A stretch of 64,000 bases of DNA, taken from Flavobacteriales bacterium (lineage in GTDB: Bacteria > Bacteroidota > Bacteroidia > Flavobacteriales_D > Cryomorphaceae). The position numbers and the translations under genes were made by a program. This document shows, in pieces, positions 1 through 64,000 of this stretch. How positions within the stretch are numbered: position 1 is the first letter of the stretch; each line of letters begins with the position of its first letter. The notes under the pieces were generated by a model, which did not search any database, was not told the DNA's origin, and saw only the letters and a program-made list of their open reading frames with translations. The DNA is taken from contig JAKVAV010000008.1 in assembly GCA_022448105.1 (NCBI GenBank), forward strand, positions 1 through 64,000, read 5' to 3'.

Positions 1-2
1 CA

Positions 3-2195
3 TTAGAAGCGGTGATGAATATTGATGAGCATCATTTTGATGAGACTCACTACTACGGAGTGGTTGTACTTCCTAAAGTTCAGGATTTTGTAGACTTCGG
101 AATTGAGTTTGACTTGTTAGAGCATCCAAATAAGAGTATCAATGAGAAAGCAGTCACTAAAGCTGAATATTCAATTGCTAAAAGTACTGACTGTAGTTCT
201 TTTCTGGCTGGATATCCGTCTTACGGTCTCTACGAGCAGATGATGGCTGATTATGCAGCCGAGTATCCTGAGATATGTCGCTACGAAGAATTCGGAGTGT
301 TGCCTAGCGGACGAAAACTGATGGCTCTGGTGATTTCGGATAATCCAAATACCGAGGAGGATGAGCCTCGTTTTTTATATACCTCAACCATGCACGGTGA
401 TGAAACTGCAGGGTACATCCTCTCACTTCGACTGATCAAAGACATTCTTTGTAACTACCCTTCAGATCCACGAATAGCTAATTTGGTAGACAACGTTGAA
501 ATCTGGATCAATCCTTTGGCAAACCCAGACGGAACTTATGCCTGGGGAAATAATAATCTAAACGGCGCGAGAAGATCAAATTCCAACTTTGTCGATCTGA
601 ATAGAAACTATGAGGACCCTCAATTTGGAGAAAATCCTGACGGGAATTCTTACCAGCCAGAAACACAAGCCTTCATGACACTCGCTGAGAATGTTCACTT
701 CGACATGAGCAGTAATATGCACGGCGGTGTTGAGGTAGCCAACTATCCATGGGATACATGGTCCTTCCAACATGCTGACGATGATTGGTGGGTATACGTT
801 TGCCGAGAGTATGCTGATACGGCTCAGGCAAATTCACCAAACGGATATTTTGATTATCTCGATAACGGAATCACTAATGGCTACGACTGGTATCCGATAG
901 CTGGAGGAAGACAAGATTACCAGACCTATTTTCATCGAGGAAGAGAGATGACCCTCGAATTGACCAATACGAAGTTTATGCCTTCGTCTCAATTTAATAG
1001 CCGTTGGAATTACAACCGAGACGCCCTTTATAATTACATGGAACAATGCCTTTACGGTTTAAGAGGAATTGTAACCGATGCCAGCACTGGGCAGCCTATC
1101 GTGGCTAATGTGAATATCGCATCTCACGATATGGACAATTCGGATGTGTTTTCAAGACTTCCGAATGGGAACTATCACAGATATCTCTTCGAAGGATCTT
1201 ATGATGTTACTTATTCGGCTGAGGGATATGATTCACAGACTATTACAGTCTCAATTGCGAACAATCAAATCACTCTCCTGAATGTCGCTTTAAGTCCAGA
1301 AGGAGGAGTTTGTAACGCAGTTGCTGGGAGTATTTCTACTCAAAGTCAAGTTGGAAATATATGCGCTGGTGATAATGAGGCAGATATAATACAGGTAGAT
1401 CTCAATGGAGGAAGTGGGTATGGAAGTATTTTCGGAATTGTAGATCAATCCAATAACGTTATGGGTTCTTCTCAGACAGGTATTTTCAATGTAAATAATC
1501 TTCCAACTGGAACCTATCGTATAAAGCACATGTACTATGCTCAGGGTGTAAATCCCGCGGTCTCCAATGCTTCAGAACTAACGGGATGTTACGCCCTTTC
1601 TAATTCTTTATTTTTTACCGTTAACAGAGTAGAAGGAGGTGCTATCTCAACTTCAGATGCCACTGTTGTCTGCGGAGATGACGGGCAGACTTCTGACCTG
1701 AATTTTAATTTAATTGGTGAAGAAGGTGCAAACTCCCGCTGGGCGGTTTTAAACTCATCTTTTACTAGTGTAGTCTCAGCATCCACACAACCTGACTGGG
1801 ATTTTGATTCATTTGGGGCAGGCGTATACAGAGTAGTGCATGTTTCTTACGCAAATGGCGTGAATCTCGGTCAAGTTGATCCTCAAAATATTCAAGGTTG
1901 CTTGGATGTATCCAATACGATTACTGTAATCGTGAATAGCTGCGGATCAAGCCTTACGGAATACATTCCTGGAAATACGGCATCGATGCTCTTTACCCCA
2001 AAAGGATATGGAGATTATCAAGTTGAATTAATGGATGTAAATGGTCGTATTCTCGATAGGCTATTTGCTGGAGTAGGATATGAAAATCAGCCAATGCGAT
2101 TGAGCTGGAACACTCAAGATTTGGCTACTGGAATTTATTTGATCAAGGTTAGCTCAACAGACTACTCCGAGACCAAGAAGATTATGATCGAGTAG
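3..2195 (+). CDS. Secreted M14 zinc carboxypeptidase with T9SS sorting domain (5' partial)
   Basis: Metallocarboxypeptidase that would remove C-terminal residues from peptides outside the cell. The reading frame is open to the left edge, so the signal peptide and part of the propeptide are missing. Counting from the GTG at position 12, the zinc ligands are H128 and E131 (motif MHGDE) and H237 (NMHGG), the substrate-binding NxR appears in VDLNRNYED, and the catalytic Glu is E316 in REMTLE. A carboxypeptidase regulatory-like beta-sandwich follows at about 355-430, then two Ig-like stretches, and a C-terminal T9SS type A sorting domain with the NGRILDRL and GIYLIKV motifs. It ends 14 bp inside the convergent transporter gene. 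The family call is secure; only the true start is unknown. Confidence 0.9.
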   Translation, partial: LEAVMNIDEHHFDETHYYGVVVLPKVQDFVDFGIEFDLLEHPNKSINEKAVTKAEYSIAKSTDCSSFLAGYPSYGLYEQMMADYAAEYPEICRYEEFGVLPSGRKLMALVISDNPNTEEDEPRFLYTSTMHGDETAGYILSLRLIKDILCNYPSDPRIANLVDNVEIWINPLANPDGTYAWGNNNLNGARRSNSNFVDLNRNYEDPQFGENPDGNSYQPETQAFMTLAENVHFDMSSNMHGGVEVANYPWDTWSFQHADDDWWVYVCREYADTAQANSPNGYFDYLDNGITNGYDWYPIAGGRQDYQTYFHRGREMTLELTNTKFMPSSQFNSRWNYNRDALYNYMEQCLYGLRGIVTDASTGQPIVANVNIASHDMDNSDVFSRLPNGNYHRYLFEGSYDVTYSAEGYDSQTITVSIANNQITLLNVALSPEGGVCNAVAGSISTQSQVGNICAGDNEADIIQVDLNGGSGYGSIFGIVDQSNNVMGSSQTGIFNVNNLPTGTYRIKHMYYAQGVNPAVSNASELTGCYALSNSLFFTVNRVEGGAISTSDATVVCGDDGQTSDLNFNLIGEEGANSRWAVLNSSFTSVVSASTQPDWDFDSFGAGVYRVVHVSYANGVNLGQVDPQNIQGCLDVSNTITVIVNSCGSSLTEYIPGNTASMLFTPKGYGDYQVELMDVNGRILDRLFAGVGYENQPMRLSWNTQDLATGIYLIKVSSTDYSETKKIMIE

Positions 2196-3492
2196 TTTCG
2201 TTTTTTGGAACAGCCAATAAAAGAATGATTCCAATGACAAAGATGATTCCAATGGCCAGAACGGAGTGTCTTAAGTTGCCTGTGAGTTCGAAAATTAGTC
2301 CGAAGGCAAGTGTTCCAAGTACAGTTCCAACTTTGTCAGAAACATCATAAAAGCTAAAGTAAGAGGTATGATCGATGGTTTCTGGGAGAAACTTTGAATA
2401 GGTACTCCTACTTAGAGCTTGAATCCCTCCCATTACAAAGCCCACAATTGCTGCCAATATGTAAAACTCCACTGGCGTGGTTACGCTGAAGGCCATTACA
2501 CAGATTCCAATCCAGATGGTGACCGCTGTGAGAAGCGCCTTTATATTTTCATATTTAGAACTTAACCAGGAGTGGAAGTACGCACCAATAATGGCGATGA
2601 ATTGAATGATCAAAATGCTGATGATCAGCCCTTCATCAGGCATTCCAATGATCTCGTTTTTGGCAAATCCTACCGCCATGTACATAACAGTTTGCACTCC
2701 CATGTTGAATACGAAGAATGACAATAAGTACCTCTTGAGCCGTGTCGTTTTTTTTAGTCCCATCCACACCTTTCGCAATTCTACATATCCTCTATACAAG
2801 TATTCGCCTTTTACTTTCTTGCCGTAGATATTTCCGGGGAGTCTGCTAAAAGTGAATTGTGCGAAACCTATCCACCAAATCCCGACCATAACGAAGGATA
2901 ATCTCGCCGGCATGTCACCATCGCTAAAACCGAATGTTTCAGGATTCATGATCATAAAAAGGTTTATAATAAGAAGGATAATGCTGCCAATATAACCGAG
3001 TGAGAATCCTCTTGCGCTTACACTGTCTTGTCGGTCGACGGATGCTATTTCAGGTAAGTAGGCATTGTAGAAAACTTGACTGCCAGAATATCCTACACCT
3101 GCAAGTACGGTCATCAAAAGGCCAAATCCTAAATAGTTTGCGTCAAAAAAGAATAGGCCTACGCAGGCGAGTCCGCCCAAATAACAAAAAAACTGCATGA
3201 ACCGTTTTTTCTGACCCGAATAGTCAGCTATGCCCGAAAGGAGCGGGGAGATGAGCGCAACGATCAAAAAAGAGGCGGAAAGAGTGTAGGAGTAGAGCGC
3301 AGTATTTTTGAAGGTTTTTCCGAAAAATTCAAGCTCCGCCTGGGTGTTATTTTCGTAAAAAATTGGAAAAATCGAAGATGTGATCACAAGTGAGTAAACA
3401 GAATTTGCCCAATCGTACATCGCCCAGCCATTGATCGTCTTCTCATCGTCTTTTCTCAGCGCGCTTACAACGGCTCCTTTGGCTACTTGCAT
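2182..3492 (-). CDS. UMF1/Atg22-family MFS transporter
   Basis: Inner-membrane transporter of 436 residues with about 12 hydrophobic segments. The N-terminal INGWAMYDWANSVYSLVITS stretch is typical of the bacterial UMF1 (Atg22-like) branch of the major facilitator superfamily, and a later GGIQALSRSTYSKFLP stretch is also family-like. Substrates of bacterial UMF1 proteins are mostly unknown, and nothing in the sequence reveals one. The gene is convergent with the M14 peptidase and the two coding ends overlap by 14 bp, leaving no room for a separate terminator. It is followed upstream by a 46-bp gap and then the OmpA-family gene, so it could be co-transcribed with that gene. Confidence 0.85.
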   Translation of the reverse strand: MQVAKGAVVSALRKDDEKTINGWAMYDWANSVYSLVITSSIFPIFYENNTQAELEFFGKTFKNTALYSYTLSASFLIVALISPLLSGIADYSGQKKRFMQFFCYLGGLACVGLFFFDANYLGFGLLMTVLAGVGYSGSQVFYNAYLPEIASVDRQDSVSARGFSLGYIGSIILLIINLFMIMNPETFGFSDGDMPARLSFVMVGIWWIGFAQFTFSRLPGNIYGKKVKGEYLYRGYVELRKVWMGLKKTTRLKRYLLSFFVFNMGVQTVMYMAVGFAKNEIIGMPDEGLIISILIIQFIAIIGAYFHSWLSSKYENIKALLTAVTIWIGICVMAFSVTTPVEFYILAAIVGFVMGGIQALSRSTYSKFLPETIDHTSYFSFYDVSDKVGTVLGTLAFGLIFELTGNLRHSVLAIGIIFVIGIILLLAVPKNETTRS

Positions 3493-3538
3493 TTTGGAAA
3501 ATTAGAAAAATTGATTGAATGCACTTCTTTTGTTTAGC

Positions 3539-4762
3539 CTACATATCCACAATAAAGAACTCAACCCTTCGATTTCTAGCTCTTCCTGCCTTGGTTTCGT
3601 TACTCTCAATTGGGTCTTTTCGACCAAAGCCTCGTGAAGTCAGTCGCTGTGCTTCTATTCCGTATTCTATGAGCCAATCCTTGACTGCCTTAGCTCTAGC
3701 TTCACTCAATTCCATATTATAAGAATCATTGCCGCGATTGTCGGTGTAGCCTCTCAGCTCGATTTTCATAGAAGGATGGTCATCCAAGATTCGCTTTAAT
3801 GCCAAAAGCTGCACCACCGATTCTTTGAGGAGTTCGGACTCAGAGGTTTCAAAAAAAACATTCCTCAAAGTGATGCTTTCTCCCTCTTTAAGAACTATTG
3901 GTGTTTCTTCTGACGAACAATCGGCAACGCCATCTTCTCCAATAGTCGCCAAGCAAAAATCATCAAAGTAATACCGCACTTGAAAATACCTAATGTCCGG
4001 GTTCACTCCCGTTTCGGGTAGCGCATTCTTTTTTGCGCGGGGCTTTTCAAAATGAACGGATGCCATATTCTCTGAATCGCCCTTCTTCTTTTTGGATTTC
4101 TTCTTCTGTTCCTTGATGTATTTTTTTTGTTCCTCTGGAGCCATGTATAGCCAGCTCATGTCCTTCTTTTCCGACTCTTCCGTCGATGACAATTCAGAAA
4201 CATCATATCTTGTCTCAGCTCTTCTAATTTCTTCGGTTTGAGTCGCTGCGAAATATCCGAGTGTTAAATACTCCTCTCCACCCTTCGCTGTATAGTTTGC
4301 TTCGAGTCTGAACCAATGAAACCTGTTTGAATCAGGAAGTTCTAGGTTGAGTTGAGGGGCTAGATATAAGTCACCAGGGATGTGTGTACTCAAAGGAGAT
4401 GAACCAAAATAAACACCAATTAATTTCTGAACATACGCATTGAAACACTTGGCCCGCATGAGTCTAGCATAAAAGCTAATCTGATAACTCTCACCTGCTC
4501 TCATGGGTTCAAGAAGCTTTACATGTAAAAATTCGTTCTCCTGATTATTGTACATGCAAAGGCCATTAACGTACTGACCAGTTCTAGCCTGATGGTAAGT
4601 GAGTGAATCTGTTTTCTCATAGTGATAATAGGCCCCCTGAGGCTGCACCCATTGATGTGCTAAATCGGTAAATACCTCTTCAAAACTTGGGTTAGGGACG
4701 AGATTTTGACTGGCTACGGCCAAGACAAAGGTGGCTAATATCAACGTGATAAAACTTTTCAC
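3539..4762 (-). CDS. OmpA-family outer-membrane lipid/peptidoglycan-linked protein (paralogue 1)
   Basis: Probable envelope protein anchoring the outer membrane to peptidoglycan. I place the start at the GTG at 4762, which gives a clean signal peptide (MKSFITLILATFVLAVAS); a TTG at 4780 is the alternative. After the signal comes a domain opening with NLVPNPSFEEV, resembling a carbohydrate-binding or galactose-binding-like beta sandwich. A Lys-rich linker (KKKSKKKKG) follows, then a C-terminal OmpA domain of about 110 residues with the peptidoglycan-contacting GYTDNRG and NRRVEF motifs. The adjacent upstream gene (4828-5997) is built on the same plan and has the same NLVPN-SFE opening, so the pair looks like a tandem duplication that has diverged. 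Confidence 0.8.
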   Translation of the reverse strand: MKSFITLILATFVLAVASQNLVPNPSFEEVFTDLAHQWVQPQGAYYHYEKTDSLTYHQARTGQYVNGLCMYNNQENEFLHVKLLEPMRAGESYQISFYARLMRAKCFNAYVQKLIGVYFGSSPLSTHIPGDLYLAPQLNLELPDSNRFHWFRLEANYTAKGGEEYLTLGYFAATQTEEIRRAETRYDVSELSSTEESEKKDMSWLYMAPEEQKKYIKEQKKKSKKKKGDSENMASVHFEKPRAKKNALPETGVNPDIRYFQVRYYFDDFCLATIGEDGVADCSSEETPIVLKEGESITLRNVFFETSESELLKESVVQLLALKRILDDHPSMKIELRGYTDNRGNDSYNMELSEARAKAVKDWLIEYGIEAQRLTSRGFGRKDPIESNETKAGRARNRRVEFFIVDM

Positions 4763-4783
4763 GAAATAAATTTTATCCAAAAG

Positions 4784-4809
4784 AAAAGCGCTACCTGAGC
4801 GCTTTTTTT
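4784..4809 (-). terminator. Hairpin terminator between the two OmpA-family genes
   Basis: Perfect stem AAAAGCGCT / AGCGCTTTT around a five-base loop, with T-rich sequence on both sides. It lies 19 bp past the stop of the upstream OmpA-family gene (4828-5997), so it would end that transcript. It would also separate its expression from the next OmpA gene. Confidence 0.7.
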
Positions 4810-4827
4810 GAAAGGAGATAAGGAAAA

Positions 4828-5997
4828 CTATAGAGCGATTTTAAACTCAACTCTTCTGTTTTTTGCCAAAGATAGCGGGGTCGACATGGTCGAAACGGGT
4901 TGTTTATCATCCATTGACTTATAGAGTATTCTTTTCCTGTCGATGCCTTTTTCAGCCATGTATTCACGGGTATTTTTCGCCCGGTCTAAGGCCAGTGTTT
5001 TCAGGCTCGATTCATTTTTAGCAAATTCTACTTCTTCTTTATCAGAGTGGCCGGTAATCTCCACTCTCATGGCTGGATTCACCTTCATGAGTTCAATGAT
5101 CTGGTCCACCGTTCTTTTCGCGGAACCCACCAATTCAGATTTGTATTGATAGAAATATGCGTCTATGGCTTCTACTTTCTCACCCATTGGCATATCAGCC
5201 GGAATTTGGACGGTGGACGAATAGATCACTTTGCTTTCAGGAATTTTAGTATTTCCGCAACCACAGTTTTCGGTTGCCTGAATCTCTCTGATTTCGATGG
5301 CGTCGATGTAATAATATGCCGCAGCTTCTGGTCCCTTTTCGAATTCGGAAGAAACGCTCATGGTCTCATAAGAAGTGCGTTCATCGGTAGAAAAGTTCCC
5401 GATGGTCAAATAGCGCTCACCTCCTGTGGCATTGTATTTTTTACAGTATTCCCACCACCCATCTTGGGTAGATACCACATCGTTTTTATCTGTCAGTAAT
5501 ACATCATTTCTGACAATAGAGGTTTCACCTTTTTTCTCGACCTTTTTAGTTGAGAGAACTACTCCAAGATTATTCGAGGCGTAAAGACTTCTTTCAGCCA
5601 ATGATGCTCTGAATTTTATACAGTAAAGACCATTATCTTCAAGTTTCTTTTTTAGCGAAACGCCGATATATGTGCGTGGGAGACGCGCTCTGTAACTGTA
5701 TGCATGCAGGCCCGCATAGTTGTCACCATCGAAGGGCACTTCCGAGCCGTACATATTGTCAGGAATTTTTACATATCTCGACCTAGTTTCAGTCGCGAAA
5801 AGTTCAGACATAGCTGAAGTTGGATCGTACCATCCCTCCGCCAGATTGAATTCGTCATATCTTCTGAGATCTTCTCCTTCAACTTGTTTTTCGAAGCTCC
5901 AATTCGGTACCAAATTGTCTTCATTATCTTCCTGAGCGGAGAGACCTACACTTATGAGTAAAGAGCTTGCGATGAGTGAAGTAGCGATTCTATTCAT
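4828..5997 (-). CDS. OmpA-family outer-membrane protein (paralogue 2)
   Basis: A 389-residue envelope protein. The signal peptide [22 protein letters not shown] is followed by a domain starting at [12 protein letters not shown] and then a C-terminal OmpA-like domain. The OmpA motifs are [11 protein letters not shown] and [11 protein letters not shown], the usual peptidoglycan-binding Asp and Arg positions. The N-terminal part (about 25-240) contains the [11 protein letters not shown] strand common to the last strand of galactose-binding-like folds, shared with paralogue 1. The start codon lies 8 bp inside the end of hemE, suggesting transcription with hemE; a hairpin follows the stop. The role is inferred as structural; no ligand can be named. 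Confidence 0.8.
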
Positions 5998-7021
5998 GTC
6001 GGTATTCTTTTACTGTATTTATAAAGGTTTTTACCGCTTCTGGTCTCATATCGGGATAAACACCGTGGCCCAAGTTAGCGATGTGGGGATGACCTACAAA
6101 AGCAGCCATCATTTTTTTTGTGTGATATACAATATCCCTGCCAGAGGAATATAGGACAGCGGGATCCAAATTTCCTTGAAGGGTTTTTCCTAAGCATTGC
6201 TCTCTGGCAAAAGAAACTGGAACATTCCAGTCAAGCCCCACGGTATTGCACTGCAGAGAGGCGAGATCCTTAATGCTAAAATTAGCTCCTTTAGCGAACA
6301 AGGTAATAGGGGCTAAACCAAAAAGAGCATCTGTAATTTTCTTCATGTATGGCAGAGAAAAGTCCCTGTAGAGTTCTTGACCAAGAACACTTGCCCAAGA
6401 ATCAAAGATCTGTATGAGATGTGCTCCAGCATTGATTTGACCTTTGAGGTAGGCGATTGTGGAATCGGTGATCATCTGCATCAGTTGATGAGCTAGCTCT
6501 GGATTTGCATAGATCAGTTTGCGGGCGTTCGAAAAAGTCTTGGATCCACTTCCTTCTACCATATAGCAGAAAATGGTAAATGGAGCTCCAGCGAAGCCTA
6601 TGAGCGGAACCCTACCATTGAGCTCATTATTGGTGATTTTGATGGCTTCGTATACGTAGGATAGCTCTTCAGGATCACAAACTTTAACTTGTTCTAGGTC
6701 CTTATGTGTTCGAATTGTTTTTTCAAATAGCGGCCCTTTTTTTTCTACCATTTGGTAAATCAGACCCATTGCTTCAGGAACTACAAGAATGTCCGAAAAG
6801 ATGATTGCAGCATCTACCCCTAAGATGTCGACAGGTTGAATGGTGACTTCTGCAGCTCTCTCAGGAGTTTCTACCAATTCTTTAAACCCCGAAAGGGATG
6901 CTCTAACCGCTCTGTATTCTGGAAGAATTCTCCCAGCTTGACGCATTAGCCAAACCGGAGTTCGTTTAGTTTTTTCTCCTCTTGCTGCGCGAAGAATAAG
7001 ATCGTTTTTGAGGTCGCTCAT
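5990..7021 (-). CDS. hemE: Uroporphyrinogen decarboxylase
   Basis: Cytoplasmic enzyme of haem biosynthesis that converts uroporphyrinogen III to coproporphyrinogen III by removing four carboxylates. The family signatures are clear: [18 protein letters not shown] near residue 20, which contacts the substrate, and [17 protein letters not shown] in the middle. The C-terminal NLGHGVYPD motif is also present. Length (343) is normal for the family. The 3' end overlaps the OmpA-family gene by 8 bp, an arrangement that suggests one transcript but no shared function. Confidence 0.97.
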
Positions 7022-7060
7022 AATCGGGTGATAAAAGTAATCTAAATCGAAGTACCATTG

Positions 7061-7630
7061 CTAGATTCTACAGCCGAAACGAATTGAAAAGAATCTACCT
7101 ATTACCTCTTCTGTTCCTGAGGGATTAATTACCGTTCCGTTAGGGATTCTGAACGACTCTCTTGGGGCGTCATATTCTTTGTATATCAGTCCTATGGAGA
7201 AGGTGAGCTCTATGTTATCGTACGCCTTGTGTGAGAACCCAACAAATGGATTCAGGTATTGATCCCAAATTTGATCTTCCCAAGCATAGTAGGTTCCTAT
7301 TGAGCTACCTAGTAGGAGACGGGTTTTTCCTTTTCCGGGAAGAAACCGGAACTCGCCAAAAAGAGGTAAGTATCGTTCTGATTCATAAAGATGTAAGCCC
7401 GTTCCAGCTCCGATACTGAAGTAATCCGCCAAATTGATGGAGTAGGCAGTTTGAATTCCTGCCATGTTAACATTCTCAACTTCAAGTAGGCCAAAACCCA
7501 TGTTGAACTCGATGCTCACCTGATCGTCAAACTTCTCTTCTTTCAGATATTTCTTTTGATCGAAATCTCCTTTTTGGGAGAAGATTGATCCAGAAAGAAC
7601 TACACTCAAAAAAAGAAACGAATATCTCAA
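7061..7630 (-). CDS. Small secreted outer-membrane beta-barrel-like protein
   Basis: A 189-residue protein with signal peptide MRYSFLFLSVVLSGSIFSQ. The mature part alternates short beta strands rich in aromatic residues and glycine (AYSINLADYFSIGAGTG, FGEFRFLPGKGKTRLLLGSS, IELTFSIGLIYKEY) and ends FFSIRFGCRI, a pattern typical of 8-stranded outer-membrane barrels. No specific family is recognised. It sits 39 bp upstream of hemE on the same strand. Function unknown; a porin-like or structural role is possible. Confidence 0.6.
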   Translation of the reverse strand: MRYSFLFLSVVLSGSIFSQKGDFDQKKYLKEEKFDDQVSIEFNMGFGLLEVENVNMAGIQTAYSINLADYFSIGAGTGLHLYESERYLPLFGEFRFLPGKGKTRLLLGSSIGTYYAWEDQIWDQYLNPFVGFSHKAYDNIELTFSIGLIYKEYDAPRESFRIPNGTVINPSGTEEVIGRFFSIRFGCRI

Positions 7631-7731
7631 GTTGAAATTTTAGACGAACAACTACGAAGAAAGCGATTCTGTTTTTGAAAGGGTATCGAGACTTAACGAA
7701 AGGTAAAAATCCTACGGGGAAAGTGATGCAC

Positions 7732-7763
7732 AAAAAAACCGCCTTGCTGAAAAGCAAGACGGT
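7732..7763 (-). terminator. Intrinsic terminator of the 7787-8359 barrel gene
   Basis: Stem ACCGcCTTGC / GCAAGaCGGT with one internal mismatch and a six-base loop, followed on the minus strand by seven T residues. It lies 24 bp after the stop codon of the barrel gene. Confidence 0.8.
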
Positions 7764-7786
7764 CTTAGAATTAGTGTGTTTATTGC

Positions 7787-8359
7787 TTAGAAGTTGTAAG
7801 CAGCTCTAACTCCCAGATAAGAATTTGTTTGATTTTCAGTTGTAGTTTCGAAAGTAACTGGATCAATCGTTTCTACTTCAGATGTTATGAATTGATAGCG
7901 CAAAGAAAGTGAGATATTTTCGTTCAAGAAAAAACCTACTTCTGGAGCAAAGCTTAAATCTGTAGTACTATCTGATTCGTCATTAGCGCTTGTGCTATTG
8001 ATGTGTACACCAACCAATCCGCTTAAAAACAACCCCTCTTTTTGTTCACTCAAATAATAGCGACCACCAACCTGTAATGGGATTTGGGTTATACTGGTTT
8101 CAATAGTTGTTCCCAGAATCTCTATGTCATCTACAGAATAGAATAGCACACCTGCATGAGCGAGTACAGCAAACTGATCAGAAAGTCCAATTTCAAAATT
8201 TCCAGACCCACCAATTCCGAGATTGGCTGCGTCACCAAAGTCTCCAATTGGAAGAGCGATTTCTAGACCGGCAGAACCGAAGCTTTCTTGAGCGTTTGCA
8301 TTATTAGCAGCGAATGTGAAAGCTGCAACTAACATTAATAAACCAAATAGCTTTTTCAT
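7787..8359 (-). CDS. Outer-membrane beta-barrel protein (OmpW/porin-family-like)
   Basis: A 190-residue protein when started at the ATG at 8359, which gives signal peptide MKKLFGLLMLVAAFTFAANNANAQ; an open frame extends upstream to 8434 but that stretch does not look like a signal. The mature part shows about eight amphipathic strands (ALPIGDFGDAANLGIGGSGN, QFAVLAHAGVLFYS, QIPLQVGGRYYL, LFLSGLVGVHI, ISLSLRYQFI) and ends YLGVRAAYNF with a terminal Phe, as expected for a barrel assembled by BAM. It is monocistronic, with a strong terminator after it. Substrate or partner unknown. Confidence 0.75.
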   Translation of the reverse strand: MKKLFGLLMLVAAFTFAANNANAQESFGSAGLEIALPIGDFGDAANLGIGGSGNFEIGLSDQFAVLAHAGVLFYSVDDIEILGTTIETSITQIPLQVGGRYYLSEQKEGLFLSGLVGVHINSTSANDESDSTTDLSFAPEVGFFLNENISLSLRYQFITSEVETIDPVTFETTTENQTNSYLGVRAAYNF

Positions 8360-8631
8360 TTTGTAAGGTTTTTGTTTCGGCGGTAAATATAGGCATGTAA
8401 AGAAACTCACAACCTGATTTTTGTCATTTTTCAATTGAAAATTATCTTAAACATCAGATTACCAATAATTTAAAATGAATATAAGTCTGTCAGTTCAATT
8501 AATCCCTGGTTTTTTTCTTTTTGGAAGTTATGCATTGAGATTAAGGTATATATGCTCTTTTTGATGCTTTTAATGATCCCCATGAGGTCGAAGTCAGCGA
8601 ACATCCAGAAATTGTTAAAAAACCAATTTAA

Positions 8632-10896
8632 TTAACCCTCTTGTTGCTTAATTAAGTTCAAGGCAGAACCCGCCTTAAACCAATCGATCTGATTTTGATT
8701 GTAGGTGTGGTTAGCCATTATCTTTTCCTCAGATCCATCAGCATGCTTGAGCGAAAGTGTTAATGGTTTGCCCGGAGCAAATTGATCCAAATCGAAGGTG
8801 TCGAAGGTGTCATCTTCTCGAATTTTGTCGTAATCTGATTCGTTTGTAAAAGTGATTCCTAGCATCCCTTGTTTTTTTAAATTGGTTTCATGAATGCGCG
8901 CAAAGGACTTGACTAGAACCATTCGAACTCCCAAGTGACGGGGCTGCATGGCAGCATGTTCACGGGAAGATCCTTCTCCGTAGTTGTGATCCCCAACCAC
9001 AATTGAGGATATTCCTTGCGCCTTGTAAGCCCTTGCTGTGTCGGGAACGGATCCATACTCTCCAGTTAATTGATTTTTGACACTATCCGTTTCCTTATTG
9101 AAGGCATTCACTGCACCGGTAAGCGTATTATTTGAAATATTATCGAGATGCCCTCTATAACGCAGCCAAGGTCCGGCCATGGAGATGTGGTCTGTAGTGC
9201 ACTTTCCGAAAGCCTTTATTAAAAGTTTCATGCCTGTAATATTCTTCCCATCCCACGGTTCAAAAGGGATAAGTAGCTGAAGCCGCTCGGAATCTTCTTT
9301 GACGACTACTTTAATATTGCTTCCATCTTCAGCCGGAGCATTGAAACCGGGGTCCTCCACGTCAAAACCTTTAGGTGGTAATTCATGACCGGTAGGTTCT
9401 GCAAGCTTCACTTCTTCGCCTTTATCATTAACGAGTGTATCAGTAATAGGATTGAAGGTTAGATCACCAGATATCGCAATTGCCGCGACCATTTCTGGTG
9501 AAGCTACAAAGGCGTGAGTGTTTGGATTTCCGTCCGCACGTTTCGAAAAGTTTCGGTTAAACGAATGAATAATGGAGTTCTTTTCACCTTTCTCTGCTCC
9601 GGTTCTCGCCCATTGACCAATGCAAGGACCACAAGCATTGGTGAAGATTTTGGCGCCTAGCTTCTCGAAGGTTTCAATAAATCCATCTCTCTCTATAGTG
9701 TACCTCACCTGCTCCGACCCAGGATTGATTCCAAATTCTGCTTTGGGACGCAACCCTTTTGCCAGAGCGTCTTCAGCAATAGAACATGCTCTTGAAATAT
9801 CTTCGTAAGATGAGTTAGTGCAGGAACCAATCAACCCCCATTCTATTTGTTTTGGCCATTCTGTATCTCTTATTTTTTCTTTCATTTCGGCAACTGGAGT
9901 GGCTAAATCTGGAGTGAAAGGGCCGTTAAGATGAGGTGATAAAGTTGAGAGGTCGATTTCAATCAACTGATCAAAGTACTTTTCGGGATTCGCATAAACT
10001 TCTGGGTCACCAGTCAGATGCTCTTTTATTTCATTTGCAGCATCAGCCACTTCGGCTCTACCAGTAGCCCTGAGGTAGCGCTCCATTGATTCATCATAGC
10101 CGAATGTGGAAGTGGTAGCTCCGATTTCAGCACCCATGTTGCAGATGGTTCCCTTTCCGGTGCAGGACATGCTTTTAGCCCCTTCGCCAAAATATTCAAC
10201 GATGCAACCTGTTCCACCTTTTACGGTGAGAATCCCCGCTACTCTGAGAATAACATCTTTAGGTGCTGTCCACCCGTTGAGCTTGCCGGTCAGCTTCACT
10301 CCAATCAGCTTTGGAAACTTTAGCTCCCACGGCATTCCTGCCATTACATCTACAGCGTCAGCGCCTCCGACACCAACGGCGACCATTCCGAGACCTCCTG
10401 CATTCACTGTGTGGGAATCAGTTCCTATCATCATTCCACCAGGAAAGGCGTAGTTTTCTAATACAACCTGATGAATAATTCCAGCTCCCGGTTTCCAAAA
10501 ACCAATGCCATATTTGTCAGAAACCGATTCTAAGAAATTGAAGACTTCTGAACTGTTGTTGATGGCATTTTGCAAATCTTCAGACGCTCCAATTTTTGCC
10601 TGAATAAGGTGATCACAATGCACGGTAGAAGGAACAGCGGTTTTTTTCTTACCAGCTTGCATGAACTGCAGAAGCGCCATCTGCGCGGTAGCATCTTGCA
10701 TGGCAACACGGTCTGGTGCAAAATCGACGTAGGATTTCCCGCGTTCAAAGACATCTTTTGCTTCGCCTTCTGTGAGGTGAGAATAGAGTATTTTTTCCGA
10801 AAGTGTAAGTGGTTTATTTAGAATTTTTCTTGCTGCTGTGATGCGCTCAGGATAGCGCGAATACACCGCCTTGATCATGTTCAGATCGAATATCAT
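8632..10896 (-). CDS. Aconitate hydratase (mitochondrial-type)
   Basis: TCA-cycle enzyme interconverting citrate and isocitrate through a [4Fe-4S] cluster. The start is placed at the ATG at 10896 ([16 protein letters not shown]), giving 754 residues, the normal size for the mitochondrial-like aconitases of Bacteroidota; an upstream ATG at 10995 would add an unlikely extension. Cluster ligands are the Cys in [13 protein letters not shown] and the two in [11 protein letters not shown]. The swivel-domain active-site stretch is [18 protein letters not shown]. It is divergent from the ABC permease gene at 11017 with a 120-bp shared upstream region. No paralogue is seen in the window. Confidence 0.96.
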
Positions 10897-11016
10897 TAGG
10901 TGGAATTTTAGTTGTTCGTTTGAAGTACTGCCAAAGTACCAAATTATGATAAGCGGTTGAGTCGCTGATGCGTTGATTCCTACCTTTATCGCCACGATTT
11001 ACACCAGTTCTAAATA

Positions 11017-12261
11017 GTGAATAGACTTCCCTTTGAAAATATAAAAGTGGCGCTAAGGTCGATTGCTGGTCAAAGACTGAGAACTACATTGACTTCTTTG
11101 ATTATCGCGGTCGGTATCATGGCTTTAGTAGGGATATTAACGGCGATAGACGCGCTGAGCAATAAGATAGAAAGTGACTTTTCTAGCATGGGAGCGAATA
11201 CATTCAATATCCGATCTAATTCGGGTTCTGTATCCGTTAGGAGTAAGGGAAAGAAAAAGATGAGAAACGAGATAATTAGTTATGATCAGGCCGTTTCTTT
11301 TCTAGATAGATTTGATTATCCGTCAACTAATTCAGTCTCAGCAATGATCAGTTTTACTGCTGTAGCTAAATTTAGATCTGAAGAGACAAATCCAAATGTG
11401 CAAGTCATAGCCGCTTCTGAGAATTACCTCAAAACCTCTGGTTACGAGATTGACGAAGGAAGAAATTTTACCTCAACTGAGAGTGTGGAAGGAAAGCCAG
11501 TAGCTGTCATAGGAAAGGACGTCGCAGATAAGTTATTTAACAACGGTTTAATTAGTCCACTCGATCAACCAATTTTTGTTGGTTCCAATCGATATGTGGT
11601 TGTCGGTGTAATGAAAGGTAAAGGCAATAGCGTGGGATTTAGCGGTGATAATCAGGTCATCTTGCCTTTGAATAATGCGAAGTTGAATTATAGCGGAGCG
11701 AATACAAATTATGTAATCAATGTACAGACGACTAGGGCAGAAGATCTGCAAACGGCTAAATCTATTGCCTCTGGATTGATGCGAGTGATAAGGGGAGATC
11801 GTCCAGGTGAAGGGAATAGTTTTGACACTACTCAAAGCGACAGCCTCGCAAATTTGGTGTTGGATCAAATTGGTATTATTGCTCTAATTGCAACCTTTAT
11901 TGGTGGAATTACTCTTCTTGGAGCCGCCATAGGGCTGATGAATATAATGCTTGTTTCTGTGACAGAGCGCACTAGAGAAATTGGAGTTCGCAAAGCTATC
12001 GGTGCTGCTGCAGGAACGATTCGAAATCAATTCTTGGTGGAGGCCATTGTCATTGGTCAGATCGGCGGATTGCTAGGAATCATTCTGGGCATCGCGATGG
12101 GTAATGTTATAGCTTATTTTATCGGAAGTGATTTCATTGTCCCTTGGTTGTGGATAATTGGAGGAGTAATTCTTTGCTTCTTTGTAGGGGTAATTAGCGG
12201 ATACTATCCTGCTAAAAAAGCAGCATCTCTCGATCCTATTGAATCATTGCGGTACGAATGA
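11017..12261 (+). CDS. MacB/FtsX-type ABC transporter permease
   Basis: Inner-membrane protein of 414 residues starting with GTG. It has one N-terminal membrane helix ([20 protein letters not shown]), a large periplasmic MacB-PCD domain (about 45-275), then three helices forming the FtsX domain (about 285-405) with the conserved [16 protein letters not shown] motif. MacB-type permeases act as mechanotransmission transporters and need an ATP-binding partner, which is not next to this gene. The C-terminal [19 protein letters not shown] tail is typical. What it exports cannot be told from the sequence. Confidence 0.9.
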
Positions 12262-13434
12262 GTTTATCGAAATCGACAGAGTGCTGATTTACATTTGTAA
12301 ATTATTCCCGCTTTTTAGGCGTGTAGCAGAATAGGGCGGTAAGATTAACTTACCTACTCCCATAGAACCTTTCGACTCACAAGTTGATAATGGCGCTTAC
12401 CAGTATTTGTCTCTCAAATCCGCTCCAAAGATTATGATTTGTGTTCACTGAGCACGTGAGAATCAAATATCTCCATCTAAGGCAATTTCTCCTCCATATC
12501 AATTGCAATTTGATGCTAGATTGTCAGAATAAAAGACTTCCTATCCTAAATTTATTGCAAGGCTTCTATTTACAATTCAAAGATTGGCTAAGCATTGTAC
12601 ATGACGAAAGATGAAGAGATGATAGCAGATTTAACAGAAATCAAATGGTCAGCTTATTGAGAGGTGAAGTATTCCGTTACGGATCCTTGGCAATTCATGA
12701 ATGTCAATAAGAAATGCATCATACATAGAGATATCTGCTATTAACTTAGATGACAAATCAAAATCTATCTATGCATTCTCAGAACTGAATATGCTAGGTA
12801 GTAAAATCGAACTTTATATAATTAATGACCGCACTATTTTCGCTGGAGGTTTAGAAAAAATGCGCGAAGATTGAGCTAGCCTTGTTTATCCGCTTTTTTC
12901 AAGATCGCGTATTCTCGGTAAGTCCGGACAGAATGTAATGTCCATCGGCTAAAAATGAATCTAATCGGTGGTCGGGATAGAGTTCGGTGCTGAATTTAAA
13001 TAAGAGAAAGCTTTTAGTGCCTGTTTTTGGATAATCTAGTTTGTAAATACCTCTTCTCTCAAAAATATGGTGCAAGCTTGTCATGGTTGGTTTTTTAGAA
13101 AATACTGGACTTGAAGAACTCATAGAAGCCATTCGCTAGATTCATTTTGGGCTCTGTTTACCTCTGAGATAATATCAAGAATCAAATTTGAAAATATGTT
13201 GTTGTTGAAGTAGAATACCATTCCTATCATGGGTGTACTCACCGCCCGAAAGAAGAAGTTGATCTAGCTTATTGCCGATGGAACCCCAAGTTCATAAACT
13301 GTTGTGCAGTTGTTTACCATACTTCCCTGTAAACCAATCCAAAAAACATTCATCCAAAACGCCAAGTTCGTATGCCGCTAGTCTGATTAAACAACCAGTT
13401 GAGAGAGGCTTTTTGCAACAATTAACTCCTTGCT
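12262..13434. other. 1.2-kb region without a convincing gene
   Basis: This is the longest stretch of the window with no supported gene. It holds only short open frames on both strands. On the plus strand there is a 57-codon frame at 12701-12874. On the minus strand there is a 77-codon frame at 12899-13132 and another coding-like stretch near 13292-13434, which contains the peptide YELGVLDECFLDWFTGKYG. Some of these peptides look protein-like rather than random, so the region may carry remnants of one or more decayed genes, but I recognise no family. No tRNA, clear terminator or repeat was seen. Confidence 0.45.
12701..12874 (+). CDS. Short hypothetical ORF, possible gene remnant
   Basis: A 57-codon frame from ATG to TGA encoding a peptide with a protein-like composition (IELYIINDRTIFAGGLEKM near its end). 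The frame just upstream carries stop codons, so this could be the tail of a decayed gene or a real small protein. No homologue is recognised, there is no clear ribosome-binding site, and no neighbour suggests a role. Low confidence. Confidence 0.2.
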   Translation: MSIRNASYIEISAINLDDKSKSIYAFSELNMLGSKIELYIINDRTIFAGGLEKMRED

Positions 13435-16400
13435 TTACATATTCCTTCTGTACTGGCCGCCAACTTCGAAGAGTGCATTGGTAATTTGTCCCAAAGAGCA
13501 TATTTTCGTGGCCTCCATCAACGCTTCAAAAAGATTTTCATTTTTCAAGGCCACATCTTGAACCTCTTTGAGTACTTCTTGCCCTCTGCCTCCTGTCCGA
13601 TGGTGAAGCTTGTCCCTCGTTTCGATTTGGGCTTCTTTCTCTTCGGTCGTGGCGCGGATGACTTCACCCGGAGTTAGGGTAGGAGATCCAGATTTGCTGA
13701 GGAAAGTATTCACTCCGATCAAAGGTAGTTCGCCGGTGTGTTTGAGCGTTTCATAGTAAAGGCTTTCTTCTTGAATTTGGCTTCTCTGGTACATAGTTTC
13801 CATTGCACCCAAGACTCCACCTCTTTCGGTAATTCTATCAAACTCTTTAAGGACAGCTTCTTCAACTAAATCAGTTAGCTCTTCAATGATAAATGACCCT
13901 TGAATTGGATTTTCGTTCTTCGCTAAACCAAGCTCTTTGTTGATGATCAACTGAATGGCAATGGCTCTCCTAACCGATTCTTCGGTAGGGGTGGTGATCG
14001 CTTCGTCATACGCATTGGTGTGCAGCGAATTGCAATTGTCATAAATCGCATAGAGCGCCTGAAGTGTCGTCCTGATATCATTAAAGTCAATCTCTTGAGC
14101 ATGGAGAGATCTTCCAGAAGTTTGAATATGATATTTGAGCATTTGAGCTCTTGGGTTTGCCCCATATTTTTCTTTCAACGCTTTTGACCAAATACGTCGA
14201 GCTACTCTTCCTATTACTGCGTATTCAGGATCAATCCCGTTACTGAAGAAGAAAGACAAATTCGGACCGAATGCGTTAATGTCCATTCCCCTGCTTAAAT
14301 AGTATTCCACGTAAGTAAAGCCATTTGCCAGAGTGAATGCCAGCTGCGTAATTGGATTTGCGCCAGCTTCGGCAATGTGGTAGCCAGAAATAGATACACT
14401 GTAGAAGTTTCTGATCTTCTGGTCGATAAAGTATTGCTGCACATCTCCCATTAGCCTCAAGGCAAATTCCGTGGAGAAGATGCAGGTGTTCTGAGCCTGA
14501 TCTTCTTTAAGAATATCAGCCTGAACCGTTCCTCTCACAACAGCTAAGGTTTTTGCTTTGATATCAGCATAAACATTGGCTGGAAGTACTTCATCCCCAG
14601 TGACTCCAAGGAGCATTAGCCCCAGACCGTCATTGGTCTCTGGGAGATCTCCTCTGTATTCGGGTTGAGGAACACCTAGTTTTTTGTATTTCGCCTCAAT
14701 TTTTTTGGCGACCTCTTTTTCTAGACCATTTTCTTTGATGTAAATCTCACATTGCTGATCGATGGCTGCATTCATGAAGAAGCCGAGCAGCATTGGTGCT
14801 GGACCGTTGATGGTCATGCTCACCGAAGTAGTAGGGTCGCAAAGATTGAACCCAGAATAGAGCTTCTTGGCATCATCGAGGCAGCAGATACTCACTCCAG
14901 AATTTCCTATTTTACCGTAAATGTCTGGTCTGTGATCAGGGTCATTTCCGTAGAGGGTAACAGAGTCAAAAGCGGTACTTAATCGAGCTGCAGGCATGCC
15001 CACGCTTACGTAATGAAAGCGGCGATTTGTCCTCTCCGGCCCACCTTCACCGGCAAACATTCTGGTAGGATCTTCACCTACTCTTTTAAACGGATAAATT
15101 CCAGCGGTATACGGAAATGAGCCAGGAACATTCTCTTGCAAAGTCCAGCGAAGAATGTCACCCCAGCTTCGGTACTTTGGGGTAACCACTTTTGGGATAG
15201 CTGAATTTGAGAGTGATTTTGTGTGAGTAGGAACCCGAATCTCTTTATCTCTCACTTTGAAGATGAATTCATCAGCTTTGTAGCTGTCTTTTAAGTCTTT
15301 CCAACCGACGATGATATCCCAATTGTGAGGGTCGAGGTCTTTTTTGATTGTCTCAAAACGCTCATCCAATTGCCTGACCAATTCATCGACATCTTTATCA
15401 ACCGACTCATTTTTTAATTTCTCTGGTCCTCCCATCATAAGGAGCGACTGCGCTAAACTGTAGAGCTTGTCGGCGGTCTCTGCTTGTTGAGAAGCCCTCG
15501 TATCGTAAGCTCGATTGTTTTCCGAAATCTCCGATAGGTATCTCGTTCGATTCGGCGGGATGATGTAAATCTTTTCAGACATCTCGCTGGAGACACCGAA
15601 GTTGGTCTCCAAGTCTGCTTTGGTTTCTTCTCTGACCTTCATCATCAACGAACGATATAGCGCATTCATTCCGGGATCGTTGAACTGTGAAGCAATGGTG
15701 CCGTGAACGGGTAGTTCATCGTCCTTGGCATCCCAGAGCTGGTGATTTCTCTTGTATTGCTTTTTCACGTCGCGAAGTGCATCAAGTGCCCCGCGCTTAT
15801 CGAATTTGTTGATGGCGATGAGATCGGCAAAATCGAGCATGTCGATTTTTTCAAGCTGAGTAGCTGCTCCGTATTCTGGAGTCATCACGTAAAGTGAAAC
15901 GTCGCTGTGATCGAGGATTTCGGTGTCGCTCTGACCAATTCCAGATGTCTCCAAAATGATCATATCAAATTCGGCTGCCTTCAAGATTGAAAGAGCGTCC
16001 GCCACGTGTTTACTAAGTGCTAAATTGCTTTGACGAGTTGCGAGTGAGCGCATATAGATACGATCACTATTGACGGAATTCATTCTAATTCTGTCTCCTA
16101 AGAGCGCGCCTCCGGTTTTCCTTTTGGATGGATCAACAGATACGATCGCCAAGGTCTTGTCTTCAAAATCAATCAAAAATCGGCGAATGAGTTCATCCAC
16201 TAAGGATGATTTTCCTGCACCTCCTGTACCCGTGATTCCTAGAATTGGAGTATTCACTTTTTTGGCGATATCTCGAATTCTTTGCATTTCCTCTTTGAAA
16301 GATTCAGGATAATTCTCTGCGGCAGAAATTAACCGAGCGATACTCAGTTTATCTTTGCTTTTGAAGGTTTTTACTTCACCATTTAAGTTTTGACCCGTTG

Positions 16401-16836
16401 GAAAATCAGATTTTTCCACCATGTCGTTGATCATCCCTTGGAGACCCATTTTGCGCCCATCATCTGGGTGGTAAACCCTTGAGATTCCGTATTTGTGAAG
16501 TTCGGCAATTTCTTCTGGTAAGATGGTTCCACCGCCCCCACCAAAGATCTTGATATGGCCTGCTCCTTTCCCTTTGAGCAAGTCAAACATGTATTTAAAG
16601 TACTCCATATGGCCTCCTTGATAGGAGGTCATGGCGATAGCCTGAGCATCTTCTTGGATGGCGGTATTAACGACCTCTTCCACGCTGCGATCGTGTCCGA
16701 GATGAATTACCTCACATCCAGTCGACTGAATAATCCTACGCATTAAATTTATTGCGGCATCGTGTCCATCAAATAAAGACGCAGCCGTGACTATTCTAAC
16801 CTTATGCTTTGGCTTGTAAGGAGCAATGGTTTCCAT
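13435..16836 (-). CDS. icmF: Fused cobalamin-dependent acyl-CoA mutase with G-protein chaperone (IcmF type)
   Basis: Adenosylcobalamin-dependent carbon-skeleton mutase in a single 1133-residue chain. Order: B12-binding domain (about 12-140, [11 protein letters not shown] with the cobalt-ligand His, and GGGGGT), MeaI-like GTPase chaperone (about 195-420, Walker [10 protein letters not shown] at 203-211, NKFD at 343-346), and the substrate-binding TIM barrel (about 560-1130). At the position of methylmalonyl-CoA mutase Tyr89 (RQYAG) this protein has F594 (TRMFAG). At the position of Arg207 (VRNTYI) it has Q782 (AQNTCI). Phe and Gln are the isobutyryl/butyryl-CoA mutase residues, so isobutyryl-CoA to butyryl-CoA is the likely reaction, linked to valine or fatty-acid metabolism. 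Automated annotation may call it methylmalonyl-CoA mutase. Confidence 0.93.
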
Positions 16837-16960
16837 AAAATTTCAAGTTGGTGGCTCTCTTATTGAACCGTAGCTCAAATAGAGTCCACAAAAGTAAGGA
16901 AGTTAGTGGAAAGCTTCCATCCATTCAACCTTATTGCCACTGAAAAATGCTCCACTCTAA

Positions 16961-17485
16961 CTAAAGAAATTTGGATACAGAAAGGCCTAGAGCAAATGAA
17001 TTGTATACGTCAAGCTTTAGGTCATAAGTGACGTTGGCTCCAAATTCCCATCCTTTCCCAATTTCAAAACCATACTCCAACCCGAAGTGAATAAGTGCCA
17101 GATGCTCTTCTTTTTCTAGCTCAATTCCAGCTCCAACTAAAGGGGTTAGACCATTTTCGAGCTTGTAGAGAAAAACTCCGATCAGTGCAAGTGGACGCTC
17201 CCTTTCCAAAATTTGTTCATCTTCTTGACGACTCACAATGAATGACTCTGTGATTACATCTGAGTGCAATCCAATGGCCATATTCTCTTTGATCCAAAAA
17301 TCGTAGTTGAGACCAAATGAAGCTAGAGTTGTCCAGTCTTTATTATTCTCAGAATCCACTCTTAAATACGTGTGGCTAGGCATAAAAGTAAAACGGTGTT
17401 TTTCACTTCTTTCTGATTCGTTTCCCTGCGAGAATGAACTTATCGTCAAAATGCACGCCAGAGCTATGATTATGGGCCTTTTCAT
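16961..17485 (-). CDS. Small secreted beta-barrel-like protein
   Basis: A 174-residue protein with signal peptide MKRPIIIALACILTISSFSQG. The mature part shows alternating amphipathic strands (TLASFGLNYDFWIKENMAIGLHS, HLALIHFGLEYGFEIGKGWEFGANVTY) and ends NSFALGLSVSKFL, suggesting an outer-membrane barrel of about eight strands. It starts 3 bp after the stop of the formylglycine-generating-enzyme homologue on the same strand, so it is probably the last gene of that operon. No specific family is recognised. Confidence 0.55.
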   Translation of the reverse strand: MKRPIIIALACILTISSFSQGNESERSEKHRFTFMPSHTYLRVDSENNKDWTTLASFGLNYDFWIKENMAIGLHSDVITESFIVSRQEDEQILERERPLALIGVFLYKLENGLTPLVGAGIELEKEEHLALIHFGLEYGFEIGKGWEFGANVTYDLKLDVYNSFALGLSVSKFL

Positions 17486-17488
17486 GGG

Positions 17489-18568
17489 TTAGTTTTTGTT
17501 TGCGACACATCTAAATCCAAGGTGGTTCTGCCCTGAGTCAAAACTTGTAGCCATTCTAGCAGAGGGTCTGTAATTAGAACAGTATTGTTCGCTGCACAAA
17601 AATGAACCTCCTTTGATTACTCGTTTTTCTGTTGCGTAAGGATCATTGGGGTCAAAGCTCGACGAAGGGCCAAGTGGATTTCTACAGACTTTCAGGCCCA
17701 TCGCCGCGTATTGTTTCTTGATATCTGGTTGATAATAGTCCGATGTCCATTCCCACACGTTTCCGATCATATCGTAAATTCCATAACTGTTTGGCTCGAA
17801 TGAACCGACGGGAGCAGAGTATTTGAATCCGTCTAGGGCTTTTAGATCGTATGGGAACTCACCTTGAAAAAAATTCGCTAAGTATATTCCATTAGGGGTT
17901 AGTTCGTCTCCCCATTGAAATTGCGAATCACCAGAATTACCACGTGCAGCAAATTCCCATTCAGCCTCGGTTGGGAGTCTTTTTCCCGCCCAATCGCAAT
18001 AGGCTAACGCATCCTCATAGGCAATATGGACTACAGGATGATTTTCTTTTCCTGTGAGATCGGAATCAGGCCCATATGGGTGTCTCCAGTTGGCACCTGG
18101 TTGCCAGCGCCACCATCTACGAATATCATCAAAAGGAACTGGCTCTGTAGGAGGTGTGAAAACTAAGGAACCTGCCGCTAGTAGGCTGTCCGCAGGTCTT
18201 GGTGTGCCTGGCGCTAGCTCCTTCGAGAGTTCATTCCAATCAATATCTCTTTCGGCAATAGTTATATAACCAGTAGCATCAGTAAAGGCTCTAAATTTGG
18301 CATTAGTTACTTCAGTGGTGTCAATGTAAAAACCACTGACCTCTACCTTAACTGTCGGGCCTTCATGATTTTCGGCAAAATCTCCTTCACTGCCCATCAC
18401 ATAGACACCTCCTTCTACCCAGATCATACCTTCAGTATCTGACTTCGAGGTGGATATCTTTTCCTTGTCAGGGACAGCATCTTGTGCAGACTCAGCAGTT
18501 TTAGTAGTACAAGATGACAGCACGATAATTGCGGAACAGATGCCTACTGCAGGAATGAACCTAGTCAT
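17489..18568 (-). CDS. Lipoprotein of the formylglycine-generating enzyme (SUMF1) family with both active-site cysteines
   Basis: A 359-residue protein when started at the ATG at 18568, which gives a lipoprotein signal (MTRFIPAVGICSAIIVLSSC, lipid on C20). It covers a full FGE-sulfatase domain: MIWVEGGVYVMGS, FYIDTTEVTNAKFRAF, RLPTEAEWEFAARG, GNVWEWTSDYY and GGSFLC. The cysteine pair needed for formylglycine formation in sulfatases is present as C325 and C330 (CSEQYC), followed by LGFRC. Most bacterial family members outside true FGEs lack this pair. The gene overlaps the upstream HAD lipoprotein gene by 8 bp. No sulfatase is encoded in the window, so its target is unclear. A lipoprotein location is unusual for an enzyme that modifies unfolded sulfatases. 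Confidence 0.85.
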   Translation of the reverse strand: MTRFIPAVGICSAIIVLSSCTTKTAESAQDAVPDKEKISTSKSDTEGMIWVEGGVYVMGSEGDFAENHEGPTVKVEVSGFYIDTTEVTNAKFRAFTDATGYITIAERDIDWNELSKELAPGTPRPADSLLAAGSLVFTPPTEPVPFDDIRRWWRWQPGANWRHPYGPDSDLTGKENHPVVHIAYEDALAYCDWAGKRLPTEAEWEFAARGNSGDSQFQWGDELTPNGIYLANFFQGEFPYDLKALDGFKYSAPVGSFEPNSYGIYDMIGNVWEWTSDYYQPDIKKQYAAMGLKVCRNPLGPSSSFDPNDPYATEKRVIKGGSFLCSEQYCSNYRPSARMATSFDSGQNHLGFRCVANKN

Positions 18569-19580
18569 ATGGGTAAATCGTTTTCCAATCACTTTCCATG
18601 TCAACTATTAGCCAATCTTTAGAGATGGCTTCATCTAGTCCTTTGTCGAACTTTCCGATGTGAGAATCTCTATCATAAGCGTACTCTCGCAGGCTGTCCG
18701 TGTGATGAATGTATGCCATCAATCGGTTACCACTTCCACTTTCCGTGTATTGCAACATTGCTAAATCTCCATCGCTATTTCCAAAGGCAATTATCGGGAT
18801 TTTACCAATTATTCGTTCGATGTTAATGGGCTTGCCTTCTTGGTCATCGATAAATTCAATTTCTGGTAAACGAATAATTTTCCCATCGACGAATTCGCGT
18901 TTTATTGTACTTCCTATAATTTGCTCGGCCGGTATGCCATATACCTCCTTCAGTGCCGCTCGCATGAATGATACACCTCCACCGCTTACAATGTATGTTT
19001 TGTAGTTGTTGAGTCTCAAATAATCCAATAGTTCAACCATTGGCTTGTAAATGTTCTCAACGTACAATTTTCCGGTCACTGGGTGCTTTGCCGTGTCGGC
19101 CCAAGCTGTTACCGAGGATTCAAATTCTGCTTCGGTCATTCCAGCGTGGGTTGTCATAATCACTTTGATCAATCCTTTCTCTCCTTCTCGAAGAATTCCC
19201 TTGATATCTCCTTGAGCAGCAGCGCTTAAAACTGGATCTTGGTCCCACTCAGGATGATCTGGTTTCAATTTCTTGACCTTGTCGATGGCGTAGGCCAATT
19301 GAAAATAATAAGGTTGTTCCGCCCATAAAGTGCCATCGTTGTCAAATACGGCAATTCGATCTTCAACTGCTACAAAAGATGGGTTAATCGAGTCAATTGA
19401 TTGTTCCACAAACTTGATTATTCTTTCACGCGTAACCCCATCATTCCAGGATGGCAAGGCACTTTCCACATTTGTGTTTTTGCTAACCTGATCTTCTTCG
19501 CTCTCAGATTTTTTGTCTGATGAAACACATGAATGCAGCAGTGCAAATAAAACGATAGTGAAGTTGATTTTTCTGCTCAT
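18561..19580 (-). CDS. Lipoprotein HAD-superfamily phosphatase
   Basis: A 339-residue lipoprotein (signal ending LLHSC, lipid on C18) with a complete haloacid-dehalogenase phosphatase core. Motif I is VFDNDGT, with nucleophile D80 and acid/base D82; motif II is the Ser in YIVSGGGVSF; motif IV is AFGNSDGDLAML. The order resembles phosphoserine-phosphatase-like HAD enzymes with a helical cap after motif I. Export as a lipoprotein puts it in the periplasm or on the surface, where it could release phosphate from small phosphate esters. It overlaps the FGE homologue by 8 bp, which suggests a two- or three-gene operon. The physiological substrate is unknown. Confidence 0.85.
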   Translation of the reverse strand: MSRKINFTIVLFALLHSCVSSDKKSESEEDQVSKNTNVESALPSWNDGVTRERIIKFVEQSIDSINPSFVAVEDRIAVFDNDGTLWAEQPYYFQLAYAIDKVKKLKPDHPEWDQDPVLSAAAQGDIKGILREGEKGLIKVIMTTHAGMTEAEFESSVTAWADTAKHPVTGKLYVENIYKPMVELLDYLRLNNYKTYIVSGGGVSFMRAALKEVYGIPAEQIIGSTIKREFVDGKIIRLPEIEFIDDQEGKPINIERIIGKIPIIAFGNSDGDLAMLQYTESGSGNRLMAYIHHTDSLREYAYDRDSHIGKFDKGLDEAISKDWLIVDMESDWKTIYPYD

Positions 19581-19661
19581 GAAATACTGTATTTTTTCAA
19601 ATATAGAAGTTCATATCCAAGAATCTGTTCTGATGGTTTGTGATTATCATAGAAATGAAAC

Positions 19662-19693
19662 AAAAGCGCCGCGGATTTCCGCGGCGCTTTTTT
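19662..19693 (-). terminator. Strong GC-rich terminator closing the glucan operon
   Basis: Perfect inverted repeat AAAAGCGCCGCGGA / TCCGCGGCGCTTTT with a very short loop and T-rich flanks in both directions. It lies about 50 bp after the stop of the T9SS modular protein gene and before the start of the HAD lipoprotein gene. Confidence 0.85.
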
Positions 19694-19740
19694 CAAACCA
19701 AAAAAATGATTAGGGTTTTAACCGCTAACCTTCTTTCTCA

Positions 19741-22350
19741 CTATTGCATTAAAAGCCTCACCGACTCACGAGTATTGTCCTTTATTACTTCTACAAGGTA
19801 GATGCCATTTTCTAGTTCATTCATGTTAAGATTAACTCTGTTCAACCCTTCCTGGAAAGTCATTATTCTTTCCATAGCTAGTTTTCCTTGAGCATCAAAT
19901 ACCTGAATAAGACCTTGACCTTTACTCATAGAGTTGTAAGATAAGTTTACATTGTCTTGAGCTGGGTTTGGAGCTACATTAACCCATGCAGAGTTGTGGT
20001 CCATGGCAAAAATTTCAGTCACCACTTCATTTGTCATAGATGAGTTATTCCATTGACGATCATCATCAAAACGGATTACTTCTTCTGAGTAACCAGATCC
20101 GTTCTCCACTCCAATTGAAGGTGGAATGTAGAATACAGACTGGAACGCAGTGTAAGCTCCGGCAATAAGAGGGTTTTGAGAACATCCACATCTTACTCTA
20201 AAGTTGTAAGTTGTGAAAGGAACAAGCTGATTGACAGGTGCAATAAAGTTGCTTGCGTTAGCACCTGGCCTGATAATGCTTGCCTGCTGAGGACCATCAC
20301 CAACTATGATGTTGATCTGGCAACCAATCTGACCTTCAATTGGGTCCCAAGTAAATTCTAATTTTCCGTTTGGAAGCACTGATGCACCAAGGCTGGCAAA
20401 ATCAACTTCTGGGTATGGATTTTCACAAGGGGCTGGTCCAACTTCTGCCATTTGGATATCATCCCAAAAGTATACTTCGTCAGCAGCTGGGACAACACCA
20501 AAATTGAAGAGTACTACCACGAGATTATAATCAACCGCTAGGTTTAAAGATCCATTTGAAGGACTAGAGAAATCATATTCTAATGTTTCCCACTCACCTG
20601 AAGTTGTTGTCGTTGCCAATTTTTCAACGAAATCTGCAGGATTGTTTCCTTCTACTTTAAGTAGAACTTCGATCCCAGGTTCAGGTGACCACACTCTGAA
20701 AGTCATTGTTGTATTCTCCGCGTCGAACGGTATGGGTGTTGTTAAGCGTTGGGTAGGAACTACATTTCCTGAGAAAGCAGCCGTACCGCTTATTCTCGTT
20801 GTCTGCGCAACGTTATTTGCTGGATCAGCAGGATCTGGAACAATTACAGCTGGTGAACCACCAAATTCGCCAATGCCAACGGTGTATTCTGTCTCGTCAA
20901 AAGTGATTGGGAGCTCAATGGCTGTTAAACCACCACCACCGATGAATTGTACATCATCCCACAAATAGATCTCTTCTACAGAAGTACCTTGGTCTTGTCC
21001 GAAGTTGAAGAAGATGGTAGGTAGATTGTATACCTCAGAAAGGTTTAATGAGCCGGCTGCAGGGCTAGCAAAATCGAATACTAGAGTCTCCCACGTACCA
21101 GATGTAGAAGTCAATACGTCAGCTTCAACGAATACCGCAGGAGCACCAACCTGTTCAACTTTTAATTTTACGACTACGCCTGCAGCTGGTGATAAAACTC
21201 TCACTGACATTTGGGTATTGTCAAAGTCAAATGGAATAGCATTTTCTAGACCAAGAGGCTGTCCCAGAGTTGTCCCAGCGAAAACTTCAGAACCGGCAGT
21301 TCTGATAGATTGAACTACCGTATTTCCAGCATCACCTGGATCTGTTATAATTGATGAAGCATTACCTCCAAAGTCTGTCAAACCATAGTTAAGAATAGGA
21401 TTTTCAAAATCTACTGGAAGATCAATTTGGCTGATTCCACCAACTCCTGGAGCGAATTGCAGATCATCCCATAGATAGATTTCTTCCGCTCCTCCGTCAA
21501 GGCCAAAGTTGAAGAATATAGACGCTTTAACGTAAGCAACTCCAAGATCAATTACACCTGCCACTGCTTCATTTGCCAAGTCATAAGTTAATGTTTCCCA
21601 AGCATTAGATACCGTAGTCAATTGGTCGCTTTCCACTGACATTGTTCCATCTGCATTTTCTACTTTAAGTTTGACAACCACTCCAGCGGCTGGAGAATAA
21701 ACTCGCACACTCATTCCGGTATTTGAGTTATCAAATGGAATTGGGTTTTCGAATCCAGAAGCAGCACCTATCGTGGTTCCAGCAAATGAAAGAGCACCAG
21801 CAGTTCTGATAGATTGTGCAACCATATTACCAGCATCAGAAGGATCAACTATAATACTGGTTGCATTTCCGCCAAAATCTACTAAATCATAATCCGTAAG
21901 AGGATCATCAAATGTCACTGGAAGGTCAACTTGAGATAGGGAGATCACGCCGCAGTCTTCTCCTACAGTGTAAGTTTGGTACTCACCAGTTGAGAAACCA
22001 CCGGCATAAGCAAACTTTGGTCGTACAGTGAAGATGTCTCCAGCCGTGAATCCTGTGTAAGTAGTTGTCATAATCTGTGTTCCAGGGTCAGGAAGTACAA
22101 ATGTTTCAACGAAATCTGGATTCAGGGTTTGGAAAAATCCTACTAACCCCACTTGAGTGTCAAGGAGCTCATATGTTACGGTAACGTCGCTTCCACTTGT
22201 GGTGATGTTGTAAGTGTAGCCATTAACGAAAGGTGTTCCTCCATCAACAGCATCATTTGCTGTGAGTAATCCCGAGCACTCGGTGTTTTGTGCCCAAGCT
22301 AGTGATCCGACAAAGACAATCATTGCCGAAATTAGATACTTAATTTTCAT
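19741..22350 (-). CDS. T9SS-secreted protein with three repeated glycan-binding-like modules
   Basis: An 869-residue secreted protein; the start is placed at the ATG at 22350, giving signal peptide MKIKYLISAMIVFVGSLAWAQ. After an Ig-like segment it carries three tandem modules of about 160 residues. Each opens with a LP-V/I-F-D/E motif, contains MSVRVYSPAAGVVVKLKVE-like and WETLxYDF strands, and ends IFFNFG...EEIYLWDD. A fibronectin-like segment and a T9SS type A sorting domain (NPAQDNVNLSY, NGIYLVEVI) follow. The modules look like carbohydrate-binding beta sandwiches and recur in the 27690-29018 protein. It lies downstream of GH3, GH16 and the MFS porter, so a surface or released beta-glucan-binding role is inferred; no catalytic residues are seen. 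Confidence 0.8.
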   Translation of the reverse strand: MKIKYLISAMIVFVGSLAWAQNTECSGLLTANDAVDGGTPFVNGYTYNITTSGSDVTVTYELLDTQVGLVGFFQTLNPDFVETFVLPDPGTQIMTTTYTGFTAGDIFTVRPKFAYAGGFSTGEYQTYTVGEDCGVISLSQVDLPVTFDDPLTDYDLVDFGGNATSIIVDPSDAGNMVAQSIRTAGALSFAGTTIGAASGFENPIPFDNSNTGMSVRVYSPAAGVVVKLKVENADGTMSVESDQLTTVSNAWETLTYDLANEAVAGVIDLGVAYVKASIFFNFGLDGGAEEIYLWDDLQFAPGVGGISQIDLPVDFENPILNYGLTDFGGNASSIITDPGDAGNTVVQSIRTAGSEVFAGTTLGQPLGLENAIPFDFDNTQMSVRVLSPAAGVVVKLKVEQVGAPAVFVEADVLTSTSGTWETLVFDFASPAAGSLNLSEVYNLPTIFFNFGQDQGTSVEEIYLWDDVQFIGGGGLTAIELPITFDETEYTVGIGEFGGSPAVIVPDPADPANNVAQTTRISGTAAFSGNVVPTQRLTTPIPFDAENTTMTFRVWSPEPGIEVLLKVEGNNPADFVEKLATTTTSGEWETLEYDFSSPSNGSLNLAVDYNLVVVLFNFGVVPAADEVYFWDDIQMAEVGPAPCENPYPEVDFASLGASVLPNGKLEFTWDPIEGQIGCQINIIVGDGPQQASIIRPGANASNFIAPVNQLVPFTTYNFRVRCGCSQNPLIAGAYTAFQSVFYIPPSIGVENGSGYSEEVIRFDDDRQWNNSSMTNEVVTEIFAMDHNSAWVNVAPNPAQDNVNLSYNSMSKGQGLIQVFDAQGKLAMERIMTFQEGLNRVNLNMNELENGIYLVEVIKDNTRESVRLLMQ
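20440..20930 (-). repeat. Glycan-binding-like module, copy 3
   Basis: Third of three tandem protein-level repeats of about 490-500 bases within the T9SS modular protein. It opens near LTAIELPITFDET and closes near EVYFWDDIQM. It is the most divergent copy. Boundaries are approximate. Confidence 0.75.
20940..21445 (-). repeat. Glycan-binding-like module, copy 2
   Basis: Second tandem copy, closest to copy 1: both share IITDPGDAGN-type, SIRTAG and RVLSPAAGVVVKLKVE-type strands. Ends near EEIYLWDDVQF. Boundaries are approximate. Confidence 0.75.
21450..21950 (-). repeat. Glycan-binding-like module, copy 1
   Basis: First tandem copy, opening near LSQVDLPVTFDDP and closing near EEIYLWDDLQF. High similarity to copy 2 suggests a recent duplication. 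Boundaries are approximate. Confidence 0.75.
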
Positions 22351-22450
22351 AATAATTGATTTTTGATTTGTGTTAAACTGATTGGTAAAAAGAGATTTGT
22401 TCATTGGCTTTCTGATTTTAAATGGTTGTTTCGGGGATTTTGATATTCTA

Positions 22451-24718
22451 TTAAGGATGAAAATATAACTTGATTTTGTGGGTGTCAATAGCTAATTTAA
22501 ATTCTCCTGATTCGACTATATTTTCCAATTCAGAATTCACGAATTCAAAGTCATTTTTTGCCAAGTAAAAATTAACTTCAGTTGAGTCATTTGGTTCGAT
22601 TTCAATTTTTTTAAATCCTTTTAATGATCTGTTCTTGGGTACGATAGAAGCAAACAAATCAGATACATATAATTCCACAACTTCTTTTCCTTTTACTGCC
22701 CCAGTATTTTTAACCATGACAGAAACTTGAACCGTATCAGTGTACGTAAATGAGTCGCCATTCAAAATTAAATTTGAATAAGAGAAATTTGTATAACTCA
22801 ACCCATGTCCAAACTTATATTGAGGGTCATAAGCTTCAAAACCAAATCCTTTGTCTCTCGCATCCGCTTTTGCATGATCATAGGACCATATTGCTCCTGA
22901 ATATTTTGGATAAGTAAATGGAAGTTTACCGCTGGGATTAGCATCGCCGTAGAGGATTTCAGCAATTGCTAACCCTCCTTCGTTACCGGGTAAGTAAGCC
23001 AATACTATGGATTCAACGAGAGGCTCAATTTCTTCAATCAAGCGAGGCCTCCCTTCAAGTAATATCAGGGTAATGGGTTTTCCGGTTTTAGAAAGTTGTT
23101 TGACTAATTCTATTTGACATTCTGGGAAGTCAAGTTCATCGATATCACTTGGCTTTTCAGTGGAAGGTAGTTCCGATAGCGCAATAACAACTCTATCTAC
23201 GCCTGCTGCCATTTGTACTGCTTTTTTTATGTTCACAGCAACATCGTAATCGGAGCCCTGCGTCCAACGAACTTTGTCTTTTCCAACCTTGGCCTCCAAA
23301 GCTCCTTTCAGGGTAAGCTTCTGCTTATCATTAAAAGTGGTGTCTTGACCACTCCATGTTCTTGACCAAGCACCGTTCAAAGAGTTAATAGAATTACTTC
23401 CAGCTCCAGTCAGTAAAATTGTTTCTGATCTCCTTAATGGAAGAGATTCATTTTCATTTTTAAGGAGCGTGATTGATTCAATGGCCATCTGTTTTGCAAT
23501 CTCAGCGAATTCATCAGAACCATACAATGGATAGATAATAGGATCGCTTTGAATCTGATCAAATAGACCCATTTTGTGTTTTACATAGAGGATTCGACGC
23601 ACAGCATCATTGATCCGATTGATTGAAACTTCACCATCATCTACCAAATCCAACAGGTGCTCGGCGAAACTTGCGTCGTAAGGCTCCATGCACATATCTA
23701 ACCCTGCATTCACAGAAATTTTCACAGCTTCACGCTCGTCTTTGGCTACTTGGTGTGTCTTGACAAGGTTATCAATATCGTTCCAGTCGGAGATCACAAA
23801 GCCTTTGAATCCAAGTTCTTTCTTGAGCAGATCAGTGAGCATCGACTTATCCGCATGCGAGGCCACCCCGTTTAGTGAATTGGAACTCACCATAATGGTG
23901 AGTGCTCCATTTTCAATGGCTTTTTGAAATGGGGGTAGGTAGTCCTGAAGGACTATTCTTTGAGGAAGGTAGACAGCTGCCCGATCTTTTCCATTGTGAG
24001 GAGCGCCGTAACCAATAAAGTGTTTCAGACATGCCAATCCTGAATAGGGTGACAACAAGGAATCAGATCCACCACCTTTTATCATGGCAAGGCCGAGCTC
24101 TGAAGCGATGTACGTGTCTTCGCCAAAAGTCTCAAACGTTCTTCCCCATAGGGGCTCTTTTGTAACGTCTAGAACTGGAGCATAATTCCAATGAATGCCA
24201 GACGCTCTCATTTCGTAGCTGGTAATTCTTCCTATCTCTGAGGCCACTTTTCTGCTTCGGCTAGCGGCTATTCCAATTTGATGCGGAAACAAAGTGGAGC
24301 CCGCAGAATAATTGGCTCCGTGAACAGCATCGATTCCGTACAAAACGGGAATTTTGTGTCTCGTATTTTCTGCTACATAATCTTGGATTAGTCCGATGTT
24401 CTGTCTCCATTCTGCTGGGCTAAAAGGGTACGTGCCAAGGTTTTGAATCGAACCTACTTTGAAAGAATCCAGATAGAGTTTCATCTTTTCTGGATCCAAA
24501 ATAACGGTATCTCTTCTGTCCCAGAATTCGCCCTCCGCTAGCGCCATTAAGCTCAAATTAGTCATTTGGCCAACTTTCTCCTCAAGACTAAGCTGTGAGA
24601 GGAGAGAATCAGCAAATTGCATGGATGGATCTCTATCCGCTGAATCGCTTCCATTTTTTGGGTTGCAACTGGTAAGCAGCAAAGCGAAAAATAGCGCTAT
24701 GTAACCGATTATTTTCAC
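22451..24718 (-). CDS. GH3 beta-glucosidase lipoprotein
   Basis: Exo-acting beta-glucosidase (BglX-like) of 755 residues that would release glucose from beta-1,3-glucan oligosaccharides. A lipobox (LLLTSC, lipid on C18) places it in the periplasm or on the outer membrane. The GH3 N-terminal barrel shows WGRTFETFGED and CLKHFIGYG. The nucleophile is D311 in GFVISDWN. The second alpha/beta domain and a C-terminal fibronectin III-like domain (FGHGLSYTNFSYSNL onward) are complete. Its ATG overlaps the stop of the GH16 gene by four bases, so the two are translationally coupled. The substrate is inferred from the GH16 neighbour. Confidence 0.93.
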   Translation of the reverse strand: MKIIGYIALFFALLLTSCNPKNGSDSADRDPSMQFADSLLSQLSLEEKVGQMTNLSLMALAEGEFWDRRDTVILDPEKMKLYLDSFKVGSIQNLGTYPFSPAEWRQNIGLIQDYVAENTRHKIPVLYGIDAVHGANYSAGSTLFPHQIGIAASRSRKVASEIGRITSYEMRASGIHWNYAPVLDVTKEPLWGRTFETFGEDTYIASELGLAMIKGGGSDSLLSPYSGLACLKHFIGYGAPHNGKDRAAVYLPQRIVLQDYLPPFQKAIENGALTIMVSSNSLNGVASHADKSMLTDLLKKELGFKGFVISDWNDIDNLVKTHQVAKDEREAVKISVNAGLDMCMEPYDASFAEHLLDLVDDGEVSINRINDAVRRILYVKHKMGLFDQIQSDPIIYPLYGSDEFAEIAKQMAIESITLLKNENESLPLRRSETILLTGAGSNSINSLNGAWSRTWSGQDTTFNDKQKLTLKGALEAKVGKDKVRWTQGSDYDVAVNIKKAVQMAAGVDRVVIALSELPSTEKPSDIDELDFPECQIELVKQLSKTGKPITLILLEGRPRLIEEIEPLVESIVLAYLPGNEGGLAIAEILYGDANPSGKLPFTYPKYSGAIWSYDHAKADARDKGFGFEAYDPQYKFGHGLSYTNFSYSNLILNGDSFTYTDTVQVSVMVKNTGAVKGKEVVELYVSDLFASIVPKNRSLKGFKKIEIEPNDSTEVNFYLAKNDFEFVNSELENIVESGEFKLAIDTHKIKLYFHP

Positions 24719-25995
24719 TTTAATTTTTGGTACACGCGGACGTAGTCGACCATCATTTTCTGTGATTCTACGGTTTTATCCATTCCCATAAGACCTCCCC
24801 AACCGCCTCCCATGGCTAGATTGAGAATTAAGTTTTGAGGTTTTGAAAAGGGCCAGGAGAGCTCGGTCGTATTGTCGTCGTATCGGAAATAGATTTCGTC
24901 GTCAACGTAGGCTTCTATGTAATCAGAAGTCCAAATCACTCCGTATGTGTGGAAATCATCGTTCATGCCGTATACATCAACAGTTCCTGTAGGTTGATTC
25001 CCAAGTTTGAAGTAGTACGCTCCGCAATGAGCGCTGGCATGTGCAATTCCGTTACCGGTTTCGTTTTCCATTTCGTAACCTACACTTTCCAGAATGTCAA
25101 TCTCGCCGCAGTAAGGCCATGATTTTTCATCCACATATTCATCTCCAAGGGTCCACCCGGCTGCCCAGTTGCCCTTCTCCGCTGGCACCTTGGCTCTAAA
25201 TTCAATTTTACCATAAACAAAAGATGACTTTCCTCGTGTAGTTAATCGCGCTGAAGTCCAAGGCGATCCCATGTCATTTTTGTGTGCCTCGATGATTAGG
25301 TTGCCATCTTCGAGTCGTGCGTTTTCAGATCGGGCTACCGTGTAGTACTGCAATTCTCCATTGCCCCAACCCCAATCTCCAATATCATAATTCCATTTGG
25401 TTGTATCAGGTGTGCCAACCCCTTCGAACTCGTCCGACCACACTAGCTCCCATTCATCGCCATCCATATTTTGGGTATATGTTACTGGTGTAACTTCATG
25501 TTTTCGAATGAGTTCAATCGAAACTTCTGATATCTGAGCCGATGCAGTAGAGTGGATTTTAATTTTGTGATTACCTGCTCTTAGAGGGCTTCCGTCTCTG
25601 TGCACTCTTTCTAATTCTCCAGAACCTGGGACATGCATGTGACTGGTGGTGTTGTAGGTTCTTCCATCCAAATTGTCCACATGATCCTCAAGCCAAACCT
25701 GTGTGCTGTCATTGTATGACAAGGAGGAAAAAGTTACGCGGTATCGACCAGACTCTGGAACGTCAATAGAATATGCTGCCCAACCCTTATCACTGAAGGA
25801 AAGACGATTTTGATCATAAGCCGCAGCATCGCTCATAGAGTCAGTTGAACTTAAGTCGATAGAGATTATCTCAGGCCTGTTTTCAGCCAGTATCTCTTTA
25901 GATTCTTCTTGGGTCTGTCCCTCCTGATTTTCACAGGCGGAAAGTGCAGCGATTATTAAGAAGGATGAGACATATACGAATTTAGCTTTGGTCAT
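24715..25995 (-). CDS. GH16 endo-beta-1,3-glucanase (laminarinase) lipoprotein
   Basis: A 426-residue lipoprotein (lipobox ALSAC, C21) with an N-terminal CBM6-like beta sandwich (about 40-165) followed by a GH16 catalytic domain (about 180-426). The catalytic motif is intact: E298-I-D300-I-L-E303, with E298 as nucleophile and E303 as acid/base. The surrounding WPYCGEIDILE and the WGWGNGELQYYT stretch are of the laminarinase subfamily rather than agarase or carrageenase type. Four-base overlaps join it to the MFS porter upstream and GH3 downstream, so the three form one operon for cutting beta-1,3-glucan and using the products. Confidence 0.93.
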   Translation of the reverse strand: MTKAKFVYVSSFLIIAALSACENQEGQTQEESKEILAENRPEIISIDLSSTDSMSDAAAYDQNRLSFSDKGWAAYSIDVPESGRYRVTFSSLSYNDSTQVWLEDHVDNLDGRTYNTTSHMHVPGSGELERVHRDGSPLRAGNHKIKIHSTASAQISEVSIELIRKHEVTPVTYTQNMDGDEWELVWSDEFEGVGTPDTTKWNYDIGDWGWGNGELQYYTVARSENARLEDGNLIIEAHKNDMGSPWTSARLTTRGKSSFVYGKIEFRAKVPAEKGNWAAGWTLGDEYVDEKSWPYCGEIDILESVGYEMENETGNGIAHASAHCGAYYFKLGNQPTGTVDVYGMNDDFHTYGVIWTSDYIEAYVDDEIYFRYDDNTTELSWPFSKPQNLILNLAMGGGWGGLMGMDKTVESQKMMVDYVRVYQKLK

Positions 25996-27551
25996 TTTTT
26001 TATCAGTATTGCCTCGAGTTCTTCGAGTGATTTTCCTTTTGTCTCAGGAACTCTTAGCGCAATGAAAATCACACCTACTAGTGCAAAAAGGCCATAAATT
26101 AGGAAGGTCATTGTACTTCCAATTGTGGAGAGTTCCCACGGGAAAACAAATTGCACTCCAGCACTTACTGCTGAATTGACAAAGCCCACAAAAGAAATGG
26201 CTACACCCCTTATTTTTAGCGGGAATAGCTCTGAGAATAGCACCCACATCACAGGACCCAGCGAAATCGCGAAACACGCCACAAATCCGAGAATTCCCAC
26301 CAAGATCAGACTCGGATTCATCGATATGGCGGCAGTTATAACTTCTGATTCAAATTCTTTTGCTTTAGCATCTCCTAAGGCATTTCGGCAGGCATCCTTA
26401 TAAGCTACGTCGTTTTCGAAGTTTTGACCTACCAATGGCTCCAATTGAGCTCGTATTTCAGTATTACTGATCATGGCTAGCTTCTCTTCCGTCAGAGAAT
26501 AGCTAGCGGTGCTAAATCCGTAAGCCAATACGCCCATAAAAATGGCAATACCACTTACTCCTATGAGCAATAATGGTTTTCTTCCAAGTTTATCTATCAA
26601 AAGCATTGCGAGTATGGTGAAAACTAAATTGGTCAGCCCCACTAAAATGGCTTGAATAAACGAAGCATCCGTTCCAATACCAGATTGCTCGAATATCATA
26701 GGAGCATAAAAGAAAACAGAATTGATACCCGTAATCTGCTGTAGGATTCCTACTACAATACCAATGGTAAGAACCAATGTAAACGCTGGTTTGAATACTT
26801 CAGTGAGTGGTGTTTTTTCTTTCCCTTTATCCTGTTTCAATGTTTCTTGAACTGCGACAACGTCAGCTCGTGCCTCATCCTCTTCTCGAAATTTGCACAT
26901 TACTTCAAAAGCCTCTTTTTCCTTTTGCTTCATTAAAAGCCATCTTGGACTTCGAGGTACCAGGTACAAGCCGAAGAAATACAACACTGCTGGAACGGCT
27001 TCAACTCCGAGCATCCATCTCCAATTATTTTCTTTAATACCCAAAGTTTCAACCCATGTGGCATCCGAGTCTCCAAGAGAAAGAATGTAAAAGTTGGAAA
27101 AAAAGGCTAGAGAAATTCCTATCACGATGTTCAGCTGGTTAAAGGATACCAGCTTACCTCGTTGTTCAGGAGGCGCGATTTCTGCAATATACATCGGTGC
27201 CAAAATTAATGAGGCACCTACGCCGATGCCACCGAGCATGCGCAAGACCAAAAACAGTGCAAAGTTTGGTGCAAGGGCCGAACCTATTGCGGATATGGTA
27301 AATATTACCGCACAAATTCTTAGCAGGGCTTTTCGGCCATATTTATCACTTAATGGTCCCGCTAATATCATTGCTAGTGCAGCAATGATTGTCAAGGAAC
27401 TCACCGAGAATCCCAACTCTAAATCCGTGAGATTGAAATCGATCTGCACAAACTTATTCACTCCAGAGATTACCGAAGCGTCAAATCCCATCAGTAATCC
27501 TCCCAACGCAACTATGGTTGCAACGATGACTATAAATCCGTTCTTATTCAT
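25992..27551 (-). CDS. MFS sugar porter (sugar/H+ symporter family)
   Basis: Inner-membrane transporter of 519 residues with about 12 membrane segments and the sugar-porter signatures: DKYGRKALL after helix 2, PRSPRWLLMKQKE before the central loop, DKLGRKPLLL after helix 8 and PETKGKSLEELE near the C-terminus. QQITGINSVFFYAP is the helix-7 sugar-binding motif. An extended insert of about 50 residues lies between helices 9 and 10. It is the first gene of the porter-GH16-GH3 run and would import the glucose or short glucans released by them. Upstream there is a 138-bp gap with a terminator for the previous operon. Confidence 0.93.
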   Translation of the reverse strand: MNKNGFIVIVATIVALGGLLMGFDASVISGVNKFVQIDFNLTDLELGFSVSSLTIIAALAMILAGPLSDKYGRKALLRICAVIFTISAIGSALAPNFALFLVLRMLGGIGVGASLILAPMYIAEIAPPEQRGKLVSFNQLNIVIGISLAFFSNFYILSLGDSDATWVETLGIKENNWRWMLGVEAVPAVLYFFGLYLVPRSPRWLLMKQKEKEAFEVMCKFREEDEARADVVAVQETLKQDKGKEKTPLTEVFKPAFTLVLTIGIVVGILQQITGINSVFFYAPMIFEQSGIGTDASFIQAILVGLTNLVFTILAMLLIDKLGRKPLLLIGVSGIAIFMGVLAYGFSTASYSLTEEKLAMISNTEIRAQLEPLVGQNFENDVAYKDACRNALGDAKAKEFESEVITAAISMNPSLILVGILGFVACFAISLGPVMWVLFSELFPLKIRGVAISFVGFVNSAVSAGVQFVFPWELSTIGSTMTFLIYGLFALVGVIFIALRVPETKGKSLEELEAILIKK

Positions 27552-27650
27552 CAGTGTCTTCCTTGGTTTCGTAACAAAAGGACGATGTATTCTGCATCAT
27601 TTTATGATAAATAGTGAGTTCGCTATTTAAAATATGGCTAGGTCAGAGAA

Positions 27651-27680
27651 AAGCCCCGTGAACCATTTTCCACGGGACTT
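27651..27680 (-). terminator. Terminator of the GH16-like / T9SS modular protein operon
   Basis: Stem AAGcCCCGTG / CACGGGaCTT with one C-A mismatch and a ten-base loop, followed by GCTTTTCT on the minus strand. It lies just past the stop codon at 27690 and separates this operon from the MFS porter gene. Confidence 0.7.
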
Positions 27681-27689
27681 ATAAAATCT

Positions 27690-29018
27690 CTAGTTGGCTA
27701 CGATTATTTTGCCAGTATTATTCTTGCCGTCAACCTGCACATTAAAGAGGTAAATTCCATCTGAAAAGTCAGCAGTATCGAATTCAATATATTGTTTTCC
27801 TACAGCTTGATTGGCGACGCTTATATTCTCAATAACTCTTCCTGTAATGTCAGTTAGAGTAATATTCACATCACTATTTTCAATAAGGCTATACTCAATT
27901 GTAAAGGCATCAGTAGCCGGGTTAGGGAAGGCTACGATATTTTTTATTAAAACTTCTTCTTCTGTAGAAACTACTCCAGATACTGTCATATTATCAAAGA
28001 AATACACATCACTATTGTTAGTGCCTGGATCAAAAAGGATAACAAATTGACCGATATCAGGATTTTCAGATTGAGAACCGACATTGAAAGATACTGTTTC
28101 CCAAGATCCTTCACCTGCTATAAATGAAGGGTAGGCTTCAATGACGTCATTGTCAACCGTTTGCAGTGAGAGTGTGAGTGGTTTTGGTCCCGCATCTCCC
28201 CAAACATCCAGGGTAATAACGCTGGTTGGTCCTAAATCCAGATTTCCGTCAAAACGACCAATCAAAACATCATCTACTTCTCCGCCATTTCTGGTGTATG
28301 TAGCTACAAAGTCAGAACCATTGGTTTCGTCAGGCCCTGGATTCACTACTCTTCTGAAATTAATTCCAGAGTGCGAGAAAATATAATTTACGTTTTGTTG
28401 ACATTCGAAATCGTTGAGAACTGAGACATCTTCTTGCACATCTTCACAAGGATCGTTGGCCAATTCTGGGCCCCTCAAATTGTCAAAAAAGTACGTATCG
28501 TCAGTATTTGTTCCTGGAGCGAAAAGCAAAACTAATTGATCAACACTGGTATTTGGAATACTGGCATCGGGTTGCTGGTCAAATGTAAATGTTAGCGGTT
28601 CCCACGCATTTGCCACCGTAGTTTGTGCTAGATAAATGGAGTGTCTTCCTGTAGGGAAGTTGTCTGGGAGAGCTGCTGCTGCGTTTTCTAAGGTGATTTG
28701 AACAGTAATGTTTGGTGCGGGACTGTATACATTAATGGTCATTTGCTTAGTTCCATTTACGTAGTCAGTCAAGTCAGCCATGACGCCTTCCATAACTATA
28801 ACATCAAAGGCTTCTGCAGGATTTCTTGTGTACGTAGCAGACACTTCGCTGAAATTGACACCGTTTGGAAAAAGATTCTGAGAGTAAGGTATAAAAGTTC
28901 CGCTGATGAAGCCATAAGTCGCTTTTCGAGAATCTTCGAAATTGTCCCAAGTTATCTGGGAATGTCCTGTCATTGCTATGGCGAGAATTAATAAAGTTGC
29001 CAGGTAGATTTTTTTCAT
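27690..29018 (-). CDS. T9SS-secreted protein with two glycan-binding-like modules
   Basis: A 442-residue secreted protein with signal peptide MKKIYLATLLILAIAMTGHSQ. It has two modules of about 165 residues: the first begins WDNFEDSRKATYGF and the second FECQQNVNYIF. Both carry VxATYTRN, MTINVYSPAP-type and WEPLTFTF-type strands and end with TYFFDN. A T9SS type A sorting domain closes the protein (FPNPATDAFTIEY, DGIYLFNVQVDG). The modules are of the same family as the three repeats in the 19741-22350 protein. It follows the GH16-like lipoprotein by 24 bp in one operon, so a secreted beta-glucan-binding function is inferred. Confidence 0.8.
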   Translation of the reverse strand: MKKIYLATLLILAIAMTGHSQITWDNFEDSRKATYGFISGTFIPYSQNLFPNGVNFSEVSATYTRNPAEAFDVIVMEGVMADLTDYVNGTKQMTINVYSPAPNITVQITLENAAAALPDNFPTGRHSIYLAQTTVANAWEPLTFTFDQQPDASIPNTSVDQLVLLFAPGTNTDDTYFFDNLRGPELANDPCEDVQEDVSVLNDFECQQNVNYIFSHSGINFRRVVNPGPDETNGSDFVATYTRNGGEVDDVLIGRFDGNLDLGPTSVITLDVWGDAGPKPLTLSLQTVDNDVIEAYPSFIAGEGSWETVSFNVGSQSENPDIGQFVILFDPGTNNSDVYFFDNMTVSGVVSTEEEVLIKNIVAFPNPATDAFTIEYSLIENSDVNITLTDITGRVIENISVANQAVGKQYIEFDTADFSDGIYLFNVQVDGKNNTGKIIVAN

Positions 29019-29042
29019 GTCTATGGTATTTTAAGGTTTGAA

Positions 29043-29960
29043 TTATTGATAAATTTTGACGTAGTCAATAATGAATTCTTGACTGGGTGAAGAGAATGGA
29101 TTGAGGACACTGAAAGGCACATTAGCTCCCCCATTACCTCCTAGTGCAAAATCAAGAACTAAAAAATAATTTTGATCTAATATCCAAGATGCGGGGAGAA
29201 TCGAAGACCTTGTCGCGGGCACATCCACAGGAACATCGTCAACAAAGAATTGGATGCAGTCACTATTCCACTGCAATGTGTATATGTGGTAGTCTGCTGA
29301 AAAATCTACTGAATCATTTTCTGGGAAAGAAAACTGGTAATCAATGCTCGTTTGCTCTCCGCTTGTGTCGGCATATGAAATGTAACTAAGCACCTCACTA
29401 GTGTTTATCCCATTGCTCCTCATAGCTCCCAATTCTGCGAGATCAAAAATGTTATTCTCCTCTCTTGTTGGCATTAGAAATATTGAAGGCCAGAGTCCTT
29501 CTCCAGAGGGAACGATGGCTCTTACTTCAATTAGGCCACTATTGAGGGTGAATTTATTTTTTGTCGTCAGTCTGGCTGAAGTAAAATTATTTTCTTGAAA
29601 GGGAGGATTTTCAAATCGCCCAATAAGCTTCAAATTTCCGCTATCGATTCTGGCGTTTTCAATTCTATTCGTGAACAGTTGCTGTTCGCGGTCATCCCAA
29701 AAGCACTCCTTAATTGTATCAGGTCCTATAACAGTGATAGTGGTATCTCGACACTTGCCAGTCATAAAAGTCCAAGTTGCGGTTGTGTCAATGATATCTG
29801 TATCAAATTCCTCGTCCAGCACCAAAGTCAAATTGGTTTTTGAGATGAAGTTACATCCTGCAACTTCCTGCACCTCTTTTGTGCAGCTTTGGAGAGTTAG
29901 TAGAGCAACACATAAAGTTGCGCTGATGGTTACCTGATCTATTTTCGGAAGTCCAGACAT
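29043..29960 (-). CDS. GH16-like lipoprotein lacking the catalytic nucleophile
   Basis: A 305-residue lipoprotein (lipobox TLQSC, C26) covering a full GH16 fold: DEEFD at the start, FTSARLTTKNKFTLNSGLIEVRA, then the active-site strand, and FIIDYVKIYQ at the end. At the ExDxxE motif it reads I171-F-D173-L-A-E176, so the nucleophile Glu is replaced by Ile while the helper Asp and the acid/base Glu remain. A Cys-containing insert (C70, C86) replaces the usual Trp-rich loop. It is therefore probably not a normal hydrolase and may serve as a surface glucan-binding protein. It is the first gene of an operon with its own promoter and operator next to the regulator gene. Confidence 0.85.
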   Translation of the reverse strand: MSGLPKIDQVTISATLCVALLTLQSCTKEVQEVAGCNFISKTNLTLVLDEEFDTDIIDTTATWTFMTGKCRDTTITVIGPDTIKECFWDDREQQLFTNRIENARIDSGNLKLIGRFENPPFQENNFTSARLTTKNKFTLNSGLIEVRAIVPSGEGLWPSIFLMPTREENNIFDLAELGAMRSNGINTSEVLSYISYADTSGEQTSIDYQFSFPENDSVDFSADYHIYTLQWNSDCIQFFVDDVPVDVPATRSSILPASWILDQNYFLVLDFALGGNGGANVPFSVLNPFSSPSQEFIIDYVKIYQ

Positions 29961-29977
29961 ATAATGTTAAATGTACA

Positions 29978-29985
29978 CAAACATA
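29978..29985 (-). promoter_or_regulatory. -7 element of the GH16-like lipoprotein operon
   Basis: On the minus strand this reads TATGTTTG, a perfect match to the Bacteroidota -7 consensus TAnnTTTG, 18 bp upstream of the start codon. A clear -33 TTG is lacking, which fits a promoter that needs an activator bound at the adjacent direct repeat (30015-30034). Confidence 0.5.
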
Positions 29986-30014
29986 AATCAGACGAAGTGT
30001 AAAGTCATTAAAAT

Positions 30015-30034
30015 GCGTACATCTTGCATACATC
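30015..30034 (-). promoter_or_regulatory. Direct-repeat operator between the regulator and the GH16-like operon
   Basis: On the minus strand this is GATGTA-N5-GATGTA, two identical half-sites 11 bp apart, one helical turn. It ends 29 bp before the minus-strand -7 element at 29985 and 16 bp before the plus-strand -7 element at 30051. It could therefore activate the GH16-like operon and restrain or tune the regulator gene. The same repeat occurs upstream of the barrel/lipoprotein operon at about the same distance from a -7-like element. Confidence 0.55.
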
Positions 30035-30050
30035 TTTATTTAGACTTTTA

Positions 30051-30058
30051 TATATTTG
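30051..30058 (+). promoter_or_regulatory. -7 element of the glucan regulator gene
   Basis: TATATTTG, a perfect match to TAnnTTTG, leaving an untranslated leader of roughly 130 bases before the GTG at 30192. The direct repeat at 30015-30034 would overlap its -33 region. Confidence 0.45.
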
Positions 30059-30191
30059 AATACATCAATAGGAGGAATTTAGCGTTTCTATAAAAATATA
30101 AAAAATTGAAAAACAAGGAATTAATAAAAAAATTAAATTAATTCAAACCTCATCAACTAATTTTTTTTACTACAATAATTAACTTCACACC

Positions 30192-33089
30192 GTGAACAAA
30201 ATCGAAGTATGTAAAAGGTGTCTGCTTGACATCATGCTTGTGCTATTTTCTTTATCCACGTTGGGTCAGGTTGAAAGTCCATTGATGTCGATCTACAATA
30301 AATCGAATCATGGAGGAGGTACTCAAAATTGGGCTATAAATGTTGCTGAAGAGGGAGTGGTTTTGGTTGGTAACAACAGTGGTGTTTTGGTATTTGATGG
30401 CCAAGTATGGGATATTCAGAGTTTACCTAATAGGACTTTCGTCCGTTCGTTGTATCAATCGAAGGAGAAAGACCTGTTTGTTGGCGGGCAAAATGAAATT
30501 GGCTTTTATAGAAACAGTCAAGTCAAATCGGATCACTACAAAAGTTTGAGAGAGTTCGTACCCTCTGATTACCAGGATTTTGAAGATGTTTGGAAAATTT
30601 TTGAGATCAAAGGATCGATTTATTTCTGCACAGAGAAAGCTATATTCAGGTTTACCGGTGATTCTTGCACCGTGATTGAACCTACTCATGATAGATTTGA
30701 GAATTTCTTCTCATTTAATAATCAATTATACGTCCAAGAGTTTGATCTGGGGCTCAAGGTCTACAATTCTAATGCATTTGAGGATTTCATAGATGATCCA
30801 TTACTTAGAATAAATCGAATCTCTGAAGTGATCTCTTGCGATGGTGATTCATTGTTGATTTTTACACAAAATGCGGGGATTTATAGCTATTACGATGGAG
30901 TCTTGTCGGGCATGTCAAAGGAAGTTCAGAATCGAACACTGTACTCAAAAATATATTGCGCAACTGAGCTCCATAATGGGAATATTGCTGTTGGAACTAT
31001 CCAAAACGGGCTATTAATTCTCTCGAGAAATGGTGAAATCATTCAAGAGTTAACAGAAAAGGATGGGTTACCCAATAAAACAGTGTTGTCTTTATGCGAA
31101 GACAGGTCAGGTAATATTTGGCTCGGACTGGATAATGGACTGGTATATGTTGAAATCAACTCTCCCTTTACCAAGATTAGCGAGTTTTCTGGTGTTGAAG
31201 GCACAGGTTATGCAGCAATTAAAAGGAGGGATCTCGATTATTTTGGCACCAATTTAGGATTGTATCAAGTCTCGACTGATACCCTAAAGACAAAAGTAGT
31301 TTCAAAAGTTCTCTCGGGTCAAATATGGAATCTCCAAGATTATGAAGACGGACTTATTGTTAGTGGTGATGGAGGGGCGAAATATTTTAATGGGAACTCT
31401 TGGGTGGATGTCTCGAACGTCAGGAGTTCATGGAAGTTTTTGCCCGTTGAAGGAAACCGCGAATTATATCTACAAGGTACATACAGTGGTCTTTATCTCT
31501 ACAAAAAGAGTGGAGCAGAAAATCAGCCACTTGAGCTGATAGGGAAGATGGAGGGTTTTGATGAATCGACGAGAATCTTTGAATTTGATTCAGATGGTTA
31601 CGTATGGGTTTCACATGCTTACCGAGGTTTGTTTAGGTTAAAACCAGATTATAACAATTTAGGCTACTCGGAAATAAAAAGGTTTGGAAAATCGGAAGGG
31701 CTTCCTGATGATTTTTACATAACTGTTTCGAAAATTCGAGGTGAATTAGTTTTCGCCACCGAAGAAGGTGTTTTTCGATTTAATAAGCTAGAGCAGAGAT
31801 TTGCTGTTCATGACGAAATAACTCAATTGCTGGGTCCAAATAAAAATGTTCAGAGATTAATTGAAGACAATCTAGGTAATATTTGGTTTTCTACTGCAAA
31901 TGAATTTGGCTTAGTTCACATCAGAGAAACGGGGGTTTACAACAACGTTGAGGTTATTTACTTCAATCAAATTCAAGGAGATTTAGTTGATGGTTTTGAG
32001 AATATATTCAGTACCGATGACAATATTGCGTACATACCAATCGAAGGTGGTTTCTACAAGTATGACTTGAGTTTAACCGAAAGGTCCCCTGAATTCGAGT
32101 ATTCGTTGAGGATTGATGAGGTCTATACCACCAATGGTAAGGACTCGGTTATTTTCTCCTTCGGCAGTTTTGATATTTCTAAAGAGTATGAGCATCTGAA
32201 CGAAGAATCAGATTTGAGATTCCATTTTAACCTGCCAACCTTTGGGAAACTGAATGAGGTGGCGTACTCGTACAAATTGGAAAACGAAGATCAATATTGG
32301 TCTGAGTGGACAAATGATCACGTAAAGGAATACTCAAATTTATCTTCTGGAAATTACTCCTTTGCAGTAAAAGCGAAAGATGGGTTCGGAAGGATCTCTG
32401 AGGCCGCTTCTTTTGACTTTTTTATTTCTCCACCCTGGTTCAAAACTATAATCGCACAAGTATTTTTCGTTGTTATTGGCTTCCTCTTCATTCTATCTTT
32501 TGTGAAGTATATTTCAATTCGCGAAGCAAAGAAGACCGAATTAGTAAAGCAACAGTCAAGAATAACCATTCAAGAAAAAGAGCAGGCTCTCCAAAGAGAA
32601 AAACAAAAATCTGAGAGCGAAATAATCAGGCTTCGTAATGAAAAGTTAAGGGCTGAAGTAAGCCATAAGAATGCAGAGTTAGCCTCTACGACAATGCATT
32701 TAGTGCAGAAGAGTGAAATGCTTCAAAATGTCAAGAAGGAACTAACAGATTTGAGTAAGCATGGGGATGATGGTTTAAAGAGCCGAATAAAACAGATACA
32801 GAGATTAATTACTGATGATGTTCGTCTAGATAAGAACTGGGAACGATTTGAAACACATTTTGATCAGGTGCATGAGAATTTTTTCAAGAATCTTCGATCA
32901 AAATACCCTGATTTAACTCCCAAAGACCAAAAACTTTGCGCCTACCTAAGGATGAACTTAGCAACGAAAGAAATTGCTCCTCTACTAAACATTTCCGTTA
33001 GAGGTGTGGAGATCAGTCGATACCGACTCCGTAAAAAATTGGAATTGGATTCAGAGGTAAATCTCGTCTCCTTTATAATGGAAATCTAG
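30192..33089 (+). CDS. Membrane-spanning sensor/transcription regulator (Reg_prop propeller, Y_Y_Y, LuxR-type HTH)
   Basis: A 965-residue one-component regulator starting with GTG. A signal anchor is followed by a periplasmic seven-bladed-type propeller with repeated GNIWLGLDNGL/GNIWFST blades (about 30-680), a Y_Y_Y domain (about 690-745), one membrane helix (about 748-774, TIIAQVFFVVIGFLFILSFV), a cytoplasmic coiled coil (about 780-870) and a C-terminal LuxR-like HTH (about 905-965, LTPKDQKLCAYLRMNLATKEIAPLLNIS). There is no histidine kinase or receiver domain, so it differs from hybrid two-component systems and resembles SusR-type regulators. It lies between the glucan operons and probably binds glucan oligosaccharides in the periplasm and DNA at the GATGTA direct repeats. 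Confidence 0.85.
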   Translation: MNKIEVCKRCLLDIMLVLFSLSTLGQVESPLMSIYNKSNHGGGTQNWAINVAEEGVVLVGNNSGVLVFDGQVWDIQSLPNRTFVRSLYQSKEKDLFVGGQNEIGFYRNSQVKSDHYKSLREFVPSDYQDFEDVWKIFEIKGSIYFCTEKAIFRFTGDSCTVIEPTHDRFENFFSFNNQLYVQEFDLGLKVYNSNAFEDFIDDPLLRINRISEVISCDGDSLLIFTQNAGIYSYYDGVLSGMSKEVQNRTLYSKIYCATELHNGNIAVGTIQNGLLILSRNGEIIQELTEKDGLPNKTVLSLCEDRSGNIWLGLDNGLVYVEINSPFTKISEFSGVEGTGYAAIKRRDLDYFGTNLGLYQVSTDTLKTKVVSKVLSGQIWNLQDYEDGLIVSGDGGAKYFNGNSWVDVSNVRSSWKFLPVEGNRELYLQGTYSGLYLYKKSGAENQPLELIGKMEGFDESTRIFEFDSDGYVWVSHAYRGLFRLKPDYNNLGYSEIKRFGKSEGLPDDFYITVSKIRGELVFATEEGVFRFNKLEQRFAVHDEITQLLGPNKNVQRLIEDNLGNIWFSTANEFGLVHIRETGVYNNVEVIYFNQIQGDLVDGFENIFSTDDNIAYIPIEGGFYKYDLSLTERSPEFEYSLRIDEVYTTNGKDSVIFSFGSFDISKEYEHLNEESDLRFHFNLPTFGKLNEVAYSYKLENEDQYWSEWTNDHVKEYSNLSSGNYSFAVKAKDGFGRISEAASFDFFISPPWFKTIIAQVFFVVIGFLFILSFVKYISIREAKKTELVKQQSRITIQEKEQALQREKQKSESEIIRLRNEKLRAEVSHKNAELASTTMHLVQKSEMLQNVKKELTDLSKHGDDGLKSRIKQIQRLITDDVRLDKNWERFETHFDQVHENFFKNLRSKYPDLTPKDQKLCAYLRMNLATKEIAPLLNISVRGVEISRYRLRKKLELDSEVNLVSFIMEI

Positions 33090-34376
33090 TTAAAGTTCTC
33101 CAACGCAATAAAACGGGAAGTTGGCCGTGGCAGCGTTTCCATGTCCGTCATAGATATAGAGAAAGAGTCGATAAGGTCCCTCATTTTTAGGGGCTCGGAA
33201 TTGAATCTCGCTTTTGTTCGGATCTCCTTCCATCTTCATGTCTACGGCCTCCGGTCTAGATTCTTTATCTCCTCCGACTTTGATGTCCGTACTTTCAGGC
33301 AAGATTTCCCAACGATAGGTCAACTGATCTCCATCTAGGTCTTTTGCATCGACTTTGGCTGTGGTGAGTTTTCCTGTTTCCACATAAACTCCGTCAAATC
33401 GCGTTTTTCCATTGAGGACATACTGATGAATTTGAGGGCTTCGGTTTTCTGGGTATTTTCCAGACCAGGCCAACTCTAATTCATCCATCACACCGGTTTC
33501 TTTTCCATCCTCTAGGAAAAGACCATACCAAGTAGGGGTGGTTTCTTGTTTTTGTCCCCAGAGGAATACATAAGAACCAATACACATCCAAGGGTCGCGA
33601 CGGATTCCCTGATCATAGCGCAAGGCATATGATGCAGCTTTCTCCGTGCTGGTTTGTTCTATTGGTGCTCCCCATGGTGCTTTTTCAACTTCCCAATGAC
33701 CATCAGGTCCCCATTCAGTGATAACGTAAGGTTTGTCCCAACCATAGGCTCTAAGTTGGTTGTCTATGCCAATGATTGCACCATAAGTGTTAATCCCGTA
33801 GACATCAATAGCTGGGGCTCTATCTTTAATGAGTTGCACCTCTGCGACATCCAATCCAGCTGTAACCGTCATTGTTGGGTGGTTGGGATCTTCTCTGTGA
33901 ACCATCTCTGCGATATCATTTATCGCATCCCACACTTTAAAGTCTGAATAGAACAGATCAGTTTCATTGCCGATTCCCCACATGAGGATGGCAGGATGAT
34001 TTTTGTATTCTCTAACCACCTCAGTGAATCGAGCAAGTTGTGCCTCCACGGCTCTGGAATCATCGTAATTAAAACCCTGACGTTCGCATCCTACCCACAA
34101 ACCAAACAGAACAGACATGCCTTTTTCGTGGGCCTCATCTAATACGGCAATAGCCTCATGAGCCCCCCATGTTCTAACCGAGTTTGCTCCATAAGCCTTT
34201 GCTCGATCCATTTCTGTTTGGCCGCCAACGCCAGTGATGTAGTAAGGTTCTCCTCCGCGTAATATTTGCCATTTACCTTCATTTTGAATCAATTCAACTT
34301 TTATAGCTTGACCAAAACTGAAAGTTACTAAAAGCAGGGAAGCAAGGGTGAGTGATACTTTATGGATAGGAATCAT
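33090..34376 (-). CDS. Secreted clan GH-A glycoside hydrolase (GH2 TIM-barrel / GH158-like), likely beta-1,3-glucanase
   Basis: A 428-residue protein with signal peptide MIPIHKVSLTLASLLLVTFSFGQ, a TIM barrel (about 28-300) and an Ig-like C-terminal domain (about 318-428). Clan GH-A catalytic pairs are visible: acid/base E138 in WGIGNETD at the end of strand 4 and nucleophile E221 in VITEWGPDGHWE at the end of strand 7. Automated tools would probably call it a GH2 TIM barrel, but it lacks the GH2 sugar-binding and sandwich domains. The two-domain layout and size resemble GH158, a family with laminarinase activity. It converges with the regulator gene, ending right after it, and diverges from the barrel operon. 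Confidence 0.75.
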   Translation of the reverse strand: MIPIHKVSLTLASLLLVTFSFGQAIKVELIQNEGKWQILRGGEPYYITGVGGQTEMDRAKAYGANSVRTWGAHEAIAVLDEAHEKGMSVLFGLWVGCERQGFNYDDSRAVEAQLARFTEVVREYKNHPAILMWGIGNETDLFYSDFKVWDAINDIAEMVHREDPNHPTMTVTAGLDVAEVQLIKDRAPAIDVYGINTYGAIIGIDNQLRAYGWDKPYVITEWGPDGHWEVEKAPWGAPIEQTSTEKAASYALRYDQGIRRDPWMCIGSYVFLWGQKQETTPTWYGLFLEDGKETGVMDELELAWSGKYPENRSPQIHQYVLNGKTRFDGVYVETGKLTTAKVDAKDLDGDQLTYRWEILPESTDIKVGGDKESRPEAVDMKMEGDPNKSEIQFRAPKNEGPYRLFLYIYDGHGNAATANFPFYCVGEL

Positions 34377-34446
34377 TTGATGCAGTCATTTTGAAACCTT
34401 GAAAATACAAAACTGGTCGACTATTAAGATCAGTATTTCCATTTAT

Positions 34447-34466
34447 GTTGTACCGATGATGTAGTT
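34447..34466 (+). promoter_or_regulatory. Distal direct-repeat operator of the barrel/lipoprotein operon
   Basis: Reads GTTGTA-N5-GATGTA, a one-mismatch version of the GATGTA-N5-GATGTA repeat. It is centred 31 bp (about three helical turns) upstream of the perfect copy at 34478-34497. Confidence 0.45.
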
Positions 34467-34477
34467 TATTTTATTGA

Positions 34478-34497
34478 GATGTACGATTGATGTAAAG
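34478..34497 (+). promoter_or_regulatory. Proximal direct-repeat operator of the barrel/lipoprotein operon
   Basis: A perfect GATGTA-N5-GATGTA repeat in the orientation of the downstream operon, ending 30 bp before the -7-like element TAACATTG. The repeat at 30015-30034 has the same orientation relative to its own operon and nearly the same spacing (29 bp). Confidence 0.55.
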
Positions 34498-34502
34498 CAA
34501 AT

Positions 34503-34535
34503 TTGTCTCTGAGACAGCAGATTTAATTAACATTG
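34503..34535 (+). promoter_or_regulatory. Probable promoter of the barrel/lipoprotein operon
   Basis: A TTG at 34503-34505 and TAACATTG at 34528-34535 (one mismatch to TAnnTTTG) lie 22 bp apart, within the range seen for Bacteroidota -33/-7 promoters though on the long side. The start codon follows about 70 bp downstream. Confidence 0.35.
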
Positions 34536-34606
34536 TGTACTCAACACACAAATAATGTACAATTTAGTTGGTTGAACGGTAAAGTTGAGGTGAAACAATC
34601 TAGATT

Positions 34607-36640
34607 ATGATGATGAAAACTCTTTCTCGATTGAGATATTGTTTAGTCTTTCTTCTTTCCTTTAGTTTTTTGGTCTTGTCTGGGCAAGATAGAGTTGCTG
34701 GTGATTCTTTGTTGTCTAATGCTTCGATTAGAAGTTTTGAAGATCAATTTTTGAAGCAGTCTGCAGGGATTCAATATGATTCTCTTTTCGTAGATAAAAA
34801 ATTGCGAGAGCGACCTCAAAAATTGACGGCCTTTGGATATTACCGACTGTTTGTATATCAACGAAATATCACTGCACCATATCCCGGATTAGGTTCCTTC
34901 GATAATATTTTAAGTGTCGGAGATGGTTATCGTGAGCCCATGCTCTCCATGTCGGTTATAGCGCGTCCCAGTGGCAAGGCTAGTTTTGGAACAGAACTTT
35001 ACATGTTTACACCCTACGACGGTTCAATAGATGGGAACGTTTTTTCTACCAACCTTGGCCTTAACTTTTACGGAAACTTTAGAACGCAGCACGGAAATTT
35101 TGGAGTAAGGGCGGGTGGAATTCACTGGTATAATTTGAGCCCATTCACCATGGGCGTTTTCCAGATACTCGATCGATTTACCATTTTTGATAGAACACCT
35201 TGGGAGGGCGTGAGCAATATGGGTAAATACGACTCTTATTATAATTCTGGTCTAACCAGTGCAGGAGACCTTAGGTGGAACAACCAAGCGTTTCAAGGAA
35301 TCATATTAAATGGTGGTAACCTTCCGGGCGATTGGGCTGTAGATGTATTTTGGGGTAAAACTCAACCCAATGGTGGTTTAGCCGGGGGGTTTGATGCCTT
35401 CAATGAGGGTTTTCCAGCGGCACCAGGCCTCGACGCTGGAAATATTCCAAATTATACTCCGATCTCTGGTACAAATAGAACGCTTGCCTCCATCATTCAA
35501 GGGGGTAAAATTAGCAAGACATTCGGCCAACAAACACTTTCTTATAATGGCCTTGTAAGCAGTACCGTATTGGATAGTATAAAGACTGACAGTCTTAGGT
35601 CCTATCAAGTCCATACGCTTAGAATGGATCTTAAGGTGGCCGACATAAAAATTTCTGGTGAACTCGGAGCAGGTGCATACAAAAGCCCAACTTTAGCAGA
35701 AACATGGGGTGAGGCTTTAATGCTTAGGTTTAATGTTCCAAAAAAATACACGTACATCCCGATTGATTTTCAGGTGTACCGAATTTCAAAACATTACTTC
35801 AACGAGAATGGAGAGATTGCCACCAATTCAAATGTTGATATTCTTGAAGATAGAGGCCTAACTGTAAACGCCAATGGAGCAGGTGGGCAAATGGCTCTCG
35901 TGAATCAGTTGGTGCACAACCGGCAAGGAATCAACATCAATACTGAATTAGAGTTTGGCAACTTAAAGCTCGCTGGGGGTATCGGATGGAGTGCCGAAAT
36001 AGATCCTCAAGCAAATGCGGTGAGTTTCGTTCACAGGATCAATGGACTAGCGCTGTCCAGAATTTACAATCCATTCCCTGCGGGAGCTACTGGACCAACT
36101 GTTTTTGGCCCCTACAACAGAAAGTTTTCCTTCTTTAGAGGAGTCTCTGAAGTCGTAGAGACAACTGATTTTGATGAAATTTCCCGACGAGCACAGAATA
36201 GGAAGTTTTTTGAGGCGGTTGACATACAGGCAAAGTATGAAACTAAACTTTTCGATAAAGAGCTCTATTTCTTCTACATCGGATCATTCAATTCTGCATC
36301 TACTACTTTGGAACCAGTGCCGGTGTATAACGAAGATTCTTATGTATTTGTGCAATATCACGAATTAGATTTCTACTATGAGATTTTACCCAAATTTATA
36401 CTCACCGGCTACTATGGTATTGAGAATGCGAGAGGCGGTAATGCAACTAGATGGGATGCGGAGACCCAATTGCCACTTGATCAATTAGGAACCGCCATAG
36501 GGTTGGGCTTTGACTGGCAGATAGCACCCAATTCTGGACTCTATGTCCGCCATCGATGGATGGAATTCGAGGACAGGAGCTTTCAAGAGGATTATTTTAA
36601 AGGAACTGAACTAACCGTTGAACTCAAAACCTTTTTCTAA
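34607..36640 (+). CDS. Large predicted outer-membrane beta-barrel, first gene of a four-gene glucan-linked operon
   Basis: A 677-residue protein starting with three successive ATG codons and a signal peptide (hydrophobic core YCLVFLLSFSFLVLSGQ). After a short N-terminal region, the sequence is a long run of alternating amphipathic strands with Gly/Asn/Tyr turns (NLGLNFYGNFRTQHGNFGVRAGG, FYYEILPKFILTGYYGIEN) and ends LTVELKTFF with terminal aromatics, as in BAM-assembled barrels of 16 or more strands. There is no TonB box, plug domain or SusC motif. I do not recognise the family. It lies downstream of two GATGTA direct repeats and overlaps the next barrel gene by one base, so it probably acts with it in glucan passage or binding. 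Confidence 0.7.
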   Translation: MMMKTLSRLRYCLVFLLSFSFLVLSGQDRVAGDSLLSNASIRSFEDQFLKQSAGIQYDSLFVDKKLRERPQKLTAFGYYRLFVYQRNITAPYPGLGSFDNILSVGDGYREPMLSMSVIARPSGKASFGTELYMFTPYDGSIDGNVFSTNLGLNFYGNFRTQHGNFGVRAGGIHWYNLSPFTMGVFQILDRFTIFDRTPWEGVSNMGKYDSYYNSGLTSAGDLRWNNQAFQGIILNGGNLPGDWAVDVFWGKTQPNGGLAGGFDAFNEGFPAAPGLDAGNIPNYTPISGTNRTLASIIQGGKISKTFGQQTLSYNGLVSSTVLDSIKTDSLRSYQVHTLRMDLKVADIKISGELGAGAYKSPTLAETWGEALMLRFNVPKKYTYIPIDFQVYRISKHYFNENGEIATNSNVDILEDRGLTVNANGAGGQMALVNQLVHNRQGININTELEFGNLKLAGGIGWSAEIDPQANAVSFVHRINGLALSRIYNPFPAGATGPTVFGPYNRKFSFFRGVSEVVETTDFDEISRRAQNRKFFEAVDIQAKYETKLFDKELYFFYIGSFNSASTTLEPVPVYNEDSYVFVQYHELDFYYEILPKFILTGYYGIENARGGNATRWDAETQLPLDQLGTAIGLGFDWQIAPNSGLYVRHRWMEFEDRSFQEDYFKGTELTVELKTFF

Positions 36641-38466
36641 TGGTTAAGAAAAAGCAATTTATAATTATGAGATATATACTTGCACTTTTGGTAGTAATCT
36701 TTGGAAGCATAGAAGGTTCTGCCCAAACAGAGGGGGCTCTTTCCGATGAGGAAGCCGAGACATTCCTCGAAGGAGTTAATTTCAATGGTCTTGGCAGGGT
36801 TTATCTGCAGCAATCTGGTATAGGAGGAGATATTCTAAATGATGTCATGGTGAACGACTCTACTTCAGTTCCAGATACCCTCACGCCAAGAAATACTACG
36901 GATGGAGAATTTCTCCTAGACCTTAAGGTAAATGCAACCCCAAATAGAAAGACCGAGGTACAAGCCATACTGCGTCTGAGAAATGAATTTGGTGGATTCT
37001 TTGGTGCAGGCCAATCTATACAGGTGCGCGAACTCTGGGCTAGAGGAATAATAGGAGATCGCCTAGAATATCGCGTTGGAGATATGGACATTGAAATGTC
37101 GCCTTATACTTTCTACGTGCCAGAAGAAGAAGGTGTTATCAATCAGCCTTCAGCATTTGATATGCAGCGAGAAGTAATTTACTATGAGCAGTTTTACACT
37201 CACCAGAACTCTAGAAGAATGCAAGGTGCAAGTTTGAATTTCGGATTGAAATTCACCCAGGTTCTCAAAGAGGCTGATTTTAGCGGTTTCATAGCTCGAG
37301 TGAGGGGGACAGATTTTCTTACTATACCAACAAGATGGGTAGCGGGGGGAGATGCCAAATTTAAGACCCGCAGACTTATTGATCAAACCAAGACAAGCGC
37401 AGAAGTTGGATTTAACCTTGTACATACATTCGATGATCTGCAATCAGGAGATGCGAACACAGGTATACGCAACACCGTGTTCACAGTCGATTATGACCTG
37501 AAGGCATATGAAACTGAGAAAATGATCTACTCCTTATTTGGAGAAAGCGGACAAAGCACATTAACCTCTCTAGATGACGTCGAGACATTCTTTGAACAAG
37601 ATGATTTCTTTGTTACTGTAAGCGGTGGAGCTGAGTTTAAGGAGGATAATCTCATCGTGCATGCAGGTTATGCGGACATAGGCCCTCAATTTTTTAGCAT
37701 GGGGGCGCAAAGTAAAAGAGTAGATTTTGATGCCGCAAGGACTTACTACAATAGAGCAGGTGTAGAACAGAATGAGCGCAACACTACATTGTTCGACCTT
37801 AGTAGAGATATAGCAGTCTATACCTTCCAACTCAGTGATAAGTTGATGACATACGACCCAAGATTCTCAAATACTTTTCCTTACGGGGATGCGACTCCAA
37901 ACAGAAGAGGTTTGAGGTATGGTGCAGATTATGACCAAGAAAAGATTCAAGCTTCCTTAGATGGAGCATTGATGTCTGAAATTCAGGGTCAGGGAACAGA
38001 AGAATTAAAAGATTTTTTCATTATCCAAGCCGCTGTGGATGTGAATGTGAACAAGTTTTTGGAATGGAAGAACAAAATTAATTTCACCTTGGGATACCAG
38101 TTTGAGAATACAAACAGAGGAGGCATCGAAGTAGACCAGGTAGACTTGACTTCAAATCTCATTGAAGGAGGACTGGAATTGGAACTCTTTGATGATTTTG
38201 AACTCCTATTTGGAGCCAAAACCTTGATTTCTAAGGGGAATGATTACTTACCAAGAATTGATCAATTCGATCAAGTCGTTGATTTTCCTGAGCGTTTTGA
38301 GGTTGATGATACCGAACTATTGCTCGCTGGAGGTATAAAATACACGTTCAAGGAGGGTATTTATCTGACCTTACAATATCAATCGTTTGATGCAACAGGA
38401 AGGTCTGATGTTTTTAGAGACTACACTTTAGATCAGATTTTTGTACTCTACACCATGAACTTTTAA
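36640..38466 (+). CDS. Second large predicted outer-membrane beta-barrel of the operon
   Basis: A 608-residue protein with signal peptide MRYILALLVVIFGSIEGSAQ; the start at 36640 shares one base with the previous stop, and an in-frame ATG at 36667 gives a shorter signal. The mature part begins with a strand (FNGLGRVYLQQSGIGG) and continues as many amphipathic strands (TEVQAILRLRNEFGGFF, LEYRVGDMDIEMSPYTFYV), closing with IFVLYTMNF. This is a porin-like pattern without a plug or TonB box. It is not an obvious copy of the first barrel. It sits between that barrel and two lipoproteins with tiny gaps, so all four are probably one transcript. Function unknown; glucan passage across the outer membrane is inferred. 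Confidence 0.7.
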   Translation: MVKKKQFIIMRYILALLVVIFGSIEGSAQTEGALSDEEAETFLEGVNFNGLGRVYLQQSGIGGDILNDVMVNDSTSVPDTLTPRNTTDGEFLLDLKVNATPNRKTEVQAILRLRNEFGGFFGAGQSIQVRELWARGIIGDRLEYRVGDMDIEMSPYTFYVPEEEGVINQPSAFDMQREVIYYEQFYTHQNSRRMQGASLNFGLKFTQVLKEADFSGFIARVRGTDFLTIPTRWVAGGDAKFKTRRLIDQTKTSAEVGFNLVHTFDDLQSGDANTGIRNTVFTVDYDLKAYETEKMIYSLFGESGQSTLTSLDDVETFFEQDDFFVTVSGGAEFKEDNLIVHAGYADIGPQFFSMGAQSKRVDFDAARTYYNRAGVEQNERNTTLFDLSRDIAVYTFQLSDKLMTYDPRFSNTFPYGDATPNRRGLRYGADYDQEKIQASLDGALMSEIQGQGTEELKDFFIIQAAVDVNVNKFLEWKNKINFTLGYQFENTNRGGIEVDQVDLTSNLIEGGLELELFDDFELLFGAKTLISKGNDYLPRIDQFDQVVDFPERFEVDDTELLLAGGIKYTFKEGIYLTLQYQSFDATGRSDVFRDYTLDQIFVLYTMNF

Positions 38467-38468
38467 TC

Positions 38469-39527
38469 ATGATCATACTAAGAATTAAATCAATGTTGAA
38501 GAAGAAAATAGATATGAGACTGTTCTTGGCTATTGCACTCACTGCAATAATTGCAAGTTGTGAGCATGATAATACTGATCCTGTTGGGCCAAATTTATTT
38601 GACCGGTTTGGGCCTTTCGAGTATTTGGATTCTTTGCAAACATCCAGCGCTACTGTTGATTTTAGTGCGGGAGAAACAATCTCTTTTACAGCTGGATTTA
38701 ACAAGAACGTGCCTTGGGTGCTGACCATAACTGGTCAGACGACTGGAGCTGTAAAAACTATTACTGATTTTAGCGACGTACTTTCAGCAGGAAATTCAAC
38801 CTGGAACGGAAGTACTACTGAGTTACCACTTTTTACGAATGAAATGTGTATGGTTGTTCTCAGTGTTCCTGAGGAAACAGAATTTGCCGATACATTAATG
38901 ATCGATGTGACTGGAACCCAATCTCTTGATGCTGGTATTGTGGCTTGTGACTTTGATACCTTCGTAGTGAACGGTATACAGTTAGGCGATTTTGAATTTG
39001 AATTAACATCTGCGTCGGGGAGGAATAATGATATAACACCTGCCCAAGGTTCACATTTTTTTAGACTAGAGGGTACTGATAATGAATCCGGTGGAGCTAC
39101 CGATAACTTCTTTGTCGGTCTGGCCAGAATTTTTCCTACTGCTAATGGAAACCCAGACTTAACGTATTTCGAATTACCTACGACAGTTCCCGAACAGGTG
39201 TACTTGAATGTCTTCCTTAACGGAAGAATGTCACCATTTACAAGAATAGTATTGGGACTAATCATCGATACGAACAATTCAGGAACCTTTGATGAAGGTA
39301 CTGACGAGATTCGATCCCTAGAGTTTGATCCTTTCTACAGTGGATGGAGAATAGAGTCATTCTTAGGTTCGGATTTTGGCGCTTCGCAAGCCGATTTGGA
39401 GAGGCTCATTGGCATTGAAGCGGCCTTAATTTCATTGAATAATCTTCAGCCATCCCCTCGGGAACAGGTAGGTTTTGAAATGGATTATATTGTTTTTACT
39501 CCAAACTTACCCTTAACGACGGAATAG
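38469..39527 (+). CDS. Lipoprotein of unknown family in the barrel operon
   Basis: A 352-residue protein with a lipoprotein signal ending AIIASC; in-frame ATGs at 38493 and 38514 are alternative starts that give more usual signal lengths. The mature part is beta-rich with an Ig-like stretch (about 60-140, SAGETISFTAGFNKNVPWVLTITG) and a second beta domain (about 160-350) that contains DTNNSGTFDEGTDE, a calcium-loop-like Asp/Asn run. The gene starts 2 bp after the barrel stop. I recognise no family. Placement suggests a surface lipoprotein partner of the barrels, perhaps in the way SusD/E/F-type lipoproteins partner SusC, but it has no SusD-like TPR helices. Confidence 0.65.
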   Translation: MIILRIKSMLKKKIDMRLFLAIALTAIIASCEHDNTDPVGPNLFDRFGPFEYLDSLQTSSATVDFSAGETISFTAGFNKNVPWVLTITGQTTGAVKTITDFSDVLSAGNSTWNGSTTELPLFTNEMCMVVLSVPEETEFADTLMIDVTGTQSLDAGIVACDFDTFVVNGIQLGDFEFELTSASGRNNDITPAQGSHFFRLEGTDNESGGATDNFFVGLARIFPTANGNPDLTYFELPTTVPEQVYLNVFLNGRMSPFTRIVLGLIIDTNNSGTFDEGTDEIRSLEFDPFYSGWRIESFLGSDFGASQADLERLIGIEAALISLNNLQPSPREQVGFEMDYIVFTPNLPLTTE

Positions 39528-39542
39528 TCAATTAAAAATTTT

Positions 39543-40763
39543 ATGGATAGAAAAGTCGGTCTTGGGAGGAATAAATTGATTGTCATTTTGGCGGCATTCA
39601 CTATGCTGTGCGGCTGCGTAGAGTTTAAGCAAATTACACTTTACGACGGGATGGAGCCGGAACCACAGAAGCCGAAGCCTGTAGCGATAGGTATGGTGGT
39701 AGAACCAGAGATCTATTCTGATGATCCAAGAGACATGTGGGGCATTGAAGAGACGGTTTGTAAGAAAGCTGAGTTCAGCTATGATGAGGTTTACTCCGGA
39801 AAACAGGCAGTAAAAATTTCATGGAATAGGTACGCTGAAGGATGTGAATTTGCTGGGATCGGTATCGGATGGGATAATTGGGCTGGAAAAGACTTAACCG
39901 ATGTAATGGATCATTGCGCCATTCAATTCTATGTGCGTGCTCAGGAAGAATTGATGTATGGATTGCCTATCGTACTTACCCTGATTGACTACAGTGGTGG
40001 GATGGGCTTTGCCTATACCGGAAACAAGTGGTTTGAACGTACTTTCATTGATACCACTTGGCAAAAGATCGTCGTGCCTTTATCCGCTTTTGATCTGGAA
40101 ACAGAAAATCTGGATGTAAGTAATATCAAACAACTTCAGTTGGAGCTTCAACAAAACGGGAGTATCTACTTGGATGAAATAGATCTTGTTTTTTTCGAAG
40201 AGCCAGTAGTAGAACCGTGGTATGAAGAAGAGGCACTAGATGATCCTTTGGCTATGCCTAAAACCATTTTTGGTGATGAGTTCATCAATGGACACGGATG
40301 GGGAATGGTGGATTGGAATTGTCGGACCATTGAGATAGCTGAAGGAGAGGCTCAAAAAGGTAAAAAAGCAATCAGTGCCAAATGGGACGATTCAGGAGAG
40401 TGTGATGCGATGTTCATCGCAGCCAGTTGGAACAAGTGGCATCCTGTTGATTTTACCGTAGGAAATTACGAGGACTTTGCTTTCGAATTCTATATCTATA
40501 ATAGAGGAGAAGCTACCGCTGAATTGAATCTAAATTTTGGATTATCTGATTACAATAGAAATTATATTTCTACCAGAATTACAGGGAAATTCGCTGATAA
40601 AGACATCTTCAATCAATCTTGGACTCGCGTTTATATTCCAATTACTGAGCTGAAGGGATATTCCTTCGACTACAAGAATGTGAAGCAGCTTGGCTTTCAG
40701 TTGATCAATTCAGGGGATCTTTTGATCGACGAATTGAGAATGGTTAGAAGAAACGAGAACTAA
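39543..40763 (+). CDS. Lipoprotein with two carbohydrate-binding-like domains in the barrel operon
   Basis: A 406-residue lipoprotein (lipobox MLCGC). After the anchor it has two similar domains of about 170 residues (about 50-220 and 240-405). Each starts after a short acidic stretch, carries a CxxxAEF/AxxGKQAVKISW or CRTIEIAEG...KKAISAKW strand, a WQKIVVPLSAF/WTRVYIPITEL strand, and ends IYLDEIDLVFF / LLIDELRMVRR. This is the layout of galactose-binding-like folds such as CBM11 or CIA30. Both domains keep several Trp residues (GIGWDNWAGKD, ASWNKWHPVD) that could stack on sugars. As last gene of the operon it is the best candidate for its surface glycan-binding subunit. Confidence 0.7.
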   Translation: MDRKVGLGRNKLIVILAAFTMLCGCVEFKQITLYDGMEPEPQKPKPVAIGMVVEPEIYSDDPRDMWGIEETVCKKAEFSYDEVYSGKQAVKISWNRYAEGCEFAGIGIGWDNWAGKDLTDVMDHCAIQFYVRAQEELMYGLPIVLTLIDYSGGMGFAYTGNKWFERTFIDTTWQKIVVPLSAFDLETENLDVSNIKQLQLELQQNGSIYLDEIDLVFFEEPVVEPWYEEEALDDPLAMPKTIFGDEFINGHGWGMVDWNCRTIEIAEGEAQKGKKAISAKWDDSGECDAMFIAASWNKWHPVDFTVGNYEDFAFEFYIYNRGEATAELNLNFGLSDYNRNYISTRITGKFADKDIFNQSWTRVYIPITELKGYSFDYKNVKQLGFQLINSGDLLIDELRMVRRNEN

Positions 40764-40786
40764 GGTTCATTATTACCCAGAGCCGT

Positions 40787-42367
40787 TTAATGCTTAACTA
40801 AGATTTTTCCTGTACCGCATTCTGCCACCCGTATCAGATAGATGCCATCATTCCATTGATTAGTTGAAAGAGCCTCTCCGTTGTAGATTCCGCGATCTAC
40901 CGTCTTTCCGCGAATATCAATCACCTGATATGGTGAGTTTTTGCAGCCATCGAAGAAAAGCAAATCTGTTGCGGGATTTGGGTAAATGGTTAAGTTTTTC
41001 TTCGAGACGCCTCGAGTGAAGGTTCCGAAATCCGTACAATCCATGATAGAAGGAAATGTCACTTCGGTATTGGTAATATTTGGGGAGGATACTGTAGATG
41101 TATTTAATTCCATCATCCCTCCGGCTTCAAGTCCAAATTCTGGATTTGTAATCTGAATATTCTGTTCAGTATAACAAGAGCCAGGATTGTTTCCTTCGAA
41201 GCGATAAGTATCGGTGTTTGAATCTGAAATGGCTAGACCCGCGGCAGCAATTCCTGGAAAATCCAAGGGTAAAGGAACATCCACACCAAACAATTCACCT
41301 TCTTCAATTTCCGCACCTAGGGTCCATCCTTCTCCGTTTTGAAGGGTCAAAGCATCCATCCAAACCAAGAAGGGTTGCTCAAATTCCTCACCTGAATCAT
41401 CATAACTATCACTTTTCCCAGCCAAAACAACATTCTCACCAAAAGCGGAGTAGTAGACCATACCATTTGATGTTTCAAAACCAGTAGATCCGATAGTTGC
41501 ATCAGCTATCATTTCTCCATCGCTATTGAGCTCTGCATAATACATATCGCGACTTCCTGCTCCTGCAGCGTCGGTCCATCCGCTCACGTGTACATTTTCT
41601 TCGAAGTCAATATCCATTGCGGTAGCCGCAGTTCCTCCGGCTTGATTACCGAAACCTCTAAACCAATTTAACATTCCGTCAGAAGAGACTTTCATGAGGG
41701 CCATATTCACAAATCCGGGACCGACAGTACCAGTGTTTCCCGCGACGATGTGTGAGCCATCCTCAAGTGTCACCACATCCCAACCGTTTTCATTGCCACT
41801 TCCTCCGTAGCGATTTTGCCAAAGTACGCTTCCATTGGGATCGACCTTAACCAGTAATATGTCGTTAACTCCCATACTCGAAGTATTTGAATGACCTGCG
41901 ACGATGATGTCTCCGCTGCTAGTTTCCTCTAGTCCACGACCTCGTTCTATTCCTGAGCCCCCGACTGCCACAGTCCATTGTATAGTTCCATTCTGATCAC
42001 ATTTCATTATCAAGAGATCGTCAGAGCCACTCACGGTAGTCCAACCAGTCAAAGCAAATCCTCCATCTATCGTGGCGATTATTCGATGTCCGAACTCGCT
42101 CCCTGAGCTGTCGTATCTTCTAATCCATTCTACCGTGCTTCCGATTTTTTTGGTCACAATGATATCAGAGGTTTCAAAGATTCCGTTTCCAACGTAGTAC
42201 AGTGTTGGCGAGGGATCAAAAACGGATACGGCCACGTCATAATATTGTTCGTAATTCACATCTCCCTGAATTACTGACTCAGTGATATCAAGTTGCGCTT
42301 TTGAAAAGTTTACCAAATAAAGGAGTGCAATGCAAAGTAAATTTGAACGAGTAGAGCGAAGGTTCAT
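40787..42367 (-). CDS. T9SS-secreted beta-propeller protein
   Basis: A 526-residue secreted protein with about seven propeller-type repeats of roughly 50 residues. Each has the form GGFALTGWT...DDLLIMKCDQNGTIQW or DIIVAGHSNT...DILLVKVDPNGSVLW (SBBP-like). A T9SS type A sorting domain follows (IYPNPATDLLFFDG, NDGIYLIRVAECG). No catalytic motif is seen. It is convergent with the barrel/lipoprotein operon, ending 23 bp after it, and there is no sign it belongs to the glucan system. Such propellers are usually structural or adhesive. Confidence 0.75.
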   Translation of the reverse strand: MNLRSTRSNLLCIALLYLVNFSKAQLDITESVIQGDVNYEQYYDVAVSVFDPSPTLYYVGNGIFETSDIIVTKKIGSTVEWIRRYDSSGSEFGHRIIATIDGGFALTGWTTVSGSDDLLIMKCDQNGTIQWTVAVGGSGIERGRGLEETSSGDIIVAGHSNTSSMGVNDILLVKVDPNGSVLWQNRYGGSGNENGWDVVTLEDGSHIVAGNTGTVGPGFVNMALMKVSSDGMLNWFRGFGNQAGGTAATAMDIDFEENVHVSGWTDAAGAGSRDMYYAELNSDGEMIADATIGSTGFETSNGMVYYSAFGENVVLAGKSDSYDDSGEEFEQPFLVWMDALTLQNGEGWTLGAEIEEGELFGVDVPLPLDFPGIAAAGLAISDSNTDTYRFEGNNPGSCYTEQNIQITNPEFGLEAGGMMELNTSTVSSPNITNTEVTFPSIMDCTDFGTFTRGVSKKNLTIYPNPATDLLFFDGCKNSPYQVIDIRGKTVDRGIYNGEALSTNQWNDGIYLIRVAECGTGKILVKH

Positions 42368-42501
42368 GTTTTAAGGTTTTCATTTGGAATCAAGGTAACC
42401 AAAATCATGCACATTATGATGATTTTCAAACTGTTTGCCTAGGAAGCCAGCCAAAAGTCCAGGGCTTTTGACCCTCAGCATCAACTTTTTTTAGTGGGGA
42501 C

Positions 42502-43584
42502 TCATCTTTTGGCAATATTCAATACTGCCGATTCCCCCTTCACGATTACTTTTCTAGAGGGATGTGGCTCCTTCCAGAAACCTTCCATTTGGCGTTCTTT
42601 CCCTACTTCTTCATCCTTTTTCATGGTTATTAGATCCGGGACGGAAGAAAAGGTTTCGCCGTTGGTCAGGGAGACAGAGAACTTGAAGGAGGTAGTTTCA
42701 TCCATATGCAAGGTAGCATCACTACGGAGCATGTCGAGCTGTACCAATTCGAAGCTTTCATCGACTTCTTCTATCCTGACTTCACCGTAATCTTGATCAA
42801 GCCTCAGCTCTGAAGTTAGCCGGTCTACTCTGAGGTTTGTGAATCTCGAATTTCCAGTTAGTTTACTCACTTCCTCGATATGAAAGTTGTCGTTTTGAGA
42901 ATTAATGTTCAAATTTTCTGCTGTTCTTATATCGATCTTACTCTTTTTTGAGAAGAGAAGAATGTTTTTTAACTCTTTCGAATCTAATTCTCCAAAGAGT
43001 ACCTCCACTCTTCCTGAACCCCATTCGTCTACAAAGACGTTTCCATAAGACACGGAAACCTCTCGCGGGGATTCAATCAGTCTACTTCTTAGATCGCCAT
43101 GAGACAAATTGATATCCAGATTTCCGGTATATCTGTCGATGAAGATATCCCCAAATTTATTCGTTATTCTCAAGTCAAGATAGGTGGGACACTCTACGGT
43201 GTAGTTTACTTCTACTGACCTGTTTCCATCAAATTTGTTTTTGATTCCTTCGAAACTCTTCGCAAAGAAGTTTGCGTTCTTACCCCAGATGGTTCTGGCT
43301 ACAATGAAGGATCCATTTTTGTCAATTTCTACATTGACGAAGTCTTCTAAATCGGTCAGTGCTTTCCTGTTTCCTCCAGAGATAGTGATTTCTACTTTGA
43401 TATTCACCTGATTGCCTTCAGCTTCTTCTATGATGATCTCGCCGTATTTATTCTCGATTTCGAGGCGGTCATTTTCATCCACGTCAAATGATCGTTCGAT
43501 GGTCTCGCTTCTCGTAATTGCGTCTTGCGCTATCGCGGTTAGCGATAGGCTACAAAGGCACAACAGAAATATCTTCTTTATCAT
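42502..43584 (-). CDS. DUF4097-family secreted beta-helix-like protein
   Basis: A 360-residue protein with signal peptide MIKKIFLLCLCSLSLTAIAQ. The rest is made of short repeated strands (RLEIENKYGEIIIEEA, DLRITNKFGDIFIDRYTGNLDINLSHGDL, LRLDQDYGEVRIEEVDESF) that form the right-handed beta-solenoid of DUF4097 adhesin-like proteins. It overlaps the anti-sigma-type gene by 35 bp, closing the ECF sigma operon. Function of the family is not well defined; an envelope or surface role controlled by the sigma factor is inferred. Confidence 0.75.
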   Translation of the reverse strand: MIKKIFLLCLCSLSLTAIAQDAITRSETIERSFDVDENDRLEIENKYGEIIIEEAEGNQVNIKVEITISGGNRKALTDLEDFVNVEIDKNGSFIVARTIWGKNANFFAKSFEGIKNKFDGNRSVEVNYTVECPTYLDLRITNKFGDIFIDRYTGNLDINLSHGDLRSRLIESPREVSVSYGNVFVDEWGSGRVEVLFGELDSKELKNILLFSKKSKIDIRTAENLNINSQNDNFHIEEVSKLTGNSRFTNLRVDRLTSELRLDQDYGEVRIEEVDESFELVQLDMLRSDATLHMDETTSFKFSVSLTNGETFSSVPDLITMKKDEEVGKERQMEGFWKEPHPSRKVIVKGESAVLNIAKR

Positions 43585-44110
43585 GGTGTTGATTTTGCAA
43601 TTGATATAATAGATCCTCCATGAGGCTGAGTTTGAGTCGATAGATTTCGATCATAGCTTCCACCACCTGTTCATCGTCTGGTTCGCTTCCTAGCGTTTCC
43701 CTGAGTTCGTCGAGCTCTTCTTCTAAAAGTTCTATCGTCCCCAGCTCTTCTTCAGAGAGTTCAAAGTTGTGCAGCGCTTCACCCGCTTGATTGATTTTTG
43801 TTTGGTAATAAAAGTCTGCCTCAGCAAGCTCGGGATAGATAGGAGTGCTATTTTCTTCCTCAGTGTCCTGTTTAGAGTCAGCTAGATTCCTAGGTTTTTC
43901 AACCTCTTTATTAAAGAACCATGCTGTGCTAAGTAGAATAGCTACTCCGGCTGCAACTCGCCAAACCACTCTCAGCGGTACCATTTTGACCTCCTTCTTT
44001 GGTTCTGGAAGTTTGCCTTCGATCTCCTTCCAAAGATCTGGTGGATTTTGATCGTCAAATTCTTCGCGATGCTTCTCGAAGAAGGACTTCATTTGATCAT
44101 TTTCGCTCAT
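43550..44110 (-). CDS. Probable anti-sigma factor, single-pass membrane protein
   Basis: A 186-residue protein with an acidic N-terminal cytoplasmic segment containing PPDLWKEIEGKLPEP, one membrane helix (VVWRVAAGVAILLSTAWFF, about 48-66), and a periplasmic helical C-terminal part rich in Glu with a coiled-coil pattern (ELGTIELLEEELDELRETLG). It overlaps the ECF sigma factor gene by four bases, the usual layout of a cognate anti-sigma factor. The family is not strongly marked, so the role rests mainly on this position and topology. Confidence 0.75.
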   Translation of the reverse strand: MSENDQMKSFFEKHREEFDDQNPPDLWKEIEGKLPEPKKEVKMVPLRVVWRVAAGVAILLSTAWFFNKEVEKPRNLADSKQDTEEENSTPIYPELAEADFYYQTKINQAGEALHNFELSEEELGTIELLEEELDELRETLGSEPDDEQVVEAMIEIYRLKLSLMEDLLYQLQNQHHDKEDISVVPL

Positions 44111-44646
44111 AATAGCTCTAATTCTTGTCTTACTTTTTTCTTGGCTCTGCTCAATTGAGACTTTGAGGTTGCCTCACTTATTCCCAATTCACTTGCGATT
44201 TCTCGATGTGAAAAGTCTTCAAACATGTAGAGGTCGAATACGATTTTATACCCCTGCGGGAGTTTGGATACTGCTCTTTTGACATCCTTCACTTCGTAAT
44301 TAAACCGAGGGCTTTCTTCTTCCTCTTCTGGCATGTCAGGAATATCATTACTATCCTGAAATACCATTTTATTTCTCTTCAGATGGTTGATCGACTTATT
44401 GACCACAATTCTTTTGAACCATGCGCCAAAAGAGGATTCCATCCTGAAGGTATCCAGCTTGGTGAACATGTCGACAAAACTTTCTTGCAAAATGTCTTTG
44501 GCATCATCGGCATTGCCTAGTATTCTCAGAGCCGTATTATACATTGCCTTTGCATACAACTCGTATAGAGAATATTGGGCTTTTTGCTCGCCGTTTTTGC
44601 AACGAGCTACTAGGTCAAAATGAATGTCAAACTCTCGTTTAGCCAA
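44107..44646 (-). CDS. ECF-type RNA polymerase sigma factor
   Basis: A 179-residue sigma-70 family protein with region 2 (about 20-95, ADDAKDILQESFVDMFTKLDTF and FGAWFKRIVVNKSIN) and region 4 (about 125-178, FSHREIASELGISEATSKSQLSRAKKKV). These bind the -10-like and -35-like parts of target promoters. It is the third gene of a five-gene minus-strand run: DUF2807 protein, barrel, sigma, anti-sigma, DUF4097 protein. The system probably controls its own operon in response to an envelope signal. The linker between regions is acidic (MPEEEEES). Confidence 0.93.
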   Translation of the reverse strand: MAKREFDIHFDLVARCKNGEQKAQYSLYELYAKAMYNTALRILGNADDAKDILQESFVDMFTKLDTFRMESSFGAWFKRIVVNKSINHLKRNKMVFQDSNDIPDMPEEEEESPRFNYEVKDVKRAVSKLPQGYKIVFDLYMFEDFSHREIASELGISEATSKSQLSRAKKKVRQELELL

Positions 44647-44661
44647 CGTTTTTATTTAAAA

Positions 44662-45315
44662 TCAACCGACTCTGATTCCAGTTCCTAGAGCTAAAGCTTC
44701 CAGGTCGTCATCAGATACATTTTCCATGTCACTTCCGCTTACGAAGCGGTATGAGCCGCCAAGAGTAAATCTCATGTTACGAGCTAGGTTTAACTCCAAA
44801 TTAACACCGGGTTCAACCATGAAGAAGAGACTTTCGTTCGAAAGGTAAAAACTGTCATAATCATCGTCGTTAGGAAAATAATCAACGTTTGAAACTGCAG
44901 CCCAACCCTCTCCAATTATTACCGGTAGGTTGAGGTCTACTAGCTTTTCGACAAAGGAGGCTAATTCAACGAAAAATCCTCCATGATCCATTTCTAAGAA
45001 TAAATCATCTTTTGGTGTAAACTCCAAAGATGGCTGATAATATACTCGTGTGGGCGTCCCGTAACCTGCTGCACCAACATTCAGAGAGTAATTTAAAGTG
45101 AAAACCAATTCCGCAACTACCAAAAAGTCCGACTTGTTGTTGATTTTAGCTTCTTTAGCGTCAATGGGAAGGTGCCCACCGAATGCGCCAACAGCACTAG
45201 ATAGAGCATGGACGTTTCGAAGATTATTTTCGAATATCAACGTCGATGTCTGTGCTTGAAGAGTTGAAGAGATACAGATTAGCATGAGAATTGATCCGAA
45301 TGTTTTGTTGCACAT
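44662..45315 (-). CDS. Outer-membrane beta-barrel-like protein of the ECF operon
   Basis: A 217-residue secreted protein (signal MCNKTFGSILMLICISSTLQAQ). The mature part contains amphipathic strands (LVVAELVFTLNYSLNVGAAGYG, FFMVEPGVNLELNLARNMRFTLGGSYRFV) and the SDxENVSDDDLEALALGTGIRV ending seen in a group of Bacteroidota barrel proteins near ECF sigma genes. It lies 16 bp upstream of the sigma gene and 5 bp downstream of the DUF2807 gene. Function unknown. Confidence 0.6.
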   Translation of the reverse strand: MCNKTFGSILMLICISSTLQAQTSTLIFENNLRNVHALSSAVGAFGGHLPIDAKEAKINNKSDFLVVAELVFTLNYSLNVGAAGYGTPTRVYYQPSLEFTPKDDLFLEMDHGGFFVELASFVEKLVDLNLPVIIGEGWAAVSNVDYFPNDDDYDSFYLSNESLFFMVEPGVNLELNLARNMRFTLGGSYRFVSGSDMENVSDDDLEALALGTGIRVG

Positions 45316-45319
45316 AGCT

Positions 45320-46021
45320 CTAGTCCATTTCTAATATTGATCCCGAACCCTCTACATTGGCATTCACAGAGCTAGGCTTTCCCCAATATCTGATTACCCC
45401 GCTTCCTTCTATTCGAGCGAATAAGTTATCTGCAGCAAAGATTTCTATGCTTCCAGAGCCTTCTATTTTTGCTTCTGCAGTTGAGCTACTAATATTCTTA
45501 CTTAGAATAAGTCCACTCCCTGATATATGGCTTCTCACATCTGAAGCTTCACCACGAGCGTCAATTCTCCCCGATCCATCTATGTCAAGTCTCAATAATT
45601 CGGTTTGAGTGAGAAGATCTGCTTCTCCAGAACCATCAATTGATATTTCCAAACTTTCAGAATAGACGGTGTCTTCGGCGAAGATTCTACCCGAGCCGTT
45701 TAATTGGATGGAATTTAGGAAGTTCTCCGAAATCTCTATGAGAACGCGGTCATGATCGATATCATTGCTTCTTTCTCTTATAAAGAGCTTTTCTCCAGTA
45801 ACATAGGTTTCTATGTAAGGCATTAAATTATCGGGGGCTGTAATTCGAATTTCGAAGTCATTTGCAGGATTTATTCTCAGCTCGTGAGATCCATTAAGTT
45901 GCAATTCTGCAAATTCTGGAATGGATCGGTTTTCGATTATTGTTGGTCCAGGATCATCTTTTTTGTCACACGAGGTAAAAATAGTTAAGGTCACCAAGCC
46001 AATGATTAGTGCTCGTTTCAT
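45320..46021 (-). CDS. DUF2807 (head GIN domain) lipoprotein
   Basis: A 233-residue lipoprotein (lipobox TIFTSC) with the DUF2807 beta-solenoid: repeated ELQLNGSHELRINP, IQLNGSGRIFAED, SIDGSGEADLL, DIDGSGRIDA, IEGSGSIEIFA, IEGSGVIRYWG, VEGSGSILEMD strands, the GSG turns being typical. It is the first gene of the ECF sigma operon. Together with the DUF4097 protein at the other end, it gives the operon two solenoid proteins. No ligand is known for the family in general. Confidence 0.85.
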   Translation of the reverse strand: MKRALIIGLVTLTIFTSCDKKDDPGPTIIENRSIPEFAELQLNGSHELRINPANDFEIRITAPDNLMPYIETYVTGEKLFIRERSNDIDHDRVLIEISENFLNSIQLNGSGRIFAEDTVYSESLEISIDGSGEADLLTQTELLRLDIDGSGRIDARGEASDVRSHISGSGLILSKNISSSTAEAKIEGSGSIEIFAADNLFARIEGSGVIRYWGKPSSVNANVEGSGSILEMD

Positions 46022-46187
46022 GATGTAGTTTGTTTACAATTTGTACTAATGACAACGCAATGCGAAAAGGTTGCATCCGCCCTTTGAAGAACTCTTCAAA
46101 ACAATGATGCTTCTTTGATATAATTTCGAAAACACAGTTTCGTTGTTCGGTTCTCTCGTTAATAGAACCTCTATTTGATCGGTGTGT

Positions 46188-49100
46188 CTACCTACCAATG
46201 ATTAGTCTATGTATTTCCTCTTGACTTTTGTAGCTAAACTTGAAGAAATAAAGTCCTTCTGACCAACCAATAAGTGGGTAGTCAATAATGCTTGGTCCTT
46301 TATCCAGGGTGAAGGATGTTTTGACGAGCTCTTTTCCGTCAGAGCTAGTAATCTCTAGATTTACTTCTCCCGGTTCTGGTAAGATGACTGTCAACTTCAC
46401 CTCATCCTCGGCAGGATTTGGATACGGTGCATCAAAGATGGCTTTTTGTTCATTGAGTCCGATACATAAGATATTATTAGTCGTATCAATTTCGATTTGA
46501 TCATTCGGATTGGAAATTTTCAAACACGTGTACGGTAGATCTCTACCCGGTAAATAGCCGATTTCGGAACCAAGAGGATAATCTATGATCTGACCTGGCA
46601 AGATCTCGGTCTCTGAATTGATACTAAATTTAACATCTCGACCAACTTGAATATCAGAGTCAAAACTTGTAACAGCTACATTACCATTATTTCCAATGAA
46701 TGCATTCAATACAAGGCGACCACCTTGGGTCTGAAACTCTAAATCAACTAAGGCCAAATCATAAAAAGGTGAAACCACCGTGAAGTTGGATTTTGCGGTG
46801 TCGTTGCAATCAATGAGGTTGGTAGATACAAGCATGACTTCATAGTTGATAGTATCAGAGAAAGTGATGGTCGGTTCGAACTCTTCTGATAGAAAAACTC
46901 CGTTTAAAAACCATTTATAACTCACCCCATCTTCAGAAAGATTAATGGGAGTGGCCAAGAAAGGCGGGTCAAGGTCGGGGAGAATCAACTCAAAATCTGA
47001 TCTGGGGATAGCCTCAACTAAGAAACTGCCCGAACTGGATGAGCTGCAGCCAGCTTCCGTTTCGATTTGCAGGTCTATTTCGTAGGTTCCCGAAGATTCA
47101 GCGAAGAAGGATTGAAGAGAATCATTTCCAATAAATCCTTCTTGGTTTCCAGTTGGCCCGTCTATTAATGTCCATATGCGTTGAAAAATTCCGTCTACTT
47201 CACCTTCAATGGCATTTGGACTTGTAAGGTCCACAAGATTTGACATCTCTCCCAAACATTGATCCTTGAGCAGCAGTTGCGGTGAGGGAGGATTATAGAC
47301 TCTGATCTGCTTCGTCATTTGATCTACGCAACCACTCGCACCAACATTGTTGCCTGTGGCTGTTAGAGTCACCTCATAAAGACCAGCTTCGGCATAGTCG
47401 TGAGAGGTATTGGGAAAATTTGAAAAGAATCCATCCCCAAACTGCCAATTATAAAAAACAGGTCCAGAGACTGATGTGTCAACATTTTCATTGAATGAGG
47501 CTGTTTGATCAATACATATATCTTCAATATTGAAATCGGCTATTGGGCTACCGAGCACTTCAACTGTTCTGCTGAGGCTGTCCGTGCAAGCAGCCTCTGT
47601 CGTTACGATATGCATCACAGTATTTCCTCCCGTTTCTTCAAAGATTGTTGAACCGATCGCCCCTTGGTCTTCCGTACCATTGCCAAATGACCAGAGCTGC
47701 AGAGCGATAATACCACCGTTTGGTACTGCGGAAAAACTCTCAAAAAACACCTCATTTCCGGCACAGACCAGTGGAGCCGAGAAATTTACATCTGGTAATG
47801 GATTTACGAAAATGGTGTCTCTCACTGTACCAGTGCAACCATCATCAAGAGTGACGGTGAGGACAACCGGAAATTCCCCTACTGCCGGATAGAAAATGGA
47901 CGGGTTTTCTTCATCTGACGAACCTGACAAATTGTTTTCAAAGGTCCAATCCCACTCGATGACTGTGGCTCCAGCTATGGGTATGGTTACGTCTGTGAAG
48001 ATTACATCGTTGTTCTCACAGGGTGGGGAAAACTCAAACTCAGCTAGGGGTGCCACTCCAACGATGTCAATTACTACTGTATCTCTGCCAACGCACCCGT
48101 TGGAATTAATGGCTTCAACCCAGTACTCTCCACTCTCCTGAGGCTGGATAAACGCAGTTTCTTCATCGGTACTCCAGAGGTAAGTCTCCGCTTCTTCAAA
48201 ACCAGATGAGAGGAAGAGGTCGTTGCCGAGGCAGAAGGTGGGGATGTCAATTATTTCAGTGGTAATGGGGAAGGAGTCAACACCTACAAAGATTTCCGGA
48301 CTCATGTAGGAGCAACCGAGAGTGTCTGTAACAAGCACGGAATATGTTCCTTCTTCGCTGATTTCGATGGAGGGGCTTGTTTCTGTGGTTGACCATTCAA
48401 AATCATAAAAATCTTCATCAAGATTGAGATCATAAATGGCCGTTTCTTGAGAGCAAAGTGTGAATGAGTCCAGATAATCACCTGGATAATCAACGAAAAC
48501 CGAATCAATAAAAGTTCGGTTGAAGAGATCAACAACTTCAACCACATACCATCCTTCTGCGTCTGTGGTAATAACAGCTGAGCTTTCATTAGTGCTCCAG
48601 AGATATGACTCGAATCGTTCTCCCGCATCTATTGATGTTCCACAAAGATTATCAACTTTTATAGTGTCGCTTTCGTGAATGTCCAAGGGCGCGATATAGC
48701 TATCCGCTCTCTCATTTTCAAAATGAGCTAATTCTGCATCGGTTAGCTCAGAATCAAAAATAGATATTTCTACAAGGTCTCCAGAGAACCCGAATGATGG
48801 TGAACTGATTTGATATTCTCCTACGACAAAGTTTCGGTCTTGTCCTAATATGAAACCACTATTATTGGCTCTAGCTAACGCATCTATTTCGCCTAAAGAG
48901 GAAGACACCGTAACAAATTGAAAACCAGAAAAGGAACCCCCGAATTCAACTCTCTTAGTTCCGTCGTCATCAAACCTTGCTTGAAATCCATTAGCATTTA
49001 AATGGATGCCACTATCATTGCCATCGTTTGCATCAATTAATCGGGCATATGAGGGAAAAGTGGGAATGCGTATCAATGCCGCAATGGTTTGGGGCTGTAT

Positions 49101-51149
49101 GGCTTGATTGATTTGCAGGAAGCTTCCATCGCTTGCAAAACGAAGCACGGGAAACGGTGTTTCATCAGTGATATATTGGGGTCTATCCACTGCACTATTT
49201 TGATTAAAGTATAGGGAAGAGGTAATGACGTCGTGCCAAAATTCTATTCCTTCTTCTGTGGTCGATATTAAACTATCTGACCTGAATTGATGAATCAAAC
49301 CGCGACAGCTAGCACTGAAAAACGGATTTGAAACATCATCACTATTTACGGTCAACAATGATTGTATTTCAGCAGAACACTCATTGCTGCCAAGAACATT
49401 CAGAATTACTTGATATTCCCCCGCATTATCATACGACTTTGTTGGATTTTCTTCTGATGATACCGAATTGTCACCAAAGTCCCATGAGTATGAATCAATA
49501 TTGTTTGGCGGTTCAATGAAACTTAGATTTTGAAATGTAAATTCAGATCCTTCACAGATTATTGGTGTATTGAAACCCGCAATAGGAGAGGGTAATACAT
49601 CAATTACACCTGATGACTCTCCTTTGCAACCTGTACTTAAAGTCACATTCAAAGTGACTTGATAAGACCCTAATTCATAGAAAATAACTTCAGGATTAGC
49701 ACCAGTATAGATCTGTTCGTTGATAATCCATTCCTCATCGATAATAAAGCCTTCTTCAGGGCTCGTTGTATTTGAAAATTCAACCAAGGACTTTTGGCAT
49801 GGCGTATCGAATGAAAACTCTACCGAAGGACTAGTGCCTGCTATTTCAACATTAACAGTATCTTGAGCGCTACAACCATTAATGTTAGAAGCTTCAACCC
49901 AGTATGTTCCAGACTCTGTTGGTTCAAAGGTTGGGGTAGAAATTAAATCATTCCAAAGGTATCCCGTAGTTTCTTCAGCTAAATTCACGTTTAAAATATT
50001 CCCTTCACAAAAAGGAACCTCAACTTGAATCGCGAGTAATGAAGGGAATGAATCAATTTCTACTTCTAATGGTGGAGGGGAGAAAGAGCATCCAAAAGGA
50101 CCTGTAATTTCGACGCTGTAAGTCCCTGCCTCGTTTATTGTGATAGATGAGCCATTGCCTGCAGGACTCCAATTAAATGAAAATTCATCTTGATTTAACC
50201 CAGTATCATAATTGAATTCACTTTCTAAACAAAGACTTAATGAGTCCAGATAATTACCCGGAAAAGCGATGTATACGGAATCTGATAAGATCCGACCGAA
50301 AATGTCTTCTACTTCCACCGAATACCATCCGGGAGATTCTGCAATGAAGGTTTGATTCGTTGAACCGTCTTGCCAGAGAAAAGACTCAAATCTTTCACCA
50401 GCTTCAAGTTCTACTGGGCAGAAATCTTGGGTGAACAGAGTATCGCTAGATGCGAGAGAAGGTGGGGGGCTGTAATGAGAATATCGGCTATTTTCGTATA
50501 ACTCCACTTGTGCTTCGCTCAACACTTCTGCAAAAAGAGAGATTTCTAATACTTTTCCTGTAAATGACAGGCTACTTCTGCCAATTTGATAACTTCCTGA
50601 AACCCAGTTGTGATCTGAATCGATGAGAGTTTGGTTACCATTTAGTCTAACAAAAGCTGGATCATCTTCAGATGATGTTACTACAGAAATCATAGAAATT
50701 CCATTTGATGAAAAGCTAACCAAAGTTCTTTTGGAGCTGGTATCGTCAAATCTAAACTCAATCCCTGCTGGTTTTATATGTATGCCACTTTCATTTGCCT
50801 CATTTGCATCGATAATCCGAGCATAAGATGGAAATTGGTCTATTTGAATTAAAATAACTGCTGTCTGCGGAGAAACGTTAGTATTTAAGCTTAGAAACTT
50901 GTTGCCCCCCATAAATTCAAGAGCTTCAAACTCGCTAGAAGTGCCAAGTATTGGTTGATTTGCTGCATTGGTCTGATTGAAAGCGACACCTTCATTTTGT
51001 ATGTCCCGCCACATTTCAACATTTTGCCCACTCAAAGAGACTAAAGTATCCGCACGAAAAAGATGATCGGCAATTGGTGTTGTTTGGCCTTGCCCTTTGT
51101 TAACCGCAGTAATCAAAGCTGAGGTAAATAGCAAAAAGCATATCCTCAT
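46188..51149 (-). CDS. Giant T9SS-secreted PKD/LamG-like surface protein
   Basis: A 1653-residue secreted protein when started at the ATG at 51149 (signal MRICFLLFTSALITAVNKGQG); an ATG at 51176 is possible. It contains two LamG-like lectin/glucanase-fold modules (each opening LFRADTLVSL or HQFRSDSLIS), Ig-like gliding-motility-type domains (YLWSTDEETAFIQPQESGEYWVEA), and several PKD domains (YSWDFGDNSVSSEENPTKSY; FYNWQFGDGFFSNFPNTSHDY). It ends with a CARDB-like segment and a T9SS type A sorting domain (APYPNPAEDEVKLTVILP, EGLYFFKFSYKS). The first 1150 residues are two copies of one long unit. It is divergent from the glycan locus. A surface adhesin role is inferred. Confidence 0.8.
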   Translation of the reverse strand: MRICFLLFTSALITAVNKGQGQTTPIADHLFRADTLVSLSGQNVEMWRDIQNEGVAFNQTNAANQPILGTSSEFEALEFMGGNKFLSLNTNVSPQTAVILIQIDQFPSYARIIDANEANESGIHIKPAGIEFRFDDTSSKRTLVSFSSNGISMISVVTSSEDDPAFVRLNGNQTLIDSDHNWVSGSYQIGRSSLSFTGKVLEISLFAEVLSEAQVELYENSRYSHYSPPPSLASSDTLFTQDFCPVELEAGERFESFLWQDGSTNQTFIAESPGWYSVEVEDIFGRILSDSVYIAFPGNYLDSLSLCLESEFNYDTGLNQDEFSFNWSPAGNGSSITINEAGTYSVEITGPFGCSFSPPPLEVEIDSFPSLLAIQVEVPFCEGNILNVNLAEETTGYLWNDLISTPTFEPTESGTYWVEASNINGCSAQDTVNVEIAGTSPSVEFSFDTPCQKSLVEFSNTTSPEEGFIIDEEWIINEQIYTGANPEVIFYELGSYQVTLNVTLSTGCKGESSGVIDVLPSPIAGFNTPIICEGSEFTFQNLSFIEPPNNIDSYSWDFGDNSVSSEENPTKSYDNAGEYQVILNVLGSNECSAEIQSLLTVNSDDVSNPFFSASCRGLIHQFRSDSLISTTEEGIEFWHDVITSSLYFNQNSAVDRPQYITDETPFPVLRFASDGSFLQINQAIQPQTIAALIRIPTFPSYARLIDANDGNDSGIHLNANGFQARFDDDGTKRVEFGGSFSGFQFVTVSSSLGEIDALARANNSGFILGQDRNFVVGEYQISSPSFGFSGDLVEISIFDSELTDAELAHFENERADSYIAPLDIHESDTIKVDNLCGTSIDAGERFESYLWSTNESSAVITTDAEGWYVVEVVDLFNRTFIDSVFVDYPGDYLDSFTLCSQETAIYDLNLDEDFYDFEWSTTETSPSIEISEEGTYSVLVTDTLGCSYMSPEIFVGVDSFPITTEIIDIPTFCLGNDLFLSSGFEEAETYLWSTDEETAFIQPQESGEYWVEAINSNGCVGRDTVVIDIVGVAPLAEFEFSPPCENNDVIFTDVTIPIAGATVIEWDWTFENNLSGSSDEENPSIFYPAVGEFPVVLTVTLDDGCTGTVRDTIFVNPLPDVNFSAPLVCAGNEVFFESFSAVPNGGIIALQLWSFGNGTEDQGAIGSTIFEETGGNTVMHIVTTEAACTDSLSRTVEVLGSPIADFNIEDICIDQTASFNENVDTSVSGPVFYNWQFGDGFFSNFPNTSHDYAEAGLYEVTLTATGNNVGASGCVDQMTKQIRVYNPPSPQLLLKDQCLGEMSNLVDLTSPNAIEGEVDGIFQRIWTLIDGPTGNQEGFIGNDSLQSFFAESSGTYEIDLQIETEAGCSSSSSGSFLVEAIPRSDFELILPDLDPPFLATPINLSEDGVSYKWFLNGVFLSEEFEPTITFSDTINYEVMLVSTNLIDCNDTAKSNFTVVSPFYDLALVDLEFQTQGGRLVLNAFIGNNGNVAVTSFDSDIQVGRDVKFSINSETEILPGQIIDYPLGSEIGYLPGRDLPYTCLKISNPNDQIEIDTTNNILCIGLNEQKAIFDAPYPNPAEDEVKLTVILPEPGEVNLEITSSDGKELVKTSFTLDKGPSIIDYPLIGWSEGLYFFKFSYKSQEEIHRLIIGR
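47550..49300 (-). repeat. Long intragenic duplication, second copy
   Basis: Codes for a LamG-like module, Ig-like domains and PKD domains in the same order as the upstream unit (about 49340-51075), shifted by roughly 590 residues. Matching pairs include AGERFESYLW / AGERFESFLW, DYLDSFTLC / NYLDSLSLC and SGEYWVEA / SGTYWVEA. Boundaries are approximate. Confidence 0.7.
49340..51075 (-). repeat. Long intragenic duplication, first copy
   Basis: N-terminal copy of the roughly 590-residue unit of the giant surface protein. The copies have diverged clearly at protein level, so the duplication is not recent. Confidence 0.7.
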
Positions 51150-51180
51150 GTAAGAACCAAATAAGTAATATTGCATTCCA

Positions 51181-52824
51181 GTGGTAAATTTACGGAAAGA
51201 ACTAGCACCTATTGTCGTTTTTGGATATAACCGCCCACAGCACTTGCAGCAAACTCTTACGGCTCTCAACAACAACGACTTGTCCTCTCATAGTCAGTTG
51301 TACATTTTTTTGGATGCTGCAAAATACAGAGAAGATGAGCCAAAATGTAGACAGGTTTATCAGGTTTCCACGAATTTTAAGTGGAAAGGATGGAATAAGA
51401 AAATCATTTCGCGTACGAGTAATTTTGGTTTAGCGAAAAATATTACCGACGGAGTTTCGGAAATCCTCGATAATCACAGTTCAGTGATTGTGCTTGAAGA
51501 TGACATAGTCACATCAAAAGGTTTTTTGAGGTATATGAATGATGCACTAAAATATTATAGGGATAATAGTCAAGTCATGCACATAGCGGGATATATGCAT
51601 CCTATTCATTTATCGGGTAAACAACAAACGTACTTTTATCAAGTCTCATCTTGTTGGGGATGGGCAACATGGGCAAGTGCTTGGAAGCATTTTAACAATG
51701 ATCACACGGAATTATACGAGCTATTAAAACAGCGGAAAAAACTCCATTGGTTTGATCTCGACGGAAGCGGTGTGTTTTTAAGTCAGCTAAAAAGAAATCT
51801 AGATGGAACATTAAAATCTTGGGCGATCAAATGGCAAGCATCCGTAAACTTGAGGAATGGATTTTCACTTCATCCTTACAAATCATTAGTAAGAAATATC
51901 GGATTTGACTCAAGTGGTGCGAACTGCAAAAAGAATGAAAAATACAGCGATCAGGAGGTTACTGATTATATTCAAATAAATGAAATACCATTAGAGCTGG
52001 ATACCAAGCTAAGAAACAAAATGAAAAAATACTACCGCAAAAGAACAAGTATTGCTCAGAAAGGAGTAGAGAAACTAAAGCATATTTTTTCCTCTGCAGT
52101 CACTAATAGGGTGAAATGGAATAAGGTTGCTGCAGGACCTGGAAAGGGATCTTTTCTATTTGTTAATAAGCAGTCATTTGGGGGTTGGAATGATATGCTA
52201 ACTGGTTCATTTGATAACTTTTGGTACAGCCGATTAGATCAAACAGGGCTTCGATTTGAATCAATTATTGATGTGGGAGCCCACTTTGGCTATCATACTT
52301 TATGTCTTCAGCGCAAATATCCAGATGCGCAAATAATAGCTGTTGAGCCAAATCCCTTCAACTTAAAACGATTGAGGCTTCACCTTGAAAAGAACGATTT
52401 GTCTCACATTATTATCGAGTCTGTTGCTGTTTCAAGCGAAAAAGGAGAGCTGGAGTTTAGTTATTCTGACAACGTCGAGTCGAGCCAGAGTACTGGAAGT
52501 TATTTGTCACAAGTTACACCACCTTTGTCTCCCGACCATTACACGACTTTCAAGAATATCAAAGTTCACTCAGATACGCTTGATGAGATATGCCACCGAA
52601 ATAGTTTCAAACCTGATTTGATTAAAATTGATGTAGAAGGTGCTGAGATTCTGGCGTTAAGAGGCGGCGAAAGGGTTTTCAATGATATCAGACCCTACAT
52701 ATGTTTAGAAGCCCATAGTCTTAGGTTGGAAAAAGAGGCTTGTGAACTTTTAGAATCAAATTATAAAACTGAAATTTTGGCAAGGGAAGAAGAAAGATCT
52801 TTCATCTTTTGCTCACCTAAATGA
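51181..52824 (+). CDS. Fused glycosyltransferase (GT-A) and FkbM methyltransferase
   Basis: A 547-residue cytoplasmic protein starting with GTG. The N-terminal half (about 10-290) is a GT-A glycosyltransferase: IVVFGYNRPQHLQQTLTAL at the nucleotide-binding strand, the acidic metal site VIVLEDDIVTS, and SSCWGWATWASAWKHF. The C-terminal part (about 355-540) is an FkbM-type S-adenosylmethionine methyltransferase: DVGAHFGYHTLCLQRK, IIAVEPNPFNLKRL and LIKIDVEGAEILALRGG. The two would add a sugar and methylate it or its neighbour. It opens the surface-glycan locus, is divergent from the giant protein gene, and overlaps the next gene by four bases. Confidence 0.85.
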   Translation: MVNLRKELAPIVVFGYNRPQHLQQTLTALNNNDLSSHSQLYIFLDAAKYREDEPKCRQVYQVSTNFKWKGWNKKIISRTSNFGLAKNITDGVSEILDNHSSVIVLEDDIVTSKGFLRYMNDALKYYRDNSQVMHIAGYMHPIHLSGKQQTYFYQVSSCWGWATWASAWKHFNNDHTELYELLKQRKKLHWFDLDGSGVFLSQLKRNLDGTLKSWAIKWQASVNLRNGFSLHPYKSLVRNIGFDSSGANCKKNEKYSDQEVTDYIQINEIPLELDTKLRNKMKKYYRKRTSIAQKGVEKLKHIFSSAVTNRVKWNKVAAGPGKGSFLFVNKQSFGGWNDMLTGSFDNFWYSRLDQTGLRFESIIDVGAHFGYHTLCLQRKYPDAQIIAVEPNPFNLKRLRLHLEKNDLSHIIIESVAVSSEKGELEFSYSDNVESSQSTGSYLSQVTPPLSPDHYTTFKNIKVHSDTLDEICHRNSFKPDLIKIDVEGAEILALRGGERVFNDIRPYICLEAHSLRLEKEACELLESNYKTEILAREEERSFIFCSPK

Positions 52825-54023
52825 AAAAACCAAAAGAGGCGAGATCTCCTAAGAAATTGAAAGTTGTTCACATCAATTTTTCCGATTTAGGCGGTGGAGC
52901 GGAAGAGTTTGCTAGGAGTATTTCGGCTAGGCAAAACAATGTTTTGTTGGTCAAGACCAAGCAGACTTCAGATAGTCACGTAAAAGAAATATCGAAAGGA
53001 AAGCTAAACTGGTTCGTAAAAATACTGGACAAGTTGACTTGGAAGCTCGGATTCAAGCGCTCATTTAGAGCGGTACTTGGTATTCAAGATCAATTCCATT
53101 TTTCTTACTCTCAAATCCGAAAAGAGAGGGCATACAGAAATGCTGATATTGTTCATTTACATAATATTCACGGAGAATTTTTTGATTTTACTGCAGTAAG
53201 AAAAATTAGGAAAGAGAAGCCTATAGTCTGGACCAGTCACGATATGTGGCTCATGACAGGAGGTGAAGGTTTCATATTTGATGGCATGACCAGAGAGGAT
53301 AGGATGAATTCATATCCATTGAGACGTCCGCTTATCGATACGAGGAAATATAATCTGAATACGAAGAAGAAGCTCCTTAATAACAATTTGGACAAAATGG
53401 TTTTGGTTTCTCCTTCCACATACCATGAAAAGCGGCTGAGGAACGCATATCCACTGATTCCTATTCAAATGATTCACTACGGAATTGATCTAACTGTTTT
53501 TTACCCTCGAGACGAGAGAAATGACTCCATTGCTCAGGTTTTGATATTTTCCTCGAAGAGCATTTACAAGAGATCTGAAGAAGTAATAAGATCTTTGAGC
53601 AATGTTAGAAAAATGTTCCATTTGCACGTTATAGGTACACCAATCCCCAAAATTGCCAAACATCAAACCAATCATGACTTCATCATTGGGAGAAAAGAGT
53701 TGGCGGAACTCTTCCGTCGCATGGATGTCGGCATTTTTTCGTCCAATGAAGAAACCTTTGGTCTTTTGCCTGCTGAAGTTGCAGCTTGCGGGACAAAAGT
53801 TTTGTTGAATAGTGCACTCAACGTATTTCACGAGCATAAGGAGTTGTACAATGCAGAATTATTTGAAGATGAAAACGACTTAACTCATAAAGTATCCGAA
53901 TCAATAGATCACCTTGAGTCTACAAGGCAATGGGGGGATAGAAGTGCAGAATTAATCAAGATTAACCTAAGCCGTAAAAAAACTTTTGAACGTTACTCGT
54001 CTCTATATCAGCAGCTCTTGTAG
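52821..54023 (+). CDS. Glycosyltransferase family 4-like protein
   Basis: A 400-residue retaining glycosyltransferase of the GT-B fold. The N-terminal Rossmann domain shows VVHINFSDLGGGAEEFARSI and a DIVHLHNIHGEFFDF stretch. The C-terminal donor-binding domain shows the GT4 motif SSNEETFGLLPAEVAACGTKVL, where the two Glu residues of the E-x7-E pattern contact the nucleotide sugar. It starts in a four-base overlap with the GT-FkbM fusion gene. Donor and acceptor sugars are not predictable. Confidence 0.85.
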   Translation: MKKPKEARSPKKLKVVHINFSDLGGGAEEFARSISARQNNVLLVKTKQTSDSHVKEISKGKLNWFVKILDKLTWKLGFKRSFRAVLGIQDQFHFSYSQIRKERAYRNADIVHLHNIHGEFFDFTAVRKIRKEKPIVWTSHDMWLMTGGEGFIFDGMTREDRMNSYPLRRPLIDTRKYNLNTKKKLLNNNLDKMVLVSPSTYHEKRLRNAYPLIPIQMIHYGIDLTVFYPRDERNDSIAQVLIFSSKSIYKRSEEVIRSLSNVRKMFHLHVIGTPIPKIAKHQTNHDFIIGRKELAELFRRMDVGIFSSNEETFGLLPAEVAACGTKVLLNSALNVFHEHKELYNAELFEDENDLTHKVSESIDHLESTRQWGDRSAELIKINLSRKKTFERYSSLYQQLL

Positions 54024-54071
54024 TTCAGAGAATTCCCTTTAAGCCTCAATACTTTATTTTAGATTTACACC

Positions 54072-54890
54072 GTGGAACAAAAAATCACACCCCCTTCCAA
54101 AATTTCACTCGGCCTAAAGGAACTCTGGACTTACCGCGAATTGTTTTACTTCTTCACCTGGAGAGATATAAAAGTTAAATACAAACAGACGTTTTTGGGG
54201 TTTGCGTGGGCCATTCTTCAACCTTTTGTGCTAATGGTCATATTTTCCATCTTTTTTGGTCGTGCTTTAAAGGTTCCTAGCGATGGAATTCCTTATCCAC
54301 TTTTTGCGTTTTCAGGTCTAATGCTTTGGAATGTTTTCTCGACGGGTTTATCGGGAGCGGGTAATTCGATGGTCTCCAATGCCAACATTATTAAAAAGAT
54401 TTATTTTCCACGATTGATCATTCCGATGAGTTCCATTTTAGTTGCTGTTTTTGATTTCTTCATGGCTTTTTTGGTCTATCTCGGATTAGTTTTCTATTAT
54501 GGCTTTGCATTGAGCTGGGAGCTGTTATACATGCTTCCTGTAAGCCTCATTTTAACCGTCGTTGCCACTTTTGGCCCTGGAACACTCATAGCTGCAATGA
54601 ATGTGAAGTATCGTGACTTTCGTTACATCCTTCCATTTCTTGTTCAAATACTACTTTTTCTCACCCCGGTGATTTATCCCGTTTCCATGGTGGGAAATTA
54701 TCCTTGGCTTCAAAAAGCTCTAGCGCTGAATCCCATGTATGCCCCTATTTCTATAATTCGAAATGTACTTGTAGAAAGCCCCTTAGAAACAGAGTTTGTA
54801 TTGGTGAGCGTGAGTTCAGGTGTAGTCTTTTTTATCCTAGGAATTCTTTACTTTAGGAAAACTGAAAGCTACTTTGCTGACCTGGCATAA
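54072..54890 (+). CDS. wzm: ABC-2 type polysaccharide export permease (Wzm-like)
   Basis: A 272-residue inner-membrane protein (GTG start) with six membrane segments and the family motif YRELFYFFTWRDIKVKYKQTFLGFAWAILQPF at the N-terminal amphipathic gate helix. The second half has AAMNVKYRDFRYILPFLVQILLFLTPVIYPVS. It exports a lipid-linked polysaccharide across the inner membrane with the ATPase encoded at 55927. The two are separated by a sulfotransferase gene, an unusual interruption of the usual adjacent pair. Preceded by a 48-bp gap. Confidence 0.93.
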   Translation: MEQKITPPSKISLGLKELWTYRELFYFFTWRDIKVKYKQTFLGFAWAILQPFVLMVIFSIFFGRALKVPSDGIPYPLFAFSGLMLWNVFSTGLSGAGNSMVSNANIIKKIYFPRLIIPMSSILVAVFDFFMAFLVYLGLVFYYGFALSWELLYMLPVSLILTVVATFGPGTLIAAMNVKYRDFRYILPFLVQILLFLTPVIYPVSMVGNYPWLQKALALNPMYAPISIIRNVLVESPLETEFVLVSVSSGVVFFILGILYFRKTESYFADLA

Positions 54891-54915
54891 CATTTAATCT
54901 ACTAGATCAACTTAG

Positions 54916-55926
54916 GTGTCTCTTATCCATTACAAGTTTTTTTGGAAGTTAGAATGGCTCAGACTACAAGGTCTTGCGTATATATTTAAAAAGACCAACA
55001 GCTTCACTAACAAGAGTAATTTGATAGTTTCTGGTTCAGGTCGGAGCGGAACGACCTGGTTGGCAGAAGTACTGTCAAGTGCTCCATATCACACATTGGT
55101 AAATGAACCTTTGAAAAACAGTAATTCCAGTAGAGTAAATGATATTGGCTTTACTGGATGGGGTCAGCATATTCCTGATGAAGCAGACTGGCTAGAGGCT
55201 TTTGAGTTGTTTCATGATTTGTTCTCCGGTCAGGAATTGAACCCGAATTACTATACTTCGGGGTCTCCCAACTTCAAAACAAAATTATGGGTTCATAAAA
55301 TGATCCGTATCCCTTTTTTGTTGCCCTGGCTCCTAAACAATTTCTCGACACTAAAGCCTATTTACCTGGTCCGGAATCCTTATGCTGTCATTTCATCTCA
55401 ACTTAGACACCGTGGATTCGGTAAGAACAAAATGTTTAAGAAAGGTGTGCACACAGTTGTACCACAATTTGAGCATCACGATCAATTTTATAGAAAATGG
55501 TCTGATGATTTTGAATGCTTGGAAAACTACACTGAGAAACTGGCCCTCCACTGGGCCCTAGAGAATGAACATGTTCTCCTACATCCGTGGTGTCATCAGA
55601 AATGCATTGTGATAACTTATGAAGACCTAACGCTGCATCCCTTTGCAGTCTTTGAGAAAATTGAGTCAGAAATAGACATTAATTTGGACTTTATTAATGA
55701 AGATGCATTGAAGAAGAACAGTTACTCCAAGATTGATAGCATCCCTGAAAACATGGGGCAACAACTTAATAAGTGGAAAGATCACTTGACATCTCAACAG
55801 ATCCATTCTATTCGTAATATTCTTCGCAAGCGTAACTTCGATATTTATAACTTCGAAACCGGTTTCTTGGATCAAGAGAAGTTATCGGAACTGCGCTCTT
55901 CTGCAAAATCATATTCCCCTTTATAA
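54916..55926 (+). CDS. Sulfotransferase inserted between exporter genes
   Basis: A 336-residue sulfotransferase (GTG start). The 5'-phosphosulfate-binding loop is SGSGRSGTTWLAEVL near residue 40, and the 3'-phosphate-binding motif is YLVRNPYAVISSQLR at about 150-165, so it should transfer sulfate from PAPS. Its stop codon is directly followed by the ATG of the ABC ATPase, so the two are closely coupled. Position between exporter genes suggests it sulfates the exported polysaccharide. Confidence 0.85.
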   Translation: MSLIHYKFFWKLEWLRLQGLAYIFKKTNSFTNKSNLIVSGSGRSGTTWLAEVLSSAPYHTLVNEPLKNSNSSRVNDIGFTGWGQHIPDEADWLEAFELFHDLFSGQELNPNYYTSGSPNFKTKLWVHKMIRIPFLLPWLLNNFSTLKPIYLVRNPYAVISSQLRHRGFGKNKMFKKGVHTVVPQFEHHDQFYRKWSDDFECLENYTEKLALHWALENEHVLLHPWCHQKCIVITYEDLTLHPFAVFEKIESEIDINLDFINEDALKKNSYSKIDSIPENMGQQLNKWKDHLTSQQIHSIRNILRKRNFDIYNFETGFLDQEKLSELRSSAKSYSPL

Positions 55927-57144
55927 ATGAAGGCAATCTTAGAAGTGAAAGATCTGTGGAAAGAGTATCGCCGCGGAGTTCAGAAAGAAAAATACTTGAG
56001 TCTTCGCGAGAACATAACTCGTGGTATTAAACCAAAGAGAAAAAACGAAACTTTTTGGGCTCTTGAAGATGTAAACTTTCAAGTTTATCCCGGCGATAGC
56101 CTCGCAATTATTGGGAAGAACGGAGCGGGAAAATCCACCCTTCTCAAAATTCTATCAAAAATTACACCTCCCACTAAAGGGGAAATTACCCTCCGTGGCC
56201 GATTGGCTTCTCTCTTGGAAGTTGGAACGGGATTTCACCCTGAGTTAACTGGTCGCGAGAATATTTACCTTAATGGATCGATACTCGGCTTAAATCGTAA
56301 AGAAATTAACAGTCAATTCGACGCGATAGTTGATTTTTCAGGAGTGGGAGCTTTTTTGGATACGCCTCTTAAACATTATTCGTCGGGGATGCAACTGCGA
56401 TTGGCTTTTGCCGTTGCTGCACATCTTGAACCAGAGATATTGGTTATTGATGAGGTTTTGGCCGTTGGAGATTCTGCATTTCAGCAGAAGTGCATTGACA
56501 AAATGACCGAAGTAAGTCAGAGTGGTCGGACCATTCTTTTTGTAAGTCACAATTTTCAGGCAGTTAGAAACCTTTGCGAAAAAGCGATTCTTTTGGATCA
56601 CGGGAAAATGATCGGGAATGGCTCTGTTGAAGAGATAATTTCGCAGTACCGCCAAAACTTTCGTTCAGCGGAATCAGAAGAATCACTTTTAGATATACCC
56701 AACAGAAGAGGCAGCAGAGGATTAATAATGGCTAACCTTTTATCTAATGCAAAAGACATTGAATGGGGTGAAAAGCTCAAAATGACGCTCATGCTCAAAA
56801 CTGAAACTCCTGCGGATTACAGAGATCTTGAATTTGGTATTGCCTTGCAAGATGAGTACAATAAAAGTATCATACATCTATCCAATAAGTATCTCAAAAA
56901 AAACATAGAAAGGCATCTAAATGACAATATGATGTACACTTTTGAGATGGAGAATAGCCTGAGCCAAGGAAGATACTCTTTGGTTCTTTTCTTAAGGGCA
57001 AACGACATCATTCAGGACTGGTTATCTGACTTTCTGTACATCGAAATTCCAGAAGGAAATCAATACGCTTACCACAACTCGTCTGAAATCAAGGGATTAG
57101 TGCAGCCAGGGTTCCAAATGTATGTTAAAGAAAAGGTAGGGTGA
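55927..57144 (+). CDS. wzt: ABC polysaccharide export ATPase with C-terminal extension (Wzt-like)
   Basis: A 405-residue ATPase. The nucleotide-binding domain has Walker A GKNGAGKST (63-71), signature YSSGMQ (151-156) and Walker B ILVIDE (171-176). A C-terminal domain of about 150 residues (about 255-400, SRGLIMANLLSNAKDIEWGE to GRYSLVLFLRAND) is of the Wzt_C type, which in characterised O-antigen exporters recognises the finished, capped glycan end. This implies the exported polymer carries a specific terminal modification, and sulfate or methyl from the neighbouring enzymes is a candidate. It overlaps the next gene by four bases. Confidence 0.93.
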   Translation: MKAILEVKDLWKEYRRGVQKEKYLSLRENITRGIKPKRKNETFWALEDVNFQVYPGDSLAIIGKNGAGKSTLLKILSKITPPTKGEITLRGRLASLLEVGTGFHPELTGRENIYLNGSILGLNRKEINSQFDAIVDFSGVGAFLDTPLKHYSSGMQLRLAFAVAAHLEPEILVIDEVLAVGDSAFQQKCIDKMTEVSQSGRTILFVSHNFQAVRNLCEKAILLDHGKMIGNGSVEEIISQYRQNFRSAESEESLLDIPNRRGSRGLIMANLLSNAKDIEWGEKLKMTLMLKTETPADYRDLEFGIALQDEYNKSIIHLSNKYLKKNIERHLNDNMMYTFEMENSLSQGRYSLVLFLRANDIIQDWLSDFLYIEIPEGNQYAYHNSSEIKGLVQPGFQMYVKEKVG

Positions 57145-57992
57145 AAAATCTTAGTATAAGAATAGCAAGACTCTTGGGGTCGATTATCGGAAAAAGGCTT
57201 GGTGAGAAGCTTATAGTTTTCATCTTCAAAATCACTGACGTATCAATCCTTAGGATAGCATACCGGCAGTATGGATTAATCAAATTCCAAAACATGAGGG
57301 TGTCTGGAGAATCTGGGGTTTTGGAGAAAATTGTAAAACCCAACCTTCTACCTAACGAAGTTTTAATAGACGTTGGGGCGAATATTGGAGAATATACCAA
57401 AGAGCTTTCAAGAGTTTTTCCTTCCTCGAGGATAATTTCTGTTGAGGCCAATCCAATAACCTATGAAATCTTAAAGCAAAATGTCGAGACGGAAGCGTAC
57501 AATTATGCAGTATCTGAGGTTTCGGGGATTGTGGATTTTTTCACTTCAGAAGAAAATGCTTCATCTACTCAGGCATCTCTGTCAATGGAGAGTGTGCCAA
57601 ACAACGAGACTCTAAGTAAAATAAGTGTTCATTCTATTAGGTTAGATGAACTTCTCAAAGACAAAGAAGTAGCCCAAATTGGCCTCTTAAAGGTGGACAC
57701 TGAAGGTCATGATCTGGGTGTTTTGAAGAGTTGTCAGTCGTACTTCACTCAAATAAAATTCGTCCAATTTGAATTCAACGAAAAATACGTTTACACCAGG
57801 ACTTTTTTAAAAGACTTCTACCAGCTTCTCCATGAAACGCATCTCATTTATCGTATAGATACCGATCGATTACATGACCTGACCAATTATGATCCCGTTT
57901 ATGAAATTTTTCGATATCAAAACCTTCTAGCTGTCAGAAAAGACCTACAGCATGAATTGGAAAGACTTATTAAAATACAAAAATCTCATTGA
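57141..57992 (+). CDS. FkbM-family methyltransferase
   Basis: A 283-residue S-adenosylmethionine-dependent methyltransferase starting with GTG within the stop region of the ATPase gene. Motif I is LIDVGANIGEYTKEL, the acidic ribose contact is SVEANPITYEIL, and the FkbM mark is LLKVDTEGHDLGVLKSC. FkbM enzymes O-methylate sugars or secondary metabolites, so it probably methylates a residue of the surface glycan. It is one of three FkbM domains in this locus. Confidence 0.88.
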   Translation: MKNLSIRIARLLGSIIGKRLGEKLIVFIFKITDVSILRIAYRQYGLIKFQNMRVSGESGVLEKIVKPNLLPNEVLIDVGANIGEYTKELSRVFPSSRIISVEANPITYEILKQNVETEAYNYAVSEVSGIVDFFTSEENASSTQASLSMESVPNNETLSKISVHSIRLDELLKDKEVAQIGLLKVDTEGHDLGVLKSCQSYFTQIKFVQFEFNEKYVYTRTFLKDFYQLLHETHLIYRIDTDRLHDLTNYDPVYEIFRYQNLLAVRKDLQHELERLIKIQKSH

Positions 57993-58042
57993 TTCTACTC
58001 ATTGGCTTTTGACCTAATGACAAATTCTGCCCTCCTACCGAA

Positions 58043-58657
58043 ATGATTTTTTCGTACAGCAAAAATTTCCTTTTCATTCACAACTACAAAGTTGCCGGAA
58101 CTAGCATACGTGATGTATTAAAAAAGTACAGCTATCGTCCCCACGAGAAGTTCCACTATCAGGTGTTTAGAAGGCTCGGTATTATCCCTTCATATCATAC
58201 GTTTCGAAGTCATGGACCAATCTTGGAGGTGAAAAATAGGATGCCTTCCATCCTGTTCAACAGACTGTTCAAATTTGGTTTTGTTCGTAACCCATGGGAT
58301 TGGCAGGTATCGCTCTACCATTTCGCGCAACAAACTGAAAATCATCACCAACATGAGTTGATCAGTCAAATGAATTTTGAGGAGTATATCCAATGGCGAG
58401 TGAACGAAGATCTCCACCTACAAAAGGATTTTTTCACGGATGAAAAAGGGGAGATCATCATGGACTTCATAGGGAAAATGGAATCATTGGAGGAAGATTT
58501 TTCATTCGTGGCGAGAACCATCGGGATGGATGAAACACTTTCACATAAAAACAAATCCAATCACACGCACTACAGAAAGTATTACTCAACAAAAACCAAG
58601 GATCTAGTTTACCGTGCTTTTCTAGAAGATATCAATACTTTTGGCTACGAGTTTTAA
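58043..58657 (+). CDS. Small sulfotransferase (sulfotransferase family 2-like)
   Basis: A 204-residue protein with the PAPS-binding P-loop-like motif FLFIHNYKVAGTSIRDVL (the K-x-A/G-G-T-S form of the Sulfotransfer_2 family) at the N-terminus and the 3'-phosphate motif FGFVRNPWDWQVSLY at about 74-90. It is distinct in sequence from the enzymes at 54916 and 63390. It is preceded by a 50-bp gap and followed by a glycosyltransferase gene. Probably sulfates a sugar of the surface glycan. Confidence 0.82.
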   Translation: MIFSYSKNFLFIHNYKVAGTSIRDVLKKYSYRPHEKFHYQVFRRLGIIPSYHTFRSHGPILEVKNRMPSILFNRLFKFGFVRNPWDWQVSLYHFAQQTENHHQHELISQMNFEEYIQWRVNEDLHLQKDFFTDEKGEIIMDFIGKMESLEEDFSFVARTIGMDETLSHKNKSNHTHYRKYYSTKTKDLVYRAFLEDINTFGYEF

Positions 58658-58686
58658 TTGATTCAACCCATAGATCACTCTCCATC

Positions 58687-59661
58687 ATGAGTTTTCCTAT
58701 TTCGGTCATAGTTCCTTCATTTAATCAAGGCCAGTATATTGAACAAACCATCTCGTCGATGACATCCATATCAACAGAGGTGTTGGTCTTCGATGGGAAA
58801 AGTACTGATCAAACTACTACTATTTTAAGAAGATTAGATGACCAGCTTGCTCATTGGATAAGCGAACCAGATCAAGGACAAAGCCACGCCATTAACAAAG
58901 GCCTAAACAAGGCTACCGGGAAAATCATCAATTGGATCAATAGCGACGACTATCTGGAGCCAGGAGCATTAGAAGCCATTGAATCTGCCTTTAAGGATGA
59001 GGCAGTCAATGTCTTCATTGGAAAATCCAATATTGTTAAAGACGGAAAAATAGTTGCTCAGTCTCGCGGCACAGATATCTATAAAGGTAATCTCGCCAAA
59101 ACCATTGGCCGCGCCCGAATCGATCAGCCAGAAACTTGGTGGCGCAAAAGCGTCATTGATGAAATTGGACCTCTAAATCAAGCTCTGCACTATACCATGG
59201 ATCGCGATTGGTGGATTAAATACCTCCTTCGCTTCGGTATGAGCGGAATTAAAAAGGAGAATGTAGTTCTCGCTAATTTTCGCCTCCATGGCGAGTCAAA
59301 AACCGTGAGTCAATCAGACGCCTTTAAAGTTGAGCGCAATTCTTACTACCGCTCTTTGGCGAAAGAATATGGTCTCGTGTCTCAGGCAAAAGAATTGTCA
59401 GGGATAGCTGATTTTCTTCCTCTTACGAACATGCCAGCACAAGTTGACCTCCAACTTTTGCGAAAGGCTTTTTCATATTTTTACTTGTTGCTTGCCGATG
59501 AAGCTTATGTGAAGGGAGATCATCGCTCAGTTCGCTATTTCCTCGATACCCTTGACAAAAAGATCTTGTCGACAGATGATTATGCCTTTTACGATAAGTT
59601 GGCCTTTAGGTCAAAGTTGCCTTCAACTTTGATTAAACTTGCCAGAAAAATTAAGCCATGA
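58687..59661 (+). CDS. Glycosyltransferase family 2
   Basis: A 324-residue inverting GT-A enzyme. The N-terminus is ISVIVPSFNQGQYIEQTISS and the metal-binding acidic motif is in KIINWINSDDYLEPG, preceded by EPDQGQSHAINKGLN, a form common in GT2 enzymes of capsule or LPS loci. The C-terminal 100 residues are helical. It overlaps the next GT2 gene by four bases. Sugar specificity unknown. Confidence 0.88.
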   Translation: MSFPISVIVPSFNQGQYIEQTISSMTSISTEVLVFDGKSTDQTTTILRRLDDQLAHWISEPDQGQSHAINKGLNKATGKIINWINSDDYLEPGALEAIESAFKDEAVNVFIGKSNIVKDGKIVAQSRGTDIYKGNLAKTIGRARIDQPETWWRKSVIDEIGPLNQALHYTMDRDWWIKYLLRFGMSGIKKENVVLANFRLHGESKTVSQSDAFKVERNSYYRSLAKEYGLVSQAKELSGIADFLPLTNMPAQVDLQLLRKAFSYFYLLLADEAYVKGDHRSVRYFLDTLDKKILSTDDYAFYDKLAFRSKLPSTLIKLARKIKP

Positions 59662-60560
59662 CTACTTCAGTAGTTGTTCCTTCATTTAATGGAGAAGTCC
59701 ATTTACTTGGCTTGATGAGAAGCTTAGAGAAACAAACTCATTCTCCAGATGAAATTCTTATTGTTCTAGATGGATCCACTGACAATAGTTTCGAAATATT
59801 ATCCGATTGGGAAGATAAACTTCCCATAAGAATAATAAGACAAGAAAATAGGGGACGCTCTGGTGCAAGAAATCGCGGTGTGTTTGACTCTAAAAATGAG
59901 ATCATTATTTTTTTCGACGATGATATGGAACCACAGGATGACTCCATTGAACGCCATCTTCGCTTTCACAAGAGTCATGTTGATTCCTTACTGACCGGTT
60001 TTGCTATTGAAGATCCTAGTTGTACCAAAGAAATTTGCCTTTGGCGAGATTGGCTCCACCAGAGATGGATGGGCGAAAAGGCTCAAGTGTATAAGCAGTC
60101 TGATCAAGATTTAGGAATTACTGCAGCAAATTTTTCGTTGCCAAGAAAAGTCTTTTTAGATATTCAAGGTTTTGACGAAAATGTTACCGATTGTGAGGAT
60201 TACGATTTGGCAGTGCGCGCTTATTCAAAACAGTATTCGGTGTGTTGTGATCCTTTGAATGTTGCAGTTCACAATGGCTTTAACTCAATTGTGGAATATG
60301 CATCTAGACAAAGAAGTTACCGCAGCGCTTATCTCCAGCTATTGGAGAAGAGAAAGCATTCTTCATTTTTTAAATTTTACTTAAGGCATTTACCAACTAA
60401 ATCCTTCTACAAAAAGATTCTCTATTTTTTCATTCCTGGGAGCTCTCTAAAGTTAATTGATAAAGGTTTTTTTAAATTTTTGCCCAATCAATTAAGATTC
60501 ACCATATTTTCGAGGATATTCGCCGCCTTAACCATTTATTATCCCCGTAGGGATTTATGA
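59658..60560 (+). CDS. Glycosyltransferase family 2
   Basis: A 300-residue GT-A enzyme opening TSVVVPSFNGEVHLLGLMRSL, with IVLDGSTDNS, the galactosyltransferase-like GRSGARNRGV stretch and the metal site IIFFDDDMEP. The ED in FDENVTDCEDYDLAVRA is the usual catalytic-base region. It is clearly different from the GT2 proteins encoded on either side, so the three probably add different sugars. Coupled by four-base overlaps to both neighbours. Confidence 0.88.
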   Translation: MTTSVVVPSFNGEVHLLGLMRSLEKQTHSPDEILIVLDGSTDNSFEILSDWEDKLPIRIIRQENRGRSGARNRGVFDSKNEIIIFFDDDMEPQDDSIERHLRFHKSHVDSLLTGFAIEDPSCTKEICLWRDWLHQRWMGEKAQVYKQSDQDLGITAANFSLPRKVFLDIQGFDENVTDCEDYDLAVRAYSKQYSVCCDPLNVAVHNGFNSIVEYASRQRSYRSAYLQLLEKRKHSSFFKFYLRHLPTKSFYKKILYFFIPGSSLKLIDKGFFKFLPNQLRFTIFSRIFAALTIYYPRRDL

Positions 60561-61420
60561 AAAAGCTATTCAAACGAGTTTACAGTGCTGTCCCTTTTAA
60601 GCATTTTGTTTTTAAGCAGTTAAGGAAGCTTAGACTATCCGAGAAGGTTTACAAACATCTCCATTTTACCGCCCCCATCAGGATAAAGTACAAGAAGGCA
60701 GATTTCGTGATGTTTCACTACGGCTATCGTGTAGAGAATGATCTTTTCTGGGCCGGTTACGGTAATTCATGGGAGGGAAATAGTTTGAAAATCTGGTACA
60801 AACTAGTTAACATGCACCATAAGGTAGCCGACATTGGTGCCAATACTGGTGTGTATGCATTGACAGCCGCGTCGTCAAATTCTGCAGCACAGGTAGCTGC
60901 TTTCGAACCTGTAGACCGAGTCTGTGGCAGACTAGAGTCAAACGTTAAGTTGAACAATTATCAAATTAAAACGCATAACCTTGCTTTGAGCAATTATAAA
61001 GGAACCGCAGAAATCTTCACAGAAGGACAAGATCATGTCTACTCGGTTACCGTGAATAAGGATATATCCAATACCTCATCGCCTAAAACAAGAGAAGAGA
61101 TTCGCGTAGATAGACTAGACAATGTTTTTGATGCTGAGAGTTTTCCTGATTTAATTAAAATAGATGTGGAGACGCATGAAGCTGAGGTAATTGAAGGTAT
61201 GGGTTCGCTTCTGGATACTATGCCAACAATGCTGGTGGAAGTGCTCAATGATCAAGTTGCTGAGAGCATAGAAGGATTATTATCGCATCTAGATTATCAA
61301 GTTTATGATGTACCCGACAAATCGGAAATAAGAAAACTCTCAAGGGTTCAAAAGGCTAAAGATTTTAACCTTTTATTTTGCACTGAAGAGGTGGCCAAGC
61401 AATTGGGAATCAATGATTAG
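60557..61420 (+). CDS. FkbM-family methyltransferase
   Basis: A 287-residue protein with a basic N-terminal 60 residues that may form a membrane- or glycan-facing helix, then an FkbM methyltransferase domain: VADIGANTGVYALTA (motif I), AAFEPVDRVCGRL, and LIKIDVETHEAEVIEGM. The C-terminal part (about 215-287) is helical and Lys-rich. It lies between two glycosyltransferase genes with overlaps of four and eight bases. Target position on the glycan unknown. Confidence 0.86.
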   Translation: MKKLFKRVYSAVPFKHFVFKQLRKLRLSEKVYKHLHFTAPIRIKYKKADFVMFHYGYRVENDLFWAGYGNSWEGNSLKIWYKLVNMHHKVADIGANTGVYALTAASSNSAAQVAAFEPVDRVCGRLESNVKLNNYQIKTHNLALSNYKGTAEIFTEGQDHVYSVTVNKDISNTSSPKTREEIRVDRLDNVFDAESFPDLIKIDVETHEAEVIEGMGSLLDTMPTMLVEVLNDQVAESIEGLLSHLDYQVYDVPDKSEIRKLSRVQKAKDFNLLFCTEEVAKQLGIND

Positions 61421-62522
61421 GGTAACCTATATTGTTTCAGATATAGATAAGGCTTTAGCTTTTGAGTGGATTTCATCGCACCTCAATAGAGAAGATTTCG
61501 ATCTGAGGTTCATCCTGCTCAACAATACCGGTTCTGAGCTGGAACAGTACTTGATTGAAAGTGGAGTTCCGTGTAAAAGAATCGCTTCTAGCAGAGGCCT
61601 GAAAGCTATGATTACTTTTTTTCAAGTATGGTGGGAGTTGATTTGTCACCGACCTAAGGTAATCCATACTCATCTTCGGAGGGCTTGCATAATTGGTTTG
61701 CCTGCAGCTCTTATGGCTGCTATTCCACAGAGGATTCATACCAGACACCACTCAACTTCAAACCATATTTACCATCCACATGCAGTCAAAACGGATAAAT
61801 TGATCACCTTATTGAGCACCAAGGTTGTAGCTATTTCGACGGTCGTCGAGTCAGTGCTTGTTGAGAAAGAGAATACTCCTCTTCGGAAAATTCAAAGGAT
61901 ACCCCACGGGTTTGATCTGAAGTATTTTGAAAGGCCACCTCAAGCACGAATAAATAAACTTAGAGAAAAATATAGCTGCCAGAACTCAACTCTCATAGTC
62001 GGTATAGTAGCGCGGTACCTTGAGCTAAAGGGCGTTGAATACGGAATTCGTGCATTTAGAGAATTACTAGCAGATTATCCCAAAGCACATCTAGTACTCG
62101 CCAATGCCAAAGGACCGTATCGGCGTCAAATTCAAGAAGAGCTCTCAAGTCTTCCTCATTCGGCATTCACCGAAATAGTTTTTGAATCAGATCTCACCGC
62201 GCTATTTGGATTGTTTGACGTCTACCTCCATCTTCCCATCCAAAATGATATTGAGGCATTTGGTCAGACCTACATCGAAGCTCTGGCTGGGGGAGTGCCA
62301 TCAGTTTTTACCATTTCTGGTATCGGCGCCGAACTAATCAGAACAGAAGAAAACGCAATAGTAGTACCTTACAAGAATAGCCGAAGAGTGTATGAAGCCA
62401 TCAAGCGAATTTTAGAGGATGACGAGTTTCGAAATAAGTTGGTGAAAAACGGTAGAGAAACGGTAATGCCCTTTGGATTAAAACCGTTTATTTCGCGACT
62501 TGAAGATCTCTACCGTGCCTGA
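61413..62522 (+). CDS. Glycosyltransferase family 4
   Basis: A 369-residue GT-B enzyme. The N-terminal acceptor domain contains VIHTHLRRACIIGLPAAL, and the donor domain contains VGIVARYLELKGVEYGIRAF and the GT4 E-x7-E pattern in NDIEAFGQTYIEALAGGVPSV. Overlaps the upstream methyltransferase gene by eight bases and the downstream GT2 gene by eight bases if that starts at its GTG. Together with the 52821 protein it is one of two GT4 enzymes in the locus. Confidence 0.88.
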   Translation: MIRVTYIVSDIDKALAFEWISSHLNREDFDLRFILLNNTGSELEQYLIESGVPCKRIASSRGLKAMITFFQVWWELICHRPKVIHTHLRRACIIGLPAALMAAIPQRIHTRHHSTSNHIYHPHAVKTDKLITLLSTKVVAISTVVESVLVEKENTPLRKIQRIPHGFDLKYFERPPQARINKLREKYSCQNSTLIVGIVARYLELKGVEYGIRAFRELLADYPKAHLVLANAKGPYRRQIQEELSSLPHSAFTEIVFESDLTALFGLFDVYLHLPIQNDIEAFGQTYIEALAGGVPSVFTISGIGAELIRTEENAIVVPYKNSRRVYEAIKRILEDDEFRNKLVKNGRETVMPFGLKPFISRLEDLYRA

Positions 62523-63393
62523 ATTTTCTATCATCATCCCCACTTATAATCGCAAAAAGTTTGTATCAAAAACCATTGATTCTGCTTTGAACCAATCTGA
62601 AGCTTCATTTGAAGTTATCGTGATCGACGATGGCAGCACAGATGGAACTAAGGACTTGATTGGGAGCACTTATTCTGATGAGGTGAAGTATGTGTTTCAA
62701 AACAACAAGGAGAGGGGAGCTGCAAGAAATCGGGGCGGCACTATAGCAAAAGGAGACTATATTTATTTCCTTGATTCAGATGATTTACTTTATCCAAATC
62801 ACTTAGCTGCCGCAAGTGATTATTTATCTTCTTTTGTGGATAAACCTGAGTGGTTTTTTCAAGAATATGATATTCAAGACAAGGACCAGAAGATAGCGAT
62901 TAGTTACAACAGAAGTAACCCTCTTCAAACCTTGATTGAGGAAGGAAACTTCATGAGCTGTCATGGAGTTTTTTTGAGAAGAGATGTTTTTTTGGCAAAT
63001 CAGTTCAAGGAAGATCGGAGACTCTCGGGTTCAGAAGACTACGAACTTTGGCTCAGACTTGCCGCTCAGTACGAATTGCACATTAATCCCATCGTGACAT
63101 CATCTTTAGTACAACACGACGATAGGAGTGTGTTCAATTTTAAATCAGAGCCTTTAATTCAAAGGAAAAAGATTTTACTTGAATCCCTTAAGTCAAACAA
63201 AGCTTTTATAAATAAATTTGGGGATAGATACAGGAGCATTGAAGAGAATTCTTATTCCTATATCGCACTCCACTTAATGATGAGCGGTTATAAATCAAGA
63301 GCTCTGGATTATTTATGGAAATCACTTAAAATGAGCCCTCGAAGAGCTTTTTCAAAGAGAACTCTGGCAACAATAAAGTTTCTATTGAAATGA
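62515..63393 (+). CDS. Glycosyltransferase family 2
   Basis: A GT-A enzyme of 292 residues if started at the GTG at 62515 (MPEFSIIIPTYNRKKF); a TTG at 62500 is the other choice, and no ATG is available near the domain start. It has FEVIVIDDGSTDGT, GAARNRGG and the metal site YFLDSDDLLYPNHL, then SGSEDYELWLRLAAQY at the catalytic-base region. The stop overlaps the ATG of the next gene. Sugar specificity unknown. Confidence 0.87.
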   Translation: MPEFSIIIPTYNRKKFVSKTIDSALNQSEASFEVIVIDDGSTDGTKDLIGSTYSDEVKYVFQNNKERGAARNRGGTIAKGDYIYFLDSDDLLYPNHLAAASDYLSSFVDKPEWFFQEYDIQDKDQKIAISYNRSNPLQTLIEEGNFMSCHGVFLRRDVFLANQFKEDRRLSGSEDYELWLRLAAQYELHINPIVTSSLVQHDDRSVFNFKSEPLIQRKKILLESLKSNKAFINKFGDRYRSIEENSYSYIALHLMMSGYKSRALDYLWKSLKMSPRRAFSKRTLATIKFLLK

Positions 63394-64000
63394 CGAGCTA
63401 CAAAGGGCCTCAGGCCGCCTATTTTGGTCACCCTAAAAGTGCTAGTTCTTGGTTGGCTGGATATATGATGAGAACCACGAAAGTCCAGGGCAAAAAGTTT
63501 TGGCAGGGTCAGCTAACACTTACACGTTTTCGTGTAGAGGATATCTTGGCACAAAAACCCGAGGTTATCATTACTCAGAACTCAGAGCTCAAAAAGTGTC
63601 AGCAGCTTAAGTTTGAAAAGGCCTTTCACGTGATCCGAGATCCCCGTGATATTATAGTATCCAGCTATTTTTCATACGCTGGCACCCACGATACTGAAGG
63701 ATGGAGTGAGTTGCTTGAATTGCGTAGAGAACTCGAGGATAAGCCGATAGAATACTGCATCGAACGGATGATATACTTCAATGAAAGAGATGTCAATTTC
63801 ATGAAAAATTGGGACTATAATCAAGCCAATGTGCTTGAGTTGAAGTATGAAGATATGATTCAAAATATGACTAAATACCTCACCAAGGTCATGGAATATT
63901 TGGGCTGGTTGAAGAACGATGAATCTCCTTTGCAAGGACCCATTCACTTTTACAATAGAGTAGGCTATACCAAAAACTTCTTGTGGCTTCCAAAGATTCG
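63390..64000 (+). CDS. Sulfotransferase (3' partial)
   Basis: The frame opens at the ATG at 63390, in a four-base overlap with the previous stop, and runs off the window end, giving at least 203 residues. The N-terminal PAPS loop is FGHPKSASSWLAGYM, a variant of PKSGTTWL, and the 3'-phosphate motif is HVIRDPRDIIVSSYFS. A later VLELKYEDMIQNM is typical of sulfotransferase domains. It differs from the enzymes at 54916 and 58043, making it the third sulfotransferase of the locus. Confidence 0.82.
   Translation, partial: MTSYKGPQAAYFGHPKSASSWLAGYMMRTTKVQGKKFWQGQLTLTRFRVEDILAQKPEVIITQNSELKKCQQLKFEKAFHVIRDPRDIIVSSYFSYAGTHDTEGWSELLELRRELEDKPIEYCIERMIYFNERDVNFMKNWDYNQANVLELKYEDMIQNMTKYLTKVMEYLGWLKNDESPLQGPIHFYNRVGYTKNFLWLPKI

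Follow-up and report, generated by a model that had tools for sequence, protein, structure and literature searches.

A probable beta-1,3-glucan operon of paired plug-less outer-membrane barrels and two lipoproteins, without a SusC/SusD pair

Canonical polysaccharide-utilization loci (PULs) for beta-1,3-glucan, such as those of Bacteroides, combine beta-1,3-glucan glycoside hydrolases, surface lipoproteins, a sensor-regulator and CBM-like glucan-binding proteins with a SusC/SusD pair. A precedent for another design, and one genetically studied example, is the "atypical PUL" chu_1276-1280 of Cytophaga hutchinsonii, in which two outer-membrane barrels, two proteins that handle glycans (the second of which has two CBM-like domains) and a GH9 enzyme serve cellulose use without SusCD (PMC12016534). 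That report gives chu_1276, chu_1277, chu_1279 and chu_1280 as needed for or strongly affecting cellulose use, links chu_1276 to glucose uptake (its ref. 23) and mentions an ECF sigma factor for chu_1276; the SusCD homologs of C. hutchinsonii are dispensable for cellulose use (PMC12016534).

The operon described here lies in a 64-kb stretch of DNA (the window) from a 3.5-Mb genome assembly of 99 contigs, 92.7% complete, from which some genes could be missing. Its four genes, B1, B2, LP1 and LP2, and their neighbors are as follows.

22451..24718, - strand: GH3 beta-glucosidase lipoprotein (Pfam, 1.1e-68)
24715..25995, - strand: GH16 glucanase lipoprotein (Pfam, 2.7e-19)
25992..27551, - strand: MFS sugar porter of the inner membrane (TIGR00879, 9.7e-102)
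27690..29018, - strand: T9SS-secreted protein with weak CBM_4_9 similarity (Pfam), seen again in related clusters
29043..29960, - strand: GH16 lipoprotein, C-T-K-E after the lipobox (Pfam GH16, 2.3e-11)
30018..30034, - strand: operator copy GATGTA-N5-GATGTA, upstream of the GH16 lipoprotein operon and divergent from the regulator (exact motif scan)
30192..33089, + strand: regulator, a Reg_prop/Y_Y_Y sensor with a C-terminal LuxR-type HTH (Pfam)
33090..34376, - strand: GH158 beta-1,3-glucanase with a signal peptide (PDB 9oro, E=1.5e-104; 6pal, 1.2e-70)
34478..34494, + strand: operator GATGTA-N5-GATGTA upstream of B1, with a degenerate copy at 34447-34463, 31 bp away (exact motif scan)
34607..36640, + strand: B1, 677-aa plug-less outer-membrane beta-barrel, probable CHU_1276 counterpart (ORF, AlphaFold)
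36640..38466, + strand: B2, 608-aa plug-less 22-strand barrel, probable CHU_1277 counterpart (ORF, AlphaFold, hhalign against B1)
38469..39527, + strand: LP1, 352-aa lipoprotein with C-E-H-D after the cysteine, a surface-export-like signal, probable CHU_1278 counterpart (ORF, family motif)
39543..40763, + strand: LP2, 406-aa lipoprotein with two CBM30/CBM11-like domains (Pfam CBM30, E=1.2e-7; profile against 2c24, 1wmx and 1v0a/6r3m)

The original prediction, made from the sequence of the window, described a tight four-gene operon of two large barrels without plug, a lipoprotein of unknown family and a lipoprotein with two CBM-like domains, next to a GH158-like gene. The ORFs confirm this arrangement, with gaps of -1, 2 and 15 bp for B1/B2, B2/LP1 and LP1/LP2, and the structural matches place the neighboring enzyme in GH158 itself. 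For B1, B2 and LP1, no family in Pfam or NCBIfam scores above the cut-off. In LP2, Pfam recognizes CBM30 in two stretches, and the profile of its family matches structures of CBM30 (2c24, 1wmx) and CBM11 (1v0a/6r3m). No SusC or SusD is encoded in the window, again as predicted; set against a canonical PUL, the locus lacks both SusD and SusC, with its plug and N-terminal carboxypeptidase-like domain, and has two plug-less barrels instead. The co-occurrence of B1 with GH158, the operator common to this operon and the GH16 operon, and homologous clusters of the same gene order argue for the non-canonical outer-membrane glucan-handling system that had been proposed, and we consider it likely that the operon is a SusCD-independent outer-membrane complex for the use of laminarin-type beta-1,3-glucan.

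AlphaFold models built with 21-23 homologs show a barrel of about 22 strands for B1, at moderate confidence (pLDDT 72), and a 22-strand barrel for B2 (pLDDT 84). The first long strand of the barrel begins at residue 73 in B1 and residue 46 in B2; because it falls within the first 75 residues, there is no room for a plug, in agreement with the lack of a Plug match in Pfam, and neither protein is among the 28 hits of the SusC model in this genome. The missing plug suggests that the two barrels may work independently of TonB; CHU_1276 is noted in the 2025 C. hutchinsonii paper as also matching TonB receptors (PMC12016534). The B1 and B2 families are distantly homologous over their length (hhalign probability 98.4), so that the two proteins form a pair of paralogous barrels, and B2 has long conserved loops at residues 151-191 and 348-421 (SGAQSKR, PYGxATPNRxG).

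Foldseek searches with both barrels returned generic barrels only, at low TM-scores, including porins, chitoporin, AlgE, FimD/PapC ushers and TonB receptors, and no well-characterized family unrelated to glycans was matched. Given the moderate confidence of the models and the generic nature of these matches, the predicted fold would neither prove nor exclude a role in transport. Chitoporin, AlgE and OprD-type barrels resemble B1 and B2 in being plug-less and having long loops, and barrels of this kind rank among the best Foldseek matches, but B1 and B2 have more strands (about 22), always occur as a B1-B2 pair with lipoproteins and share no sequence similarity with them. The presence of the alginate exporter AlgE and the FimD/PapC ushers in the search results might point to an exporter or assembly system that secretes a glucan or glucan-acting proteins. 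We judge this very unlikely, as the similarity is that of barrels in general, the partners of B1 and B2 are hydrolases and binding proteins with no synthase or chaperone nearby, and T9SS tails give secreted proteins another export route.

The same gene order is found in other genomes, where the original prediction had suggested looking for it. B1 is followed by B2 and then LP1 in 105 of 115 distinct clusters, and LP2 comes next in 65 of those, with median spacings across clusters of 1, 3 and -0.5 bp (B1-B2, B2-LP1 and LP1-LP2); an order kept in more than 100 clusters indicates that the four-gene arrangement is not due to chance. Most other B1 genes lie at contig ends or have an uncalled next gene. 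The hosts include Cryomorphaceae, Crocinitomicaceae, Saprospiraceae, Chitinophagales and Rhodothermales. Profile searches detected B1 in 48 of the 395 genomes sampled from the class and B2 in 6 of 395 from the phylum; the samples were drawn in different ways and the profiles differ, so that a close comparison of the two figures is unsafe. Among named genomes, at least 194 stretches carry B2, and those represented include Saprospiraceae, Chitinophagales, Crocinitomicaceae, Lewinella cohaerens and Roseithermus sacchariphilus. PUL surveys rest on the SusCD pair, and the automated prediction of one PUL study neglected PULs without it (PMC6794258); the B1-B2-LP1 family would be missed in this way, although a profile search places B1 in 40 of the 100 relatives of the window's genome that were sampled, mostly members of its order.

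Within one order (ten genomes), the B1-B2-LP1 block occurs in several paralogous clusters, including some with GH16 and GH3. In a GH18 (chitin) form it is accompanied by GH18 and glucosamine-isomerase-like genes (loci L189, L197 and L200, the first also with a sodium-solute symporter), and in a GH9 (cellulose) form by a 380-aa two-domain protein and GH9 (L190, L193 and L196, the first also with GH3). The order of the GH9 form is exactly that of chu_1276-1277-1278-1279-1280, and its 380-aa protein has aromatic residues (Y89, F92, F180, Y255, F258 and F349) in a pattern that matches those tested in the 375-aa CHU_1279 (W89, F92, F180, Y253, F256 and F343; PMC12016534). The match in gene order, GH9 and binding-residue pattern suggests that the window operon and chu_1276-1280 belong to one modular SusCD-independent family, with homology to chu_1276-1279 drawn through the GH9 clusters as a bridge and not from direct comparison. 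Like chu_1276-1280, the window locus groups two outer-membrane barrels, two proteins of glycan-binding type, the second with two CBM-like domains, and a glycoside hydrolase, with no SusCD among them. The two systems differ in that chu_1276-1280 pairs cellulose with GH9 and an ECF sigma factor, whereas the window pairs beta-1,3-glucan with GH158, GH16 and GH3 and has a Y_Y_Y-LuxR regulator with its operator. LP2 has diverged from its counterpart: its likeness to the 380-aa protein is weak (hhalign probability 32%). One of the structures matched by its profile, 6r3m, is the one given for the cellulose-binding domain in CHU_1279 (PMC12016534).

The papers searched do not describe this comparative family, which has forms for glucan, cellulose and chitin and is marked by a conserved operator and by a signature of surface export. 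Through this family, whose reach takes in Saprospiraceae, Chitinophagales and Rhodothermales, the cellulose system of C. hutchinsonii gains a broad set of relatives for comparison, with substrates that are soluble, and because of this laminarin or chitin oligosaccharides could be used in other, culturable species to test whether CHU_1276 and CHU_1277 act as importers.

The substrate assignment draws on GH158. Among the 100 relatives, a strong GH158 homolog is present in 38 of the 40 genomes with B1 (the exceptions being G020 and G043) and in 0 of the 60 others (Fisher p=1.4e-25, not corrected for relatedness). Across our set of 119 distinct loci, from which duplicates were removed, a GH158 gene falls within the analyzed stretch in 86; it adjoins the operon in the window but is divergent from it, and in other genomes is part of the same operon. 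To our knowledge, all GH158 enzymes described so far act on beta-1,3-glucan. CBM30 and CBM11 domains in known proteins bind beta-1,4 and mixed-linkage glucans, and GH16 and GH3 are broad families, so the operon might instead serve a different beta-glucan or a mixture, such as glucan of fungi or of mixed linkage. The near-perfect co-occurrence of B1 with GH158 makes this improbable and favors a laminarin-type substrate.

A further suggestion of the original prediction was that the operon takes the place of SusCD. Within this genome the findings fit the suggestion: the assembly, at its 92.7% completeness, has 0 SusD_RagB matches, and the sole SusC of full length, which lies on contig C38 and is partnered by a SusD-like_2 protein, has no glycoside hydrolase among the neighbor genes examined and no GATGTA-N5-GATGTA operator in the stretch read. 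As a general rule the suggestion does not hold, since SusD_RagB is absent from 12 of the 40 B1-carrying relatives but present in the other 28. Genome-wide exclusion of SusD by the B1 system was likewise rejected, with SusD in 28 of 40 genomes with B1 versus 33 of 60 without (p=0.15, no significant association).

The genome also has many TonB receptors, one of which, on contig C9, adjoins a GH2-like gene, so that TonB-dependent uptake elsewhere in the genome could also operate. This bears on the main rival to import through the barrels, namely that B1 and B2 form a surface scaffold organizing glucan-binding lipoproteins and glucanases while the sugars enter through ordinary porins or a TonB receptor encoded elsewhere. 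We regard such a scaffold as unlikely. An anchor would not need as much as two conserved barrels of 22 strands whose long loops are conserved as well, some B1 carriers have no SusD at all, and growth of a chu_1276 mutant is poor when glucose is low (PMC12016534), which suggests a channel. The finding that CHU_1279 is needed for cellulose use while its binding is not (PMC12016534) would, by analogy, fit import and scaffold alike.

The lipoproteins offer clues to the topology of the proposed import complex. Of 98 distinct LP1 members, 68 have the motif C-x-[KRHQ]-[DE] after the lipobox; the corresponding numbers are 8 of 63 for the other lipoprotein-like ORFs of these loci and 0 of 44 for LP2. 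The motif resembles the flavobacterial C-X-K-(D/E)2-X export signal that moves lipoproteins to the surface (PMC5080379), and LP1 is thus probably exposed on the cell surface, whereas LP2, in which the signal is missing, may face the periplasm. By the same type of sequence argument, the GH16 lipoprotein at 29043..29960, with C-T-K-E after its lipobox, is probably on the surface, and the GH158 protein, which has a signal peptide and in which inspection revealed neither a lipobox nor a T9SS tail, is probably periplasmic. In the LP2 family the N-domain is conserved and the C-domain variable, appearing CBM9-like in some members when the alignment is inspected by eye. For LP1, a search of solved structures gave only spurious matches to phospholipase C, and we discarded this relationship.

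In the mechanism we propose, the surface GH16 lipoprotein would cut the polymer, surface LP1 would capture the chains and the resulting oligosaccharides would cross the outer membrane through B1 and B2 as a plug-less barrel pair; LP2, probably placed on the periplasmic side, would hold or stabilize the complex with its glucan-binding domains. Hydrolysis would be finished in the periplasm by GH158, GH16 and GH3, the MFS porter would take up the glucose, and the Reg_prop/Y_Y_Y/LuxR regulator would switch both operons through GATGTA-N5-GATGTA. Gene order, homology, co-occurrence, conservation of the operator, the predicted folds and the asymmetry of export signals come from the analysis itself; complex formation, import and its direction, substrate size, regulator-operator binding and the orientation of LP2 are all steps that we infer. 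More tentatively, and at somewhat less than an even chance, B1-B2-LP1 could be the core of a third general outer-membrane route for polysaccharide fragments in Bacteroidota and Rhodothermales, besides SusCD and ordinary porins, which would be TonB-independent and would couple a heteromeric pair of homologous barrels to binding proteins and hydrolases that are exchanged according to the substrate (beta-1,3-glucan, cellulose or chitin).

The operator-like repeat that the original prediction saw at both operons is exact at 30018-30034 (-) and 34478-34494 (+), and the copy 31 bp before the latter has one mismatch; 0 of 100 shuffles reach 3 matches. In other genomes the operator stands in the same two places, before B1 and before the GH16 operon; it typically lies 60-140 bp ahead of the start, and a doubled form, its copies spaced by 31 bp, is frequent. 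Among distinct loci, 22 of the 26 that have the regulator carry the operator, versus 7 of the 93 that lack the regulator (p=3e-14, not corrected for relatedness), and the regulator is, from these patterns in sequence, the best candidate to bind it. Several of the 7 operator loci without regulator are short contigs. The 3.5-Mb genome contains 4 exact copies in total (reversed control, 0), the other two being located on C1, upstream of a gene whose secreted product has a T9SS tail, and on C7, within the ORF of an M61 peptidase, the latter probably by chance.

The barrel clusters of loci L189, L197 and L200 are a chitin-type version of the system formed by the predicted plug-less outer-membrane barrels B1 and B2 and the lipoprotein LP1, running from an upstream GH18 gene through B1-B2-LP1-LP1-like to glucosamine-isomerase-like genes, as exemplified by:

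L189:8135-18229, chitin-type cluster

A fused isomerase and PIG-L deacetylase-like protein is encoded 3' of the cluster in both L189 and L200, and a sodium-solute symporter is additionally present in L189. Adjoining the barrel operon of L200, we found a GH18 chitinase gene (L200:7160-8920) whose product carries an OmpA peptidoglycan-binding domain fused at the C-terminus, suggesting a cell-anchored chitinase. The B1-B2-LP1-LP1-like cluster of L188 neighbors LiaF-like and histidine-kinase genes, with two further adjoining ORFs of 1461 and 1297 aa.

In the Rhodothermales-type loci L073 and L075, B1 comes after a LacI-like regulator gene and a gene for an additional protein weakly similar to LP1, so this lineage seems to have exchanged its mode of control. 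In the window's own genome, a third copy of the GATGTA-N5-GATGTA operator was identified outside the window's contig, immediately 5' of a gene that is a candidate additional member of the glucan regulon:

L220:7956-9359 (genome contig C1), T9SS-tailed secreted protein

A possible glucan-binding protein is also encoded downstream of the GH3 gene of the beta-1,3-glucan locus:

Window 19741-22488, 915-aa secreted protein

This protein contains repeated segments and a T9SS-like tail.

Many proteins of the family of LP2, the lipoprotein with CBM-like domains (window 39543-40763), keep an F[KQE]x2-3LYD motif (strict form in 44 of 100), often directly after the lipidated cysteine, and some without any lipobox still retain it; the motif may act as a peptide through which these proteins dock onto the barrels.
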